A DNA stretch of 64,000 nucleotides, taken from Patiria pectinifera (Eukaryota; Echinodermata; Asteroidea; Valvatida; Asterinidae). The notes beneath the pieces were generated by a model. That model was given only the letters and a program-made list of their open reading frames with translations, searched no databases and had not been told where the DNA came from. The number at the start of each line of letters is the position of its first letter. Within the stretch, counting starts at the first letter, position 1. The DNA lies in assembly GCA_029964075.1 (NCBI GenBank), contig CM057138.1, positions 5,326,932 to 5,390,931 of the forward strand. The letters are read 5' to 3'. Shown piece after piece: positions 1 to 64,000 of this stretch. Both the position numbers and the translations under genes were made by a program.

Positions 1-216
1 TAAATTGGATAGTCAGCCCCACCTTACTTATTAGATTCTTCACTCACTCTCCTTTATTACTTTCTTCGCTCACTCTTCTTTCAACCATCAAACGAGACAC
101 ATGTCTCCGAATTCTCTCTTGTAATTACGGTAGTCTAGTTGTTCGATTGTTAGAATAAAGTCGCTGTACGACCAACATCATGTGTATTCCATTATTCCAT
201 CAACCAAACCCCAAAC
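1..216 (+). repeat. Partial 5' LTR and leader of the gypsy element
   Basis: This stretch lies just before the primer-binding site, has no coding potential, and carries an AATAAA at about 152, as expected for an LTR with its own polyadenylation signal. The left LTR border is outside the window, and the short 3' LTR remnant does not overlap it, so the two cannot be compared. The exact 3' LTR end between about 204 and 216 is uncertain. Confidence 0.6.
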
Positions 217-233
217 TGGTGACCCTGACGTGA
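217..233 (+). other. Primer-binding site, tRNA-Trp type
   Basis: The 17 bases TGGTGACCCTGACGTGA are complementary to the 3' end of metazoan tRNA-Trp including CCA, with one mismatch (T for C at the tenth base). The tRNA sequence is from general knowledge. The site lies 25 bases before the gag ATG. Confidence 0.7.
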
Positions 234-257
234 TCTATACAACAAAACAGTGGAATT

Positions 258-1232
258 TTGGAATCAACTGCAGCGATGCCTACTACTCCTGCTACAACTA
301 GTACCGGCGCAACAGCACAGCTACCCGTAACCGCTACCATCAGCCTCAAACTCCCACCATACTGGTCATCTGACCCAACAATATGGTTCACCCAAGTGGA
401 GGCACAATTCACCACTCGAGGCATAACCTCCGAACACACCAGATATGCTTATGTGGTGGCGTCCCTGCAGCCAACTATAGCGCAGGAGGTGAGGGATATT
501 TTAATAACTCCACCCTCAGAGGCTCCATACACAACGCTGAAAAAGGAGCTTATCAAGCGCACATCTCAATCTGAACAAAAACGCTTGCACCCACTCTTGA
601 CAACAGAGGAGTTGGGTGATCGAAAGCCCTCCCAGCTGCTCCGCAAGATGCAACAGCTCTTGGGGGAGAGAACACTGGAGCCATCAATAATGAAACAACT
701 TTTTCTCCAGCGGCTTCCAACCAATGCTCGGCTAATTCTTGCTTCCACCTCAGAAGAGGTCGACATCGACCAATTGGCAAAGTTAGCAGATAAAATCATG
801 GAAGTCTCCCCTACCCAGGCACCCGTCTCTGCACACATCACTACCATTGAATCTCCGCCACCAACCGAAATTCAACAACTGCGGGCCGAAGTAGCGAATT
901 TGGCATCAATGATATCCACCCTCACCAGCCGTCCACGTGAACGCAGTCGCAGCCGCAGTCAACCGCGTCGCCAACGCACTGATGACCGTAGATCCGGAAA
1001 GAAGTCGGCACCACTCCCTTGGAATGACTCTGCCACCGCTTCATTTCACGCTATCAAAGTTGCCCTCGCTAACGCCACTCTCCTTGCACATCCAAAGCCA
1101 GACGCGCCTCTGTGCGTCATGACGGACGCTTCGGATGTCGCAGTGGGAGCTGTTCTTCAACAACGAATTGACAATGCATGGCAACCACTCGCTTTCTTCT
1201 CAAAGCGACTTCAACCAGCAGAGACACGTTAA
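258..1232 (+). pseudogene. gag-like ORF fused by deletion to the RNase H start
   Basis: This 324-codon ORF has a capsid-like helical region (about residues 30-200) and an Arg/Ser-rich stretch (about 225-250) where a nucleocapsid would follow. From about residue 255 it changes directly into the start of a retroelement RNase H (MTDASDVAVGAVLQQ, then LAFFSKRL). The zinc knuckle, protease and reverse transcriptase fingers/palm normally found between these are absent, so the join is a deletion fusion. It stops at 1230-1232, and the RNase H continues in another frame. It is a relic; no function is expected. Confidence 0.8.
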
Positions 1233-1528
1233 TTACAGCACATTTGGTCGCGAACTTTTGGCCATATACCTTGCCATCCGCCATTTTCGTCACTCACTCG
1301 AGGGTCGTCAATTTCATGTGCTAACGGACCACAAACCGCTCACATACTCACGGCACCACAACGGACAGACACTCCCCTCGCAAAATTCGCCACCTCGATT
1401 TTGTTTCCCAGTTTACCTGTGATATCAGGCATGTTAAAGGTGGAGATAACCCTGCCGCAGATGCCCTATCTCGTGTCGAACTAAATGCTCTTCGCACGGA
1501 TTATACTGCACTCATCGATTTCCACAAA
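1233..1528 (+). pseudogene. RNase H remnant in two further frames
   Basis: Just after the stop of the gag-like ORF, a second frame encodes a typical RNase H core (GRELLAIYLAIRHFRHSLEG, then LTDHKPLTY). Near 1355-1380 the homology moves to a third frame, which runs through the usual RNase H end (GGDNPAADALSR) and on, without a stop, into the integrase ORF at 1529. There are therefore two frameshifts in under 200 bases. This is decay in a formerly continuous pol frame. Confidence 0.75.
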
Positions 1529-2851
1529 ATGGCGGAATTGCAGAACACCAGCGAGGAACTTCAACGCTTGCGCACATCGTCATCCTCGCTCACGTTCAAA
1601 CAAGTTCCCCTACCATCATGTGACATTACATTAACTTGTGACACTTCTACTGGAAACGCACGTCCATTTGTTCCAGTGGAGATGCGTCGTGCAGTGTCTG
1701 ACGCTCTACACTCCCTATCTCACCCTGGAATTCGCGCTACGCAACGCCTCATCACGGACCGCTACGTTTGGCCATGTGTTAACCGTGATGTGCGACAATG
1801 GGCAAAATCGTGCATACAGTGTCAGCGCTCAAAGGTCCATCGCCATACCTTTGCACCCCTGTCTGAGTTTTCTACTCCAGATGCCCGATTTTCGCATGTT
1901 CACATTGATCTTGTTGGACCATTACCCACATCCAATGGATGTGTATACATGTTGAACTGTATTGACCGTTTCACACATTGGCCAGAAGCCATCCCTCTAC
2001 CTGACATCACAGCTGAAACAGTCGCTCGTGCTTTTGTAACGCGATGGGTTGCCTCATTTGGTGTTCCATCGGTTATCACCACTGATCGCGGTGCCCAGTT
2101 TGAATCCGCACTTTTTCGCGCACTCACAAATCTGCTTGGTATCACCCGCATACGTACCACAGCCTATCACCCAATCGCGAATGGACTAGTGGAACGTTTT
2201 CATCGCCAACTGAAGTCATCACTACGGGCACAACCAGACGCAAGCCTATGGACAGAGACTTTGCCGCCGATTCTCTTGGGAATCCGAACTGCGGTCAAGT
2301 CCGATTTCGGTCACTGTGTTGCCGAACGCGTCTACGGCACCACACTTCGCCTGCCTGGCGAGTTCTTTGACAACGCCACTGATGCCACTGCCTTAGAGCC
2401 TACGAACTATGTTCATCGCTTGAAACGCGCCATGCAGGATCTTCAGCCACCAACAACCCGCGCACAGCAGCGTCCCACAGTGCATGTTCCCGAGGAACTT
2501 CAGACATGCACTCATGTTTTCGTTCGCCGTGACGCAGTGCGCAAACCTCTACAACCGCCTTACGACGGACCTTTCAAAGTACTCAGTCGTTCAGCTAAAC
2601 ATTTCGTCATTGAACTGAACAATCGTCAGGACACAGTTAGCATAGATCGCCATAAATCTGGCCATTTGGATATAGGTCATGCTACGAATTCGGCTCTTCC
2701 CAAACCCAACCACTCTATCCCAATAGTTCAAACAAATCCTGTAAATACCGAGCAGAATATTCCAACCTCAGATATTCCACCTCCTCGTACAACCCGCTCA
2801 GGCCGCACAGTTCATTGGCCCAAACGCTGTGTCACATTCGTTCGTTCTTAA
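1529..2851 (+). CDS. Retrotransposon integrase (open, part of a broken pol)
   Basis: This open frame has 440 codons. Domains in order: an HHCC zinc-binding module (H61, H65, C95, C98, with the CIQC pair); a catalytic core with D127 (HIDLVGPLP), D186 (TTDRGAQF) and E222 (NGLVERFHRQLKS), which make up a full DDE triad; and a GPF/Y module near residues 350-375 (PPYDGPFKVL). The protein would insert element cDNA into the chromosome. The frame is open upstream of the ATG into RNase H, so this start is only nominal. The integrase is much better preserved than the rest of pol, so this copy may be fairly young. Possible expression is unknown. Confidence 0.88.
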   Translation: MAELQNTSEELQRLRTSSSSLTFKQVPLPSCDITLTCDTSTGNARPFVPVEMRRAVSDALHSLSHPGIRATQRLITDRYVWPCVNRDVRQWAKSCIQCQRSKVHRHTFAPLSEFSTPDARFSHVHIDLVGPLPTSNGCVYMLNCIDRFTHWPEAIPLPDITAETVARAFVTRWVASFGVPSVITTDRGAQFESALFRALTNLLGITRIRTTAYHPIANGLVERFHRQLKSSLRAQPDASLWTETLPPILLGIRTAVKSDFGHCVAERVYGTTLRLPGEFFDNATDATALEPTNYVHRLKRAMQDLQPPTTRAQQRPTVHVPEELQTCTHVFVRRDAVRKPLQPPYDGPFKVLSRSAKHFVIELNNRQDTVSIDRHKSGHLDIGHATNSALPKPNHSIPIVQTNPVNTEQNIPTSDIPPPRTTRSGRTVHWPKRCVTFVRS

Positions 2852-2885
2852 GTGTTTTATCAATTTTTGTTACTTCTCACTCACT

Positions 2886-2948
2886 GGAAGGGGGCTCCTG
2901 TAGCGTTTTCTTCCATATAATTATAGCTTAATTTGTGAACTTTTGACC
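2886..2948 (+). repeat. Polypurine tract and truncated 3' LTR
   Basis: A purine run (GGAAGGGGG) at 2886-2894 is followed by TGTAGCG at 2899, a plausible 3' LTR start with the usual TG. Only about 50 bases follow before a C-run and an unrelated repeat, so the LTR is truncated. Confidence 0.6.
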
Positions 2949-3298
2949 CCCCCCCCCCACTGAGATTTTGAGTTTCTAAAAAAAAATTATCATTGATCTA
3001 AATCTAAATAGTCGCGAATGATCCACATGATGACCACTGAGAAACGACCCTTCGACCGGCGACCGCGGACCAGTAAGCTGACAACCGGCGTGACATAGCG
3101 CATAATGGTAATCTAAAATGCGTATTAACACCCATTGCACTGCTCGCTCACACCACGGAACACGTATTATAGACAGGTGGTCCGTTAGGGTCACACAGTT
3201 TCAGTCAGCGGTATCACGCGAATCGGCCACGCACAAACTTTTTCCTCCATTCATATAAGCTAAATAATAATAATAGACCAATTAAAATTCCTTAAAAT
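2949..3298. repeat. Fragment of the CAGTGGCGTAGCC element family plus unassigned sequence
   Basis: The first 50 bases (C-run, then ACTGAGATTTTGAGTTTC) recur at 3390-3435 and, inverted, at 5960-6000 inside elements of the same family, so this is a decayed piece of that family. From about 3005 to 3298 I see no gene, motif or repeat partner. Confidence 0.5.
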
Positions 3299-4281
3299 CA
3301 GTGGCGTAGCCATGGGGGGGGGGGCGTGGGAGCGACAGCCTCCCCCCCATGAAACCTTGTCGCCCCCCCCCAGTCGCCCCCCCCCCCCAACTGAGATTTT
3401 GAGTTTCTAAAAAAAATATCATTGATCTACATGACGCCATGGGCGTCAATCCTGGGGGGGACAGTGGGACTGGGTCCCCCCCCCCACACTTTTTGAAGGG
3501 TGGGGGACACAATATCAAATATCCCCCCCCCCCGATTTTTGAACTCGTGTCTCATTTACAGGGCCCTATTATGTACTACAATGTATCTTTTGCTTAGAAA
3601 ATATTGGTTAAAGTGGTCAGAATTTGCCTCAGATAGCACCACAGAGCATTTAGAATCCAAAATTTTTCGGGGCCCTTAAGCGGGCCCCGAACCCCACGCC
3701 TATAGCTCAGAATTCTGGTAGCTGATTCAATGACTCCAACCTCGAAAACAATGTTCAAAAAAATTTCTTATGCCTTTAGCTGAGAAAACCTCGAAAATTA
3801 TGTTTAAATTATTATCTTTTGTGCTAAGATAATTATTGGTTAAAGTGGTAAGAAATTGCCTCAGATCACACCACAGAGCATCGAGAATCCATTTTTTCCC
3901 CCGGGGCCCTTAAGCGAGCCCCGGACCCCACGCCTATAGCTCAGAATACAGATAGCTGATTTAGTGACTCCAACCTCGAAAACGAAGTTCAAATAATTAT
4001 CTTTTGCTAAGAAAATATTAGTTAAAGCATGGAGAAAGGTGGTAAGAAATTGCTTCAGATCACACCACAGAACATCTAGAATCCATTTTTTTCGGGGCCC
4101 TTAAGCGGGCCCCGAACCCCCACGCCGTAAGGGCTTCGCGCTTCGCGCTCGCATCAGTTCTGATCAAGGTATGTCCCCCCTCCACTTTTGAGAAGCGATT
4201 GACGCCCCTGCATGAAGCCCCCCCCCCATGAAATGGTCCAGCCCCCACCCACCCACTGAAAAATTCCTGGCTACGCCACTG
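3299..4281. mobile_element. Non-autonomous TIR element, CAGTGGCGTAGCC family, copy 1
   Basis: The element begins CAGTGGCGTAGCCA and ends with the inverse GGCTACGCCACTG, enclosing 983 bases without a coding region. It has long G and C runs near both ends. The centre holds three diverged tandem units (about 3606, 3838 and 4020), each with the palindromic core GGGGCCCTTAAGCGGGCCCC or a close variant. Spacings are 232 and about 194 bases. Short elements with this terminus are widespread in invertebrate genomes; the superfamily is not clear here. Confidence 0.7.
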
Positions 4282-4660
4282 GAGATGAAGTACGTAACCT
4301 GACCTCTAGCTACCGTAGGTCTCGGACAGTGGGTTAGCGGGACACACTCGCTGGGGTGTACGGGGTCACTAAGGGGTGAATACACGGGTAGGTTTTAGCG
4401 AGCCACATTCGCTAAATGCTTGGGGTCAATGTGCGTCGGATGCAAGGTAAGGTGTGTGAGGGGAATTCGCATCGACTCCGGGGAAAGGTGGAGGGAAAAT
4501 GGCTAAGTCCTAAGTACATGTCCCATGGCGGTACATGTTCAATAGCAGTGAGTGCTAAATGCATTGCGCGCTATACAATAGCGTACTGTACAATGTACTG
4601 CATACTTGTACAACGTACGTGTGTCTAAAACTTCGTGGTAAGCTTCGCGCTGTGTGAGGT
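4282..4660. other. Unassigned stretch
   Basis: No convincing coding region, RNA gene or repeat partner is visible. The stretch lies between the TIR element and the left arm of the large inverted repeat. Confidence 0.5.
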
Positions 4661-5232
4661 ATGGTGTTCTTTAGACGCCACATCTGCGTCGCGTCGTGCT
4701 TTCACGTCGTGCCGTCGCGTCGTACCGTCGCGTCGTGCCGTCGTCCGTCGCGTCGTGCCGTCGCCCGTCGCGTCGTGCCGTCGCCCGTCGCGTCGTGCCG
4801 TCGCCTCTTAAATTACCGTTTCTAAGCACGTACACTGCATGAGGGAGCGACGCACCTTAACACGTCGCGTCGTGCCGTCGTGCGTCGCGTCGTGCCGTCG
4901 CCTGTTACCTCGGCGCTTCTAAGTAGACTGCTTATGAGGCGACGCACACATTGCCCGTCGCGTCGTGCTCGACCGTCGCGTCGTGCCGTCGCCCGTCGCG
5001 TCGTGCCGTCGCCCGTCGCGTCGTGCCGTCGCCCGTCGCGTCGTGCCGTCGCCCGTCGCGTCGTGCCGTCGCCCGTCGCGTCGTGCCGTCGCCCGTCGCG
5101 TCGTGCCGTCGCCCGTCGCGTCGTGCCGTCGCCCGTCGCGTCGTGCCGACGCCCGTCGCGTCGTGCCGTCGCCCGTCGAGTGACTGTATCTTTCTTGGCA
5201 ATAGGTGGCGCCTTCATTCTTCATGTACTTGT
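4661..5232 (+). repeat. Left inverted arm with 20-bp CpG-rich minisatellite
   Basis: The minisatellite unit is TCGTGCCGTCGCCCGTCGCG (20 bases), in two blocks (about 4680-4805 and 4861-5180) separated by a unique spacer. The inner flank (5181-5230) and outer flank (4661-4680) match the right arm in inverse orientation. Every unit carries several CpGs, strongly unlike the AT-rich neighbourhood. Long Arg-rich reading frames here are repeat artefacts. Confidence 0.85.
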
Positions 5233-7511
5233 GTTTAATAGGAAGGGGCGTAATCATACATGTCGCCACTACATTTTAAGTTAAATGGAATGGAGTTTGG
5301 CCGCCACCATGCATTAAAGTTTTTATCAGACTTGTGTTTTTTTTAAAAGAAGTGGTTTTCTGGCTAGGAAAATAGCAAGGAAGAACCGGTTTTGTGCGAG
5401 CAAAATTCAGGAAACAATCTGTTGATATTAACAACTTGTTGGAAAGTTCCAAAGTCATTCCAAGAAGGTTGCCGCCGTGAATAAGGGTTTAAAACAAGGG
5501 AGGAGGATGGGATTTGCTATCAGCATCAGCAGGGCCGTTCCTCATTCTTTTCTTTTTATGGGATGTAAGATAAAGTTGGAGTACGAGGGACTCTGCGAGC
5601 TGATGAATCTTTTTGAAAACATTGTATTTGCAACCAGCTAGGGAAGATTTCCGTTTATTTAAGACTTAGGGGCCATTCAGAATTTTCAATGTTTTAAAAT
5701 TTCGATCTTTTTTCCAAATTGTGGGTGGTTGGGTCAAGCTAAATAATTGAAAATCGAAATTCACTTTCCATGGAGAAAAGATTAAAAAACAACAAAGAAA
5801 GATATCTTTTGACTTGCCTGAACTACGCGGAAGCGTTCCAATATCACGATGCGTGTTTCTTTTCCAACTTCGTCCCTGTATGTACTGTCAGTGGCGTAGC
5901 CAGGAATTTTTCAGTGGGGGCTGCATGGGGGCTGGAACATTTCATGGGGGCGTCATGTAGATCAATGATAATTTTTTAGAAACTCAAAATCTCAGTGGGG
6001 GAGGCGAGTGGGGGGCAACAAGGTTTCATGGCGGGGGGGGGGGGGGCTGTCGCCCCCCACGGCTACGCCAGGTCATACAGTTAAAGTTTATGTAAACTTG
6101 TATGAAAAGTCAAAGAAAAGTAACTCCCATGATCTATTTGACACTAAGTTTGTGTTAACTTGCCGGTAACGCCCTAAAAAATTATCCAGACAAATATGTT
6201 TATTTTGTAATATTTCATGTTCGTCTGTCGGTGTTCTATGCTGTTATGTTTACTTTTAGGTACCTTCAATGGTACCATGTTTAATTAACCTGTTCATTTG
6301 TTTAATTTAACTAATAACGCACATATAGTTGCCAAATATGGCACTAACAAGTTTGAGGTCGGCAATTTCGTCTTTAAAAATCTGGGTACGCCGGGTTACC
6401 TTACACACAATTGTCCTGGAAACAACAGTACCAAAGTGCAAAAAGTCGTATACAAGATTTCCCCAGCAAGTATCGCTGACGCCATTATGATTCCAAAATT
6501 TCTCACTGTGTCACACAGTGAAATAACTAAACAGCGTCGTTGTATTGTGAACACATAAAAGCATTCAAGTCGCGTTCTTGCACACTTTCTGCACGTCGAC
6601 ATAGATATCCTTGAACCACTGCCCCTGCTTTGCATAACAAGTGCACATGAATGAACGATTTGACTTTTATTCAAAGAAATTTCTATGTACAGTCACCAGA
6701 CTCTATTCAGTAAAAACCCCGTCAAAACGAAAGTAAACAATCCAGTGCATAACGCACGGCTACACCATCGTCCAGTGTGGCAGGGACACCAACAAGTAAC
6801 ACAACAACTAAAAAAAATTTAAAAATTGATAAATATTCTGATTGAATTTCGTTAAAAGATACTTGTTGGTGAGGTATCACATATTCTAGCAAATTGATAA
6901 AAATGTACAATATTACAATATGCAATTTTGAGGGAAATGGAAAAATACTGCATAAATAATTTCACTTGATCATATTCATAATACACAAACCGACAATTTT
7001 CATTTTCAGACCCACAACGAGAAATATTGTTAACACTTTTTGGTTATTGGGAGTTGTGCGCGTCACGAAAATTCTGGATTGGACTGGTACCCTGTAACCA
7101 TGCATACAAATATCCTAAGATCTTACGTGCACCAGTACAACCCTGAAGCACTCAGCACGCTAATACAGTTGACGAAAAATGTACACTACTGCGCAATTTT
7201 GTGCATGCGTGTTGAAGCCAAATTTCCCTTTCGGAGAAGCTAGCACGCCGGAGAAGTGAGACCGTGACACCGGTGATAATATGCCGTCCCACCTGTTTTT
7301 TCTTTTGTGTGTGTAGGACAGTGCATATTTTCTGTGCCCTTTTTACGCACTTCATCAGTCACCCTTTGTTTAATTCTTTTATACGTATTTACTTTATTGC
7401 CAATGATGGTTAAGAATATTTTACGCGTTAGCATTTCTTGTAATGATCAGATTAAGTGGATTCCTTATTTTTTATTTTTATTTCGAAATCCATGCCTAAA
7501 TGACCATTATG
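5233..7511. other. Interior of the inverted-repeat structure, no gene recognised
   Basis: Apart from the short TIR fragment at 5889-6070, I recognise no gene or repeat. If the structure is a Penelope-like element transcribed on the minus strand, its endonuclease should lie here. I could not see a GIY-YIG motif, so the region is either deleted or decayed beyond recognition by eye. Confidence 0.45.
5889..6070. mobile_element. Short TIR element, CAGTGGCGTAGCC family, copy 2
   Basis: It begins CAGTGGCGTAGCCAGGAATT and ends GGCTACGCCA, with the last bases of the expected terminus lost. It shares the segment GAAACTCAAAATCTCAGTGG with copy 1 in inverse orientation. It is nested inside the larger inverted-repeat structure. 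Confidence 0.7.
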
Positions 7512-7916
7512 TTAGTTCTGTTCTTCAAGAAGTTCCAATAGGACTTGTACGTTCTCCTCATCTATTTTTTTTTCTTGGTTAGATGGTGGAGATCGGTTAA
7601 TCCGTGATCGGACCAGGCCATCTTTTATGTTTTTTTGTCGTTTGTATGCCAGGATGGGTTGGGTCGCAAAGAGTGCACTGAGAAAATCATTATCGCTGAT
7701 CAGATTCCAGTGTTTCAGAAGGGCCTGCTTAAGAGCTGGGTGTTTAATTTGTGGGTGGTAGGGTAAAACAAAGACCAGCGGGATATTCTTTTCGGTTTTT
7801 GCACGCTTTTTAGAGTTCACGCGAGTTTCGCCTTTTTGGGGAAGAAGGGCTAAGTCTTCTTGGTTGTATCCGCGTTTTTGAAGTTTGTCTTTGAAGAATT
7901 CAGCCTTCTCCTCAAA
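7512..7916 (-). pseudogene. Penelope-like element, post-RT linker region
   Basis: Minus-strand frames here continue the Penelope-like protein after the RT stop at 7917. They include a stretch typical of these proteins (PLVFVLPYHPQIKHPALKQA) and ILAYKRQKNIKDGL at 7512-7820. A stop or frame change separates it from the RT ORF. No GIY-YIG endonuclease follows, so the element is incomplete. Confidence 0.65.
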
Positions 7917-8731
7917 TTATTTTGAGTGTGTGCATATACGGTCATATCTCATTAATTCTCCCTTAATCAAACCGCCAAACACTGACTCAGGGTGGGCTGA
8001 ATCTCGAGCAAGATACTGAAAGGTATCAGTTTTTTTGGTTGCTACTCGAGTATCCAGTTTCCCTTCTTTTTTGAACCGCTCGCCTTTGTAGATGACGAGG
8101 TCGAGGAAGGTGACTTGACTGTTTGAAATCTCTGACGTGAAATTGAGCGTGGGATGAATTTGGTTTAGAGTTTGGACGAGGTCACCGGCTTGGTCTTCGT
8201 TACAATTAAATATTATTAAGACGTTGTCCCTGTAGCTCATGTAACTCACAATTGAAGGATTGTGTGGGAGAATAATTTCTTTTTCATATTTGAACAGGGT
8301 TACATCGCATATTTCTGAACTGCATTCGCTTCCCATAGCCACGCCAATTTTCTGTCTGAAGAACTTTCCATTGAATTCAAATATGTTTCGATGCATGATA
8401 AGTTCCAGGAGACAGCGAGCGTGTTCTCTTGTAGGTTTGGGTATTGCGTACAGACTGCATCGCAAACTGATTCAATTGTCTCATCTTGTGGGAAGTTCGT
8501 ATACATGGACACAATATCCAATGTGATCAATAGGCTATCCTGCTTCAATGTCACGTTGTTTAGTTTTTCAAGCACCGTGACATGCCCGGAATCGCGTGTA
8601 TATGTGCTTTGTTGTTTGACAATCGGAAGCAGAAAATAGTCTATGTATTTTGAAATTGATTGAGTCGGACCTCCGCAACCACTTATAATAGGCCTCCCCA
8701 CAAACCGTGTACAAACTGTACGGCATAGCAT
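7917..8731 (-). pseudogene. Penelope-like reverse transcriptase, frameshifted
   Basis: Two overlapping minus-strand ORFs (8731-8300 and 8465-7917) together cover RT palm and thumb motifs: GRPIISGCGGPTQSISKYID, LLITLDIVSMYTNFP with the first catalytic Asp, GVAMGSECSS, the active-site region, and TFLDLVIYKG followed by a thumb ending GLIKGELMRYDRICTHS. TFLDL and the KGE-R-C tail are characteristic of Penelope-like RTs. A frameshift falls near 8430-8460, and the active-site motif reads YRDN where an acidic pair is expected. The N-terminal RT part is missing at the right arm. The enzyme is dead. Confidence 0.85.
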
Positions 8732-8773
8732 TTTGCAACACTTTCACCGCACGGCACGCATGTCATAAAAATA

Positions 8774-9310
8774 GTACAGGTACATGAAGAATGAAGGCGC
8801 CACCTATTGCCAAGAAAGATACAGTCACGCGGCGGGCGACGGCACGACGCGACGGGCGACGGCACGACGCGACGGGCGACGGGCGACGGCACGACGCGAC
8901 GGGCGACGGCAAGACGCGACGGCACGACGCGACGGGCGACGGCACGACGCGACGGACGACGGCACGACGCGACGGGCAATGTGTGCGTCGCCTCTTCAAG
9001 CAGTCTACTTAAAAGCGCCGAGGTAACAGGCGACGGCACGACGCGACGGGCGACGGCACGACGCGACGGACGACGGCACGACGCGACGCACGACGGCACG
9101 ACGCGACGTGTGAAGGTGCGTCGCTTCCTCATGCAGTGTACGTGCTTAGAAACGGTAATTTAAGAGGCGACGGCACGACGCGACGGGCGACGGCACGACG
9201 CGACGCCACGACGCGACGGGCGACGGCACGACGCGACGGACGACGGAACGACGCGACGGCACGACGTGAAAGCACGACGCGACGCAGATTTGGCGTCTAT
9301 AGAACACCAT
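8774..9310 (-). repeat. Right inverted arm with 20-bp CpG-rich minisatellite
   Basis: This is the inverse of 4661-5232. It has the same 20-base unit in two blocks (about 8825-8980 plus 9030-9110, and 9166-9290) and the same spacers (for example CGCCGAGGTAACA against TGTTACCTCGGCG on the left). It is slightly shorter than the left arm because it has fewer minisatellite units. Confidence 0.85.
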
Positions 9311-9536
9311 AGTGAGGGCACACAGGATCGCTGCAAGCATTACGCTGTGCACGGAGTGGAATGGATTGGTTGGGAAAGAAGTAAACTACGCAATTTGCGG
9401 GAACGCAACACTATCATACCTTTTCCACAGACGATTTGGTGGATGACTTCTTTGGGGCTAGGATCGACCATCAAAAATTGCGTTACCATCTTATCTGGTT
9501 GATAAGTCCGACGTACTGAGAAGGTTTCAATATTTT
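9311..9536. other. Unassigned stretch
   Basis: I see no gene or repeat here. Confidence 0.4.
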
Positions 9537-9893
9537 ATTATTCCATTACTTTTTACGCTATTGAAGTGATCGCGAGAGCCCCACATAATTATGGTAATCG
9601 TTATTCGTACAGTCATATCAAATTGTGTGTAGATAAATTAAATCCTTGTAAAAATCAATTATTTCTGGAGAAGCTAATGATATAAATAATAGTAAAAAAA
9701 CCCATTCTTTAATTCAAGTTATTATTCCATTACTTATTACGCTTTTGGAGCGGTCGAGAGCCCATGGTGATCGTAGTACGGTCATATATCAAATTGTGTG
9801 TAATTAATTAAACCCTTGTAAAACCAATAATTTCCGGAGAAACTAATGAAATAAATAGTAATTTAAAAAGAAGATAATATTAATTCAATTTAG
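9537..9893 (+). repeat. Diverged tandem duplication, unit about 180 bases
   Basis: Two direct units (about 9537-9718 and 9719-9893) share ATTCCATTACTT, CAAATTGTGTGTA, AAACCCTTGTAAAA or a close variant, and GAGAAACTAATGA. They differ by many substitutions and small indels, so the duplication is old. It lies just upstream of P450 gene A. Confidence 0.75.
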
Positions 9894-10120
9894 GAGCAAA
9901 TAGCATTAAGTTGACGATAAATTCATGATTCAACGCTGCTGTTTGTTTACACAATACTTGAACTCTGGGTTGGCACGGGTTGTTCAGTGCACACCACACA
10001 ATATTGTGCAGAACCAGGAAGAAGGTCAAATTTCAGGTCAGCCGAGTTTGAGCTTTGTTATTTCGAGTACAGCAGTACAGTTGCCATTTGCCAGTGGAGC
10101 AACCTAGATTTGACTTCACC

Positions 10121-13100
10121 ATGATCGTCGCTCAACTTATGTCTGTAGTCAGCAGTTTGAATGTTCAGACGGTAGTCCTATTTGTGGTGGTACTGTTGTT
10201 GACTATCGCCTGGATCCGTCACCGTCAGCGACCACAGAACCTACCGCCCGGCCCACTAGCATGGCCCGTTATCGGTAACGCTGGTGAGTTACTGAGGGGC
10301 CGACAACTGCACCATGTACTCGATGGCTGGGCAAGACAGTATGGGAGCGTCGTGAAGGTTTGGTTAGGACCCCGTCTGACAATTGTGCTGAGTAGCTTCG
10401 AAGCGGTCAAAGAGGCTCTCATCAAACAAGCAGATTGCTTCTCAGATCGGATGGTACAAGCTGAATCTAAACACACGAGAGGTAAGTGGTTAGGCAGGAT
10501 GTTATTTAGCACAATGACATCATTTTTGATATAACCTCGAACTGAATCAGCATATGTTAAGGATTCCCAAAGTATTAAATTGGAGATCAGATTCTACTAA
10601 ACGAGTCTTGAGAAATGCATTTCCCACAAAACCTGACACGTACAGTAGAAAGTGCCCAATGCTGCTCTTCATTTCAACATATATATTTTATACCCTATTA
10701 TACCGATATAACGAGGGTATTATGTTATTGTTTCTATAAATCTTCATTGTGCAAGTTCTGGCGTCTTCCGACTTGTTTCATCGTACGGTTGGCTGGTGAC
10801 ATAGCCTCTCTTGACTCATTACTTTTACCTGCCGAGGTCTGGTAACACCAAGGATAACAAAACCTTTAAAAAAAAAAAAGTTCAATTTAAAACACAAACG
10901 TTCACAATTGCGGTTTTTTTTTTGATCGGGAAATTTACATGGCGTTGGAAAATGAAATGATTTAAACAAGTAGAAGGAAATGCACCCTTGGCCCTCCTTC
11001 GGACGCGTTTAGACCCTGCGATTATAGAGGACAATGAACTATCCTATCAATGCACTAGGCAATCTCATCGCCAATCAAAAATAAAGACTAATCTATAAAT
11101 GTTTCTGGCTGCTGGATGAAACAGAATGTTTCAAAACAAAGAACCCTGTCATTTTGTTCTATACTATACTTCAGGAAGCATTGTCATGTCAAACGGAGAT
11201 AATTGGAAGGAGCGGCGACGCTTTGGGCTGAGCGCCATGCGAACTCTGGGCATGGGCAAGAGAAGCGTGGAGCACAAGATCACCGAAGAGGCTCGCCATC
11301 TCCTCGAGAGTTTTGACGGCGAAGGAGAGAAGCCCTTCGACCCCGAGCACGCCATCCTGAACGCCGTGTCGAACATCATCTGCCTGATCAGCTTCGGCTA
11401 CCGCTTCGAGTACACAGACCCCAAGTTTGCTTACCTCGTCAAGAGCGTCAAGACCACCCTGGTGGCCGCGTCATTTGCCAATTTTGGCCTGTTTTCCTTT
11501 TTTCGCAGGACGGCTACGGATACACGTGATCGCATTGAGAGTGTCAAGACCTTCATACAAGAGGTTGTTAAGGTGAGTGGTAAAGCCCTGTCATGCTGTC
11601 TTTAACTTCAAAGCTCAGTTTATTCGAACGAACATGCGCAAATTGCAGTTTATTCCACACAAGGCTTCGCCTCGCCCACTACGAGGGGGAGGCGGCTTTG
11701 CCGCCTGTCGCCCGCTTCGCGCTAATCTTATTCCGTAAATAGTTGTGGGAGCATACACTTGTCTGTTAAGATCGGGTATTTGTGGGGACTGCAACTCGTT
11801 CCTATTACATGTACCCTTACAATGACAAACTTCCCCATAACGTAGTGTAGGCCAGGGCACACATACACACACCCACACGTTGTGTCTTACTATACTCACG
11901 AGGACCTGCCCCTTTCCTTCTTTTGTTCCCTTTTGTTTGTACTCTAACATTTTCTCGAAAGCTCCTATATAAGGTTTGAACACGAAATTCTCCCGAGGAC
12001 TAGCGCCCATGCAGGTCCTCCGGGAGCGTCGGGCCAATCGTTATCGCACACGCCCTAATGTCCCAAGTCCTCAGTTGTATAAGATAACCTGTAAACAGTG
12101 GTGTACTGACCTCCGACCATGGACGTCCTATATTGTCCCTCTTTTGTTTGTACTTCAATTATTTTAGGAAGACTCCCATTATTCTGTACACGATCCCGAT
12201 CGTTTATGCAGGGAATCGCGGACGATATTGTTCTCTTTTGCTCTCCTTTATTTTCCGTACACGGTTTGAAAGCCTGAACACGCCCAGACTCACACCCTTT
12301 CTTCTTGATAGTATAGCCGTGATGATGTTGGCAGTGTTTACAAGGGTTCGTTCACTAGAGCTATTGTCTAGGTCGTAGCTAGGTTATTCCAACTAAGTTA
12401 GGAACATGCTGAGTTGCTGTACTCCCCCATGATCCACACCATTCTAGTGACGATTCACTCCGTGTGATGCAAAATAAAAACAACACGATTTGAGTGAAAT
12501 TCGATCGAACAGATAGATTTTTTGCTCAAAGTATTAATCATCATCATCATCATTGGTCGGCCGAGGTCGGAGCATTGTATGTGAAGGGTTATTTCGTGGT
12601 ACCCATCAGCAATTTTAAACTTCATGCACATAATAGCGGATCCAATTGACACATGTGAATCAGCCAAATAACACCTCCATGAACAAGCAAATAGGCCTAT
12701 TATGTTTTGGTCGTTCTTTTTAAAAAATCTGATATCTGATCCCAAAGGACCATCAGGAGTCATTTGATGCCAATGACATCCGTGACATCATCGACATGTA
12801 CATGGTGGAAATCGAGCAACAGGAAAAGAGCGGGAAAGATGTTGCTGAAGACAGCGCGTTCTGTAAAACCACAATGTGGAAGGGCATCTATGACTTATTC
12901 GTGGCAGGAACGGATACCACGACGAACACGCTGATGTGGCTGATGTTGTACATTGCTATGAATCAAGATGTGCAGGAAAAGGTTGGTATGGATACCACAG
13001 TGTAAGATTAGTTAATTATGGCTGGCCGATGCGAAAAGACAACCGTAAAATATATCTCAGTAATGAATTCAACAAGACTAGGCAGACATAGTAAAGCTGG

Positions 13101-15508
13101 TCTCAGGGCGCACAATTCCGAATGGCTATTCAGTAGTGGGATGTTTTTCATGCAACTAGGGTCGACACAGTGGGCAGGATGCACCCCATTCATTGTCGGT
13201 ACGTGGTAATCTAGACTCCCCCCCCCCTAAAATATGGGGATCTGTAACTAGCTGCCACCTAAAGACATTCACTGGATCAACTCTGCGCGCGCAGCATGAT
13301 TGTTTATTTTTGAATTCATTTCCCGGCCAGCTTTGTGCATGGACTATTCTTCGACACATGGTTATAAAAAAAAACTCACACTTTTCTTTCCACAAAAAAG
13401 TACGCAAGATCGCCAGTTCCTTCATGCAGACAATTTAAAAGTATTCCAACTGCATAGGTTTTAAATATTGAACAGTAATGCCCCGCTCTTTATTGGTAGT
13501 AACGAGTGCACTTCGAGTGGCCTTTGTACGGTTTTGTCCGTAAAATGTAACGCGTACTTCATTTACGGTCACTCACAGTGAACAATTACATACTGTTCAC
13601 TGTAAAGAAAACATGGAAATTGATTACAGTGTGTACACAAAATCAACTTTGGATTTATTGACCGGCTGTTTAGGTACAGAAAGAAATCGATGACGTCATC
13701 GGTGGTGACCGTCAGCCAACCATAGAGGATCGTGCCAACATGCCGTATACCAACGCCGTACTGTGGGAGATACTACGTATACGACCTGTAACTCCCTTCG
13801 GAGTACCCCACAGGACCCATTATGAGACTGAATTTCTCGGCTACACGATCCCTGCAAACACAAGTGAGTTTAATCGCATTTACTGTATTACTCTGATGTG
13901 TAGGCACACTGTCAGCGATGACAAAAGTACCATTCTATGCCTTTTCCCCCCTATAATGCAACTCTGATTATGGCTTCCCATGACACACTGGCTATCAACA
14001 CCGAACATGGAGGGATACATTGAAGACCAATAGCCTGCAAACATGGTAAACCTTTCATGTTTGAGAATCAAACGCGCAACCCGCCTCCTTGGGTTAGCCT
14101 AGGCTGAATGTAGACTCACCACTTCACTCAAAATGACAGAACCACAATCAGCAACCACAGAATTGTAGCATGCCTCTTAGTAAAACAAAATTGGTTCAAT
14201 GCAGCTCTTTGGTTTCTTTCTTGGAAGGGCGATCTGGCCCTTATTCATTTCTACTATGCCGACATGACAAGCAAACCGTCTCCCTCTCCCTTTCTATCTC
14301 TATTCAATAACACCACCTCTTACTTCCAATGTATACATTCTGTTGCATAAAGCCAGCGCGCCCGGGGAGGTTCACTTCTGACCCTCATAATAGTACTGGG
14401 CAGAAGTCACTAAAAAATAGCTTTCAGGCAGGTTAGACGTGACACGGGTTGTTCTTTAGATCTAGCCCCATTGAAAGAAATTGCATAAATAAACCCACAT
14501 CTCTACAGAATAAAGACTCGGTCATCACGTTTTGAATCCGTTAAGGGAAAGGTTGTCAACACTCCCTGAAGTCACTTGGACTTTTGTCAATGAGCCTTCC
14601 TAGGTACATCTATCTATATACTATCGGACCCGTTTTGGTAAAATGCAAGTATCCGGGTACCATTACCAGTAGCAGGTGAGACTTGGTAGGTGAACCTCTG
14701 TCGCTTCGTTTCTCCTTTGCAGTGGTCTTTGTCAATCACTGGACCATTTTCCATGATCCGAAATCCTGGAAAGACCCAGAGAAGTTCGATCCCACCAGGT
14801 TCCTGTCCAAAGACGGCAAGACTGTGGAGAAACCAGAGGTTTTCATGCCGTTCAGTCTTGGTATGTTTTTGTCACCCTTTCTCTGAGGAACAATATAACT
14901 AATTCTACACCTTTCGGCAAAAATGTCTTTTCAAGCAGTAGTAGGGGCCTATTGTCAACATTTAATATTAGGATGCTTACGACAGTTGGACAAGATTTGT
15001 GTAATAGTTTCTAGGAAAATGTGTTCATGAGTGTTCATGAGAATTTCTCTTGATAAAACGGCAGTCAGCCAACACGTTCTGTAGAAAGGGTACTGTTCAC
15101 ACAAATGTGGCTTTTATTTTTTTGTTCTTAGTCTATAATTGATGTTTAGGTCAGCCAAACCCAGTTAGTCTTCTGTCCATACGTCACTATAAAACGGGAG
15201 TAACAAAATGTAATGCAGTTGAAGCACATCACGAGGAAAAACAAGATATGGCAGCGCCCATGGACTTTAGTAATAATTCACAAGATGGCGTTACAACGCA
15301 ACTGACTACGCTTTCTCTTTTATTCTCAGGTCGGCGTGTTTGCATGGGAGAGACTCTGGCTAAGATGGAGTTGTTTCTCTTCTTTGTCAACCTCCTTCAG
15401 CGATTCACCTTCTCCTTGCCTGCCAACAAACCACGCCCCTCTCTGGAGGGAATCGTTGGGGTTACTCTAGGACCGACGCCCTTCGAGGTGGTGGCTAAAC
15501 GGCGCTAA
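10121..15508 (+). CDS. Gene A: cytochrome P450, clan 2 (CYP2-like), six exons
   Basis: Coding exons are 10121-10481, 11175-11572, 12748-12981, 13674-13863, 14723-14860 and 15330-15508 (intron phases 1,0,0,1,1), predicting 499 residues, a normal P450 length. Visible landmarks: N-terminal membrane anchor (about 15-32), PPGP hinge (42-45), helix-C WKERR (131-135), I-helix AGTDTT (306-311), ExxR (363-366) and heme loop FSLGRRVCMG with ligand Cys445. The ATG at 10121 is chosen because the anchor begins just after it and B genes start at the matching place. It should be an ER-bound monooxygenase using NADPH-P450 reductase; the substrate is unknown. All junctions are GT-AG. AATAAA lies at 15976. CYP2 assignment rests on motifs; the subfamily is open. 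Confidence 0.93.
11573..12747 (+). other. Intron 2 of gene A, with decayed internal repeats
   Basis: The intron shows related segments in direct order (TTTTGTTTGTACT at about 11931 and 12144), a GGCGG-CTTTG-CCGCC hairpin near 11691, and a short ATC microsatellite at about 12537-12553. No coding region is recognised. Confidence 0.5.
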
Positions 15509-16111
15509 GTTGAAGTTCAAGAAAGAGCCGACAACCTGTTTAGGGGAGTTGTGAAAACACTAACCTATATTGTGTGCGATATGCACTATGCTTGCTATTA
15601 ATGTAATTGTTAAATAAGGATTAACTTCCTTGGCAATTAAGAAGGAAATATTTTGAATCAAAACAGGAATCAACTCCACAAATTATCCTCAAGATATGTT
15701 CGACTGATTTATTTGTAATTTACAATTACAGAGATAATTGATTAGTCTTGGAAACGCGAACTTGACTTGATGGTGTTCTACTCTAGTGACCAAGTATTGT
15801 ACGATTTTAAATAGTTTGTGCTTCAAAATGTTTGCCCGCCAGGCAAATGTCATGGATTTGACTCAAGGATCTAAGACTGGGCCAGAAAATTGGGCTATAA
15901 TTATATGGCTAATGGGTTTTAACATAACGGGCGATGTGCAAACCTGCTCTATCTACAGAGTTAACCTGTGTGACAAATAAACAAAACCGTCGAAACAGTA
16001 CATGGAACAGCCGTCGAGACGATGCATGAAAGAGTAGCTGATGCATCGACACACTCACGTGGTGAAACCTTTCACACAGAACTTTCTCGATAATGCAGCT
16101 TTTCAAAAAAA
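15509..16111 (+). other. 3' flank of gene A
   Basis: This is probable 3' UTR and spacer. A canonical AATAAA at 15976-15981 is a candidate polyadenylation signal, giving a UTR near 500 bases. Homology to the tandem B units starts abruptly at about 16112. Confidence 0.5.
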
Positions 16112-19100
16112 AAATGCCCAAATTTTATGGCAGATTTTGATCACAGTTGAAGTCCAGACACAGCCCACATGTTCTATGAGCGTTTTCTAAGTATGATGAT
16201 ATCAGAATGATCTATTTCAGCGGATAAGATACACGGTTTAAAGCGAAAATGACACTTACGTCTGAGTGAGTTTAACGTTTGCCGTAGAGGGGAAGTTTGT
16301 CACGTACGCCACGGCGAAGTACGTCGCGTAAGCTTATACAAGATCGGGCCTACACTCGGCATAATACAACGGTTTATAAACATTATCACATAATCAAAAT
16401 TGTGACGATTTACGTATAATAACAAAGATTATGGATAACCACCAGAACATACTTTATAATTCAAATGAAAGAAACAGAGCACAGTTTGGGTGAGTATGTT
16501 CACTACAATCCTGCGTGACGGCGGTCAAACAAAGGTTAGGCTCGTTTCAAGTCTGACCACATTATTAACCTAACAAATATTTCTAAAAAGAATAATCTGG
16601 ATAATTAACTAGTTTTAAAAAGGATATTGTTGTGCGAAGTAAATATGTCATAAATTTTGAGTTGACAATGATGATGTGTTGAATGATGTTTATGTGAAAT
16701 GTGGATATTAATAATCGTATTAATAAGATTTTTTTTTTAAATTTTTTTTTGGGGGGTGGGGTGGGGGGCACTTTGGCATTGATGCATTAAGGAGGTCGGC
16801 TGCAGCACCGCGTACACGCATGTGTCCAGTCACAAGAAGAAACGTCTCTCATTATTCCCATCAGTTAACTGTCAGCTCAACAGCTGGATAGTTTTTAACG
16901 GATGGCTGTGTGGATGTTTATATCCTACTTTGCCCTTTCTAACTAACATTATTTCGTTTAAAACGCCCAAATTGGCGCGTGGGTAATCGCCGCGTAGGTG
17001 TGGTTTTGAAGAAAATAGGTGTTGATTGGTTTGGAGTGAGTTTCGTGACAATTTTTCCATCCATCGGCATGTAAAACGAATGTAAGCCCATATTTTTAAA
17101 GGTTTTCATCGAAGACATCGAAGAAACACTGTTTCGATTTAGTTTCTGTCTTTTTTTCCAAGTGAAGTAGTTCCAAGCAATTAAGAGTGAAAACGTACCG
17201 TTAGTTTGAGGTTTTGCGGGAAAAACTTCTTTTTTTTTGAAGTGGAAACTTAATTATACTCTTGTCCCAAATTTGAATCCGTTCGAGCGAGTATTATATA
17301 CTTTCTGGAAATAAGAGTGAAACTACTATACATCATGTAATACGGCAATCATTTATTTAACAAGATACAAGATACATATTGCTGTTAAAAGTGAATTTCC
17401 TTTATTTTCAACCACCCTATATGGCGGGCGCAGACATCCGGGAGCTTCTTACACTTCCTCGTCTAGTTCCCAAACCCATTTGCTTAACTCAATGGTTCAT
17501 GAGTCTGGAGTGTTAAACGGTAACACATACGGTTACAGATGTAATCATCATCGGCTGACGTTACCCCGCCCACACCTATGTGTTTTTTTTGTTTTTTTAT
17601 CCTACGTGATTAGTAATCTGATTACCCTCACTGAATTTGAAAAGGAAATGGTCGTCGAATTTGCTTATTAGTTATTTCGAATCTGGAAATATCCATTCCA
17701 ACAAGAACTACCAAAAGTGCACTTTATCGCTGCCCGAATTTTAAACTTTATTCCACTACTTATACCATCTTAATAATTACAACCTTTGCAACATAGATAA
17801 CAAAACAAATTTGAAATTAAAAGGAAAAGGAAAACTTAACGACAGTTTTCCCTACATTATATCACAGAGACCCAAAATCCTGAAACCATTTCATTTTTTC
17901 TCCATTCTTCTTTCACAAATTCTGATTTCGTTTACGTACAAAGCGCGGAGACGTGAACTTTTTCAATGTTTAACTCTTACCTTACGCATACCTGAAGCTA
18001 AAATTAATCAGCAATTAAAGTTGAACACTTTTGTTTTCGACGTGCCAATCCCAGAAAACCGGAATTTGAACTCTGGACGTCGCACTAAACGCGTGTGTAA
18101 TTGTTACCCATATAGAAACGCAATTTTAGTTGCTTCCTACCATGGCATATTGTAGCTAATTAATGGACAGTTTAAACTCGTGATACACACACATACACAC
18201 ACGCTATGTAAGACATAGAAGTGGGGTACTTCCTTTGTTCTCGTGTACTAAAATTTTGCAACGTCGCACACTAATTTCAAAATACTGTTATTTTAACCTG
18301 AATTAATTTCCTGGGCTGAAATTCGGACTTAATATCCCTTTTCTAAAACTCTGCCACTTGCAACGGATCAACCCACCTTGGAAATTCCTAGTTTTTGAGT
18401 AAAATCCATATATCTATTTCGTAAAAACTTGTGGGGTACCAAAACGGTACCCCGCAAGTCGGTGGGCATTCCTTGTGGGGTACCTCCCATTGATCCGGGT
18501 GTACGCGCATGTGACCTCGCATCTAAAAGTGTTTAGTTTACCAAAATGAAAATAACATCTGAGGGATCAACGGCCAATATATCACTGACAATTACGAACA
18601 CAAATTGCTAGGTAACGCAACTGAACATATAATCGTTAAACAAACAGTCTATTAATAATAGTATTATGTTGTAGATTGGTCAGGGGCCGCAGCGAGACAG
18701 AACGAATTTTAAAGGCTTAATGTGAATTACTTTATTTAGAAATGCAGACCCGTCTACTTCTAAATCCTCAGTCCTAAATCTAGGACCAACGTACGGTCAC
18801 ACGATTTAAGGCAATTAAAGCAACTTACAAAGGAACTTGTTGCAAAAGTATAAGCAAGACATACAATAGTATAAGAAAGTGGCTCGTTGATTACCACGGG
18901 AGTGGATCCATGTTTGGATCAAGAGGGAGTTCAGCTGCCGGGGGCGGGGATGTTAACAGACATTTACCTTTTTTTGTCTGCCGGATTTTCCGAAAGAGGG
19001 CTTGAGATCCGCACTGCATGGGACACAGGGAGTTGGGCATAGCTTACGGTAATGTACCATAACCCGACTCCAACTCCAGTGGAGATTGGACTATTTGTGT

Positions 19101-19464
19101 CCTGCACTTCAACATACATGGTTATTACGTCAAGCTTTCTCTGTTCACACTCAAAACTGTACAGCCCTCCACAGACAACGTAACCCCATCACAGCACCCA
19201 GCAGACTGAATCACACGTGGATATTTCAAATTCCATACACGTGGGGCTATTCAAACGCCATTATATAACTGCCTGACGCACACTGGACTGATGCACACCC
19301 AGCTGGGGGATGTGGTAGATGAGAGGGGCCGGGTTAGACCAAATTAGAAGGCGGGGAGGAAGTTATTGCTGAGGGGCTATTTTCACTACACAATTATTCA
19401 TTGTTCTATAAAAGGCAAATTAAAGTTAACAAACACATTTTGTGCTCAACTACTAACGAAAAAT
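16112..19464. other. Downstream flank of B1, no gene recognised
   Basis: About 3.3 kb of AT-rich sequence is shared with units 2 and 3. It contains a strong hairpin (18428-18458) and, on the minus strand, an AATAAA at 18731-18736 about 730 bases after the B1 stop, a possible polyadenylation signal that is also present at 31956 and 46145. No ORF here looks like a real gene. Confidence 0.5.
18428..18458. repeat. KpnI-core hairpin, unit 1
   Basis: CTTGTGGGGTACC and GGTACCCCGCAAG pair around the loop AAAAC: 13 base pairs with one wobble. A third GGGGTACC follows within 40 bases. The hairpin is conserved in units 2 (31636-31666) and 3 (45825-45855). Confidence 0.7.
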
Positions 19465-22400
19465 TCATCGCTTCTTAGCAACAATCTCAAAGGGCTGTGG
19501 AGCAAGGGTCACCCCGGTGATTCCCTCCAGAGAGGGGCGTGGTTTCTCGGCAGGCAAGGAGAAGGTGAATCGCTGGAGGAGGTTGACAAAGAAGAGGAAC
19601 ATCTCCATCTTAGCCAGGGTCTCTCCCATGCAAATACGCCGACCTGGAAAGGGTACGGGGAAATATTAAGGAAGAAAAACACAAAGACCTTTTTAAAAAC
19701 CGGACAGCGCCCGAGGAGTTTGTGCAAACATGAGTATGCTCGACAGGCCTGTTCTTTAAATAATGACATTATTTAAGCGTTCGTGACCACGAAATAAGGA
19801 GTTAAAAATTTACGGGTAACTATCATCCTCGCATTTACACAGAAAATTTGGTTTTTAATGTCAACCAGAAAAGGCCTCGAAAAGCGGGATGAAGGCTGGT
19901 GTGTGTTATCGGTAAAATCACACTGATCGTCAAAGGGCTGGCGTTTTTTTCCTCGTACGCTGTTTTTTTTTCAAAACGAGCTACTTATAATACACATGTA
20001 AAATTCAAAATATCGAGCTGTTCCATCAGACTAATTCTCCAGTGTTTGGGTAAAATTACTGATGTTTATTTTGACATACCAAAACTGAATGGGATGAAAG
20101 CCTCCGGTCTCTCGACCGTCTTGCCGTCTTTGGACAGGAACCTGGCGGGGTCGAACTTCTCCGGGTCTGTCCAGCATTTCGGATCGCGTAGAATGGCCCA
20201 CAAATTCACGAAGACAGCTATATGTGATAATTAAATAGGGGTAAAAAAAAGTGACATTTTTGACGCTCTGATTTTGTCATATGCCAACCTTTGCTACAAA
20301 TCACACCATTATTTAAGAAATAAAAAAATATCCCATGCCCGGGTGCGAATTTGTTTTCTCAAACGACATAAGCCAATGGGGAGTACGTTATGAGGTTTTG
20401 GATTAACCCTAACCCAACCCCATCCCTTTGCTACAAACATGAGAAGAAAAAAACATATGAAAGAAAGAGAAAGAAATGAATTCGAGCCTAACGAAACTCG
20501 GACTTAATTTGCCTTAAAAAAATCCTCCAAAGCCGCCAATTACAAAAGAAAAAAAGAAAGGAAAATGTGGTTTCGAACTCACACTCTCCGATCTCAAAAC
20601 CATGGCATTATCCAACTGAGCCATCGGAGAGCTCCACAGCAAATCGTAAATCATTATATGGCATAATATACCTGCGTACGTATAATATAAGTATCGTAGA
20701 GGGTGCTCAGCAACCATCCAATACGATGTTGTTTGGGCAAAACTATTTCGCTGCCCCGGATTATTTGGCCTGGGCGTCCAGATACGTCATTTAGTGCATT
20801 CTTTGTATTGCTTTGATGCAGGGCAAAAGGCGATCGTAACAAATCACTTCGCCTGCACTGTTTAGTCTCCACTCAACTCGCCTCGCGGCTTCGCCGCGAG
20901 GTTTGAATTCCAAAGTCACAGTAGACTTTTCAAAAGACTAACTTGACCTTGTGATACCATAATACAAACTCAGCCAGACCTAGCCAAAATGTTTGTTATA
21001 TCAGAATTTGGCACTAAGTGGAGTGCCCGTCCCATTCATTGTGCACAAAAATGCACAGTCGGGATCAAGGCTTTATGTTTGCTATAACCAGAAGTCGTAT
21101 TAACAGTGTTTGTATTAACGAGGGTCGATTGGTGGAACAATTTTTGAGAAACAGTATGGTAGACATGTATGCCCATTTGAAGCAAGTTACGCTACGGAGG
21201 GGACCCCGTTCTTTTGTGTTCATCATTGTGTTCGCAGAATCTCAGGAATAATTTTGAGATATCTAGGGGGATGTGTTAGGTAACAATATTCTAGATTGTA
21301 GGTATAGGGACACTTTGGAATACCCTGTGTCGCAGATCGTGCACACCATCTAGGAGGGCACCATTTGGCTTTGATAAGCTCTTAATTGTAATAGTAGGCC
21401 AGCCAAATGTGGAAAAGTTCTCTAGATAATAATTTCACGGCATTTCTGGGTAATAGCTGGCATCCCTGCTAGATCAATTCTTTGAATCATAACAAACAAG
21501 ATGTGAGTGGATGCCATCGTTAATTTTGACCCTAAATATACCTACTTTGCATAAATCATTAATCCCTGCCGTGTAATATATCTGTTCCCCACATTTGGGT
21601 ATATTTTTAATTGTTTTACTTTTGAAAGTTTCATTTTGGTAATTCTACTTACACATCCTTACTTCAATAACATCTTGTAAAGCATATAAGTGACTGAATA
21701 TTATTATGAGGACATAGTAACGATCCAAAATGGCTACTCTTTCGCGCATTAACATGTACCTTGTCTCCAGATATCTTCAAGTAGTCTTGCCAAACATCAG
21801 TATATGAGCTTCAAATTCACCAAGTTGCATACTGGCACAGTATTTAAACCTTATTGAAAAGCATGCGATGATATTTAAACCAAGCAAACAGAAATGGGGA
21901 AAACGAGGTGTCTGTTAATTGGCCCAATTAGTGAAGGGTTGCCTAACGTGGGAGACTTGAAAAGGTTAAGGAAATTCCCAAAATTATTGGAAAGACCATA
22001 CTGACATTGACATAATTACTGGAAGATTTTTTTTTGGGGGGGGGGGGGTTCCTTGAGCTTATTCAAGTCTCCCACGTTAAGCGACCCTTCGCCTAATTTA
22101 AGCCCAGTTTACGGACAACCAGCTCGTTTTCCTGTTTTTGTTTGCTGAGCTAAATATCATAATGGTATCATTGTTTGCATGATTTTTCCATAAAGTTTTA
22201 ATAGGGCAACTGTGCAAATAAACAACTTGATGAATTTAATGTTCATCAATACTGAGGTTTGGCAAGACTACTTGATGATATCTGGAGACAAGGTAAATGC
22301 GCGCAATTTTCGGGTATAATAGTAGCCATTTTGGATCGTTTCTATGTCCTTATAATTATTCAGTCACTTATATGCTGAACAAATTGTTATTTAAGTAAGG

Positions 22401-25400
22401 GTGCGTTAGTAGAATCACTTATATAAACTTGTCAAAAAATAAAAAATAAAGAATATACCCAAATATGGGAATAAGTATATTACGAGGCAGGGATTAACAA
22501 TTTATGCAAATAAGGTATATTTAGGGTCCAAATTAACGATGGCATCCACCCACATCTTGTTTGTTATGGTTCAAAGAATTGATCTAGCATTGATGCCGCC
22601 AGCTATTACCAAAAAATGACCAGGACCAAATAGCACCCTTCTATTGTTTTGAACATATCTCAAACTAAGACGCCACCAGCAACCTTGTCCCCAGCGCTTA
22701 CTTTATTTCCAATTTTGTTTCCAATAGAAAGCCATGAACACGAAACTTTCTTCCTGTATCCCGATTTGATACCGCAATCGGCTAGTAATGGATTTATATC
22801 GTGCACTTATTGGTGTTGTTATTCCCAACGTGCATTACGTGTTTTCACGATCATTGTAATAATTTTAATAACGTCCACGACTCATTTCCTTTCCAATTTG
22901 CTCAGATTAATATCAATGTGATTGTGCATATTGGCGGGAAAAGATTGTTATAGTTTGACTTCAAAAACTGTCGTGTTTTCGTACCTCGCGGTGCGACGAA
23001 CTGATGTTGTTTTTACCCCAGACACTGCATACAAAACAAACGCTTATGAAACGCACATGCAGGCACCCGACTATTCCTCATTTGCATACTTGTTCCAAAC
23101 TTCGGCACAAGCAAATAATTCAATACCAGGGTGAGAGAACGGGTACTGGTGGGCGCGTACTGCTCGACAACCTGGGGACGAGGTTAAGACCCCACGACCA
23201 TGGATCTTGCATCAGTAGAATATCGAACCTGTTTTAGCAGGAATGGTATAACCGCACAACTCAGTCTGGTAACGTGTCTGATGTGGCACAGCACTGGGAG
23301 TGACGGGTCGGTGTCGCTGCATCTCCATCAGTACGGCGTTGGTGTACGGCATGGCGTTACTGTCCTCGCCAATTGGCTGTCTGTCGCTTCCGATGACGTC
23401 ATCGATTTCTTTCTGCACCTGAAATCAAACAAACGGCATCGATTCCTTGACTGATTATAAGATTGTTATACAGGAAGTTCAGACTTGGATTGATATCGAG
23501 GACATGAGTGCTGTCTTATGTGGTGAACTGAGAGTTAGGCTATTTATCACGAAAACCAAAGACGCCTGCTTGACCTAACTCAAAGACAGATTGTTTTGCC
23601 ATCAATAACTAAGGTAAAATTTCAAAAGAGAGGGAGATAGTTCATGCTGTCTTCAAACTCATACATCCTAAGGCCACAGGCCAGTAAATAGGCCCAAAAT
23701 TGCCTACGCCGGCCAAATCACGATTTGCATGCCCTCAAATTCTCTGCTATTAGAGCATTTTGTGGACCATGAACTTGATGGTTTATGAAAAAGCACTGCG
23801 AGCTTGTATTTATGTTGGATGAAGTGGCACTTAAATTGCTCTATTTTGAAATGGAGCATAGGCATCCTTTTTCAAAAAATTGCGATGGCCTTCAGGACAT
23901 CTTTGGATGGAGACTTCTCTCAAAAGTCATCTAATTATCCCCCCCCCCAAAAAAAACAAAACTTTAATTTGATGTATGCCTCAAACACCTTGGAGAGTTG
24001 GGCGTATTTTTCCAGATTTTTTTGGAGTGGGGTATTTATCACTGGGGTCTATGGCACTTCATTTACTGGTCTACAACCCTATGACTTTCAGAAACGAAAA
24101 ACATATCCTCAATATGCCTAGAAGTGTTTGCCATCCATCCGAGGACCGTACCTTGTTTTGAACCTCCGGGTAGATAGCCATGTACAGCATCAGCCACAAC
24201 AGAGTGTTAGTGGTGGTATCGGTCCCAGCTACGAAAAAGTCTTGAATACTCCTCCACAGTGTCGTCCTGCAAAATGCGGTATCTTCACCCGTTTTCCCGT
24301 TCTTTTCCTGTAGCTCGATTTCCACCAGGTACATGTCGATGATGTCACGGAGGTCATTTGGGTCGAATGACTCTGCATGTTCCTGTAGATAAAACAAACT
24401 CAAAGTCAAAACAAAGCATTATGTGCGTCATTATTTGGCCCTTCACCCTCCAGTCTAATTTATTGCTCGTTTCGTGCCTGAAGTACCCCCTCAACGTTTG
24501 CAAAGCTAAAGTTGCAGGAGACCACTGGGAATGGGAGGGTCTCTTCGTTTACGCATTGTCCTCGAAATAAATCATCAAGCACCATCTACTGTTCACGTAC
24601 AGATTTCATTAAAACGTACTTGTACAATTTCTTGGATGAAATTACGGATCTCTTTTTGCCCCTGAAGTAAGCCGGTGTGCTTGGACCTGTTAAAAAACGC
24701 TTGGAAGATACCCAGCACGTTCAAAGACACGGTCGAAAGTCTAATCTTGACGAGTTTGATGAGACGGGCGAATTTGGGGTCGGAGTACTCGAAGCGGTAG
24801 CCGAAGCTGATCAGGCAGATGATGTTGGAGACCGCGTTCAGGATGGCGTGCTCGGGGTCAAAGGGCTTCTCTCCTTCGCCGTCAAAACGCTCGAGGAGAT
24901 AGCGCGCCTCTTCGGTGATCTTGTGCTCCACGCTTCTCTTGCCCATGCCCAGGGTTCGCATGGCGCTCAGCCCAAAGCGTCGCCGCTCCTTCCAGTTATC
25001 TCCGTTTGACATGACAATGCTTCCTGAAGTATAGTATAGAACAAAATGACAGGGTTCTTTGTTTTGAAACATTCTGTTTCATCCAGCAGCCAGAAACGTT
25101 TATAGATTAGTCTTTATTTTTGATTGGCGATGAGATTGCCTAGTGCATTGATAGGATAGTTCATTGTCCTCTATAACCGCAGGGTTATGACACTGCCTGA
25201 AGAACAACATAATGCACTTGAAAAGAAAGGTGCGCGGAGCTAGGGCCGAAACAAATATTGTGCAAACGAAAACTTTTTCAGCTAACGGGGCCGAAACAAA
25301 TATTGTGCAAATGAAAACTTAAAAGCAGTTTCAACCAAATAAAATATGTAATTGACGACACATCAATGCATGGCGTCAATTACTATACCAGCGGCATACT

Positions 25401-25896
25401 AAAATCAGCAGCATAACGAGATATTACTGGTAGTGGGAACTGTTACTGACGAGAGATCAATTCAAAGAGAAGGCATTGATTCTATCATGGATTAATTCTA
25501 ACAGTGCCAAGAAGGACCTTTTTTCATCCCTTTACCTTTTATCGACATTCCCTTTCCAAACAACTTGGGTGGTTCAATCCGGTCAGAGAAGCAGTCTGCC
25601 TGCTTGACTAGGGCTTCTTTGACGGCTTGGATGTCACTCAGAACCACTGCTAGCTTTGGGCCCATCCAGACGCTCATGATCCTCCCGTACTGTCGGGCCC
25701 AGTCAGTCATCACCAGATGCAAGGCTCCCCTCTGCAGACCACGGGTGTTACCGATGATCGGCCATGCTGGTGGACCCGGCGGCAGGTTCCTCGGACGACG
25801 GATCCAGGCGATGGTAAGCAACAGAACAACGACAAACAGGACCACAGTCTGCACGTTGAAGTTGCTTGCAGCACCGATCAATTCCTTCAGCACCAT
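19465..25896 (-). CDS. Gene B1: cytochrome P450, clan 2 (CYP2-like), six exons
   Basis: Exons in transcript order are 25896-25536, 25023-24620, 24382-24152, 23418-23229, 20217-20080 and 19643-19465, predicting 500 residues. Lengths and phases match gene A except small in-frame changes in exons 2 and 3. Motifs: membrane anchor (about 15-32), PPGP, WKERR (131-135), AGTDTT (307-312), EMQR as ExxR (364-367) and FSFGRRICMG with Cys446. The start is the first ATG, with the anchor right after it. All introns are GT-AG (exon 4 donor GTTCGA is weak). Intron 4 is about 3 kb and holds a foldback element and a SINE head. Intron 1 and the 5' part of exon 2 look copied from a gene-A-like source. B1 differs from B2 at only two residues that I could find (WTDP against WKDP; PAEK against PAGK). 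Confidence 0.92.
20567..20633 (-). repeat. tRNA-like SINE head in B1 intron 4
   Basis: On the minus strand, TGGCTCAGTTGG matches an A box and GAGTTCGAAAC a B box at tRNA-like spacing. The sequence then runs into a pyrimidine-rich stretch. The stems do not form a clean cloverleaf, so a tRNA-derived SINE head is more likely than a working tRNA. It is conserved in units 2 and 3. Confidence 0.6.
20880..20902. repeat. GC-rich hairpin in B1 intron 4
   Basis: CCTCGCGG and CCGCGAGG flank a CTTCG loop, a perfect 8-base-pair stem. The same hairpin is in unit 2 (near 34188) and unit 3 (near 48242). Confidence 0.6.
21355..22641. mobile_element. Foldback (long inverted repeat) element in B1 intron 4
   Basis: Arms of roughly 600 bases read towards each other around a short centre (about 21975-22049). 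Matching pairs include GATCAATTCTTTGAA/TTCAAAGAATTGATC, GATGCCATCGTTAATT with its inverse, GATATCTTCAAGTAGTCTTG against CAAGACTACTTGATGATATC, and GGGAGACTTGAA against TTCAAGTCTCCC. The arms are diverged by substitutions and small indels. No ORF of note. It is present in all three units, so it is older than the triplication. Within the B1 transcript it could fold into a long imperfect hairpin. Confidence 0.85.
25178..25208 (-). other. Relic splice acceptor and conversion junction in B1 intron 1
   Basis: On the minus strand, GTTCTTCAGGCAGTGTCAT matches the working intron 1 acceptor/exon 2 start of B3 (near 53300-53320). In B1 it is followed at CCCTGCG by sequence matching gene A intron 1 from 11014 on. 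The working B1 acceptor is about 180 bases downstream, at 25024-25025. Confidence 0.8.
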
Positions 25897-27491
25897 GATG
25901 CGTGTTTATAATGATCGAGAGAGACACTATACTTAAAGCTTCAAGTGCAAACCTCGCGTTTGAAAGAGCCCCGATTTACCACAGCGTTTCTAAGTGAAGG
26001 AAGTCTGTTGTAGACGGGTTCATACAACCGAACCCAGCACAAAAAAAATCCGGAGCAAACTGGTACGGGCATTGAACTTCATAACGTTCAAGGTTCACCT
26101 GAACACTTGCCAGGGTTCACTGGGTCAAACGTCACCTCGAATTTCACAGGCTACACTATGCTCTGTGTGTGCATGGAAGGTACTTTTAAATCCAAACACA
26201 TACACACCACGGAGCAAGGGACACACAACCATTGTGACCGTTTTAGCAGATTTTCGGCTAACTTTGACAGAATTTTTGTTAAAAAAACGAGTTTGACAGA
26301 AATTTGACAATTTTTTTGGCAGATTTCCGGCAGAATTCTGCAAAAATGGTTTATTTTACAGAAAAACATAGCAAATTTAAAAAAAAAATTCCTTTTTGTT
26401 TAAAAAAGCTTCAATCTTTTTAAACAAACCCTTGTATATAATTGGACAGGTTGGCTGGTCTAGGTGCTGAGGTTTACTGGGAACCGCGTTTTGCCTGAAA
26501 TTGACGCAATTTCATAACATCTTTATGTGACTATGGATTGTTTATAATGTAATTTTAACCTAAACTAAGGCAATACTACAACATCTGCATGTAATTCGGG
26601 CGATTCACAATAATGCAAGGCGCCACCAAAAGTTTGCCATGGAGAGTCCAATTTTCTAGTTTACGGTCGACAAAACATGGCCCATTTGAATGAGTGGCAG
26701 TAGACAACTTGAACTAATTTGTTATTGATTGGGGCATAGCGTTCTGCCGCCTCACAAAAAAACACCACATTGATAAAAAGAAAACAAAATGGCAAACAGA
26801 TACTCGAATCATACCTTTACTGGAAAAACGAACAATTTCACTTGGTTGCTGACTGGTGGTCGCCCGACGCCCCTCCGACTGGTGGCTGACCTCCTTTGCA
26901 TGCTGGGTCGCTGCTCGGCTGGTGATGGCCCGAAGCTGCTCCGGTTCCGAGGGGTAGCAAACCCCGACCCCTGCTGGATGGCACTAGGCGTCTATTGCAT
27001 GCAGTGGGGTCCTAGGAGCCAAGCTCCTCGTCGCTGGCGAAGATCTTTAGCTTGTCCTCCTGCCGTGACGGAACCTGCCAGCTGCACCCCACTGCAGTCC
27101 CGTTCATGCCGTCCCGGGTGGCTGAGCTATAGAAAGCTTGGCAGCAGCCAACCCCGCATTCATATGGCTTTGTCTGGTAGTGTTCACAGGAGAACCGCAG
27201 GTCACGCCGAGGGTTGGTTTTCTTGTTGAAGGCTCGTCATCCATCTTGCATAGTCATTAATTTGGTGGCAATATTTATCGGGCTTAGCTGCAGGCCAGCT
27301 ACGCCGTGTTCTCCATAGAGGCTCCATAGCGCAACCATAGATATAGAACTTAAAAAAAAAAACTAGATTGGACGCGCGTATGATACGCGCGTTTTGACAG
27401 GACGCTGCCATTGGTCACGTGAATAGGGTCAAAAATTTAAACGCGCATTTCATCGGCATGACGATCACTTGTACTCCATCACTGCTTGAAA
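25897..27491. other. Intergenic region upstream of B1
   Basis: The region contains the B1 5' flank, a stretch near 26610-26850 also found upstream of genes B2, B3 and D, and (27000-27330) sequence that is an open minus-strand frame in unit 3 but broken here. No core promoter stands out; a TATA-like TATAAAC lies only about 15 bases before the ATG and is probably too close. Confidence 0.45.
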
Positions 27492-28536
27492 ATGGTGGCA
27501 ATCTGTGCGGCAGCAAAGTTCAACTAAGACGGAGAAAGGGACCCGGAGGACAGTCTCTCAAGAAGTATCATGTGTGAGTAACTTAATACACAGAATTTGT
27601 CTCTTGAGAGTACATTTCGAACAAGACAGCTTTTATAAAAATTAACTCAATATAGGCTACGTTACGCAATGCCAAATGGGCATAAATCATAGGAATGGGT
27701 GTGGAGAAAAATACCCATGTGTGATCCAAAGGATCCTCCGAATTTGGAATAACCGCGCAGGGCCTACTTAAAATATTTTCAGTGTATTGTTTTAAAAGTT
27801 AAGATGGTACTCCTGATCCTGAACATCGAATAACAATTATTTCTGGCCTTACATCACCCTCGTATCCCCTCTCCTGCTTTTCATTAATAGTCCGACTCCG
27901 CGGGGGTACGAGGATTGGGAGTCACTTTTGTTGTGGGATGTGGGTGATTTAAAAAAAATGCACCATTCTCCTAGTTTGAACACATCAATGAGAAATATTC
28001 CAAATGGCAGCAAATGGAATCCAACAAAGCACGATCGTCTTTGCAGCGACCATTTCCCTGCAGAGTGCTTCAAGGGGGAATGGGGGACACGTCTGCGTGT
28101 CGATGCCATACCGTCAATCTTTGAAGACTACCCGACTCATTTGAAGCCTGTAAGTATTACAATGAGCCTTGGGGCCAGGATAGGCTATCGATAATTACTG
28201 TCATGTATTTAAAGGCGTAGCATGTGCTTTATTTGTTTTATTTCGTAGAAAGACTACAGTCTCGTGTTTGGACTTCAGCACGAGAGAGAAAAGCTGCCAA
28301 CGACAAGGAAAGAACCGACCCGAGCCCCCGTCGAAGATATTGCTTCAGTGCATGGCTGTACCGGCAAAACAAACATCAGCGCATGCATACAGTCTACCAA
28401 CAGAAATGGATCTACCCTCGGAAGTAGCAGGAAGGCTTTATAATCCAAGCTTGAACAGGAAAACAGACAACTCCGGCAGGAAAATCGACGATCATGTCGA
28501 AAAAGATCTTATCCGTCAGAAAGGTGGTAAAAGGCC
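27492..28536 (+). pseudogene. THAP-domain gene remnant, unit 1
   Basis: The putative first exon at 27492 reads MVAICAAAKFN then a stop: the position of the second zinc-binding Cys is Phe. The next homology, within 27960-28149, gives the second half of a THAP zinc finger (KWNPTKHDRLCSDHFPAECF, then VDAIPSIF). It ends at a good donor (GTAAG at 28150). A following exon from 28249 (acceptor TCGTAG) is open, meets a stop near 28441, and in the same frame has a short coiled-coil-like stretch (KLEQENRQLRQENRR) typical after THAP domains. THAP proteins are DNA-binding and often derive from P-element-like transposases. The stops and lost Cys argue for a pseudogene. Confidence 0.65.
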
Positions 28537-29476
28537 TGTAACAGGAGCAACTTGTTACTCCAGAGACGGCCGACCAGATGGAAACACAGTTTCCTATTCT
28601 GCAATTGGAAGTCACTTTGCTGGAGCTGGGAAAACTGCGCCTTGCTCAACGAATCACAATCATAGTGAACAGATGAAGAAGTTTGCACTGCTCGACAAAA
28701 GCGTACATCTTCGTCAGAAAGAAGATTGCACTGCCGACTGTGCGTACAGTGAGGAGATAGCTGGCCACGCATGCATAACTGGGCCCAAAGAAATGCCCAA
28801 ATTTTATGGCAGATTTTGATCACAGTTGAAGTCCAGACACAGCCCACATGTTCTATGAGCATAGTTTCTAAGTATGATGATATCAGAATGATCTATTTCA
28901 GCGGATAAGATACACAAAATAATAAAGGTTTAAAGCGAAAATGACACTTATACGTCTGAGTGAGTTTAACGTTTGCCGTAGAGGGGAAGTTGTCACGTAC
29001 GCCACGGCGAAGTACGTCGCGTAAGCTTATACAAGATCGGGCCTACACTCGGCATAATACAACGGTTTATAAACATTATCACATAATCAAAATTGTGACG
29101 AGTTACGTATAATAACAAAGATTATGGATAACCACCAGAACATACTTTATAATTCAAATGAAAGAAACAGAGCACAGTTTGGGTGAGTATGTTCACTACA
29201 ATCCTGCGTGGCGCGGTCAAACAAAGGTTAGGCTCGTTTCAAGTCTGACCACATTATTAACCTAACAAATATTTCTAAAAAGAATAATCTGGATAATTAA
29301 CTAGTTTTAAAAAGGATATTGTTTTGCGAAGTAAATATGTCATAAATTTTGAGTTGACAATGATGATGTGTTGAATGATGTTTATGTGAAATGTGGATAT
29401 TAATAATCGTATTAATAAGATTAAAAAAAAAAATGTTGGGGGGGGGGTGGGGGGCACTTTGGCATTGATGCATTAA

Positions 29477-30001
29477 AGGGAATGTACAACATTGGCTTTT
29501 GCTGTAATTTTCAGAAATGAACTATTTGAGGGGTTAGTGTAATTGATCAAATATTGTTACACTGACATTTTTTAAGTTTTGTGTTCGAAAAGGTTGGAAA
29601 AACCAAGAAAAACAAAAAATGTTCATGTAGTCTGGTTCCCTGACTCCACAAAAGATAAAATGGATAATTTATAGATGATGGAAAATTGTAAGGCAAGGGA
29701 ACCAGTCTAGCTGGCCTGCACCCGTTCATGAACATGTAACCAATAGCAAACAAAATTTGGGCCCCAAAAAAATGGTAAATTTGGAGCAGTAGTTGAAAAA
29801 TAGTTAGGTTTTTCCAACGCTGGTCGGCCAACCACCGTTGGAAATGTATACAAAAATACCATTTTCTTGAAAATGACTTCACACCAGGTGCCATAATTTT
29901 ACAAGATGCTTGAGACTGTCATTTACCAACATCCTAGTAAGGTATTTCGTTAAAACTTGGTAGTTTTATTTTTCGATGTTTGCAAATGTTGTATATTCCC
30001 T
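29477..30001. mobile_element. piggyBac-like MITE, TTAA target site, unit 2
   Basis: A 525-base insertion begins AGGGAATGTACAACATT and ends with the inverse of AGGGAATATACAACATT. It is flanked by TTAA at 29473-29476 and 30002-30005. Unit 1 has the empty site with a single TTAA (near 16786), which shows the borders directly. TTAA duplication is the hallmark of piggyBac-type transposition. No transposase ORF. Confidence 0.9.
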
Positions 30002-32562
30002 TTAAGAAGGTCGGCTGCAGCACCGCGTATACGCATGTGTCCAGTCACAAGAAGAAACGTCTCTCATTATTCCCATCAGTTAGCTGTCAGCTGAACAGCT
30101 GGATAGTTTTTAACGGATGGCTGTGTGGATGTTTATATCCTACTTTGCCCTTTCCAATTAACATTATTTCGTCTAAAACGCCCAATTTGGCGCGTGGGTC
30201 ATCGCCACGTGGGTGTGGTTTTGAAGAAAATAGGTGTTGATTGGTTTGGAGTGGGTTCCTTGACAATTTTTTCATCCATCGGCATGTAAAACGAATGTAA
30301 GCCCATATTTTTAAAGGTTTTCATCGAAGACATCGAAGAAACACTGTTTCGATTTAGTTTCTGTCTTTTTTTCCAAGTGAAGTAGTTCCAAGCAATTAAG
30401 AGTGAAAACATATCGTTAGTTAGAGGTTTTGCGGGAAAAACTTCTTTTTTTTGAAGTGGAAACTTAATTATACTCTTGTCCCAAATTTGAATCCGTTCGA
30501 GCGAGTATTATATACATCTGGAAATAAGGGTGAAACTACTTTACATCATGTAATACGGCAATCATTAATTTAACAAGATACATATTGCTGTTAAAAGTGA
30601 ATTTCCTTTATTTTCAACCACCTTATATGGCGGGCGCAGACATTTGGAAGCTTCTTACACTTCCTCGTCTAGTTCCCAAACCCATTTGATTAACTCAATG
30701 GTCCATGAGTGTGGAGTGTTAAACGGTAACACATACGGTTACAGATGTAATCATGATCGGCTGACGTAACCCCGCCCACACCTATGTGTGTTTTCTGTTT
30801 TTATGCTACGTGATTAGTAATCTGATTACCTGCATTGAAATTGAATTTGAAAAGGAAATAGTCGTCGAATTTGCTTATTAGTTATTTCGAATCTGGAAAT
30901 ATCCATTCCAACAAGAACTACCAAAAGTGCACTTTATCGCTGCCCGAATTTTGAACTTTATTCCACTAATTATACCATCTTAATAACTACAACCTTTGCA
31001 CCATAGATAACAAAACAAATTTGAAGTTAAAAGGAAAAGGAAAACTTAACGACAGTTTTCCCTACATTATATCACAGAGACCCAAAATCCTGAAACCATT
31101 TTTCTCCATTCTTCTTTCACAAATTCTGATTTCGTTTACGTACAGAGCGCGGAGATGTGAACTTTTTCAATGTTTAACTCTTACCTTACGCATACCTGAA
31201 GCTAAAATTAATCAGCAATTAAAGTTGAACACTTTTGTTTTCGACGTGCCAATCCCAGAAAACCGGAATTTGAAACAACTCTGGACGTCGCACGAAACGC
31301 GTGTGTAATTGTTACCCATATAGAAACGCAATTTTAGTTGCTTCCTACTAGGGCATATTGTAGCTAATTAATGGACAGTTTAAACTCGTGACACACACAC
31401 ATACACACACGCTATGCAAGGAATAGAAGTGGGGTACTTCCTTTGTTCTCGTGTACTAAAATTTTGCAACGTCGCACACTAATTTCAAAATACTCTTATT
31501 TTAACCTGAATTAATTTCCTGGGCTGAAATTAAGACTTAATATCCCTTTTCTAAAACTCTGCCACTTGCAACGGATCAACCCACCTTGGAAATTCCTAGT
31601 TTTTGAGTAAATTCCATATATCTATTTCGTAAAAACTTGTGGGGTACCAAAACGGTACCCCGCAAGTCGGTGGGCATTCCTTGTGGGGTACCTCCCATTG
31701 ATCCGGTACCCCATAAGGCAGTGTTTGTACACGCATGTGACCTCGCATCTAAAAGTGTTTAGTTTACCAAAATGAAATAACATCTGAGGGATCAACGGCC
31801 AATATATCACTGACAATTACGAACACAAATTGCTAGGTAACGCAACTGAACATATAATCGTTAAACAAACAGTCTATTAATAATAGTATTATGTTGTAGA
31901 TTGGTCAGGGGCCGCAGCGAGACAGAACGAATTTTAAAGGCTTAATGTGAATTACTTTATTTAGAAATACAGACCCGTCTACTTCTTAATCCTCAGTCCT
32001 AAATCTAGGACCAACGTACGGTCACACGATTTAAGGCAATTAAAGCAACTTACAAAGGAACTTGTTGCAAAAGTATAAGCAAGACATACAATAGTATAAG
32101 AAAGTGGCTCGTTGATTACCACGGGAGTGGATCCAGGTTTGGATCAAGAGGGAGTTCAGCTGCCGGGGGCGGGGATGTTAACAGACATTTACCTTTTTTT
32201 GTCTGCCAGTTGGGCATAGCTTATGGTAATGTACCATAACCCGACTCCAACTCCAGTGGAGATTGGACTATTTGTGTCCTGCACTACAACATACATGGTT
32301 ATTACGTCAAGCTTTCTCTGTTCACACTCAAAACTGTACAGCCCTCCACAGACAACGTAACCCCATCACAGCACCCAGCAGACTGAATCACACGTGGATA
32401 TTTCAAATTCCATACACGTGGGGCTATTCAAACGCAATTATATAACTGCCTGACGCACACTGGACTGATACACACTCAGCTGGGGGATGTGGTAGATGAG
32501 AGGGGCCGGGTTAGACCAAATTAGAAGGCGGGGAGGAAGTTATTGCTGAGGGGCTATTTTCA

Positions 32563-32697
32563 TTAATAATAATAATTATATTCTTATATAGCGCCAAATC
32601 CTTCAAATTGACGTTTAAGGCCCTTTACAATCATTAACAAAAACCAAAAAAACAAACAAACAAACAAACAAACACAAAACAAAATTCCAAAACTTAA
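32563..32697. mobile_element. Retroelement-like insertion found only in unit 2
   Basis: About 135 bases starting in an ATT/AAT-rich stretch, with TTCTTATATAGCGCC, and ending in a CAAA-type repeat run are absent from the same place in units 1 and 3. The simple-repeat tail suggests a short retrotransposed element. Insertion followed separation of units 2 and 3. Confidence 0.7.
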
Positions 32698-32776
32698 TTA
32701 CACAATCATTCATTGTTCTATAAATGGCAAAGTAAAGTTTACAAACATATTTTATGCTCAACTGCTAACGAAAAAT

Positions 32777-35700
32777 TCATCGCTTCTTAGCAACAATCTC
32801 GAAGGGCTGTGGAGCAAGGGTCACCCCGGTGATTCCCTCCAGAGAGGGGCGTGGTTTCCCGGCAGGCAAGGAGAAGGTGAATCGCTGGAGGAGGTTGACA
32901 AAGAAGAGGAACATCTCCATCTTAGCCAGGGTCTCTCCCATGCAAATACGCCGACCTGGAAAGGGTATGCGCGAATAAGGAAGAAAGACACAAAGACCTT
33001 TTTAAAAACTGGACAGCGCCCGAGGAGTTTGTGCAAACATAAGTATGCTCGACAGGCCTGTTCTTTAAATAATGACATTATTTAAGCGTTCGTGACCACG
33101 AAATAAGGAGTTAAAAATTTACGGGTAACTATCATCCTCGCATTTACACAGAAAATTTGGTTGTTAATGTCAACCAGAAAAGGCCTCGAAAAGCGGGATG
33201 AAGGAAGGTGTGTGTTATCGGTAAAATCACACTGATCGTCAAAGGGATGGCGTTTTTTTTTCTTCGTGCGCTGTTTTTTTTCAAAACGAGCTACTTATAA
33301 TACACATGTAAAATTCAAAATATCGAGCTGTTCCATCAGACTAATTCTCCAGTGTTTGGGTAAAATTACTGATGTTTATTTTGACATACCAAAACTGAAT
33401 GGGATGAAAGCCTCCGGTCTCTCGACCGTCTTGCCGTCTTTGGACAGGAACCTGGCGGGGTCGAACTTCTCCGGGTCCTTCCAGCATTTCGGATCGCGTA
33501 GAATGGCCCACAAATTCACGAAGACAGCTTTATGTGATAATTAAATAGGGGTAAAAAAAGTGACATATTTGACGCTCTGATTTTGTCATATGCCAACCTT
33601 TGCTACAAATCACACCATTATTTAAGAAATAAAAAAATATCCCCTGCCCGGGTGCGAATTTGTTTTCTCAAACGACATAAGCTAATGGGGAGTACGTTAT
33701 GAGGTTTTGGATTAACCCTAACCCAACCCTATCCCTTTCCTACAAACATGAGAAGAAAAAAACATATGAAAGAAAGAGAAAGAAATGAATTCGAGCCTAA
33801 CGAAACTCGGACTTAATTTGCCTTAAAAAAATCCTCCAAAGCCGCAAATTACAAAAGAAAAAAAAGGGAAAATGTGGTTTCGAACTCACACTCTCCGATC
33901 TCAAAACCATGGCATTATCCAACTGAGCCATCGGAGAGCTCCACAGCAGATCGTAAATCATTATATGGCATTATATACCTGCGTACGTATAATATAAGTA
34001 TCGTAGAGGGTGCTCAGCAACCATCCAATACGATGTTGTTTGGGCAAAACTATTTCGCTGCCCCAGATTATTTGGCCTGGGCGTCCAGATACGTCATTTA
34101 GTGCATTCTTTGTATTGCTTTGATGCAGGGCAAAAGGCGATCGTAACAAATCACTTCGCCTGCACTGTTTAGTCTCCACTCAACTCGCCTCGCGGCTTCG
34201 CCGCGAGGTTTGAATTCCAAAGTCACAGTAGACTTTTCAAAAGACTAACTTGACCTTGTGATACCATAATACAAACTCAGCCAGACCTAGCCAAAATGTT
34301 TGTTATATCAGAATTTTGCACTAAGTGGAGTGCCCGTCCCATTCATTGTGCACAAAAATGCACAGTCGGGATCAAGGCTTTATGTTTGCTATAACCAGAA
34401 GTCGTATTAACAGTGTTTGTATTAACGAGGGTCGATTGGTGAACAATTTTTGAGAAACAGTATGGTAGACATGTATGCCCATTTGAAGCAAGTTATCATT
34501 ACGGACACACTCTCGCAAAATGTGGTCCGGGTGCTTTCTATACAAAAACCTCGTTGGCTTGGGGTTTTGTATGTAAACCTTATCAGTCAGCCGATCACGC
34601 TCAATTGACTTCGGCCAAACCGCAGTCCCATCATAAGAAATAAGTTAACAATGTTATCCGGACCATTTTTTCCGAGAGTGTGTCTGTAATGGTTGATGGG
34701 CTTTTGCAAATGGGAAAGACACTTTGGAAAAATCCAATCAGTTTCAATATGCTTCATGAATTTCTGAATAAACGAGCACATTTTTAACAGTATTTAATTA
34801 CTATTATTTTTTTGGTGTGGTCGTGGTGGTGGTGGGGGTGGCTGGCTGAGGGGGGGTGGGGTGCAAGACAGAAGATATTTCAGAATGGCGCAATAAGACC
34901 GACAGCGGGCGCAATAATTTTGATTAGGGTTTCAAAAATTTCTACGCGTCCGAGTCCTTAATTTGCATAAAAAGTGCCCCCACAACTTTTTGTAAAAAAC
35001 GAGACGGTCTAGTTTAAAAATCGGTGGAATCGTGCGAATATAGCCGAGGATCATCTCCCTAGCTTTTGGGCTATTATCTCAGAGCAGATTTGATAAAATT
35101 AGGGTCAAAAAATGGGTCCTATTTGCAGGAGAAAATGTAGGGATGCCACTGGTAACTTTGGCAGTATGCAGGCTCAGCATTACCGGCAGGCTTCAAGCAT
35201 TACGGACACACTCTCGCAAAATGTGGTCCGGGTGCTTTCTATACAAAAACCTCGTTGGCTTGGGGTTTTGTATGTAAACCTTATCAGTCAGCCGATCACG
35301 CTCAATTGACTTCGGCCAAACCGCAGTCCCATCATAAGAAATAAGTTAACAATGTTATCCGGACCATTTTTTCCGAGAGTGTGTCTGTAATGATGCTACG
35401 GAGGGGACCCCGTTCTTTTGTGTTCATCATTGTGTTCGCAGAATCTCAGGAATAATTTTGAGAAATCTAGGGTGATGTGTTAGGTAACAATATTCTAGAT
35501 TGTAGGTATAGGGACACTTTGGAATACCCTGTGTCGCAGATCGTGCACACCATCTAGGAGGGCACCATTTGGCTTTGATAAGCTCTTAATTGTAATAGTA
35601 GGCCAGCCAAATGTGGAAAAGTTCTCTAGATGATAATTTCACGGCATTTCGGGGTAATAGCTGGCATCCCTGCTAGATCAATTCTTTGAACCATAACAAA

Positions 35701-38700
35701 CAAGATGTAGGTGGATGCCATCGTTAATTTTGACCCTAAATATACCTAATTTGCATAAATCATTAATCCCTGCCGTGTAATATATCTGTTCCCCACATTT
35801 GTGTATATTTTAATTTTTTTTACTTGTGAAAGTTTCATTTTGGTAATTCTACTTACACATCCTTACTTCAATAACATCTTCTAAAGCATATAAGTGACCG
35901 AATATTATTATGAGGACATAGTAACGATCCAAAATGGCTACTCTTTCGCATATTTACATGTACCTTGTCTCCAGATATCTTCAAGTAGTCTTTCCAAACA
36001 TCAGTATATGAGCTTCAAATTCACCAAGTTGCTTACTGGCACAGTATTTAAACCTTATTGAAAAGCATGCGAACAATGATAACGTTGTGATATCTAGCCC
36101 AGCAAACAGAAATGGGTAAAACGAGGTGTCCGTTAATTGGCCCAATTAGTGAAGGGTTGCCTAACGTGGGAGACTTGAAAAGGTTAAGGAAATTCCCAAA
36201 ATTATTGGAAAGACCATACTGACATTGACATAATTACTGGAAGAATTTTTCTGGGGGGGGGGGTTCCTTGAGCTTATTCAAGTCTCCCACGTTAAGCGAC
36301 CCTTCGCCTTATTTAAGCCCAGTTTACGGATAACCAGCTCGTTTTCCTGTTTTTGTTTGCCGAGCTAAATATCATAATGGTATCATTGTTCGCATGATTT
36401 TTCCATAAAGTTTTAATAGGGCAACTGTGCAAATAAGCAACTTGATGAATTTAATGTTCATCAATACTGAGGTTTGGCAAGACTACTTGATGATATCTGG
36501 AGACAAGGTAAATTTTTGGGTATAATAGTAGTAATTTTGGATCGTTTCTATGTCCTCATAATTATTATTCAGTCACTTATATGCTGAAGAAATTGTAATA
36601 TAAGTAAGGGTGTGTTAGTAGAATCACTTATATAAACTTGTCAAAAAAATAAAGAATATACCCAAATATGGGAATAAGTATATTACGAGGCAGGGATTAA
36701 CAATTTATGTAAATAAGGTATATTTAGGGTCCAAATTAACGATGGCATCCACCCACATCTTGTTTGTTATGGTTCAAAGAATTGATCTAGCATGGATGCC
36801 GCCAGCTATTACCAACAAATGACCAGGACCAAATAGCACCCTTCTATTGTTTTGAACATTAAGATAAGACGCCACCAGCAACCTTGTCCCCAGCGCTTAC
36901 TTTATTTCCAACTTCGTTTCCAATTGTAAGCCCTGAACACGAAACTTTCTTCCTGTATCCTGATTTGATACCGCAATCGGTTAGTAATGGATTTATATCG
37001 TGTACTTAGTGTTGTTATTTCCAACGTGCATTACGTGTTTTCACGATCATTGTAATAATTTTTATAACGTCCACGACTCATTTCCTTTCCAATTTGCTCA
37101 TATTAATATCAAATGTGATATTGTGATATAGTGCATATTGGCGGGAAAAGATTGTTGTAAAGTTTGACTTCAAAAACTGTCGTGTTTTCGTAACTTGCGG
37201 TGCGACGAATTGATGTTGTTTTTACCCCAGACACTGCATACAAAAACAAACGCTTATGAAACGCACTTGCAGGCACCCGACTATTCCTCATTTGCATACT
37301 TTTTCCAAACTTTGGCACATACAAATAATTCAATACCAGGGTGAGAGAACGGGTACTGGTGGGCGCGTACTGCTCGACAACCTGGGGACGAGGTTAAGAC
37401 CCCACGACCATGGATCTTGCATCAGTAGAATATCGAACCTGTTTTAGCAGGAATGGTATAACCGCACAACTCAGTCTGGTAACGTGTCTGATGTGGCACA
37501 GCACTGGGAGTGACGGGTCGGTGTCGCTGCATCTCCATCAGTACGGCGTTGGTGTACGGCATGGCGTTACTGTCCTCGCCAATTGGCTGTCTGTCGCTTC
37601 CGATGACGTCATCGATTTCTTTCTGCACCTGAAATCAAACAAACGGCATCGATTCCTTGACTGATTATAAGATTGTTATACAGGAAGTTCAGACTTGGAT
37701 TGATATCGAGGACATGAGTGTTTGTCTTATGTGGTGAACTGAGAGTTAGGCTATTTATCACGAAAACCAAAGACGCCTGCTTGACCTAACTCAAAGACGG
37801 ATTGTTTTGCCATCAATAACTAAGGTAAAATTTCAAAAGAGATGGAGATAGGTCATGCTGTCTTCAAACTCATACATCCTAAGGCCACAGGCCAGTAAAT
37901 AGGCCCAAAATTGCCTACGCCGGCCAAATCACGATTTGCATGCCCTCAAATTCTCTGCTATTAGAGCATTTTGTGGACCATGAACTTGATGGTTTATGAA
38001 AAAGCACTGCGAGCTTGTATTTATGTTGGATGAAGTGGCACTTAAATTGCTCTATTTTGAAATGGAGCATAGGCATCCTTTTTCAAAAAATTGCGATGGC
38101 CTTCAGGACATCTTTGGATGGAGACTTCTCTCAAAAGTCATCTAATTATCCCCCCCAAAAAAAGAACAAAACTTTAATTTGATGTATGCCTCAAACACCT
38201 TGGAGAGTTGGGCGTATTTTTCCAGATTTTTTTGGAGTGGGGTATTTATCACTGGGGTCTATGGCACTTCATTTACTGGTCTACAACCCTATGACTTTCA
38301 GAAACGAAAAACATATCCTCAATATGCCTAGAAGTGTTTGCCATCCATCCGAGGACCGTACCTTGTTTTGAACCTCCGGGTAGATAGCCATGTACAGCAT
38401 CAGCCACAACAGAGTGTTAGTGGTGGTATCGGTCCCAGCTACGAAAAAGTCTTGAATACTCCTCCACAGTGTCGTCCTGCAAAATGCGGTATCTTCACCC
38501 GTTTTCCCGTTCTTTTCCTGTAGCTCGATTTCCACCAGGTACATGTCGATGATGTCACGGAGGTCATTTGGGTCGAATGACTCTGCATGTTCCTGTAGAT
38601 AAAACAAACTCAAAGTCAAAACAAAGCATTATGTGCGTCATTATTTGGCCCTTCACCCTCCAGTCTAATTTATTGCTCGTTTCGTGCCTGAAGTACCCCC

Positions 38701-40106
38701 TCAACGTTTGCAAAGCTAAAGTTGCAGGAGACCACTGGGAATGGGAGGGTCTCTTCGTTTACGCATTGTCCTCGAAATAAATCATCAAGCACCATCTACT
38801 GTTCACGTACAGATTTCATTAAAACGTACTTGTACAATTTCTTGGATGAAATTACGGATCTCTTTTTGCCCCTGAAGTAAGCCGGTGTGCTTGGACCTGT
38901 TAAAAAACGCTTGGAAGATACCCAGCACGTTCAAAGACACGGTCGAAAGTCTAATCTTGACGAGTTTGATGAGACGGGCGAATTTGGGGTCGGAGTACTC
39001 GAAGCGGTAGCCGAAGCTGATCAGGCAGATGATGTTGGAGACCGCGTTCAGGATGGCGTGCTCGGGGTCAAAGGGCTTCTCTCCTTCGCCGTCAAAACGC
39101 TCGAGGAGATAGCGCGCCTCTTCGGTGATCTTGTGCTCCACGCTTCTCTTGCCCATGCCCAGGGTTCGCATGGCGCTCAGCCCAAAGCGTCGCCGCTCCT
39201 TCCAGTTATCTCCGTTTGACATGACAATGCTTCCTGAAGTATAGTATAGAACAAAATGACAGGGTTCTTTGTTTTGAAACATTCTGTTTCATCCAGCAGC
39301 CAGAAACGTTTATAGATTAGTCTTTATTTTTGATTGGCGATGAGATTGCCTAGTGCATTGATAGGATAGTTCATTGTCCTCTATAACCGCAGGGTTATGA
39401 CACTGCCTGAAGAACAACATAATGCACTTGAAAAGAAAGGTGCGCGGAGCTAGGGCCGAAACAAATATTGTGCAAACGAAAACTTTTTCAGCTAACGGGG
39501 CCGAAACAAATATTGTGCAAATGAAAACTTAAAAGCAGTTTCAACCAAATAAAATATGTAATTGACGACACATCAATGCATGGCGTCAATTACTATACCA
39601 GCGGCATACTAAAATCAGCAGCATAACGAGATATTACTGGTAGTGGGAACTGTTACTGACGAGAGATCAATTCAAAGAGAAGGCATTGATTCTATCATGG
39701 ATTAATTCTAACAGTGCCAAGAAGGACCTTTTTTCATCCCTTTACCTTTTATCGACATTCCCTTTCCAAACAACTTGGGTGGTTCAATCCGGTCAGAGAA
39801 GCAGTCTGCCTGCTTGACTAGGGCTTCTTTGACGGCTTGGATGTCACTCAGAACCACTGCTAGCTTTGGGCCCATCCAGACGCTCATGATCCTCCCGTAC
39901 TGTCGGGCCCAGTCAGTCATCACCAGATGCAAGGCTCCCCTCTGCAGACCACGGGTGTTACCGATGATCGGCCATGCTGGTGGACCCGGCGGCAGGTTCC
40001 TCGGACGACGGATCCAGGCGATGGTAAGCAACAGAACAACGACAAACAGGACCACAGTCTGCACGTTGAAGTTGCTTGCAGCACCGATCAATTCCTTCAG
40101 CACCAT
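32777..40106 (-). CDS. Gene B2: chimeric cytochrome P450, clan 2 (CYP2-like), six exons
   Basis: Exons in transcript order are 40106-39746, 39233-38830, 38592-38362, 37628-37439, 33527-33390 and 32955-32777, predicting 500 residues. All landmarks found in B1 are present, including AGTDTT, EMQR and FSFGRRICMG. By eye, exons 1-4 encode the same protein as B1, while exons 5-6 encode the same residues as B3 (WKDP; PAGK). The mosaic falls in intron 4, where unit 2 switches from unit-1-like to unit-3-like sequence. The gene is intact and in frame, so it probably makes a full enzyme. Like B1, it carries the gene-A-like tract at intron 1/exon 2 and the relic acceptor (39388-39418). Expression and substrate are unknown. 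Confidence 0.92.
33874..33940 (-). repeat. tRNA-like SINE head in B2 intron 4
   Basis: Unit 2 copy of the element at 20567-20633, with the same A-box-like and B-box-like motifs. Confidence 0.6.
34497..34691 (+). mobile_element. 195-base TIR element, left member of a pair, unit 2
   Basis: It begins CATTACGGACACACTCTCG and ends with the inverse CGAGAGTGTGTCTGTAATG. It has no coding capacity. It is nearly identical, and in the same direction, to 35198-35392. Confidence 0.85.
35198..35392 (+). mobile_element. 195-base TIR element, right member of a pair, unit 2
   Basis: Direct copy of 34497-34691. Together they bracket a 506-base spacer. Unit 1 lacks both elements and the spacer (empty site near 21186-21192), so the whole 896-base block behaves as one insertion. 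Confidence 0.85.
35560..36845. mobile_element. Foldback element in B2 intron 4
   Basis: Unit 2 copy of 21355-22641, with the same two arms and G-rich centre (near 36250). Small indels are shared with unit 3 rather than unit 1. Confidence 0.85.
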
Positions 40107-41669
40107 GATGCGTGTTTATAATGATCGAGAGAGACACTATACTTAAAGCTTCAAGTGCAAACCTCGCGTTTGAAAGAGCCCCGATTTACCACAGCGTTTC
40201 TAAGTGAAGGAAGTCTGTTGTAGACGGGTTCATACAACCGAACCCAGCACAAAAAAAATCCGGAGCAAACTGGTACGGGCATTGAACTTCATAACGTTCA
40301 AGGTTCACCTGAACACTTGCCAGGGTTCACTGGGTCAAACGTCACCTCGAATTTCACAGGCTACACTATGCTCTGTGTGTGCATGGAAGGTACTTTTAAA
40401 TCCAAACACATACACACCACGGAGCAAGGGACACACAACCATTGTGACCGTTTTAGCAGATTTTCGGCTAACTTTGACAGAATTTTTGTTAAAAAAACGA
40501 GTTTGACAGAAATTTGACAATTTTTTTGGCAGATTTCCGGCAGAATTCTGCAAAAATGGTTTATTTTACAGAAAAACATAGCAAATTTGAAAAAAAAGGT
40601 ACATTTGTTTAAAAAAGCTTCAATCTTTTTAAACAAACCCTTGTATATAATTGGACAGGTTGGCTGGTCTAGGTGCTGAGGTTTACTGGGAACCGCGTTT
40701 TGCCTGAAATTGACGCAATTTCATAACATCTTTATGTGACTATGGATTGTTTATAATGTAATTTTAACCTAAACTAAGGCAATACTACAACATCTGCATG
40801 TAATTCGGGCGATTCACAATAATGCAGTGCGCCACCAAAAGTTTGCCATGGAGAGTCCAATTTTCTAGTTTACGGTCGACAAAACATGGCCCATTTGAAT
40901 GAGTGTCAGTAGACAACTTGAACTAATTTGTTATTGATTGGGGCATAGCGTTCTGCCGCCTCACAAAAAAACACCACATTGATAAAAAGAAAACAAAATG
41001 GCAAACAGATACTCGAATCATACCTTTACTGGAAAAACGAACAATTTCACTTGGTTGCTGACTGGTGGTCGCCCGACGCCCCTCCGACTGGTGGCTGACC
41101 TCCTTTGCATGCTGGGTCGCTGCTCGGCTGGTAATGGCCCGAAGCTGCTCCGGTTCCGAGGGGTAGCAAACCCCGACCCCTGCTGGATGGCACTAGGCGT
41201 CTATTGCATGCAGTGGGGTCCTAGGAGCCAAGCTCCTCGTCGCTGGCGAAGATCTTTAGCTTGCCGTTCTTTAGTCCCGTTCATGCCGTCCCGGGTGGCT
41301 GAGCTATAGAAAGCTTGGCAGCAGCCAACCCCGCATTCATATGGCTTTGTCTGGTAGTGTTCAAAGGAGAACCGCAGGTCACGCCGAGGGTTGGTTTTCT
41401 TGTTGAAGGCCCGTCATCCATCTTGCATAGTCATTAATTTGGTGGCAATATTTATCGGGCTTAGCTGCAGGCCAGCTACGCCGTGTTCTCCATAGAGGCT
41501 CCATAGCGCAACCATAGATATAGAACTTAAAAAACAAAAACTAGATTGGACGCGCGTATGATACGCGCGTTTTGACAGGACGCTGCCATTGGTCACGTGA
41601 ATAGGGTCAAAAATTTAAACGCGCATTTCATCGGCATGACGATCACTTGTACTCCATCACTGCTTGAAA

Positions 41670-42722
41670 ATGGTGGCAATCTGTGCGGCAGCAAAGTTCA
41701 ACTAAGACGGAGAAAGGGACCCGGAGGACAGTCTCTCAAGAAGTATCATGTGTGAGTAACTTAATACACAGAATTTGTCTCTTGAGAGTACATTTCGAAC
41801 AAGACAGCTTTTATAAAAATTAACTCAATATAGGCTACGTTACGCAATGCCAAATGGGCATAAATCATAGGAATGGGTGTGGAGAAAAATACCCATGTGT
41901 GATCCAAAGGATCCTCCGAATTTGGAATAACCGCGCAGGGCCTACTTAAAATATTTTCAGTGTATTGTTTTAAAAGTTAAGATGGTACTCCTGATCCTGA
42001 ACATCGAATAACAATTATTTCTGGCCTTACATCACCCTCGTATCCCCTCTCCTGCTTTTCATTAATAGTCCGACTCCGCGGGGGTACGAGGATTGGGAGT
42101 CACTTTTTGTTGTGGGATGTGGGTGATTAAAGAAAATGCACCATTCTCCTAGTTTGAACACATCAATGAGAAATATTCCAAATGGCAGCAAATGGAATCC
42201 AACAAAGCACGATCGTCTTTGCAGCGACCATTTCCCTGCAGAGTGCTTCAAGGGGGAATGGGGGGGGGGGGGACACGTCTGCGTGTCGATGCCATACCGT
42301 CAATCTTTGAAGACTACCCGACTCATTTGAAGCCTGTAAGTATTACAATGAGCCTTGGGGCCAGGATAGGCTATCGATAATTACTGTCATGTATTTAAAG
42401 GCGTAGCATGTGCTTTATTTGTTTTATTTCGTAGAAAGACTACAGTCTCGTGTTTGGACTTCAGCACGAGAGAGAAAAGCTGCCAACGACAAGGAAAGAA
42501 CCGACCCGAGCCCCCGTCGAAGATATTGCTTCAGTGCATGGCTGTACCGGCAAAACAAACATCAGCGCATGCATACAGTCTACCAACAGAAATGGATCTA
42601 CCCTCGGAAGTAGCAGGAAGGCTTTATAATCCAAGCTTGAACAGGAAAACAGACAACTCCGGCAGGAAAATCGACGATCATGTCGAAAAAGATCTTATCC
42701 GTCAGAAAGGTGGTAAAAGGCC
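41670..42722 (+). pseudogene. THAP-domain gene remnant, unit 2
   Basis: Near-identical copy of the unit 1 remnant. The G-run after AAGGGGGAAT is 13 long here against 5 in unit 1, which shifts the frame inside the THAP homology. The first exon has the same early stop and missing Cys. It is therefore broken in one more place than the unit 1 copy. Confidence 0.65.
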
Positions 42723-42978
42723 TGTAACAGGAGCAACTTGTTACTCCAGAGACGGCCGACCAGATGGAAACACAGTTTCCTATTCTGCAATTGGAAGTCA
42801 CTTTGCTGGAGCTGGGAAAACTGCGCCTTGCTCAACGAATCACAATCATAGTGAACAGATGAAGAAGTTTGCACTGCTCGACAAAAGCGTACATCTTCGT
42901 CAGAAAGAAGATTGCACTGCCGACTGTGCGTACAGTGAGGAGATAGCTGGCCACGCATGCATAACTGGGCCCAAAGAA

Positions 42979-45900
42979 ATGCCCAAATTTTATGGCAGAT
43001 TTTGATCACAGTTGAAGTCCAGACACAGCCCACATGTTCTATGAGCATAGTTTCTAAGTATGATGATATCAGAATTATCTATTTCAGCGGATAAGATACA
43101 CAAAATAATAAAGGTTTAAAGCGAAAATGACACTTATACGTCTGAGTGAGTTTAACGTTTGCCGTAGAGGGGAAGTTGTCACGTACGCCACGGCGAAGTA
43201 CGTCGCGTAAGCTTATACAAGATCGGGCCTACACTCGGCATAATACAACGGTTTATAAACATTATCACATAATCAAAATTGTGACGAGTTACGTATAATA
43301 ACAAAGATTATGGATAACCACCAGAACATACTTTATAATTCAAATGAAAGAAACAGAGCACAGTTTGGGTGAGTATGTTCACTACAATCCTGCGTGGCGC
43401 GGTCAAACAAAGGTTAGGCTCGTTTCAAGTCTGACCACATTATTAACCTAACAAATATTTCTAAAAAGAATAATCTGGATAATTAACTAGTTTTAAAAAG
43501 GATATTGTTTTGCGAAGTAAATATGTCATAAATTTTGAGTTGACAATGATGATGTGTTGAATGATGTTTATGTGAAATGTGGATATTAATAATCGTATTA
43601 ATAAGATTTACAAAAAAAATAAAAAAATTGGGGGGTTGGGGGGCACTTTGGCATTGATGCATTAAAGGGAATGTACAACATTGGCTTTTGCTGTAATTTT
43701 CAGAAATGAACTATTTGAGGGGTTAGTGTAATTGATCAAATATTGTTACACTGACATTTTTTAAGTTTTGTGTTCGAAAAGGTTGGAAAAACCAAGAAAA
43801 ACAAAAAATGTTCATGTAGTCTGGTTCCCTGACTCCACAAAAGATAAAATGGATAATTTATAGATGATGGAAAATTGTAAGGCAAGGGAACCAGTCTAGC
43901 TGGCCTGCACCCGTTCATGAACATGTAACCAATAGCAAACAAAATTTGGGCCCCAAAAAAATGGTAAATTTGGAGCAGTAGTTGAAAAATAGTTAGGTTT
44001 TTCCAACGCTGGTCGGCCGACCACCGTTGGAAATGTATACAAAAATACCATTTTCTTGAAAATGACTTCACACCAGGTGCCATAATTTTACAAGATGCTT
44101 GAGACTGTCATTTACCAACATCCTAGTAAGGTATTTCGTTAAAACTTGGTAGTTTTATTTTTCGATGTTTGCAAATGTTGTATATTCCCTTTAAGAAGGT
44201 CGGCTGCAGCACCGCGTATACGCATGTGTCCAGTCACAAGAAGAAACGTCTCTCATTATTCCCATCAGTTAGCTGTCAGCTGAACAGCTGGATAGTTTTT
44301 AACGGATGGCTGTGTGGATGTTTATATCCTACCTTGCCCTTTCCAATTAACATTATTTCGTCTAAAACGCCCAATTTGGCGCGTGGGTCATCGCCACGTG
44401 GGTGTGGTTTTGAAGAAAATAGGTGTTGATTGGTTTGGAGTGGGTTCCTTGACAATTTTTTCATCCATCGGCATGTAAAACGAATGTAAGCCCATATTTT
44501 TAAAGGTTTTCATCGAAGACATCGAAGAAACACTGTTTCGATTTAGTTTCTGTCTTTTTTTCCAAGTGAAGTAGTTCCAAGCAATTAAGAGTGAAAACAT
44601 ATCGTTAGTTAGAGGTTTTGCGGGAAAAACTTCTTTTTTTTGAAGTGGAAACTTAATTATACTCTTGTCCCAAATTTGAATCCGTTCGAGCGAGTATTAT
44701 ATACATCTGGAAATAAGGGTGAAACTACTTTACATCATGTAATACGGCAATCATTAATTTAACAAGATACATATTGCTGTTAAAAGTGAATTTCCTTTAT
44801 TTTCAACCACCTTATATGGCGGGCGCAGACATTTGGAAGCTTCTTACACTTCCTCGTCTAGTTCCCAAACCCATTTGATTAACTCAATGGTCCATGAGTG
44901 TGGAGTGTTAAACGGTAACACATACGGTTACAGATGTAATCATGATCGGCTGACGTAACCCCGCCCACACCTATGTGTGTTTTCTGTTTTTATGCTACGT
45001 GATTAGTAATCTGATTACCTGCATTGAAATTGAATTTGAAAAGGAAATAGTCGTCGAATTTGCTTATTAGTTATTTCGAATCTGGAAATATCCATTCCAA
45101 CAAGAACTACCAAAAGTGCACTTTATCGCTGCCCGAATTTTGAACTTTATTCCACTAATTATACCATCTTAATAACTACAACCTTTGCACCATAGATAAC
45201 AAAACAAATTTGAAGTTAAAAGGAAAAGGAAAACTTAACGACAGTTTTCCCTACATTATATCACAGAGACCCAAAATCCTGAAACCATTTTTCTCCATTC
45301 TTCTTTCACAAATTCTGATTTCGTTTACGTACAGAGCGCGGAGATGTGAACTTTTTCAATGTTTAACTCTTACCTTACGCATACCTGAAGCTAAAATTAA
45401 TCAGCAATTAAAGTTGAACACTTTTGTTTTCGACGTGCCAATCCCAGAAAACCGGAATTTGAAACAACTCTGGACGTCGCACGAAACGCGTGTGTAATTG
45501 TTACCCATATAGAAACGCAATTTTAGTTGCTTCCTACTAGGGCATATTGTAGCTAATTAATGGACAGTTTAAACTCGTGACACACACACATACACACACG
45601 CTATGCAAGGCATAGAAGTGGGGTACTTCCTTTGTTCTCGTGTACTAAAATTTTGCAACGTCGCACACTAATTTCAAAATACTCTTATTTTAACCTGAAT
45701 TAATTTCCTGGGCTGAAATTAAGACTTAATATCCCTTTTCTAAAACTCTGCCACTTGCAACGGATCAACCCACCTTGGAAATTCCTAGTTTTTGAGTAAA
45801 TTCCATATATCTATTTCGTAAAAACTTGTGGGGTACCAAAACGGTACCCCGCAAGTCGGTGGGCATTCCTTGTGGGGTACCTCCCATTGATCCGGTACCC

Positions 45901-46830
45901 CATAAGGCAGTGTTTGTACACGTATGTGACCTCGCATCTAAAAGTGTTTAGTTTACCAAAATGAAATAACATCTGAGGGATCAACGGCCAATATATCACT
46001 GACAATTACGAACACAAATTGCTAGGTAACGCAACTGAACATATAATCGTTAAACAAACAGTCTATTAATAATAGTATTATGTTGTAGATTGGTCAGGGG
46101 CCGCAGCGAGACAGAACGAATTTTAAAGGCTTAATGTGAATTACTTTATTTAGAAATACAGACCCGTCTACTTCTTAATCCTCAGTCCTAAATCTAGGAC
46201 CAACGTACGGTTACACGATTTAAGGCAATTAAAGCAACTTACAAAGGAACTTGTTGCAAAAGTATAAGCAAGACATACAATAGTATAAGAAAGTGGCTCG
46301 TTGATTACCACGGGAGTGGATCCAGGTTTGGATCAAGAGGGAGTTCAGCTGCCGGGGGCGGGGATGTTAACAGACATTTACCTTTTTTTGTCTGCCAGTT
46401 GGGCATAGCTTATGGTAATGTACCATAACCCGACTCCAACTCCAGTGGAGATTGGACTATTTGTGTCCTGCACTACAACATACATGGTTATTACGTCAAG
46501 CTTTCTCTGTTCACACTCAAAACTGTACAGCCCTCCACAGACAACGTAACCCCATCACAGCACCCAGCAGACTAAATCGCACGTGGATATTTCAAATTCC
46601 ATACACGTGGGGCTATTCAAACGCAATTATATAACTGCCTGACGCACACTGGACTGATACACACTCAGCTGGGGGATGTGGTAGATGAGAGGGGGCGGGT
46701 AAGACCAAATTAGAAGGCGGGGAGGAAGTTATTGCTGAGGGGCTATTTTCACTACACAATTATTCATTGTTCTATAAAAGGCAAATTAAAGTTAACAAAC
46801 ACATTTTGTGCTCAACTACTAACGAAAAAT
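42979..46830. other. Downstream flank of B3, no gene recognised
   Basis: Nearly identical to the matching part of unit 2, including the TTAA element and hairpin (45825-45855). I see no real gene. Confidence 0.5.
43666..44190. mobile_element. piggyBac-like MITE, TTAA target site, unit 3
   Basis: Same 525-base element and flanking TTAA (43662-43665 and 44191-44194) as in unit 2. The shared site shows it was copied with the unit and not inserted twice. Confidence 0.9.
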
Positions 46831-49800
46831 TCATCGCTTCTTAGCAACAATCTCAAAGGGCTGTGGAGCAAGGGTCACCCCGGTGATTCCCTCCAGAGAG
46901 GGGCGTGGTTTCCCGGCAGGCAAGGAGAAGGTGAATCGCTGGAGGAGGTTGACAAAGAAGAGGAACATCTCCATCTTAGCCAGGGTCTCGCCCATGCAAA
47001 TACGCCGACCTGGAAAGGGTACGGGCGAATAAGGAAGAAAGACACAAAGACCTTTTTAAAAACTGGACAGCGCCCGAGGAGTTTGTGCAAACATAAGTAT
47101 GCTCGACAGGCCTGTTCTTTAAATAATGACATTATTTAAGCGTTCGTGACCACGAAATAAGGAGTTAAAAATTTACGGGTAACTATCATCCTCGCATTTA
47201 CACAGAAAATTTGGTTGTTAATGTCAACCAGAAAAGGCCTCGAAAAGCGGGATGAAGGCTGGTGTGTGTTATCGGTAAAATCACACTGATCGTCAAAGGG
47301 CTGGCGTTTTTTTTTCTTCGTGCGCTGTTTTTTTTCAAAACGAGCTACTTATAATACACATGTAAAATTCAAAATATCGAGCTGTTCCATCAGACTAATT
47401 CTCCAGTGTTTGGGTAAAATTACTGATGTTTATTTTGACATACCAAAACTGAATGGGATGAAAGCCTCCGGTCTCTCGACCGTCTTGCCGTCTTTGGACA
47501 GGAACCTGGCGGGGTCGAACTTCTCCGGGTCCTTCCAGCATTTCGGATCGCGTAGAATGGCCCACAAATTCACGAAGACAGCTTTATGTGATAATTAAAT
47601 AGGGGTAAAAAAAGTGACATATTTGACGCTCTGATTTTGTCATATGCCAACCTTTGCTACAAATCACACCATTATTTAAGAAATAAAAAAATATCCCCTG
47701 CCCGGGTGCGAATTTGTTTTCTCAAACGACATAAGCCAATGGGGAGTACGTTATGAGGTTTTGGATTAACCCTAACCCAACCCTATCCCTTTCCTACAAA
47801 CATGAGAAGAAAAAAACATATGAAAGAAAGAGAAAGAAATGAATTCGAGCCTAAAGAAACTCGGACTTAATTTGCCTTAAAAAATCCTCCAAAGCCGCAA
47901 ATTACAAAAGAAACAAAAGGGAAAATGTGGTTTCGAACTCACACTCTCCGATCTCAAAACCATGGCATTATCCAACTGAGCCATCGGAGAGCTCCACAGC
48001 AAATCGTAAATCATTATATGGCATTATATACCTGCGTACGTATAATATAAGTATCGTAGAGGGTGCTCAGCAACCATCCAATACGATGTTGTTTGGGCAA
48101 AACTATTTCGCTGCCCCAGATTATTTGGCCTGGGCGTCCAGATACGTCATTTAGTGCATTCTTTGTATTGCTTTGATGCAGGGCAAAAGGCGATCGTAAC
48201 AAATCACTTCGCCTGCACTGTTTAGTCTCCACTCAACTCGCCTCGCGGCTTCGCCGCGAGGTTTGAATTCCAAAGTCACAGTAGACTTTTCAAAAGACTA
48301 ACTTGACCTTGTGATACCATAATACAAACTCAGCCAGACCTAGCCAAAATGTTTGTTATATCAGAATTTTGCACTAAGTGGAGTGCCCGTCCCATTCATT
48401 GTGCACAAAAATGCACAGTCGGGATCAAGGCTTTATGTTTGCTATAACCAGAAGTCGTATTAACAGTGTTTGTATTAACGAGGGTCGATTGGTGAACAAT
48501 TTTTGAGAAACAGTATGGTAGACATGTATGCCCATTTGAAGCAAGTTATCATTACGGACACACTCTCGCAAAATGTGGTCCGGGTGCTTTCTATACAAAA
48601 ACCTCGTTGGCTTGGGGTTTTGTATGTAAACCTTATCAGTCAGCCGATCACGCTCAATTGACTTCGGCCAAACCGCAGTCCCATCATAAGAAATAAGTTA
48701 ACAATGTTATGGACCATTTTTTCCGAGAGTGTGTCTGTAATGGTTGATGGGCTTTTAAAAAGAACTTTTGCAAATGGGAAAGACACTTTGGAAAAATCCA
48801 ATCAGTTTCAATATGCTTCATGAATTTCTGAATAAACGAGCACATTTTTAACAGTATTTAATTACTATTATTTTTTTGGTGTGGTCGTGGTGGTGGTGGG
48901 GGGGGGGTGGCTGGCTGAGGGGGTGCCGGACAGAAGATATTTCAGAATGGCGCAATAAGACCGACAGCGGGCGCAATAATTTTGATTAGGGTTTCAAAAA
49001 TTTCTACGCGTCCGAGTCCTTAATTTGCATAAAAAGTGCCCCCACAACTTGTTGTAAAAAACGAGACGGTCTAGTTTAAAAATCGGTGGAATCGTGCGAA
49101 TATAGCCGAGGATCATCTCCCTAGCTTTTGGGCTATTATCTCAGAGCAGATTTGATAAAATTAGGGTCAAAAAATGGGTCCTATTTGCAGGAGAAAATGT
49201 AGGGATGCCACTGGTAACTTTGGCAGTATGCAGGCTCAGCATTACCGGCAGGCTTCAAGCATTACGGACACACTCTCGCAAAATGTGGTCCGGGTGCTTT
49301 CTATACAAAAACCTCGTTGGCTTGGGGTTTTGTATGTAAACCTTATCAGTCAGCCGATCACGCTCAATTGACTTCGGCCAAACCGCAGTCCCATCATAAG
49401 AAATAAGTTAACAATGTTATCCGGACCATTTTTTCCGAGAGTGTGTCTGTAATGATGCTACGGAGGGGACCCCGTTCTTTTGTGTTCATCATTGTGTTCG
49501 CAGAATCTCAGGAATAATTTTGAGAAATCTAGGGTGATGTGTTAGGTAACAATATTCTAGATTGTAGGTATAGGGACACTTTGGAATACCCTGTGTCGCA
49601 GATCGTGCACACCATCTAGGAGGGCACCATTTGGCTTTGATAAGCTCTTAATTGTAATAGTAGGCCAGCCAAATGTGGAAAAGTTCTCTAGATGATAATT
49701 TCACGGCATTTCTGGGTAGTAGCTGGCATCACTGCTAGATCAATTCTTTGAACCATAACAAACAAGAGACGTGGGTGGATGCCATCGTTAATTTTGACCC

Positions 49801-52800
49801 TAAATATACCTAATTTGCATAAATCATTAATCCATGCCGTGTAATATATCTGTTCCCCACATTTGTGTATATTTTTATTTTTTTACTTTTGAAAGTTTCA
49901 TTTTGGTAATTCTACTTACACATCCTTACTTCAATAACATCTTCTAAAGCATTAAGTGACTGAATATTATTATGAGGACATAGTAACGATCCAAAATGGC
50001 TACTCTTTCGCATATTTACATGTACCTTGTCTCCAGATATCTTCAAGTAGTCTTTTCAAACATCAGTATATGAGCTTCAAATTCACCAAGTTGCTTACTG
50101 GCACAGTATTTAAACCTTACTGAAAAGCATGCGAACAATGATAACGTTGTGATATTTAGCCCAGCAAACAGAAATGGGTAAAACGAGGTGTCCGTTAATT
50201 GGTCCAATTAGTGAAGGGTTGCCTAACGTGGGAGACTTGAAAAGGTTAAGGAAATTCCCAAAATTATTGGAAAGACCATACTGGCATTGACATAATTACT
50301 GGAAGAATTTTTCTGGGGGGGGGGGGGTTCCTTGAGCTTATTCAAGTCTCCCACGTTAAGCGACCCTTACCTAATTTAAGCCCAGTTTACGGACAACCAG
50401 CTCGTTTTCCTGTTTTTGTTTGCTGAGCTAAATATCATAATGGTATCATTGTTCGCATGATTTTTCCATAAAGTTTTAATAGGGCAACTGTGCAAATAAA
50501 CAACTTGATGAATTTAATGTTCATCAATACTGAGGTTTGGCAAGACTACTTGATGATATCTGGAGACAAGGTAATTTTTTGGGTATAATAGTAGCCATTT
50601 TGGATCGTTTCTATGTCCTCATAATTATTATTCAGTCACCTATATGCCGAAGAAATTGTTAAATAAGTAAGGGTGTGTTAGTAGAATCACTTATATAAAC
50701 TTGTCAAAAAATAAAAAATAAAGAATATACCCAAATATGGGAATAAGTATATTACGAGGCAGGGATTAACAATTTATGCAAATAAGGTATATTTAGGGTC
50801 CAAATTAACGATGGCATCCACCCACATCTTGTTTGTTATGGTTCAAAGAATTGATCTAGCAGGGATGCCAGCTATTACCAAAAAATGACCAGGACCAAAT
50901 AGCACCCTTTTATTGTTTTGAACATATCTCAAACTAACACGCCACCAGCAACCTTGTCCCCAGCGCTTACTTTATTTCCAACTTTGTTTCCAATAGTAAG
51001 CCATGAACACGAAACTTTCTTCCTGTATCATGATTTGATACCGCAATCGGCTAGTAAAGGATTTATATCGTGCACTTATTGGTGTTGTTATTTCCAACGT
51101 GCATTACGTGTTTTCACGATCATTGTAATAATTTTAATAACGTCCACGACTCATTTCCTTTCCAATTTGCTCATATTAATATCAAATGTGATAGTGCATA
51201 TTGGCGGGAAAAAATTGTTATAGTTTGACTTCAAAAACTGTCGTGTTTTCGTAACTCGCGGTGCGACGAATTGATGTTGTTTTTACCCCAGACACTGCAT
51301 ACAAAAACAAACGCTTATGAAACGCACATGCAGGCACCCGACTATTCCTCATTTGCATACTTGTTCCAAACTTCGGCACATGCAAATAATTCAATACCAG
51401 GGTGAGAGAACGGGTACTGGTGGGCGCGTACCGCTCGACAACCTGGGGATGAGGTTAAGACCCCACGACCATTGATCTTGCATCAGTAGAATATCGAACC
51501 TGTTTTAGCAGGAATGGTATAACCGCACAACTCAGTCTGGTAACGTGTCTGATGTGGCACAGCACTGGGAGTGACGGGTCGGTGTCGCTGCATCTCCATC
51601 AGTACGGCGTTGGTGTACGGCATGGCGTTACTGTCCTCGCCAATTGGCTGTCTGTCGCTTCCGATGACGTCATCGATTTCTTTCTGCACCTGAAATCAAA
51701 CAAACGGCATCGATTCCTTGACTGATTATAAGATTGTTATACAGGAAGTTCAGACTTGGATTGATATCGAGGACATGAGTGCTGTCTTATGTGGTGAACT
51801 GAGAGTTAGGCTATTTATCACAAAAAACAAAGACGCCTGCTTGACCTAACTCAAAGACAGATTGTTTTGCCATCAATTACTAAGGTAAAATTTCAAAAGA
51901 GAGGGAGACAGTTCATGCTGTCTTCAAACTCATACATCCTAAGGCCGCAGGCCAGTAAATAGGCCCAAAATTGCCTACGCCGGCCAAATCACGATTTGCA
52001 TGCCCTCAAATTCTCTGCTATTAGAGCATTTTGTGGACCATGAACTTGATGGTTTCTGAAAAAGCACTGCGAGCTTGTATTTATGTTGGATGAAGTGGCA
52101 CTAAAATTGCTCTATTTTGAAATGCAGCATAGGCATCCTTTAAAAAAAAAATTGAGATGGCCTTCAGGACATCTTTGGATGGAGACTTCTCCAAAAAGTC
52201 ATCTAATTATCCCCCCTCCCCCCCCCCCCAAAAAAAGAACAAAACTTTAAATTGATGTGTGCCTTAAACACCTTGGAGAGTTGGGTGTATTTTTCCAGAT
52301 TTTTTGGGAATGGGGTATTTATCACTGGGGTCTATGGCACTTTATTTACTGGTCTACAACCCTATGACTTTCAGAAACGAAAAGCACATCCTCAATATGC
52401 CTAGAAGTGTTTGCCATCCATCCGAGGACCGTACCTTGTTTTGAACCTCCGGGTAGATAGCCATGTACAGCATCAGCCACAACAGAGTGTTGGTGGTGGT
52501 ATCGGTCCCAGCTACGAAAAAGTCTTGAATACTCCTCCACAGTGTCGTCCTGCAAAATGCGGTATCTTCACCTGTTTTCCCGTTCTTTTCCTGTTGCTCG
52601 ATTTCCACCAGGTACATGTCGATGATGTCACGGAGGTCATTTGGGTCAAATGACTCTGCATGTTCCTGTAGATAAATCAAACTCAAAGTCAAAATGAAGC
52701 ATTATGTGCGTCATTATTTGGCCCTTCACCCTCCAGTCTAATTTATTGCTCGTTTCGTGCCTGAAGTACCCCCCTCAACGTTTGCAAAGCTAAAGTTGCA

Positions 52801-54012
52801 GGAGACCACTGGGAATGGGAGGGTCTCTTCGTTTACGCATTGTCCTCGAAATAAATCATCAAGCACCATCTACTGTTCACGTACAGATTTCATTAAAAAC
52901 TTACTTGTACAATTTCTTGGATGAAATTACGGATCTCTTTTTGCCCCTTAATTAAGCCGGTGAGCTTCGACCTGTTAAAAAACGCTTGGAAGATACCCAG
53001 CACGTTCAAAGACACGGTCGAAAGTCTAATCTTGACGAGTTTGATGAGACGGGCGAATTTGGGGTCGGAGTACTCGAAGCGGTAGCCGAAGGTGATCAGG
53101 CAGATGATGTTGGAGACCGCGTTCAGGATGGCGTGCTCAGGGTCGAAGGGCTTCTCCGCTTCGCCGTCAAAACGCTCGAGGAGATAGCGCGCCTCTTCGG
53201 TGATCTTGTGCTCCACGCTTCTCTTGCCCATGCCCAGAGTTCGCAAGGCGCTCAGCCCAAAGCGTCGCCGCTCTTTCCAGACTTCGCCGTTGGACCTGAT
53301 GACACTGCCTGAAGAACAAAATAATGCACTTGAAAAGAAAGGTGCGTGGAGCTAGGGCCGAAACAAATATTGTGCAAATGAAAACTATTTCAGCTAATAG
53401 GGCCGAAACAAATATTGTGCAAATGAAAATTTAAAAGCAGTTTCAACCAAATACAAAATGTAATTGACGACACACAATGCATGGCGTCAATATAACTATA
53501 CCAGCGGCATACTAAAATCAGCAGCATAACGAGATATTACTGGTAGTGGGAACTGTTACTGACGAGATATCAATTAAAAGAGGAAGGCATTGATTCTATC
53601 ATGGATTTATTCTAACAGTGCCAAGAAGGACCTTTTTTTTCATCCCTTTACCTTTTATCGACCTTCCCTGTCCAAAAAACTTGGGTGGTTCAATCCGGTC
53701 AGAGAAGCAGTCTGCCTGCTTGACTAGGGCTTCTTTGACGGCTTGGATGTCACTCAGAACCACTGCTAGCTTTGGGCCCATCCAGACGCTCATGATCCTC
53801 CCGTACTGTCGGGCCCAGTCAGTCATCACCAGATGCAAGGCTCCCCTCTGCAGACCACGGGTGTTACCGATGATCGGCCATGCTGGTGGACCCGGCGGCA
53901 GGTTCCTCGGACGACGGATCCAGGCGATGGTGAGCAAGAGAACAACGACAAACAGGACCACAGTCTGCACGTTGAAGTTGCTTGCAGCACCGATCAATTC
54001 CTTCAGCACCAT
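46831..54012 (-). CDS. Gene B3: cytochrome P450, clan 2 (CYP2-like), six exons
   Basis: Exons in transcript order are 54012-53652, 53308-52905, 52665-52435, 51689-51500, 47581-47444 and 47009-46831, predicting 500 residues with all P450 landmarks (anchor, PPGP, WKERR, AGTDTT, EMQR, FSFGRRICMG with Cys446). Exon 2 starts [15 protein letters not shown], like gene D and unlike A, B1 and B2 ([15 protein letters not shown]), and intron 1 lacks the gene-A-like tract. This is therefore probably the ancestral B form. Other differences from B1/B2 are near the end of exon 1 ([10 protein letters not shown] against [10 protein letters not shown]) and EIEQQEK against EIELQEK in exon 3. All introns are GT-AG. 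Confidence 0.92.
47927..47993 (-). repeat. tRNA-like SINE head in B3 intron 4
   Basis: Unit 3 copy of the element at 20567-20633. Confidence 0.6.
48550..48742 (+). mobile_element. 193-base TIR element, left member of a pair, unit 3
   Basis: Unit 3 counterpart of 34497-34691, with a 2-base deletion near its right end. Confidence 0.85.
49260..49454 (+). mobile_element. 195-base TIR element, right member of a pair, unit 3
   Basis: Unit 3 counterpart of 35198-35392, closing the same composite insertion. Confidence 0.85.
49620..50911. mobile_element. Foldback element in B3 intron 4
   Basis: Unit 3 copy of the 1.3-kb inverted-repeat element, with both arms kept. Confidence 0.85.
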
Positions 54013-54936
54013 GATGCGTGTTTATAATAATCGAGAGAGACACTTCTTAAAGCTTTAAGTGCAAACCTTGCGTTTGAAAGAGCCCCGATTTGCCACAGCG
54101 TTTCTGAGTGAAGGAAGTCTGTTGTAGACGGGTTCATACAACCGAACCCAGCAAAAACAATCCGGAGCAAACTGGTACGGGCATTGAACTTCATAACGTT
54201 CAAGGGTTCACCTCAACACTTGCCAGGGTTCACTGGGTCAAACGTCACCTCATTTTCACAGGCTACACTATGCTCTGTGTGTGCATGGAAGGTACTTTTA
54301 AATTCAAACACATACACACCACGGAGCAAGGGACACACAACCATTGTGACCGTTTTAGCCGATTTTCGGCTAACTTTGACAGAATTTTTGTTTAAAAAAC
54401 GAGTTTGACAGAAATTTGACAATTTGTTTTGACAGATTTCCGGCAGAATTCTGCAAAAATTGGTTTATTTTACAGAAAAACATAGCAAATTTGAAAAAAA
54501 ATTGTATATTTCAATCTTTTCAAACAAACCCTTGTATAAATTTTGGACAGGTGGGCTGGTCTAGGTGCTGAGGTTTACTGGGAACCGCGTTTTGCCTGAA
54601 ATTGACGCAATTTCATAACATCTTTATGTGACTATGGATTGTTTATAATGTAATTTTAACCTTAACTAAGGCAATACTACAACATCTGCATGTAATTCGG
54701 GCGATTCACAATGCAGTGCGCCACCAAGAGTTAGCCATGGAGAGTCCAATTTTCTAGTTTACGGTCGACAAAACATGGCCCATTTGAATGAGTGTCAGTA
54801 GACAACTTGAACTAATTTGTTATTGATTGGGGCATAGCGTTCTGCCGCTTCACAAAAAAAACACCACATTGATAAAAAGAAAACAAAATGGCAAACAGAT
54901 ACTCGAATCATACCTTTACTGGAAAAACGAACAATT

Positions 54937-55422
54937 TCACTTGGTTGCTGACTGGTGGTCGCCCGACGCCCCTCCGACTGTCGGCTGACCTCCTGTGCAT
55001 GCTGGGTCGCTGCTCGGCTGGTGATGGCCCGAAGCTGCTCCGGTTCCGAGGGGTAGCAAACCCCGACCCCTGCTGGATGGCACTAGGCGTCTATTGCATG
55101 CAGTGGGGTCCAAGGAGCCAAGCTCCTCGTCGCTGGCGAGGATCTTTAGCTTGTCCTCCTGCAGTGACGGAACCTGCCAGCTGCACCCCACTGCAGTCCC
55201 GTTCATGCCGTCCCGGGTGGCTGAGCTAAAGAAAGCTTGGCAGCAGCCAACCCCGCATTCATATGGCTTTGTCTGGTAATGTTCACAGGAGAACCGCAGG
55301 TCACGCCGAGGGTTTTTTTGTTGAAGGCACGCCATCCATCTTGCAGAGTCATTAATTTGGTGGCAATATTTATCGGGCTTAGCTGCAGGCCAGCCACGCC
55401 GTGTTCTCTGTAGAGGCTCCAT
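54937..55422 (-). other. 161-codon open frame upstream of B3, unrecognised
   Basis: The minus-strand frame is Cys-containing (CEHYQTKPYECGVGCC) and does not match any family I know. The homologous DNA in units 1 and 2 carries stops and, in unit 2, a deletion, so the frame is open only here. Its left part overlaps sequence also conserved in the opposite direction upstream of gene D. It could be an exon relic of another gene or chance. No splice sites or start context convinced me. Confidence 0.25.
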
Positions 55423-55575
55423 CCGGTTCGTAAGTGTGACGTCATCTCAACTTACTGTACATGGTGTAGCATAGCACCAATGGAACCGGAAGTTAACGCA
55501 ACTTGAGTGTTTAGCCAATGGGCGCTCGTAATCAGTGGTGCGTGCGCGTGTATGACGAAGTCACTTACGAACCGG
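55423..55575. mobile_element. 153-base MITE at the right edge of unit 3
   Basis: It begins CCGGTTCGTAAGTGTGACG and ends with the near-inverse GTCACTTACGAACCGG, flanked by AT on both sides. Units 1 and 2 show the uninterrupted site GGCTCCATAGCGCAAC, which defines the insertion exactly. Confidence 0.85.
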
Positions 55576-55839
55576 ATAGCGCAACATCACGCTTGACGCA
55601 CAACGCGCGCGCGTCAATCTCCATATATGGAGCTTGTTCACTACTACTCGTGAGGGGATATTCAATACAATAGCTTTAGAGGTGTTTAAAAAGGTAAAAC
55701 TGTTCAACAAAATCGTTGGAAATATATTATTTTTGACCTGTGTCGACTTTTTGACACAAAGGTATTTGTGAATGGGAACACAGGCATATTTAAGACCTTA
55801 TCGGGGGAATGCGCGCTGATAATGGTTCGAGCCGAACCA

Positions 55840-55990
55840 GCCGAGAAGATATTTATTCCCTTGGTGTTAAAGAAGTCACATCATGACCAAACAAGCTGTA
55901 TGCAACAGCAGCTTGATTGTCTGCATTCCTGGTCATTAAAAAAGCACATGAGACTTAATCCCCAAAAATGTCAGGTCAGTGTCGGGGCGA
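55840..55990 (+). pseudogene. Non-LTR retrotransposon (LINE) RT fragment
   Basis: One frame contains CMQQQLDCLHSWSLKKHMRL followed by NPQKCQ, the pattern seen just after the catalytic motif in non-LTR reverse transcriptases (about 35 residues). Nothing else of the element was recognised around it. Confidence 0.55.
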
Positions 55991-57003
55991 GTCATCCTCT
56001 GGCGCGTTCTCTGTGAAATACGCACATATCCGGGAGTTTCAAAATGTGGCCTCCAGCAGTAACTTTGTTTTGTGTTTGCATAATTGGGCATATTAAGTTC
56101 GTTCACCGTAAATATGCTCCCTTATCATGTTTAACCTCCCGCAATACTGTAAAACGAGTTCCTAAAATGTATGCAAATATGTAATTTGTCATAAAAAGTA
56201 TACTGAAGCACACAAATACCCCGTATATTGGTACAAGGTTTAGAAGTTAAGCAAGACAAATAAATCAATCACTGATAAGGCACATTTTCAACGATAGGCA
56301 CATGCAACGGTGACAAAAAACAGTACCCGTACGTTTATCCGTACGTGTTGAACCATTCTTCATGTGCTACATGCAAACCCTGTAACTGACAAACAGACAC
56401 AAACGTTAAATATAATTTTAGCCGCCAACACCACTATGCAATTAGTTTCAAAGGTTGTTCATCTGTTTTCAGGGCATGAATATATATATTTTTTAATTTG
56501 GGTGATGGTCAGACGAGGTTTTAAATGGGCTTTTCAGTTTTACGCTTTTACTCCCAAGTTCCAACCCCTCCTTTAAATAAAACGCGCTTGAGGGGGTGGG
56601 GGTGGGGGGGGTGGGGTGGGGGAGTGGAGAGAAGAAGGGGAGAGGTATATATCACTTTTGTGGGGGGGGGGATTGTAGCCGCTATATTTTTATGGCACTG
56701 TAGATAATAGTGTGTTGACTTATTTCCTTTTTCTGCGGGTGGATATTTTACAAAATTAATAATGTTTGTGAGTGCAATGGTAAGAATAATTTCATGAGGT
56801 AATGCTCCATTGCACGAGGTGAAGCCGTTTATAATGGAACATTCAATCGTCACCGAACGAAATTATTCTTTTCATTGCACGAATGTAAAATATATTTGTT
56901 TTACACGACGCCCGAATGAATCGTCGCCATCTGATTGGTCAGAGCCGCCAAAAGTATGGCGAACTTTTATTTACCGTGGAATAGCCGTGCGGCCGCGCCG
57001 TGG
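55991..57003. other. Unassigned AT-rich stretch with a G-rich run
   Basis: No gene recognised. 56590-56672 is a purine/G-rich low-complexity tract with several GGGG runs that could form a quadruplex. Confidence 0.45.
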
Positions 57004-57009
57004 GTTGGG

Positions 57010-57050
57010 ACCATTGATCTCCATATACACAGACTGGATAGGACATCGCG
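57010..57050 (+). repeat. 41-base inverted repeat, left copy
   Basis: The sequence starting ACCATTGATCTCCATATACA is the exact inverse of 59946-59986, about 2.9 kb away. Weaker inverted similarity extends outward, including CATCTGATTGGT near 56929 against ACCAATCAGATG near 60024. This suggests the ends of one decayed TIR transposon. Confidence 0.7.
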
Positions 57051-57640
57051 TACGAACGTGCGTCCGCGCGCGCGTTTTTTGAAAAGGGTAAAGAACACAA
57101 TTTCGCATTCGAGTTGTGTACACTTTCGAACGGAGGATTACAAAATGAAGTTGGGTTTTCTTCGGTTTCTTTGTCATTTTTGAAAGAATAAAAGAAACAG
57201 AGATCTAAATTGATCAAAATCGATGAGGTCTATAGTCAAGGTGTGCGCAGCATTAGATTGCTGGAGTCGGGAAGTAAGGAGCGTTGAAGAATAGGACAAT
57301 TATTCGCAAGTAAGTTGTTTCTTAACGAGGCCTATACATTATGGCATGGAGGAATATGAACATAGCAAATTATAATATCGGTAGTGTTGTCGCTCTGAGT
57401 TTGAGGGGATGGAATCCTGTGTGGTAGCTAGCGAGATATTCTGTTCAAATTCCATGCGATCTAGACCTGTCATGCTGGTTGCCATCCATGTTTTTTTAAG
57501 ACATAGGCCTAGGCCTAAACGTGCATGCCTCACCCGGCAATGGCAATAAACAAAAGTTGACTTGTTTAAAATAGTTTATTCGAATAACCTTTATAACTTT
57601 TATATGCAAAATCTGATTGAATTATGTCTGCCTTGGCTTT

Positions 57641-57732
57641 AGCTCTACTCAGTGGAGCGCTGGAACTTCGGTACCCTCCGTACAAGCTTGTACGGAGGGT
57701 ACCGAAGTTCCAGCGCTCCACTCAGTAGAGCT
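57641..57732. repeat. 92-base near-perfect palindrome
   Basis: Two 46-base arms meet with no spacer at TACAAG/CTTGTA. They are exact inverse complements except for one position near the ends (CTCAGTGG against CCACTCAG). It lies outside any recognised element and gene. Confidence 0.9.
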
Positions 57733-57983
57733 TATTTGGCTTAACGCCTACCGAAATGTTTCTGTTATTTTTCTTTATAAAGAGAAAACGAGGAGATGGT
57801 TTACTGCACTTAACTTACTGCACAACTGGCCGATTGACCTTCATATCAAACAAAGAACTTCAACAAAGCCATATAGCAAAAACCACCAGCTGCAGGACCG
57901 AGCCGGACGAAAATGGAGAAATTCACGGAGGGATGGAATCGACTGTATCATCCACTGAATGGAACATGCGATGTGATAGGCAT

Positions 57984-58963
57984 CAGGGGCCGTATTCACA
58001 AAACTCAAACTTAAGAGATAACTTAAGCCAGACTTAAATCTTAGCACCCTACTAACTTAAGTGGGCCGCTTAATATGGTATTCACGAAAGATCTAAGCAC
58101 CCCAATTATATTAGTGCTCAACTTAACTTAAGTGTTCAAAACAGTCACTCTTGCTCAATGCACAAAATATGTACGTCATAAACGTTCCTACGCAGCAGCA
58201 GTTCAATCAAAAATGTGCGTGCTTCCTTAACATAATCATGCGTGCGCGTATTCTGCGACGCAGTTTCCAAGCTCAATTTAATACACAAAAACTTATCTGC
58301 GTCACGCGCGCGTCCACCTAGTTCGTCATGCACATCGTATGCTCTCAGTGCATGTAGTTATTTACCATAGTTTTTACGGTCGTTTGAACAACTAAACTAC
58401 AAGTGAATTGTTCATTTTATTTACTATCGAGTATGAAACAAATTGTCATGATGATTTATGTCATACGCGCTGGAAGGTAAGACAGTTAATTTTAATTAAT
58501 AGCCTTTCGGCAGTCACGTGGTAGGACTGTGCATGCCATTACATTGGTTTCGTCAATCGTACCCATGCCGCCCGCATAAAAATCAACAAATCGTTCGAAA
58601 ATGACTGTCAGAATGTCGACGAACTACAATCTTAGGGTTGTCACACATTAATTTCAACTTGGCTTTCCTTTTACAATCATTCGTTATTGACGATATTTCC
58701 CTCTACCCCTAGAAAGTCCAATTTTGTGCCTAAAAATACCAACCAACGGAAAGGAATAAAGCCGCCATGACACCCTAGTGCCCCACTTAACTTGACTTAA
58801 GACAGGTCCGACCACACTTAGATTTAAGTCATGAAAATAAGTGGGGCGCTTAGTGAAAATGCTTTGTGAATACTGCTTAAATTGTAAAACTAGTCTAAGT
58901 CGCATATTTAAGTGGGGTGCTTGCTTTTTTATGACTTAAGTCGTTTTGTGAATACGGCCCCTG
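57984..58963. mobile_element. 980-base TIR element with ACTTAAG-rich ends
   Basis: It begins CAGGGGCCGTATTCACAAAA and ends with the inverse TTTTGTGAATACGGCCCCTG. Both subterminal regions hold many ACTTAAG/CTTAAGT repeats and repeats of the internal terminus (GTATTCACGAAAG, CTTTGTGAATAC). No transposase frame. The repeated subterminal motifs are the usual layout of transposase binding sites in DNA transposons. Superfamily not assigned. Confidence 0.8.
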
Positions 58964-60087
58964 AGCGTTTGACTTAATCAATTTTTACGATCTGGAACTG
59001 TTAACATTGATTGATTTTGGTTTTGGAAAGAAGCTGTGGAGTTCAACGCAAGTATTTTAATGAGCTCCCAAGATGACTGTCACATTATTGACAGTTTGTA
59101 TGGTGAAGAAAGCAATGAGTACTTTTACGGTTTGAAATTATGTTGTGTACGTCGTCATATAAGATTACCAGCTATAGCCATATACACCGTCATATTCGCT
59201 CACAAAAACGATTCCCATTACACTTACAAGTAATTATATTTATTTTCAGAAGTATAGCTAAACATTTAATTATAATATAGTACTATTTTGGTTTGTGATT
59301 CATCTCCTTTCACACAATATCACAAGAGGTGAACGATGTCATTCCCTGATCAATCTAGGGACGGGAAGAAGTTTTTACTGATCACTTTGTAAAATTAAGG
59401 TTTGTTTACCTTTTAGATTGTAATTGGTGTATGTTCAGGTTTTTTAATAAATATATCAATCATTTGAATGAATCTCCATACAATTTCTCGTGTGCGTGTT
59501 CAGTTAAAAAGATATGATGTCATTTTAGCATATTATTAATACAATTATTCATTTCGTTGATGGAATAATTCAGTGTGCTTTAATGACCAATGTGCCAAAA
59601 ATGAAATGGCAATTTACTTACAATCATTTTTGGGTGGAGGAGGGATTAAAAAAATAAGGGAAAAGGAAAGGGGAGGGTTCTTGAATTTCGAAAATGCATA
59701 ATAAGAAAGTGTATATCAAGAAAGTGTGGAAAAGCTGTTTGGAGGGATTGAGGGTAACTCTTCATCGTTCAGTTATTTTTTTTTTAAGATTGTTTTGGAG
59801 GAACGCTTGAACTCCCTTCTGTAAGAAAAATTTCACTCAATAATCCATTTTCCAAAGTAAACAAAGTGAAAGCACAATGCGCGTTTACCCGTCTGACGGT
59901 AAACGCGCCGCCATTGTTCGGCCGCGCATTCGTGCACAAACACGGCGCGATGTCCTATCCAGTCTGTGTATATGGAGATCAATGGTTGGGACGAATAATT
60001 CAATGACACGTGATCAATGACCCACCAATCAGATGACGGGGATTCATTCAGGCGTTGTATAACATCATTGATGAAACCATGATAAAC
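58964..60087. other. Unassigned AT-rich stretch
   Basis: No gene recognised. It contains the right member of the 41-base inverted pair and a purine-rich run near 59660. Confidence 0.45.
59946..59986 (-). repeat. 41-base inverted repeat, right copy
   Basis: Exact inverse of 57010-57050. Confidence 0.7.
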
Positions 60088-60440
60088 CACGATTGATGTT
60101 CGGCAAATTTCACGTTTACTTCCAATTGAGAGAGTGGTTCCCGACTCCTACTTTTTTTGCAATGAGGCAACACAAACACTGGTCGGAAATATTTATGTAT
60201 TTCTGGCGATTCACAATGCAGTGCGCCACCAAGAGTTTGCCAAGGAGAGTCATGCTGAAACCACGATTGAAGTTCTGTAAATTTCACGTTTACTTCCAAT
60301 TAAGAGAGTGGTTTCCGACTCCCACTTTTTTTTTGTAATAATAGACATTAGACAACAGTAATACTGATCGGAAATATTTATGTTATTCTGGCGGTTCACA
60401 ATGCAGTGCGCCACCAAGAGTTTGCCAAGGAGAGCCATTT
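60088..60440 (+). repeat. Diverged tandem duplication, unit about 170 bases
   Basis: Two direct units start ACCACGATTGA (60088 and 60259). They share TTTCACGTTTACTTCCAATT and CACAATGCAGTGCGCCACCA, ending with TTTGCCAAGGAGAG. Confidence 0.8.
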
Positions 60441-60670
60441 TTTTTTCAAGTTTAAAGTCGACAAAACATGGCCCATTTCAATGAGTGTCTAGTGAACAAA
60501 TTGAGCTATTTTGCTACAGATTGGGGCATTGCGTTCTGCCGCCTTACAAAAAAAATTCCACCATATTGATAAAAAGAAAAGGAAATGGCACATGACAAAC
60601 TGTACGCTAGAATCATATGATTGCGAAACTACTGACTGGAAAACTAACAATTATTTCAAATGTCCCTCAC
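60399..60670 (+). repeat. Diverged copy of the B upstream flank, upstream of gene D
   Basis: The sequence from CACAATGCAGTGCGCCACCA through ACAAAACATGGCCCATTT to GATAAAAAGAAAA matches 26610-26840, 40820-41050 and 54710-54940. Those lie upstream of B1, B2 and B3. Relative to the gene, its direction is reversed for D compared with the B genes. Confidence 0.75.
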
Positions 60671-61371
60671 TGCCAATTTGTCCACCATCTCCCACGATGC
60701 ACTGGGAAAAATAAACTCTTTAGGCGCACTGCATTGTAAAACGCCCGAGAGTGCACTCGTGGGTGCACTCACTGAACTAATTCAAGCCCCATTGAAAAGT
60801 GATAGTTTCAAAGCCTGCATGTAGCCATTCACAAGTGGCATCCTTCCAGTTTCTCAGGCAAACAGGACCCACTTTTCAACCGTAATTTTATCGAGCCTGC
60901 ACTCAGATAACCCAAACGGTCTCCGTTTTCAAACAAAGATGTTGGGGGTACTTTTAATGCTAATGAGCTCGCGTAGAAATTCTCACTTGAAATAGTGCAC
61001 TGCCCACCCATATTGTTCAATCGAAATAATAACGCAGTCACCTTATTATCATCTATTGGTTGACTTAACGTCTGTGTCCATATGATTAAGTGCATGGCCT
61101 TCTGGCTTTGATCCAATGCACATTGTACCTCTCTGCAAGGACTTTGTCAAACAGCCATACGTTTTATATATACTTCCTTATGAAACATATGAAATTGTGT
61201 TTACTCAGTCACAATCGTTATCGATCGTTTAGTGCAGCAGTTTATTACATCTGCTTAATACACTACTGCTTATAAATTATGATCATTTAAACGAACGTTG
61301 ATTCGTCTAGTCTTTTTTATCAACTTAACTTAGGCGTTCAAGTGGTGTAGACAACTTGAGTGTGGGTCGGC
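60671..61371. other. Immediate upstream region of gene D
   Basis: No gene recognised. No clear TATA box or other promoter element could be fixed; the region should hold the D promoter and 5' UTR. Confidence 0.4.
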
Positions 61372-64000
61372 ATGGTCTTGCCAAAATTGCTAGAAGGTGC
61401 AAGCAGCTTCAACGTGCAGACTGTGGTCCTGTTTGTCGTTGTTCTCTTGCTCACCATCGCCTGGATCCGTCGTCCGAGGAACCTGCCGCCCGGTCCACCA
61501 GCATGGCCGATCATCGGTAACATCCGTGGTCTGCAGAAGGGAGCCATGCATCTGGTGATGACTGACTGGGCCAGACAGTACGGGAGGATCATGAGCGTCT
61601 GGATGGGTCCACGGCTTGCGGTGGTTCTGAACGACATCGAAGCCGTCAAAGAAGCACTCACCAAACAGGCTGATTCGTTCTCGAGGAGATATGTCACACC
61701 GAGGGCCAGGATCTCTTTGTCAGTTAAAGGCAAGAAGCGATCAGCCTTGTACAGTCGAGTGCATCTTAAGTCTCAAGTCATATCAGTTCATGAAAGTCAA
61801 GTCTCAGGGTCTTCAAATGAGACATTATTTTGCAATTGTTCACCTTTCGTTACTTGTAACTAGACTTGTGAAAGGACTTGTGAAGTACTTGTGTTATGAC
61901 CAGATACATAATATACTTGACTACAAAGCTGGAAGCAATAGCAGTGAAAAAATGGTTTATAAAGGCAATGCATTTCGTAAAGCGGATCACATCGAACATC
62001 AGCAAGGGCCAGATCGGTGTAAAACAATTAATGCATATAAAGCAAAACAATTGACAAACTGACCGCATAAGGAGATTTTTAAAATTTAATTTGGTGCGAA
62101 TAGTCTGTGTTACTGAGGGCTGCCATCTTTGGCCTTTTGAGAATATCGTATAAAGGATACGTGTCTTGAACGTTAAAACTAAACTACAAGGATTAATGCA
62201 CAATTGCTTTGCCATTTCGGGTTGTACAATTTTGTGTACAATTGCTTTGCCATTTCGGGTTGTACAATTATGCCCAGGTTCATACGACCACATGAGTTTT
62301 TGTTTCAATCAGGTAGCTTCATCCTATCAAACGGCGAAGTCTGGAAGGAGCGGCGACGCTTTGGGCTGAGCGCCATGCGAACTCTGGGCATGGGCAAGAG
62401 AAGCGTGGAGCACAAAATCACAGAAGAGGCTCGCCATCTCCTCGAGTGTTTTGACGGCGAAGGGGAGAAGCCTTTCGACCCCGAGCACGCCATCCTGAAC
62501 GCGGTCTCCAACATCATCTGCATGATCAGCTTCGGCTACCGCTTTGAGTACTCAGACCCTAAGTTTGCCCGTCTCATCAAACTCGTCAAGCTCAACTTGT
62601 CCGGCTCGTCTTTCGCCATGCTTGGCAATCTCTTCCCCTTCCTGTTCTACACCCCGCTGTACAGAGAAAACCGTGATCGATTACAGGCGATCGCTGTTTT
62701 CATCAAGGAGGTTGTGAAGGTAGGGAGACGCACATCGATGTTTCTTTGCACTCTTGAGGACTTTGCTGTTTCACAATTAGAGAGTTTACACTGTTCAAAT
62801 GGAGAGTTCAAACTGTTCAAATGTAGAGTTCAAACCGATCAAAATGAAAGTCAAATTGAGAGTTCAAACTGCTCAAATGCAGAGTTTAAACTGCTCAAAT
62901 TGAAGGTTCAAACTGTTCAAACTGAAGGTTCAAATTGTTCAAATGGAGAGTTCAAACTGTTCAAATGTAGAGTTCAAACTGTTCAAAATAAAAGTTCAAA
63001 CTGTTTAGACTGAGAGTTCAAACTGTTCACATTCAGAGTTCAAACTGTTCAAATTGAGAATTCAAACTGTCCTGCATTGCTTCGCAATACAAACATTGGC
63101 TTTACGAAACAATTTCCAATCTTTGCCGGCCAAAAGGAGCTTAAACCCGATAGCCCTAACATGTCATGAATCCTCCAATTTTACTATGAATTTGCATGCC
63201 CCTTAGGGGTTTATTCCATTATTGAATCAGTAATATCTAAATATGTGAGAGTAAATATAACTGTGCAGAAAATCCATGTTACTCTTTTGACACACTGGGT
63301 TTTTTCTTTTGGTATATTACAGGAGCATAAAGAATCGTTCGATCCCAATGACATCCGTGATATCATCGACCTGTGTCTTCTCGAAATCCAACAAGTGGAA
63401 AAGACCGGGGAAGCAGGTGGTAAGACCGGGGAAGAAGGTGATTGTGAGCCTGTCCTGAGCGAAAAGACACTTTGGAGGGGAATCTATGACCTATTCCTTG
63501 CCGGCACAGATACCACCACCAACACCCTCATGTGGCTACTGATCTACATGGCTGTACATCCTGATGTGCAGAAAGCGGTAAGTCGCATGTTGTGAATGTC
63601 TAACATGAGGGCTTACAATCTGCTGTGTCTATACACTGTTATTTCGGTTGTGTAAAAGTCAAACGGTTGTGTACTATGAACCTAGCACCCGTTGTGTAAC
63701 TTGTGTAAAATATTACACAACTTGTTCATTTTTTTTACACAACAGATACTGGTTGCTAGGTTCATATAGTACACAACCGAAATATACTGCCTCTGAGCCT
63801 CGAGCTCTTGTATTGAACGAGGTATCTTAGTGTGTTTTATCATGCATGTTATCAGGATTAATAGCTCATGGGCTCCTGGCACATGTAACACATCGAAGGT
63901 TACAAAGATACAGTTGGAAGCGGCCACTTTGAGGAACTCCTGAACGAACTGCAGGTGTGCCAAATCCACTACTCGCGTGAGTGGTGAAGAAGCACCTGCT
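61372..64000 (+). CDS. Gene D: cytochrome P450, clan 2 (CYP2-like), 5' part only
   Basis: Exons 61372-61729, 62313-62719 and 63323-63577 give 340 residues. Exons 4-6 with ExxR and the heme Cys lie beyond the window, so completeness cannot be judged. Seen: membrane anchor, PPGP, WKERR (130-134), and the I-helix AGTDTT (315-320). The start aligns with the B genes. The exon 1 donor is GC (AAAG then GCAAG at 61730), not GT, at exactly the position and phase used by the other genes. The other donors are GTAGG and GTAAG. Exon 3 is longer than in A and B owing to a short internal duplication (KTGEAGGKTGEEG). Intron 2 contains a minisatellite. D is the gene closest to B in exon 1. Confidence 0.88.
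62199..62269 (+). repeat. Two 32-base direct repeats in D intron 1
   Basis: A 32-base sequence beginning ACAATTGCTTTGCCATTTCG occurs twice, seven bases apart, 43 bases before the intron 1 acceptor. Confidence 0.8.
62776..63070 (+). repeat. Minisatellite in D intron 2, unit about 21 bases
   Basis: About 14 variant copies of AGAGTTCAAACTGTTCAAAT are present, with substitutions between units and some half units. The array starts about 55 bases after the exon 2 donor. Confidence 0.85.
63639..63785. mobile_element. Palindromic TTGTGTA element in D intron 3
   Basis: The left end TATTTCGGTTGTGTA and the later CTATGAACCTAGCA are matched in inverse by TGCTAGGTTCATATAG and TACACAACCGAAATA at the right end. 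The centre also pairs (TTACACAAC). It is probably a short foldback MITE about 147 bases long. Confidence 0.7.

What the first reader, a model, noticed from the sequence alone, without database searches (positions are those of the whole stretch)
28793..42978. P450 unit 2 is a mosaic, making B2 a chimeric gene formed by unequal crossing over
Left of about 37 kb, unit 2 shares with unit 3 the TTAA element, the paired 195-base elements and several indels that unit 1 lacks. Right of about 37.3 kb it matches unit 1, including the gene-A-like intron 1 tract that unit 3 lacks. This is what crossing over between misaligned unit 1 and unit 3 would leave as a middle copy. The switch falls in intron 4, so B2 joins B1-type exons 1-4 to B3-type exons 5-6 and stays in frame. 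The zone 36.85-37.3 kb has private differences and is not resolved.
Basis: partly seen in the sequence, partly recalled or inferred. Interest (0 to 1): 0.85.

Follow-up and report, generated by a model that had tools for sequence, protein, structure and literature searches.

The report
Recombined third copy of starfish P450
In a bat-star genome a detoxification-type enzyme gene stands three times in a row, and the middle copy is one half of each neighbour, as ordinary crossing over between misaligned copies would leave it; the kind of event is well known, the case is new, and it should be checked against the raw reads.

Summary
The window lies in the published Patiria pectinifera assembly. It carries three direct units (11-14 kb), each with an intact 6-exon, 500-aa CYP2-type P450 gene on the minus strand. 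Left of 35.63 kb unit 2 is 0.2-0.4% from unit 3, outside two patches; at 37.34-40.4 kb it is 0.24% from unit 1; units 1 and 3 differ by 1.0-3.3% by block. The switch is far beyond chance (max chi-square 147; 0 of 2000 shuffles reach it). Derived markers agree: a TTAA insertion on the left joins units 2 and 3, a gene-A-derived tract on the right joins units 1 and 2. The two spacers differ by 1 substitution and 4 small indels. One unequal crossover in a two-unit array explains this best.

Corrections: the unresolved zone is wider (35.63-37.34 kb), and another patch lies at 32.38-33.05 kb; both carry U2-private bases and need a second process (allelic conversion, or haplotypes mixed in the consensus). 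B2 differs from B1 by only two residues. The source is a Nanopore assembly of a 5.16%-heterozygous animal, so the middle copy needs read-level proof. Known kind of event; low-moderate interest.

The parts
16108..28786 (.). Unit 1 (repeat 16108-27326 plus spacer S1, 27327-28786)
   Evidence: self-BLAST and three-way alignment
28787..42972 (.). Unit 2, the mosaic unit (spacer S2 = 41504-42972)
42973..55422 (.). Unit 3 (no spacer follows)
19465..25896 (-). Gene B1, CYP2-type P450, exons 25536-25896, 24620-25023, 24152-24382, 23229-23418, 20080-20217, 19465-19643; 500 aa, no stop inside, GT-AG introns
32777..40106 (-). Gene B2 (chimeric), exons 39746-40106, 38830-39233, 38362-38592, 37439-37628, 33390-33527, 32777-32955; 500 aa, in frame
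   Evidence: PF00067 E 1.8e-122
46831..54012 (-). Gene B3, exons 53652-54012, 52905-53308, 52435-52665, 51500-51689, 47444-47581, 46831-47009; 500 aa
28787..35627 (.). Left block of unit 2, unit-3 type (U2-U3: 1 difference in 604 at 28787-29405, 4 in 2356 at 29470-32382, 7 in 1676 at 33051-35627)
29473..30001 (.). 529-base insertion with TTAA on both sides and 22 of 24 end bases inverted; shared by units 2 and 3, unit 1 is the empty site
   Evidence: a relative at 89.6% in the left flank, locus L021 3792-4326
34497..35392 (.). Stretch with two identical 195-base inverted-ended copies (34497-34691, 35198-35392) around about 506 bases; in units 2 and 3, not in unit 1
32383..33050 (.). Patch with 11 of 25 variable sites private to unit 2 and a private 135-base insertion (32562-32696) of a dispersed repeat; covers exon 6 of B2
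35628..37342 (.). Mixed zone in intron 4 of B2: 34, 32 and 19 sites private to U1, U2, U3
   Evidence: no closer copy than the three units among the matches listed
35645..36821 (.). Imperfect palindrome of 1177 bases (about 78% to its own reverse complement), member of a dispersed family; inside the mixed zone
37343..42972 (.). Right block of unit 2, unit-1 type (U1-U2: 7 differences in 2878 at 37343-40400, 14 in 1080 at 40401-41500; S1 and S2 1 substitution)
38955..39395 (.). Gene-A-like tract (start of exon 2 plus part of intron 1), in units 1 and 2 (24745-25185), 94.8% to gene A 11013-11453 in inverted orientation; about 157 bases of it missing in unit 3

Best explanation
An older array of two P450 units (1 and 3) mispaired with itself, unit 3 of one chromatid against unit 1 of the other, and crossed over in or beside the two copies of intron 4. 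The product is a three-unit array whose middle unit has the left part of unit 3 and the right part of unit 1; equivalently, a 14.2-kb tandem duplication running from intron 4 of B1 to intron 4 of B3. B2 takes exons 1-4 and the upstream region from unit 1 and exons 5-6 from unit 3, in frame. Shown: the mosaic, the single main switch, the frame, the youth of both halves. Inferred: that one crossover did it, that the exchange was between sister chromatids or near-identical haplotypes (both halves differ by only about 0.2% over most of their length), and that later exchange with another allele put the private patches into unit 2.
For: One main switch at 37.3 kb (max chi-square 147, 0 of 2000 permutations reach it). 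Derived markers on both sides: a TTAA insertion with the empty site in unit 1 joins 2 and 3. On the right, U1 and U2 share a tract like gene A, with residues 123, 124, 129 and 130, and L279; P. miniata's listed B protein has the B3 states at all five positions. Similar youth of the halves: 4/2356 (29470-32382) against 7/2878 (37343-40400), Fisher p = 0.76. Spacers S1 and S2: 1 substitution and four indels (1, 1, 1, 8 bases) over about 1460 bases, as a duplication running through them requires. In the palindrome part of the mixed zone U2 is still sister to U3 (7 shared derived sites against 0 for 1-2 and 1 for 1-3; tree support 99/95). The longest identical run of U1 and U3 (348 bases, U1 23203-23550) spans exon 4 beside the switch.
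Against: The mixed zone (35628-37342) and the patch 32383-33050 are 2.5-5.1% from both neighbours with many U2-private sites; in zone b (36822-37342) U1 and U3 share 3 derived bases against U2 (support 85/84). One crossover does not make these. No donor was listed in the genome searches. With all columns of the blocks, the right half looks older than the left: 21/3958 against 12/4636, p = 0.053 (with the spacer 22/5413, p = 0.23); the excess lies in 40401-41500 (14 of 1080). Unit 1 has no spacer on its left and unit 3 none on its right, so how the first two-unit array arose is unclear. No reads were seen.
Confidence: 0.7

Rival explanations
1. Assembly product: the animal has fewer units, and a Nanopore assembly of a very heterozygous diploid ran round the unit twice or mixed haplotypes, giving a false hybrid copy. 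The private patches would be the other haplotype.
For: Assembly made with NextDenovo from Nanopore data (N50 21 kb); the two of three parts of the paper read here mention no phasing or purging of haplotigs; k-mer heterozygosity 5.16%, k-mer genome size 426 Mb against 615 Mb assembled (PMC10511450). A loop passed twice gives exactly this middle copy. S1 and S2 differ by more indels (4) than substitutions (1), as residual Nanopore error would. Only one P. miniata B protein is listed in the protein search.
Against: The two copies of the loop differ by a 135-base insertion, a 32-base deletion and dozens of substitutions, which one loop read twice would not show. Two haplotypes at 5% would differ over the whole 14 kb, not in patches (inference). 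The paper gives BUSCO duplication of 2.1%. No further copy of the two stretches searched (32383-33700, 35628-37500) was listed on another contig.
Confidence: 0.2
2. Unit 2 is an old third unit whose left was overwritten by unit 3 and whose right was overwritten by unit 1 through two gene conversions; the mixed zone and patch are what remains of it.
For: Zone b of U2 branches outside U1+U3 (85/84); private insertion and private sites sit in separate islands. The halves may not be of one age if all columns are used (p = 0.053).
Against: Needs two tracts of about 6 kb each, one of which must also carry the whole spacer; in zone a U2 groups with U3 (99/95).
Confidence: 0.1

Closest known systems
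CYP337B3 of Helicoverpa armigera (chimera of CYP337B2 and CYP337B1)
   Same: A P450 chimera of two related P450 genes, attributed to unequal crossing over (PMC6211633, passages).
   Different: There a chromosome carries the chimera or the two parental genes, and the chimera has an activity that the parents lack. Here the parents flank the chimera, and it differs from one parent by two residues; no activity is known.
Human hybrid P450 genes such as the 21-hydroxylase gene/pseudogene chimeras
   Same: Hybrid genes in tandem P450 arrays by misaligned recombination (papers seen in a search listing only; details recalled).
   Different: There the exchange often joins a gene to a pseudogene (recalled); here all three copies are open.
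Recent tandem duplication by non-allelic homologous recombination
   Same: Both ends of the duplicated 14.2 kb lie at homologous positions of two older repeats.
   Different: The exchange zone holds a 1.2-kb palindrome and U2-private sequence, which a plain duplication does not need.

Membership tests
Chimeric gene by unequal crossing over | Middle copy joins the left type of one neighbour to the right type of the other with one main switch | tested here: met
Chimeric gene by unequal crossing over | Both parental copies recognisable in the array, with shared derived markers on each side | tested here: met
   TTAA insertion; gene-A-like tract and L279
Chimeric gene by unequal crossing over | Both recent halves of equal age | tested here: inconclusive
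   4/2356 against 7/2878, p = 0.76 in the cleanest blocks; 12/4636 against 21/3958, p = 0.053 with all block columns
Chimeric gene by unequal crossing over | No third type of sequence in the middle copy | tested here: not met
   zone 35628-37342 and patch 32383-33050: a second process is needed, so this is filed as a chimera by crossing over plus later change, not as a simple one
Chimeric gene by unequal crossing over | The extra copy exists in the animal | not testable with these tools
   no reads on hand
Cytochrome P450, CYP2 clan | P450 domain over the protein and closest relatives in CYP2 | tested here: met
   PF00067 residues 39-495, E 1.8e-122; best solved relatives CYP2D6, CYP2B, CYP2R1; best named proteins 'P450 2U1-like' of sea stars
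Cytochrome P450, CYP2 clan | Heme-binding motif FxxGxRxCxG (motif recalled) | tested here: met
   FSFGRRICMG in B1, B2 and B3
Cytochrome P450, CYP2 clan | Monooxygenase activity | not testable with these tools
   no expression or assay data

The most novel reading that the evidence does not exclude
The P450 array is a copy-number polymorphism kept in flux by exchange at a long palindromic repeat in intron 4: the palindrome (one in each unit) breaks, misaligned repair adds or removes units, and allelic repair around it leaves the private tracts seen only in the middle unit. Intron 4 would then be a module boundary at which 5' and 3' halves of these enzymes are reshuffled.
Probability: 0.12. Interest if true: 0.5.

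Novelty: new member of a known kind. Interest (0 to 1): 0.25.

Why it matters
It is a clean textbook case: both parents and the product stand side by side, so the exchange can be placed to within about 2 kb. In this species paralogous units (about 1-3% apart) differ less than the k-mer heterozygosity (5.16%), so copy gain, allelic variation and conversion act on the same scale; that makes tandem arrays in such assemblies both interesting and untrustworthy. If the copy number varies between animals, it is a natural test of how detoxification arrays expand.

Tried and rejected
Arm-to-arm conversion inside the palindrome as the source of U2's private bases: of 15 U2-private sites in it, the facing arm carries U2's base at 2, the common base at 10, neither at 3. 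Rejected for U2. For U1 it is 10 of 24 (10 common, 4 neither), for U3 3 of 14; not pursued.

Another genomic copy as donor of the mixed zone or of the patch: in the matches listed only the three units reach over 90% across most of the query; other matches of 400 bases or more to the zone are at 72-88%, and relatives of the 135-base insertion at 88-95%. Only 40 of 3185 and 40 of 174 first-look candidates were scored there, so a donor could have been missed.

Polarity by residue 412: rejected as evidence, since B1 and P. miniata's B protein have T, while four of the five other sea-star proteins aligned have K and one has N. E474 is private to B1.

A first exon-2 boundary for B3 was wrong because the alignment placed a 173-base gap over the splice site; corrected. 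A first outgroup test of zone a used three of the nine family members in the poorer orientation and gave 5, 1 and 0 shared derived sites for 2-3, 1-3 and 1-2; one search redoes it with all nine in their best orientation (7, 1, 0; 2 of 55 sites unusable).

A base rate of other near-identical tandem duplications in this assembly was wanted and not obtained.

A search of the whole genome with the B2 5' part and spacer S2 did not complete, so it is not known whether the spacer occurs elsewhere.

Papers: searches on the Patiria genomes, chimeric P450 with unequal crossing, hybrid P450 genes, echinoderm CYP2 clusters, palindromes with unequal crossing, false duplications and starfish P450 with unequal crossing (0 papers). 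PMC10511450 was read in two of three parts; PMC6211633 in abstract, list of sections and passages; all others only as search listings.
Full report
WHERE THE WINDOW LIES. The window is C10:5326932-5390931 of a 613.5-Mb genome in 1020 contigs. The longest and shortest of contigs C1-C22 are 54,886,374 and 15,291,986 bases, equal to the largest and smallest pseudochromosome of the Patiria pectinifera assembly in Table 1 of PMC10511450. Total and contig number differ somewhat from the paper (615 Mb, 22 + 1458), so this is taken as the deposited version of that assembly (inference). The best protein match to B2 is a P. miniata P450 at 97%.

THE UNITS. Self-BLAST and a three-way alignment show three direct units, 16108-28786, 28787-42972 and 42973 to about 55422. 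Each has a minus-strand P450 gene of six exons and 500 codons, with no stop inside and GT-AG introns. The B2 protein matches PF00067 at E 1.8e-122; closest solved structures are CYP2D6, 2B and 2R1. Gene A stands left (plus strand; 97-99% to P. miniata P0007 in five of six matched stretches, the sixth, at 83%, runs past its exon), gene C right (like P0005). So the order is A, three B, C. The protein search lists one B in P. miniata, a cluster of one member; that listing does not prove a single copy there.

THE MOSAIC. Per block, differences U1-U2, U2-U3, U1-U3: 28787-29405: 5, 1, 6 of 604. 29470-32382: 63, 4, 65 of 2356. 32383-33050: 20, 16, 14 of 533. 33051-35627: 23, 7, 20 of 1676. 35628-36821: 40, 29, 39 of 1170. 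36822-37342: 26, 22, 14 of 507. 37343-40400: 7, 83, 82 of 2878. 40401-41500: 14, 40, 36 of 1080. The table leaves out 64 bases at 29406-29469, a mixed stretch. Spacers S1 and S2: 1 substitution, four indels. The best split of 142 and 145 informative sites falls between 37320 and 37371 with chi-square 147.0; the largest of 2000 permutations is 23.7. A second alignment gives nearly the same counts. Indel rows agree: 27 of 33 set U1 apart in the left block (four of these are pieces of one insertion), 21 of 25 set U3 apart in the right block.

POLARITY. The 529-base insertion has TTAA on both sides and inverted ends, with one TTAA in U1, so the shared state of 2 and 3 is read as derived. On the right, U1 and U2 share a 441-base tract at 94.8% to gene A, including about 157 bases of intron 1 that U3 and gene C do not match. 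At residues 123, 124, 129, 130 and 279, P. miniata's B protein has the B3 states, so those of B1/B2 are read as derived, the first four by conversion from gene A, which lies in opposite orientation. The 897-base stretch with two 195-base copies has no clear target-site duplication, so its polarity is left open.

PROTEINS. B1 and B2 differ at T412K and E474G; B2 and B3 at 15 residues. Exon 4 is identical in all three. In exons 5-6, three bases say 2=3, one says 1=2 and one is private to U2. Nei-Gojobori dN/dS is 0.26-0.29 in all three comparisons, the B1-B2 one on four changes only.

THE MIXED ZONE. 35628-37342 has 34, 32 and 19 sites private to U1, U2 and U3 in 1677 columns. U2-private sites are far denser here than in the blocks (32/1677 against 18/7990, p = 2.5e-13; the blocks leave out 28787-29469 and the patch). 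The left 1.18 kb is an imperfect palindrome of a dispersed family. Nine family members as outgroups give 7 shared derived sites for 2-3, 1 for 1-3, 0 for 1-2, with 16, 15 and 14 private ones and 2 unusable of 55; the tree joins U2 and U3 (99/95; an earlier version with three outgroups misoriented gave the same tree). So zone a is of unit-3 type but 2.5% from U3. In the next 0.6 kb, two outgroups give 3 shared derived sites for 1-3, none for the others, 8, 6 and 5 private ones and 10 unusable of 32; U2 is outside (85/84). The private sequence is on the scale of allelic differences in this species (5.16%). I read it as later allelic conversion or as haplotype mixing in the consensus; the data do not choose.

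MECHANISM. One exchange between U3 of one copy and U1 of the other predicts: 3-type left and 1-type right in the middle unit only, an extra spacer, equal ages of the halves, and a product in frame. Ages agree in the cleanest blocks (p = 0.76) and less well when all block columns are used (12/4636 left, 21/3958 right, p = 0.053; with the spacer p = 0.23), because 40401-41500 holds further patches. That most of both halves is only about 0.2% apart while alleles differ by about 5% suggests sister chromatids or near-identical haplotypes (inference). The stated error of the assembly (0.066%) means that part of the 0.2% may be error.

ALTERNATIVES. The main rival is an assembly product (0.2); two conversions of an old third unit come next (0.1). 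See the rival list.

NOVELTY. Chimeric P450 genes by unequal crossing over are known, for instance CYP337B3 (PMC6211633, passages). The one search aimed at starfish P450 and unequal crossing found 0 papers. New member of a known kind.

Noticed in passing
11013-11453 and 24745-25185 / 38955-39395: Gene A and genes B1/B2 share a 441-base tract at 94.8% although they lie in opposite orientation; the matches of B3 and gene C lack about 157 bases of it. Looks like gene conversion from A to B1 before the triplication.
   Followed up: partly
61372-64000 and locus L022 158-1569: Gene C against P. miniata P0005: exons 1 and 4 at 98%, exons 5 and 6 at 86-87%; the exon-3 stretch (85%) runs past its exon. 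Gene C may itself be a mosaic.
   Followed up: no
35645-36821 (also 21441-22618, 49707-50887): A 1.18-kb imperfect palindrome in each unit belongs to a dispersed family with many copies at about 72-88% in the genome.
   Followed up: partly
34497-35392 and 48550-49454: Two 195-base elements with inverted ends flank about 506 bases, as a composite insertion would; unit 1 lacks it, without a clear target-site duplication.
   Followed up: partly
27823-28191 (and its copy in spacer S2): The spacer between units holds a frame with a weak THAP-domain match (E 8.3e-6); the spacer is missing left of unit 1 and right of unit 3, so its origin is unclear.
   Followed up: no
258-2851: Frames with retroelement domains (RNase H, integrase zinc-binding and core), read as a Gypsy-like remnant.
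   Followed up: no
4660-5181 and 8827-9311: Short repeats of similar sequence in opposite orientation about 4 kb apart.
   Followed up: no
32562-32696: 135-base insertion found only in unit 2 of the three; relatives at 88-95% at other places in the genome.
   Followed up: partly
23203-23550 and 51474-51821: Longest identical run of units 1 and 3 (348 bases) spans exon 4, beside the switch.
   Followed up: partly
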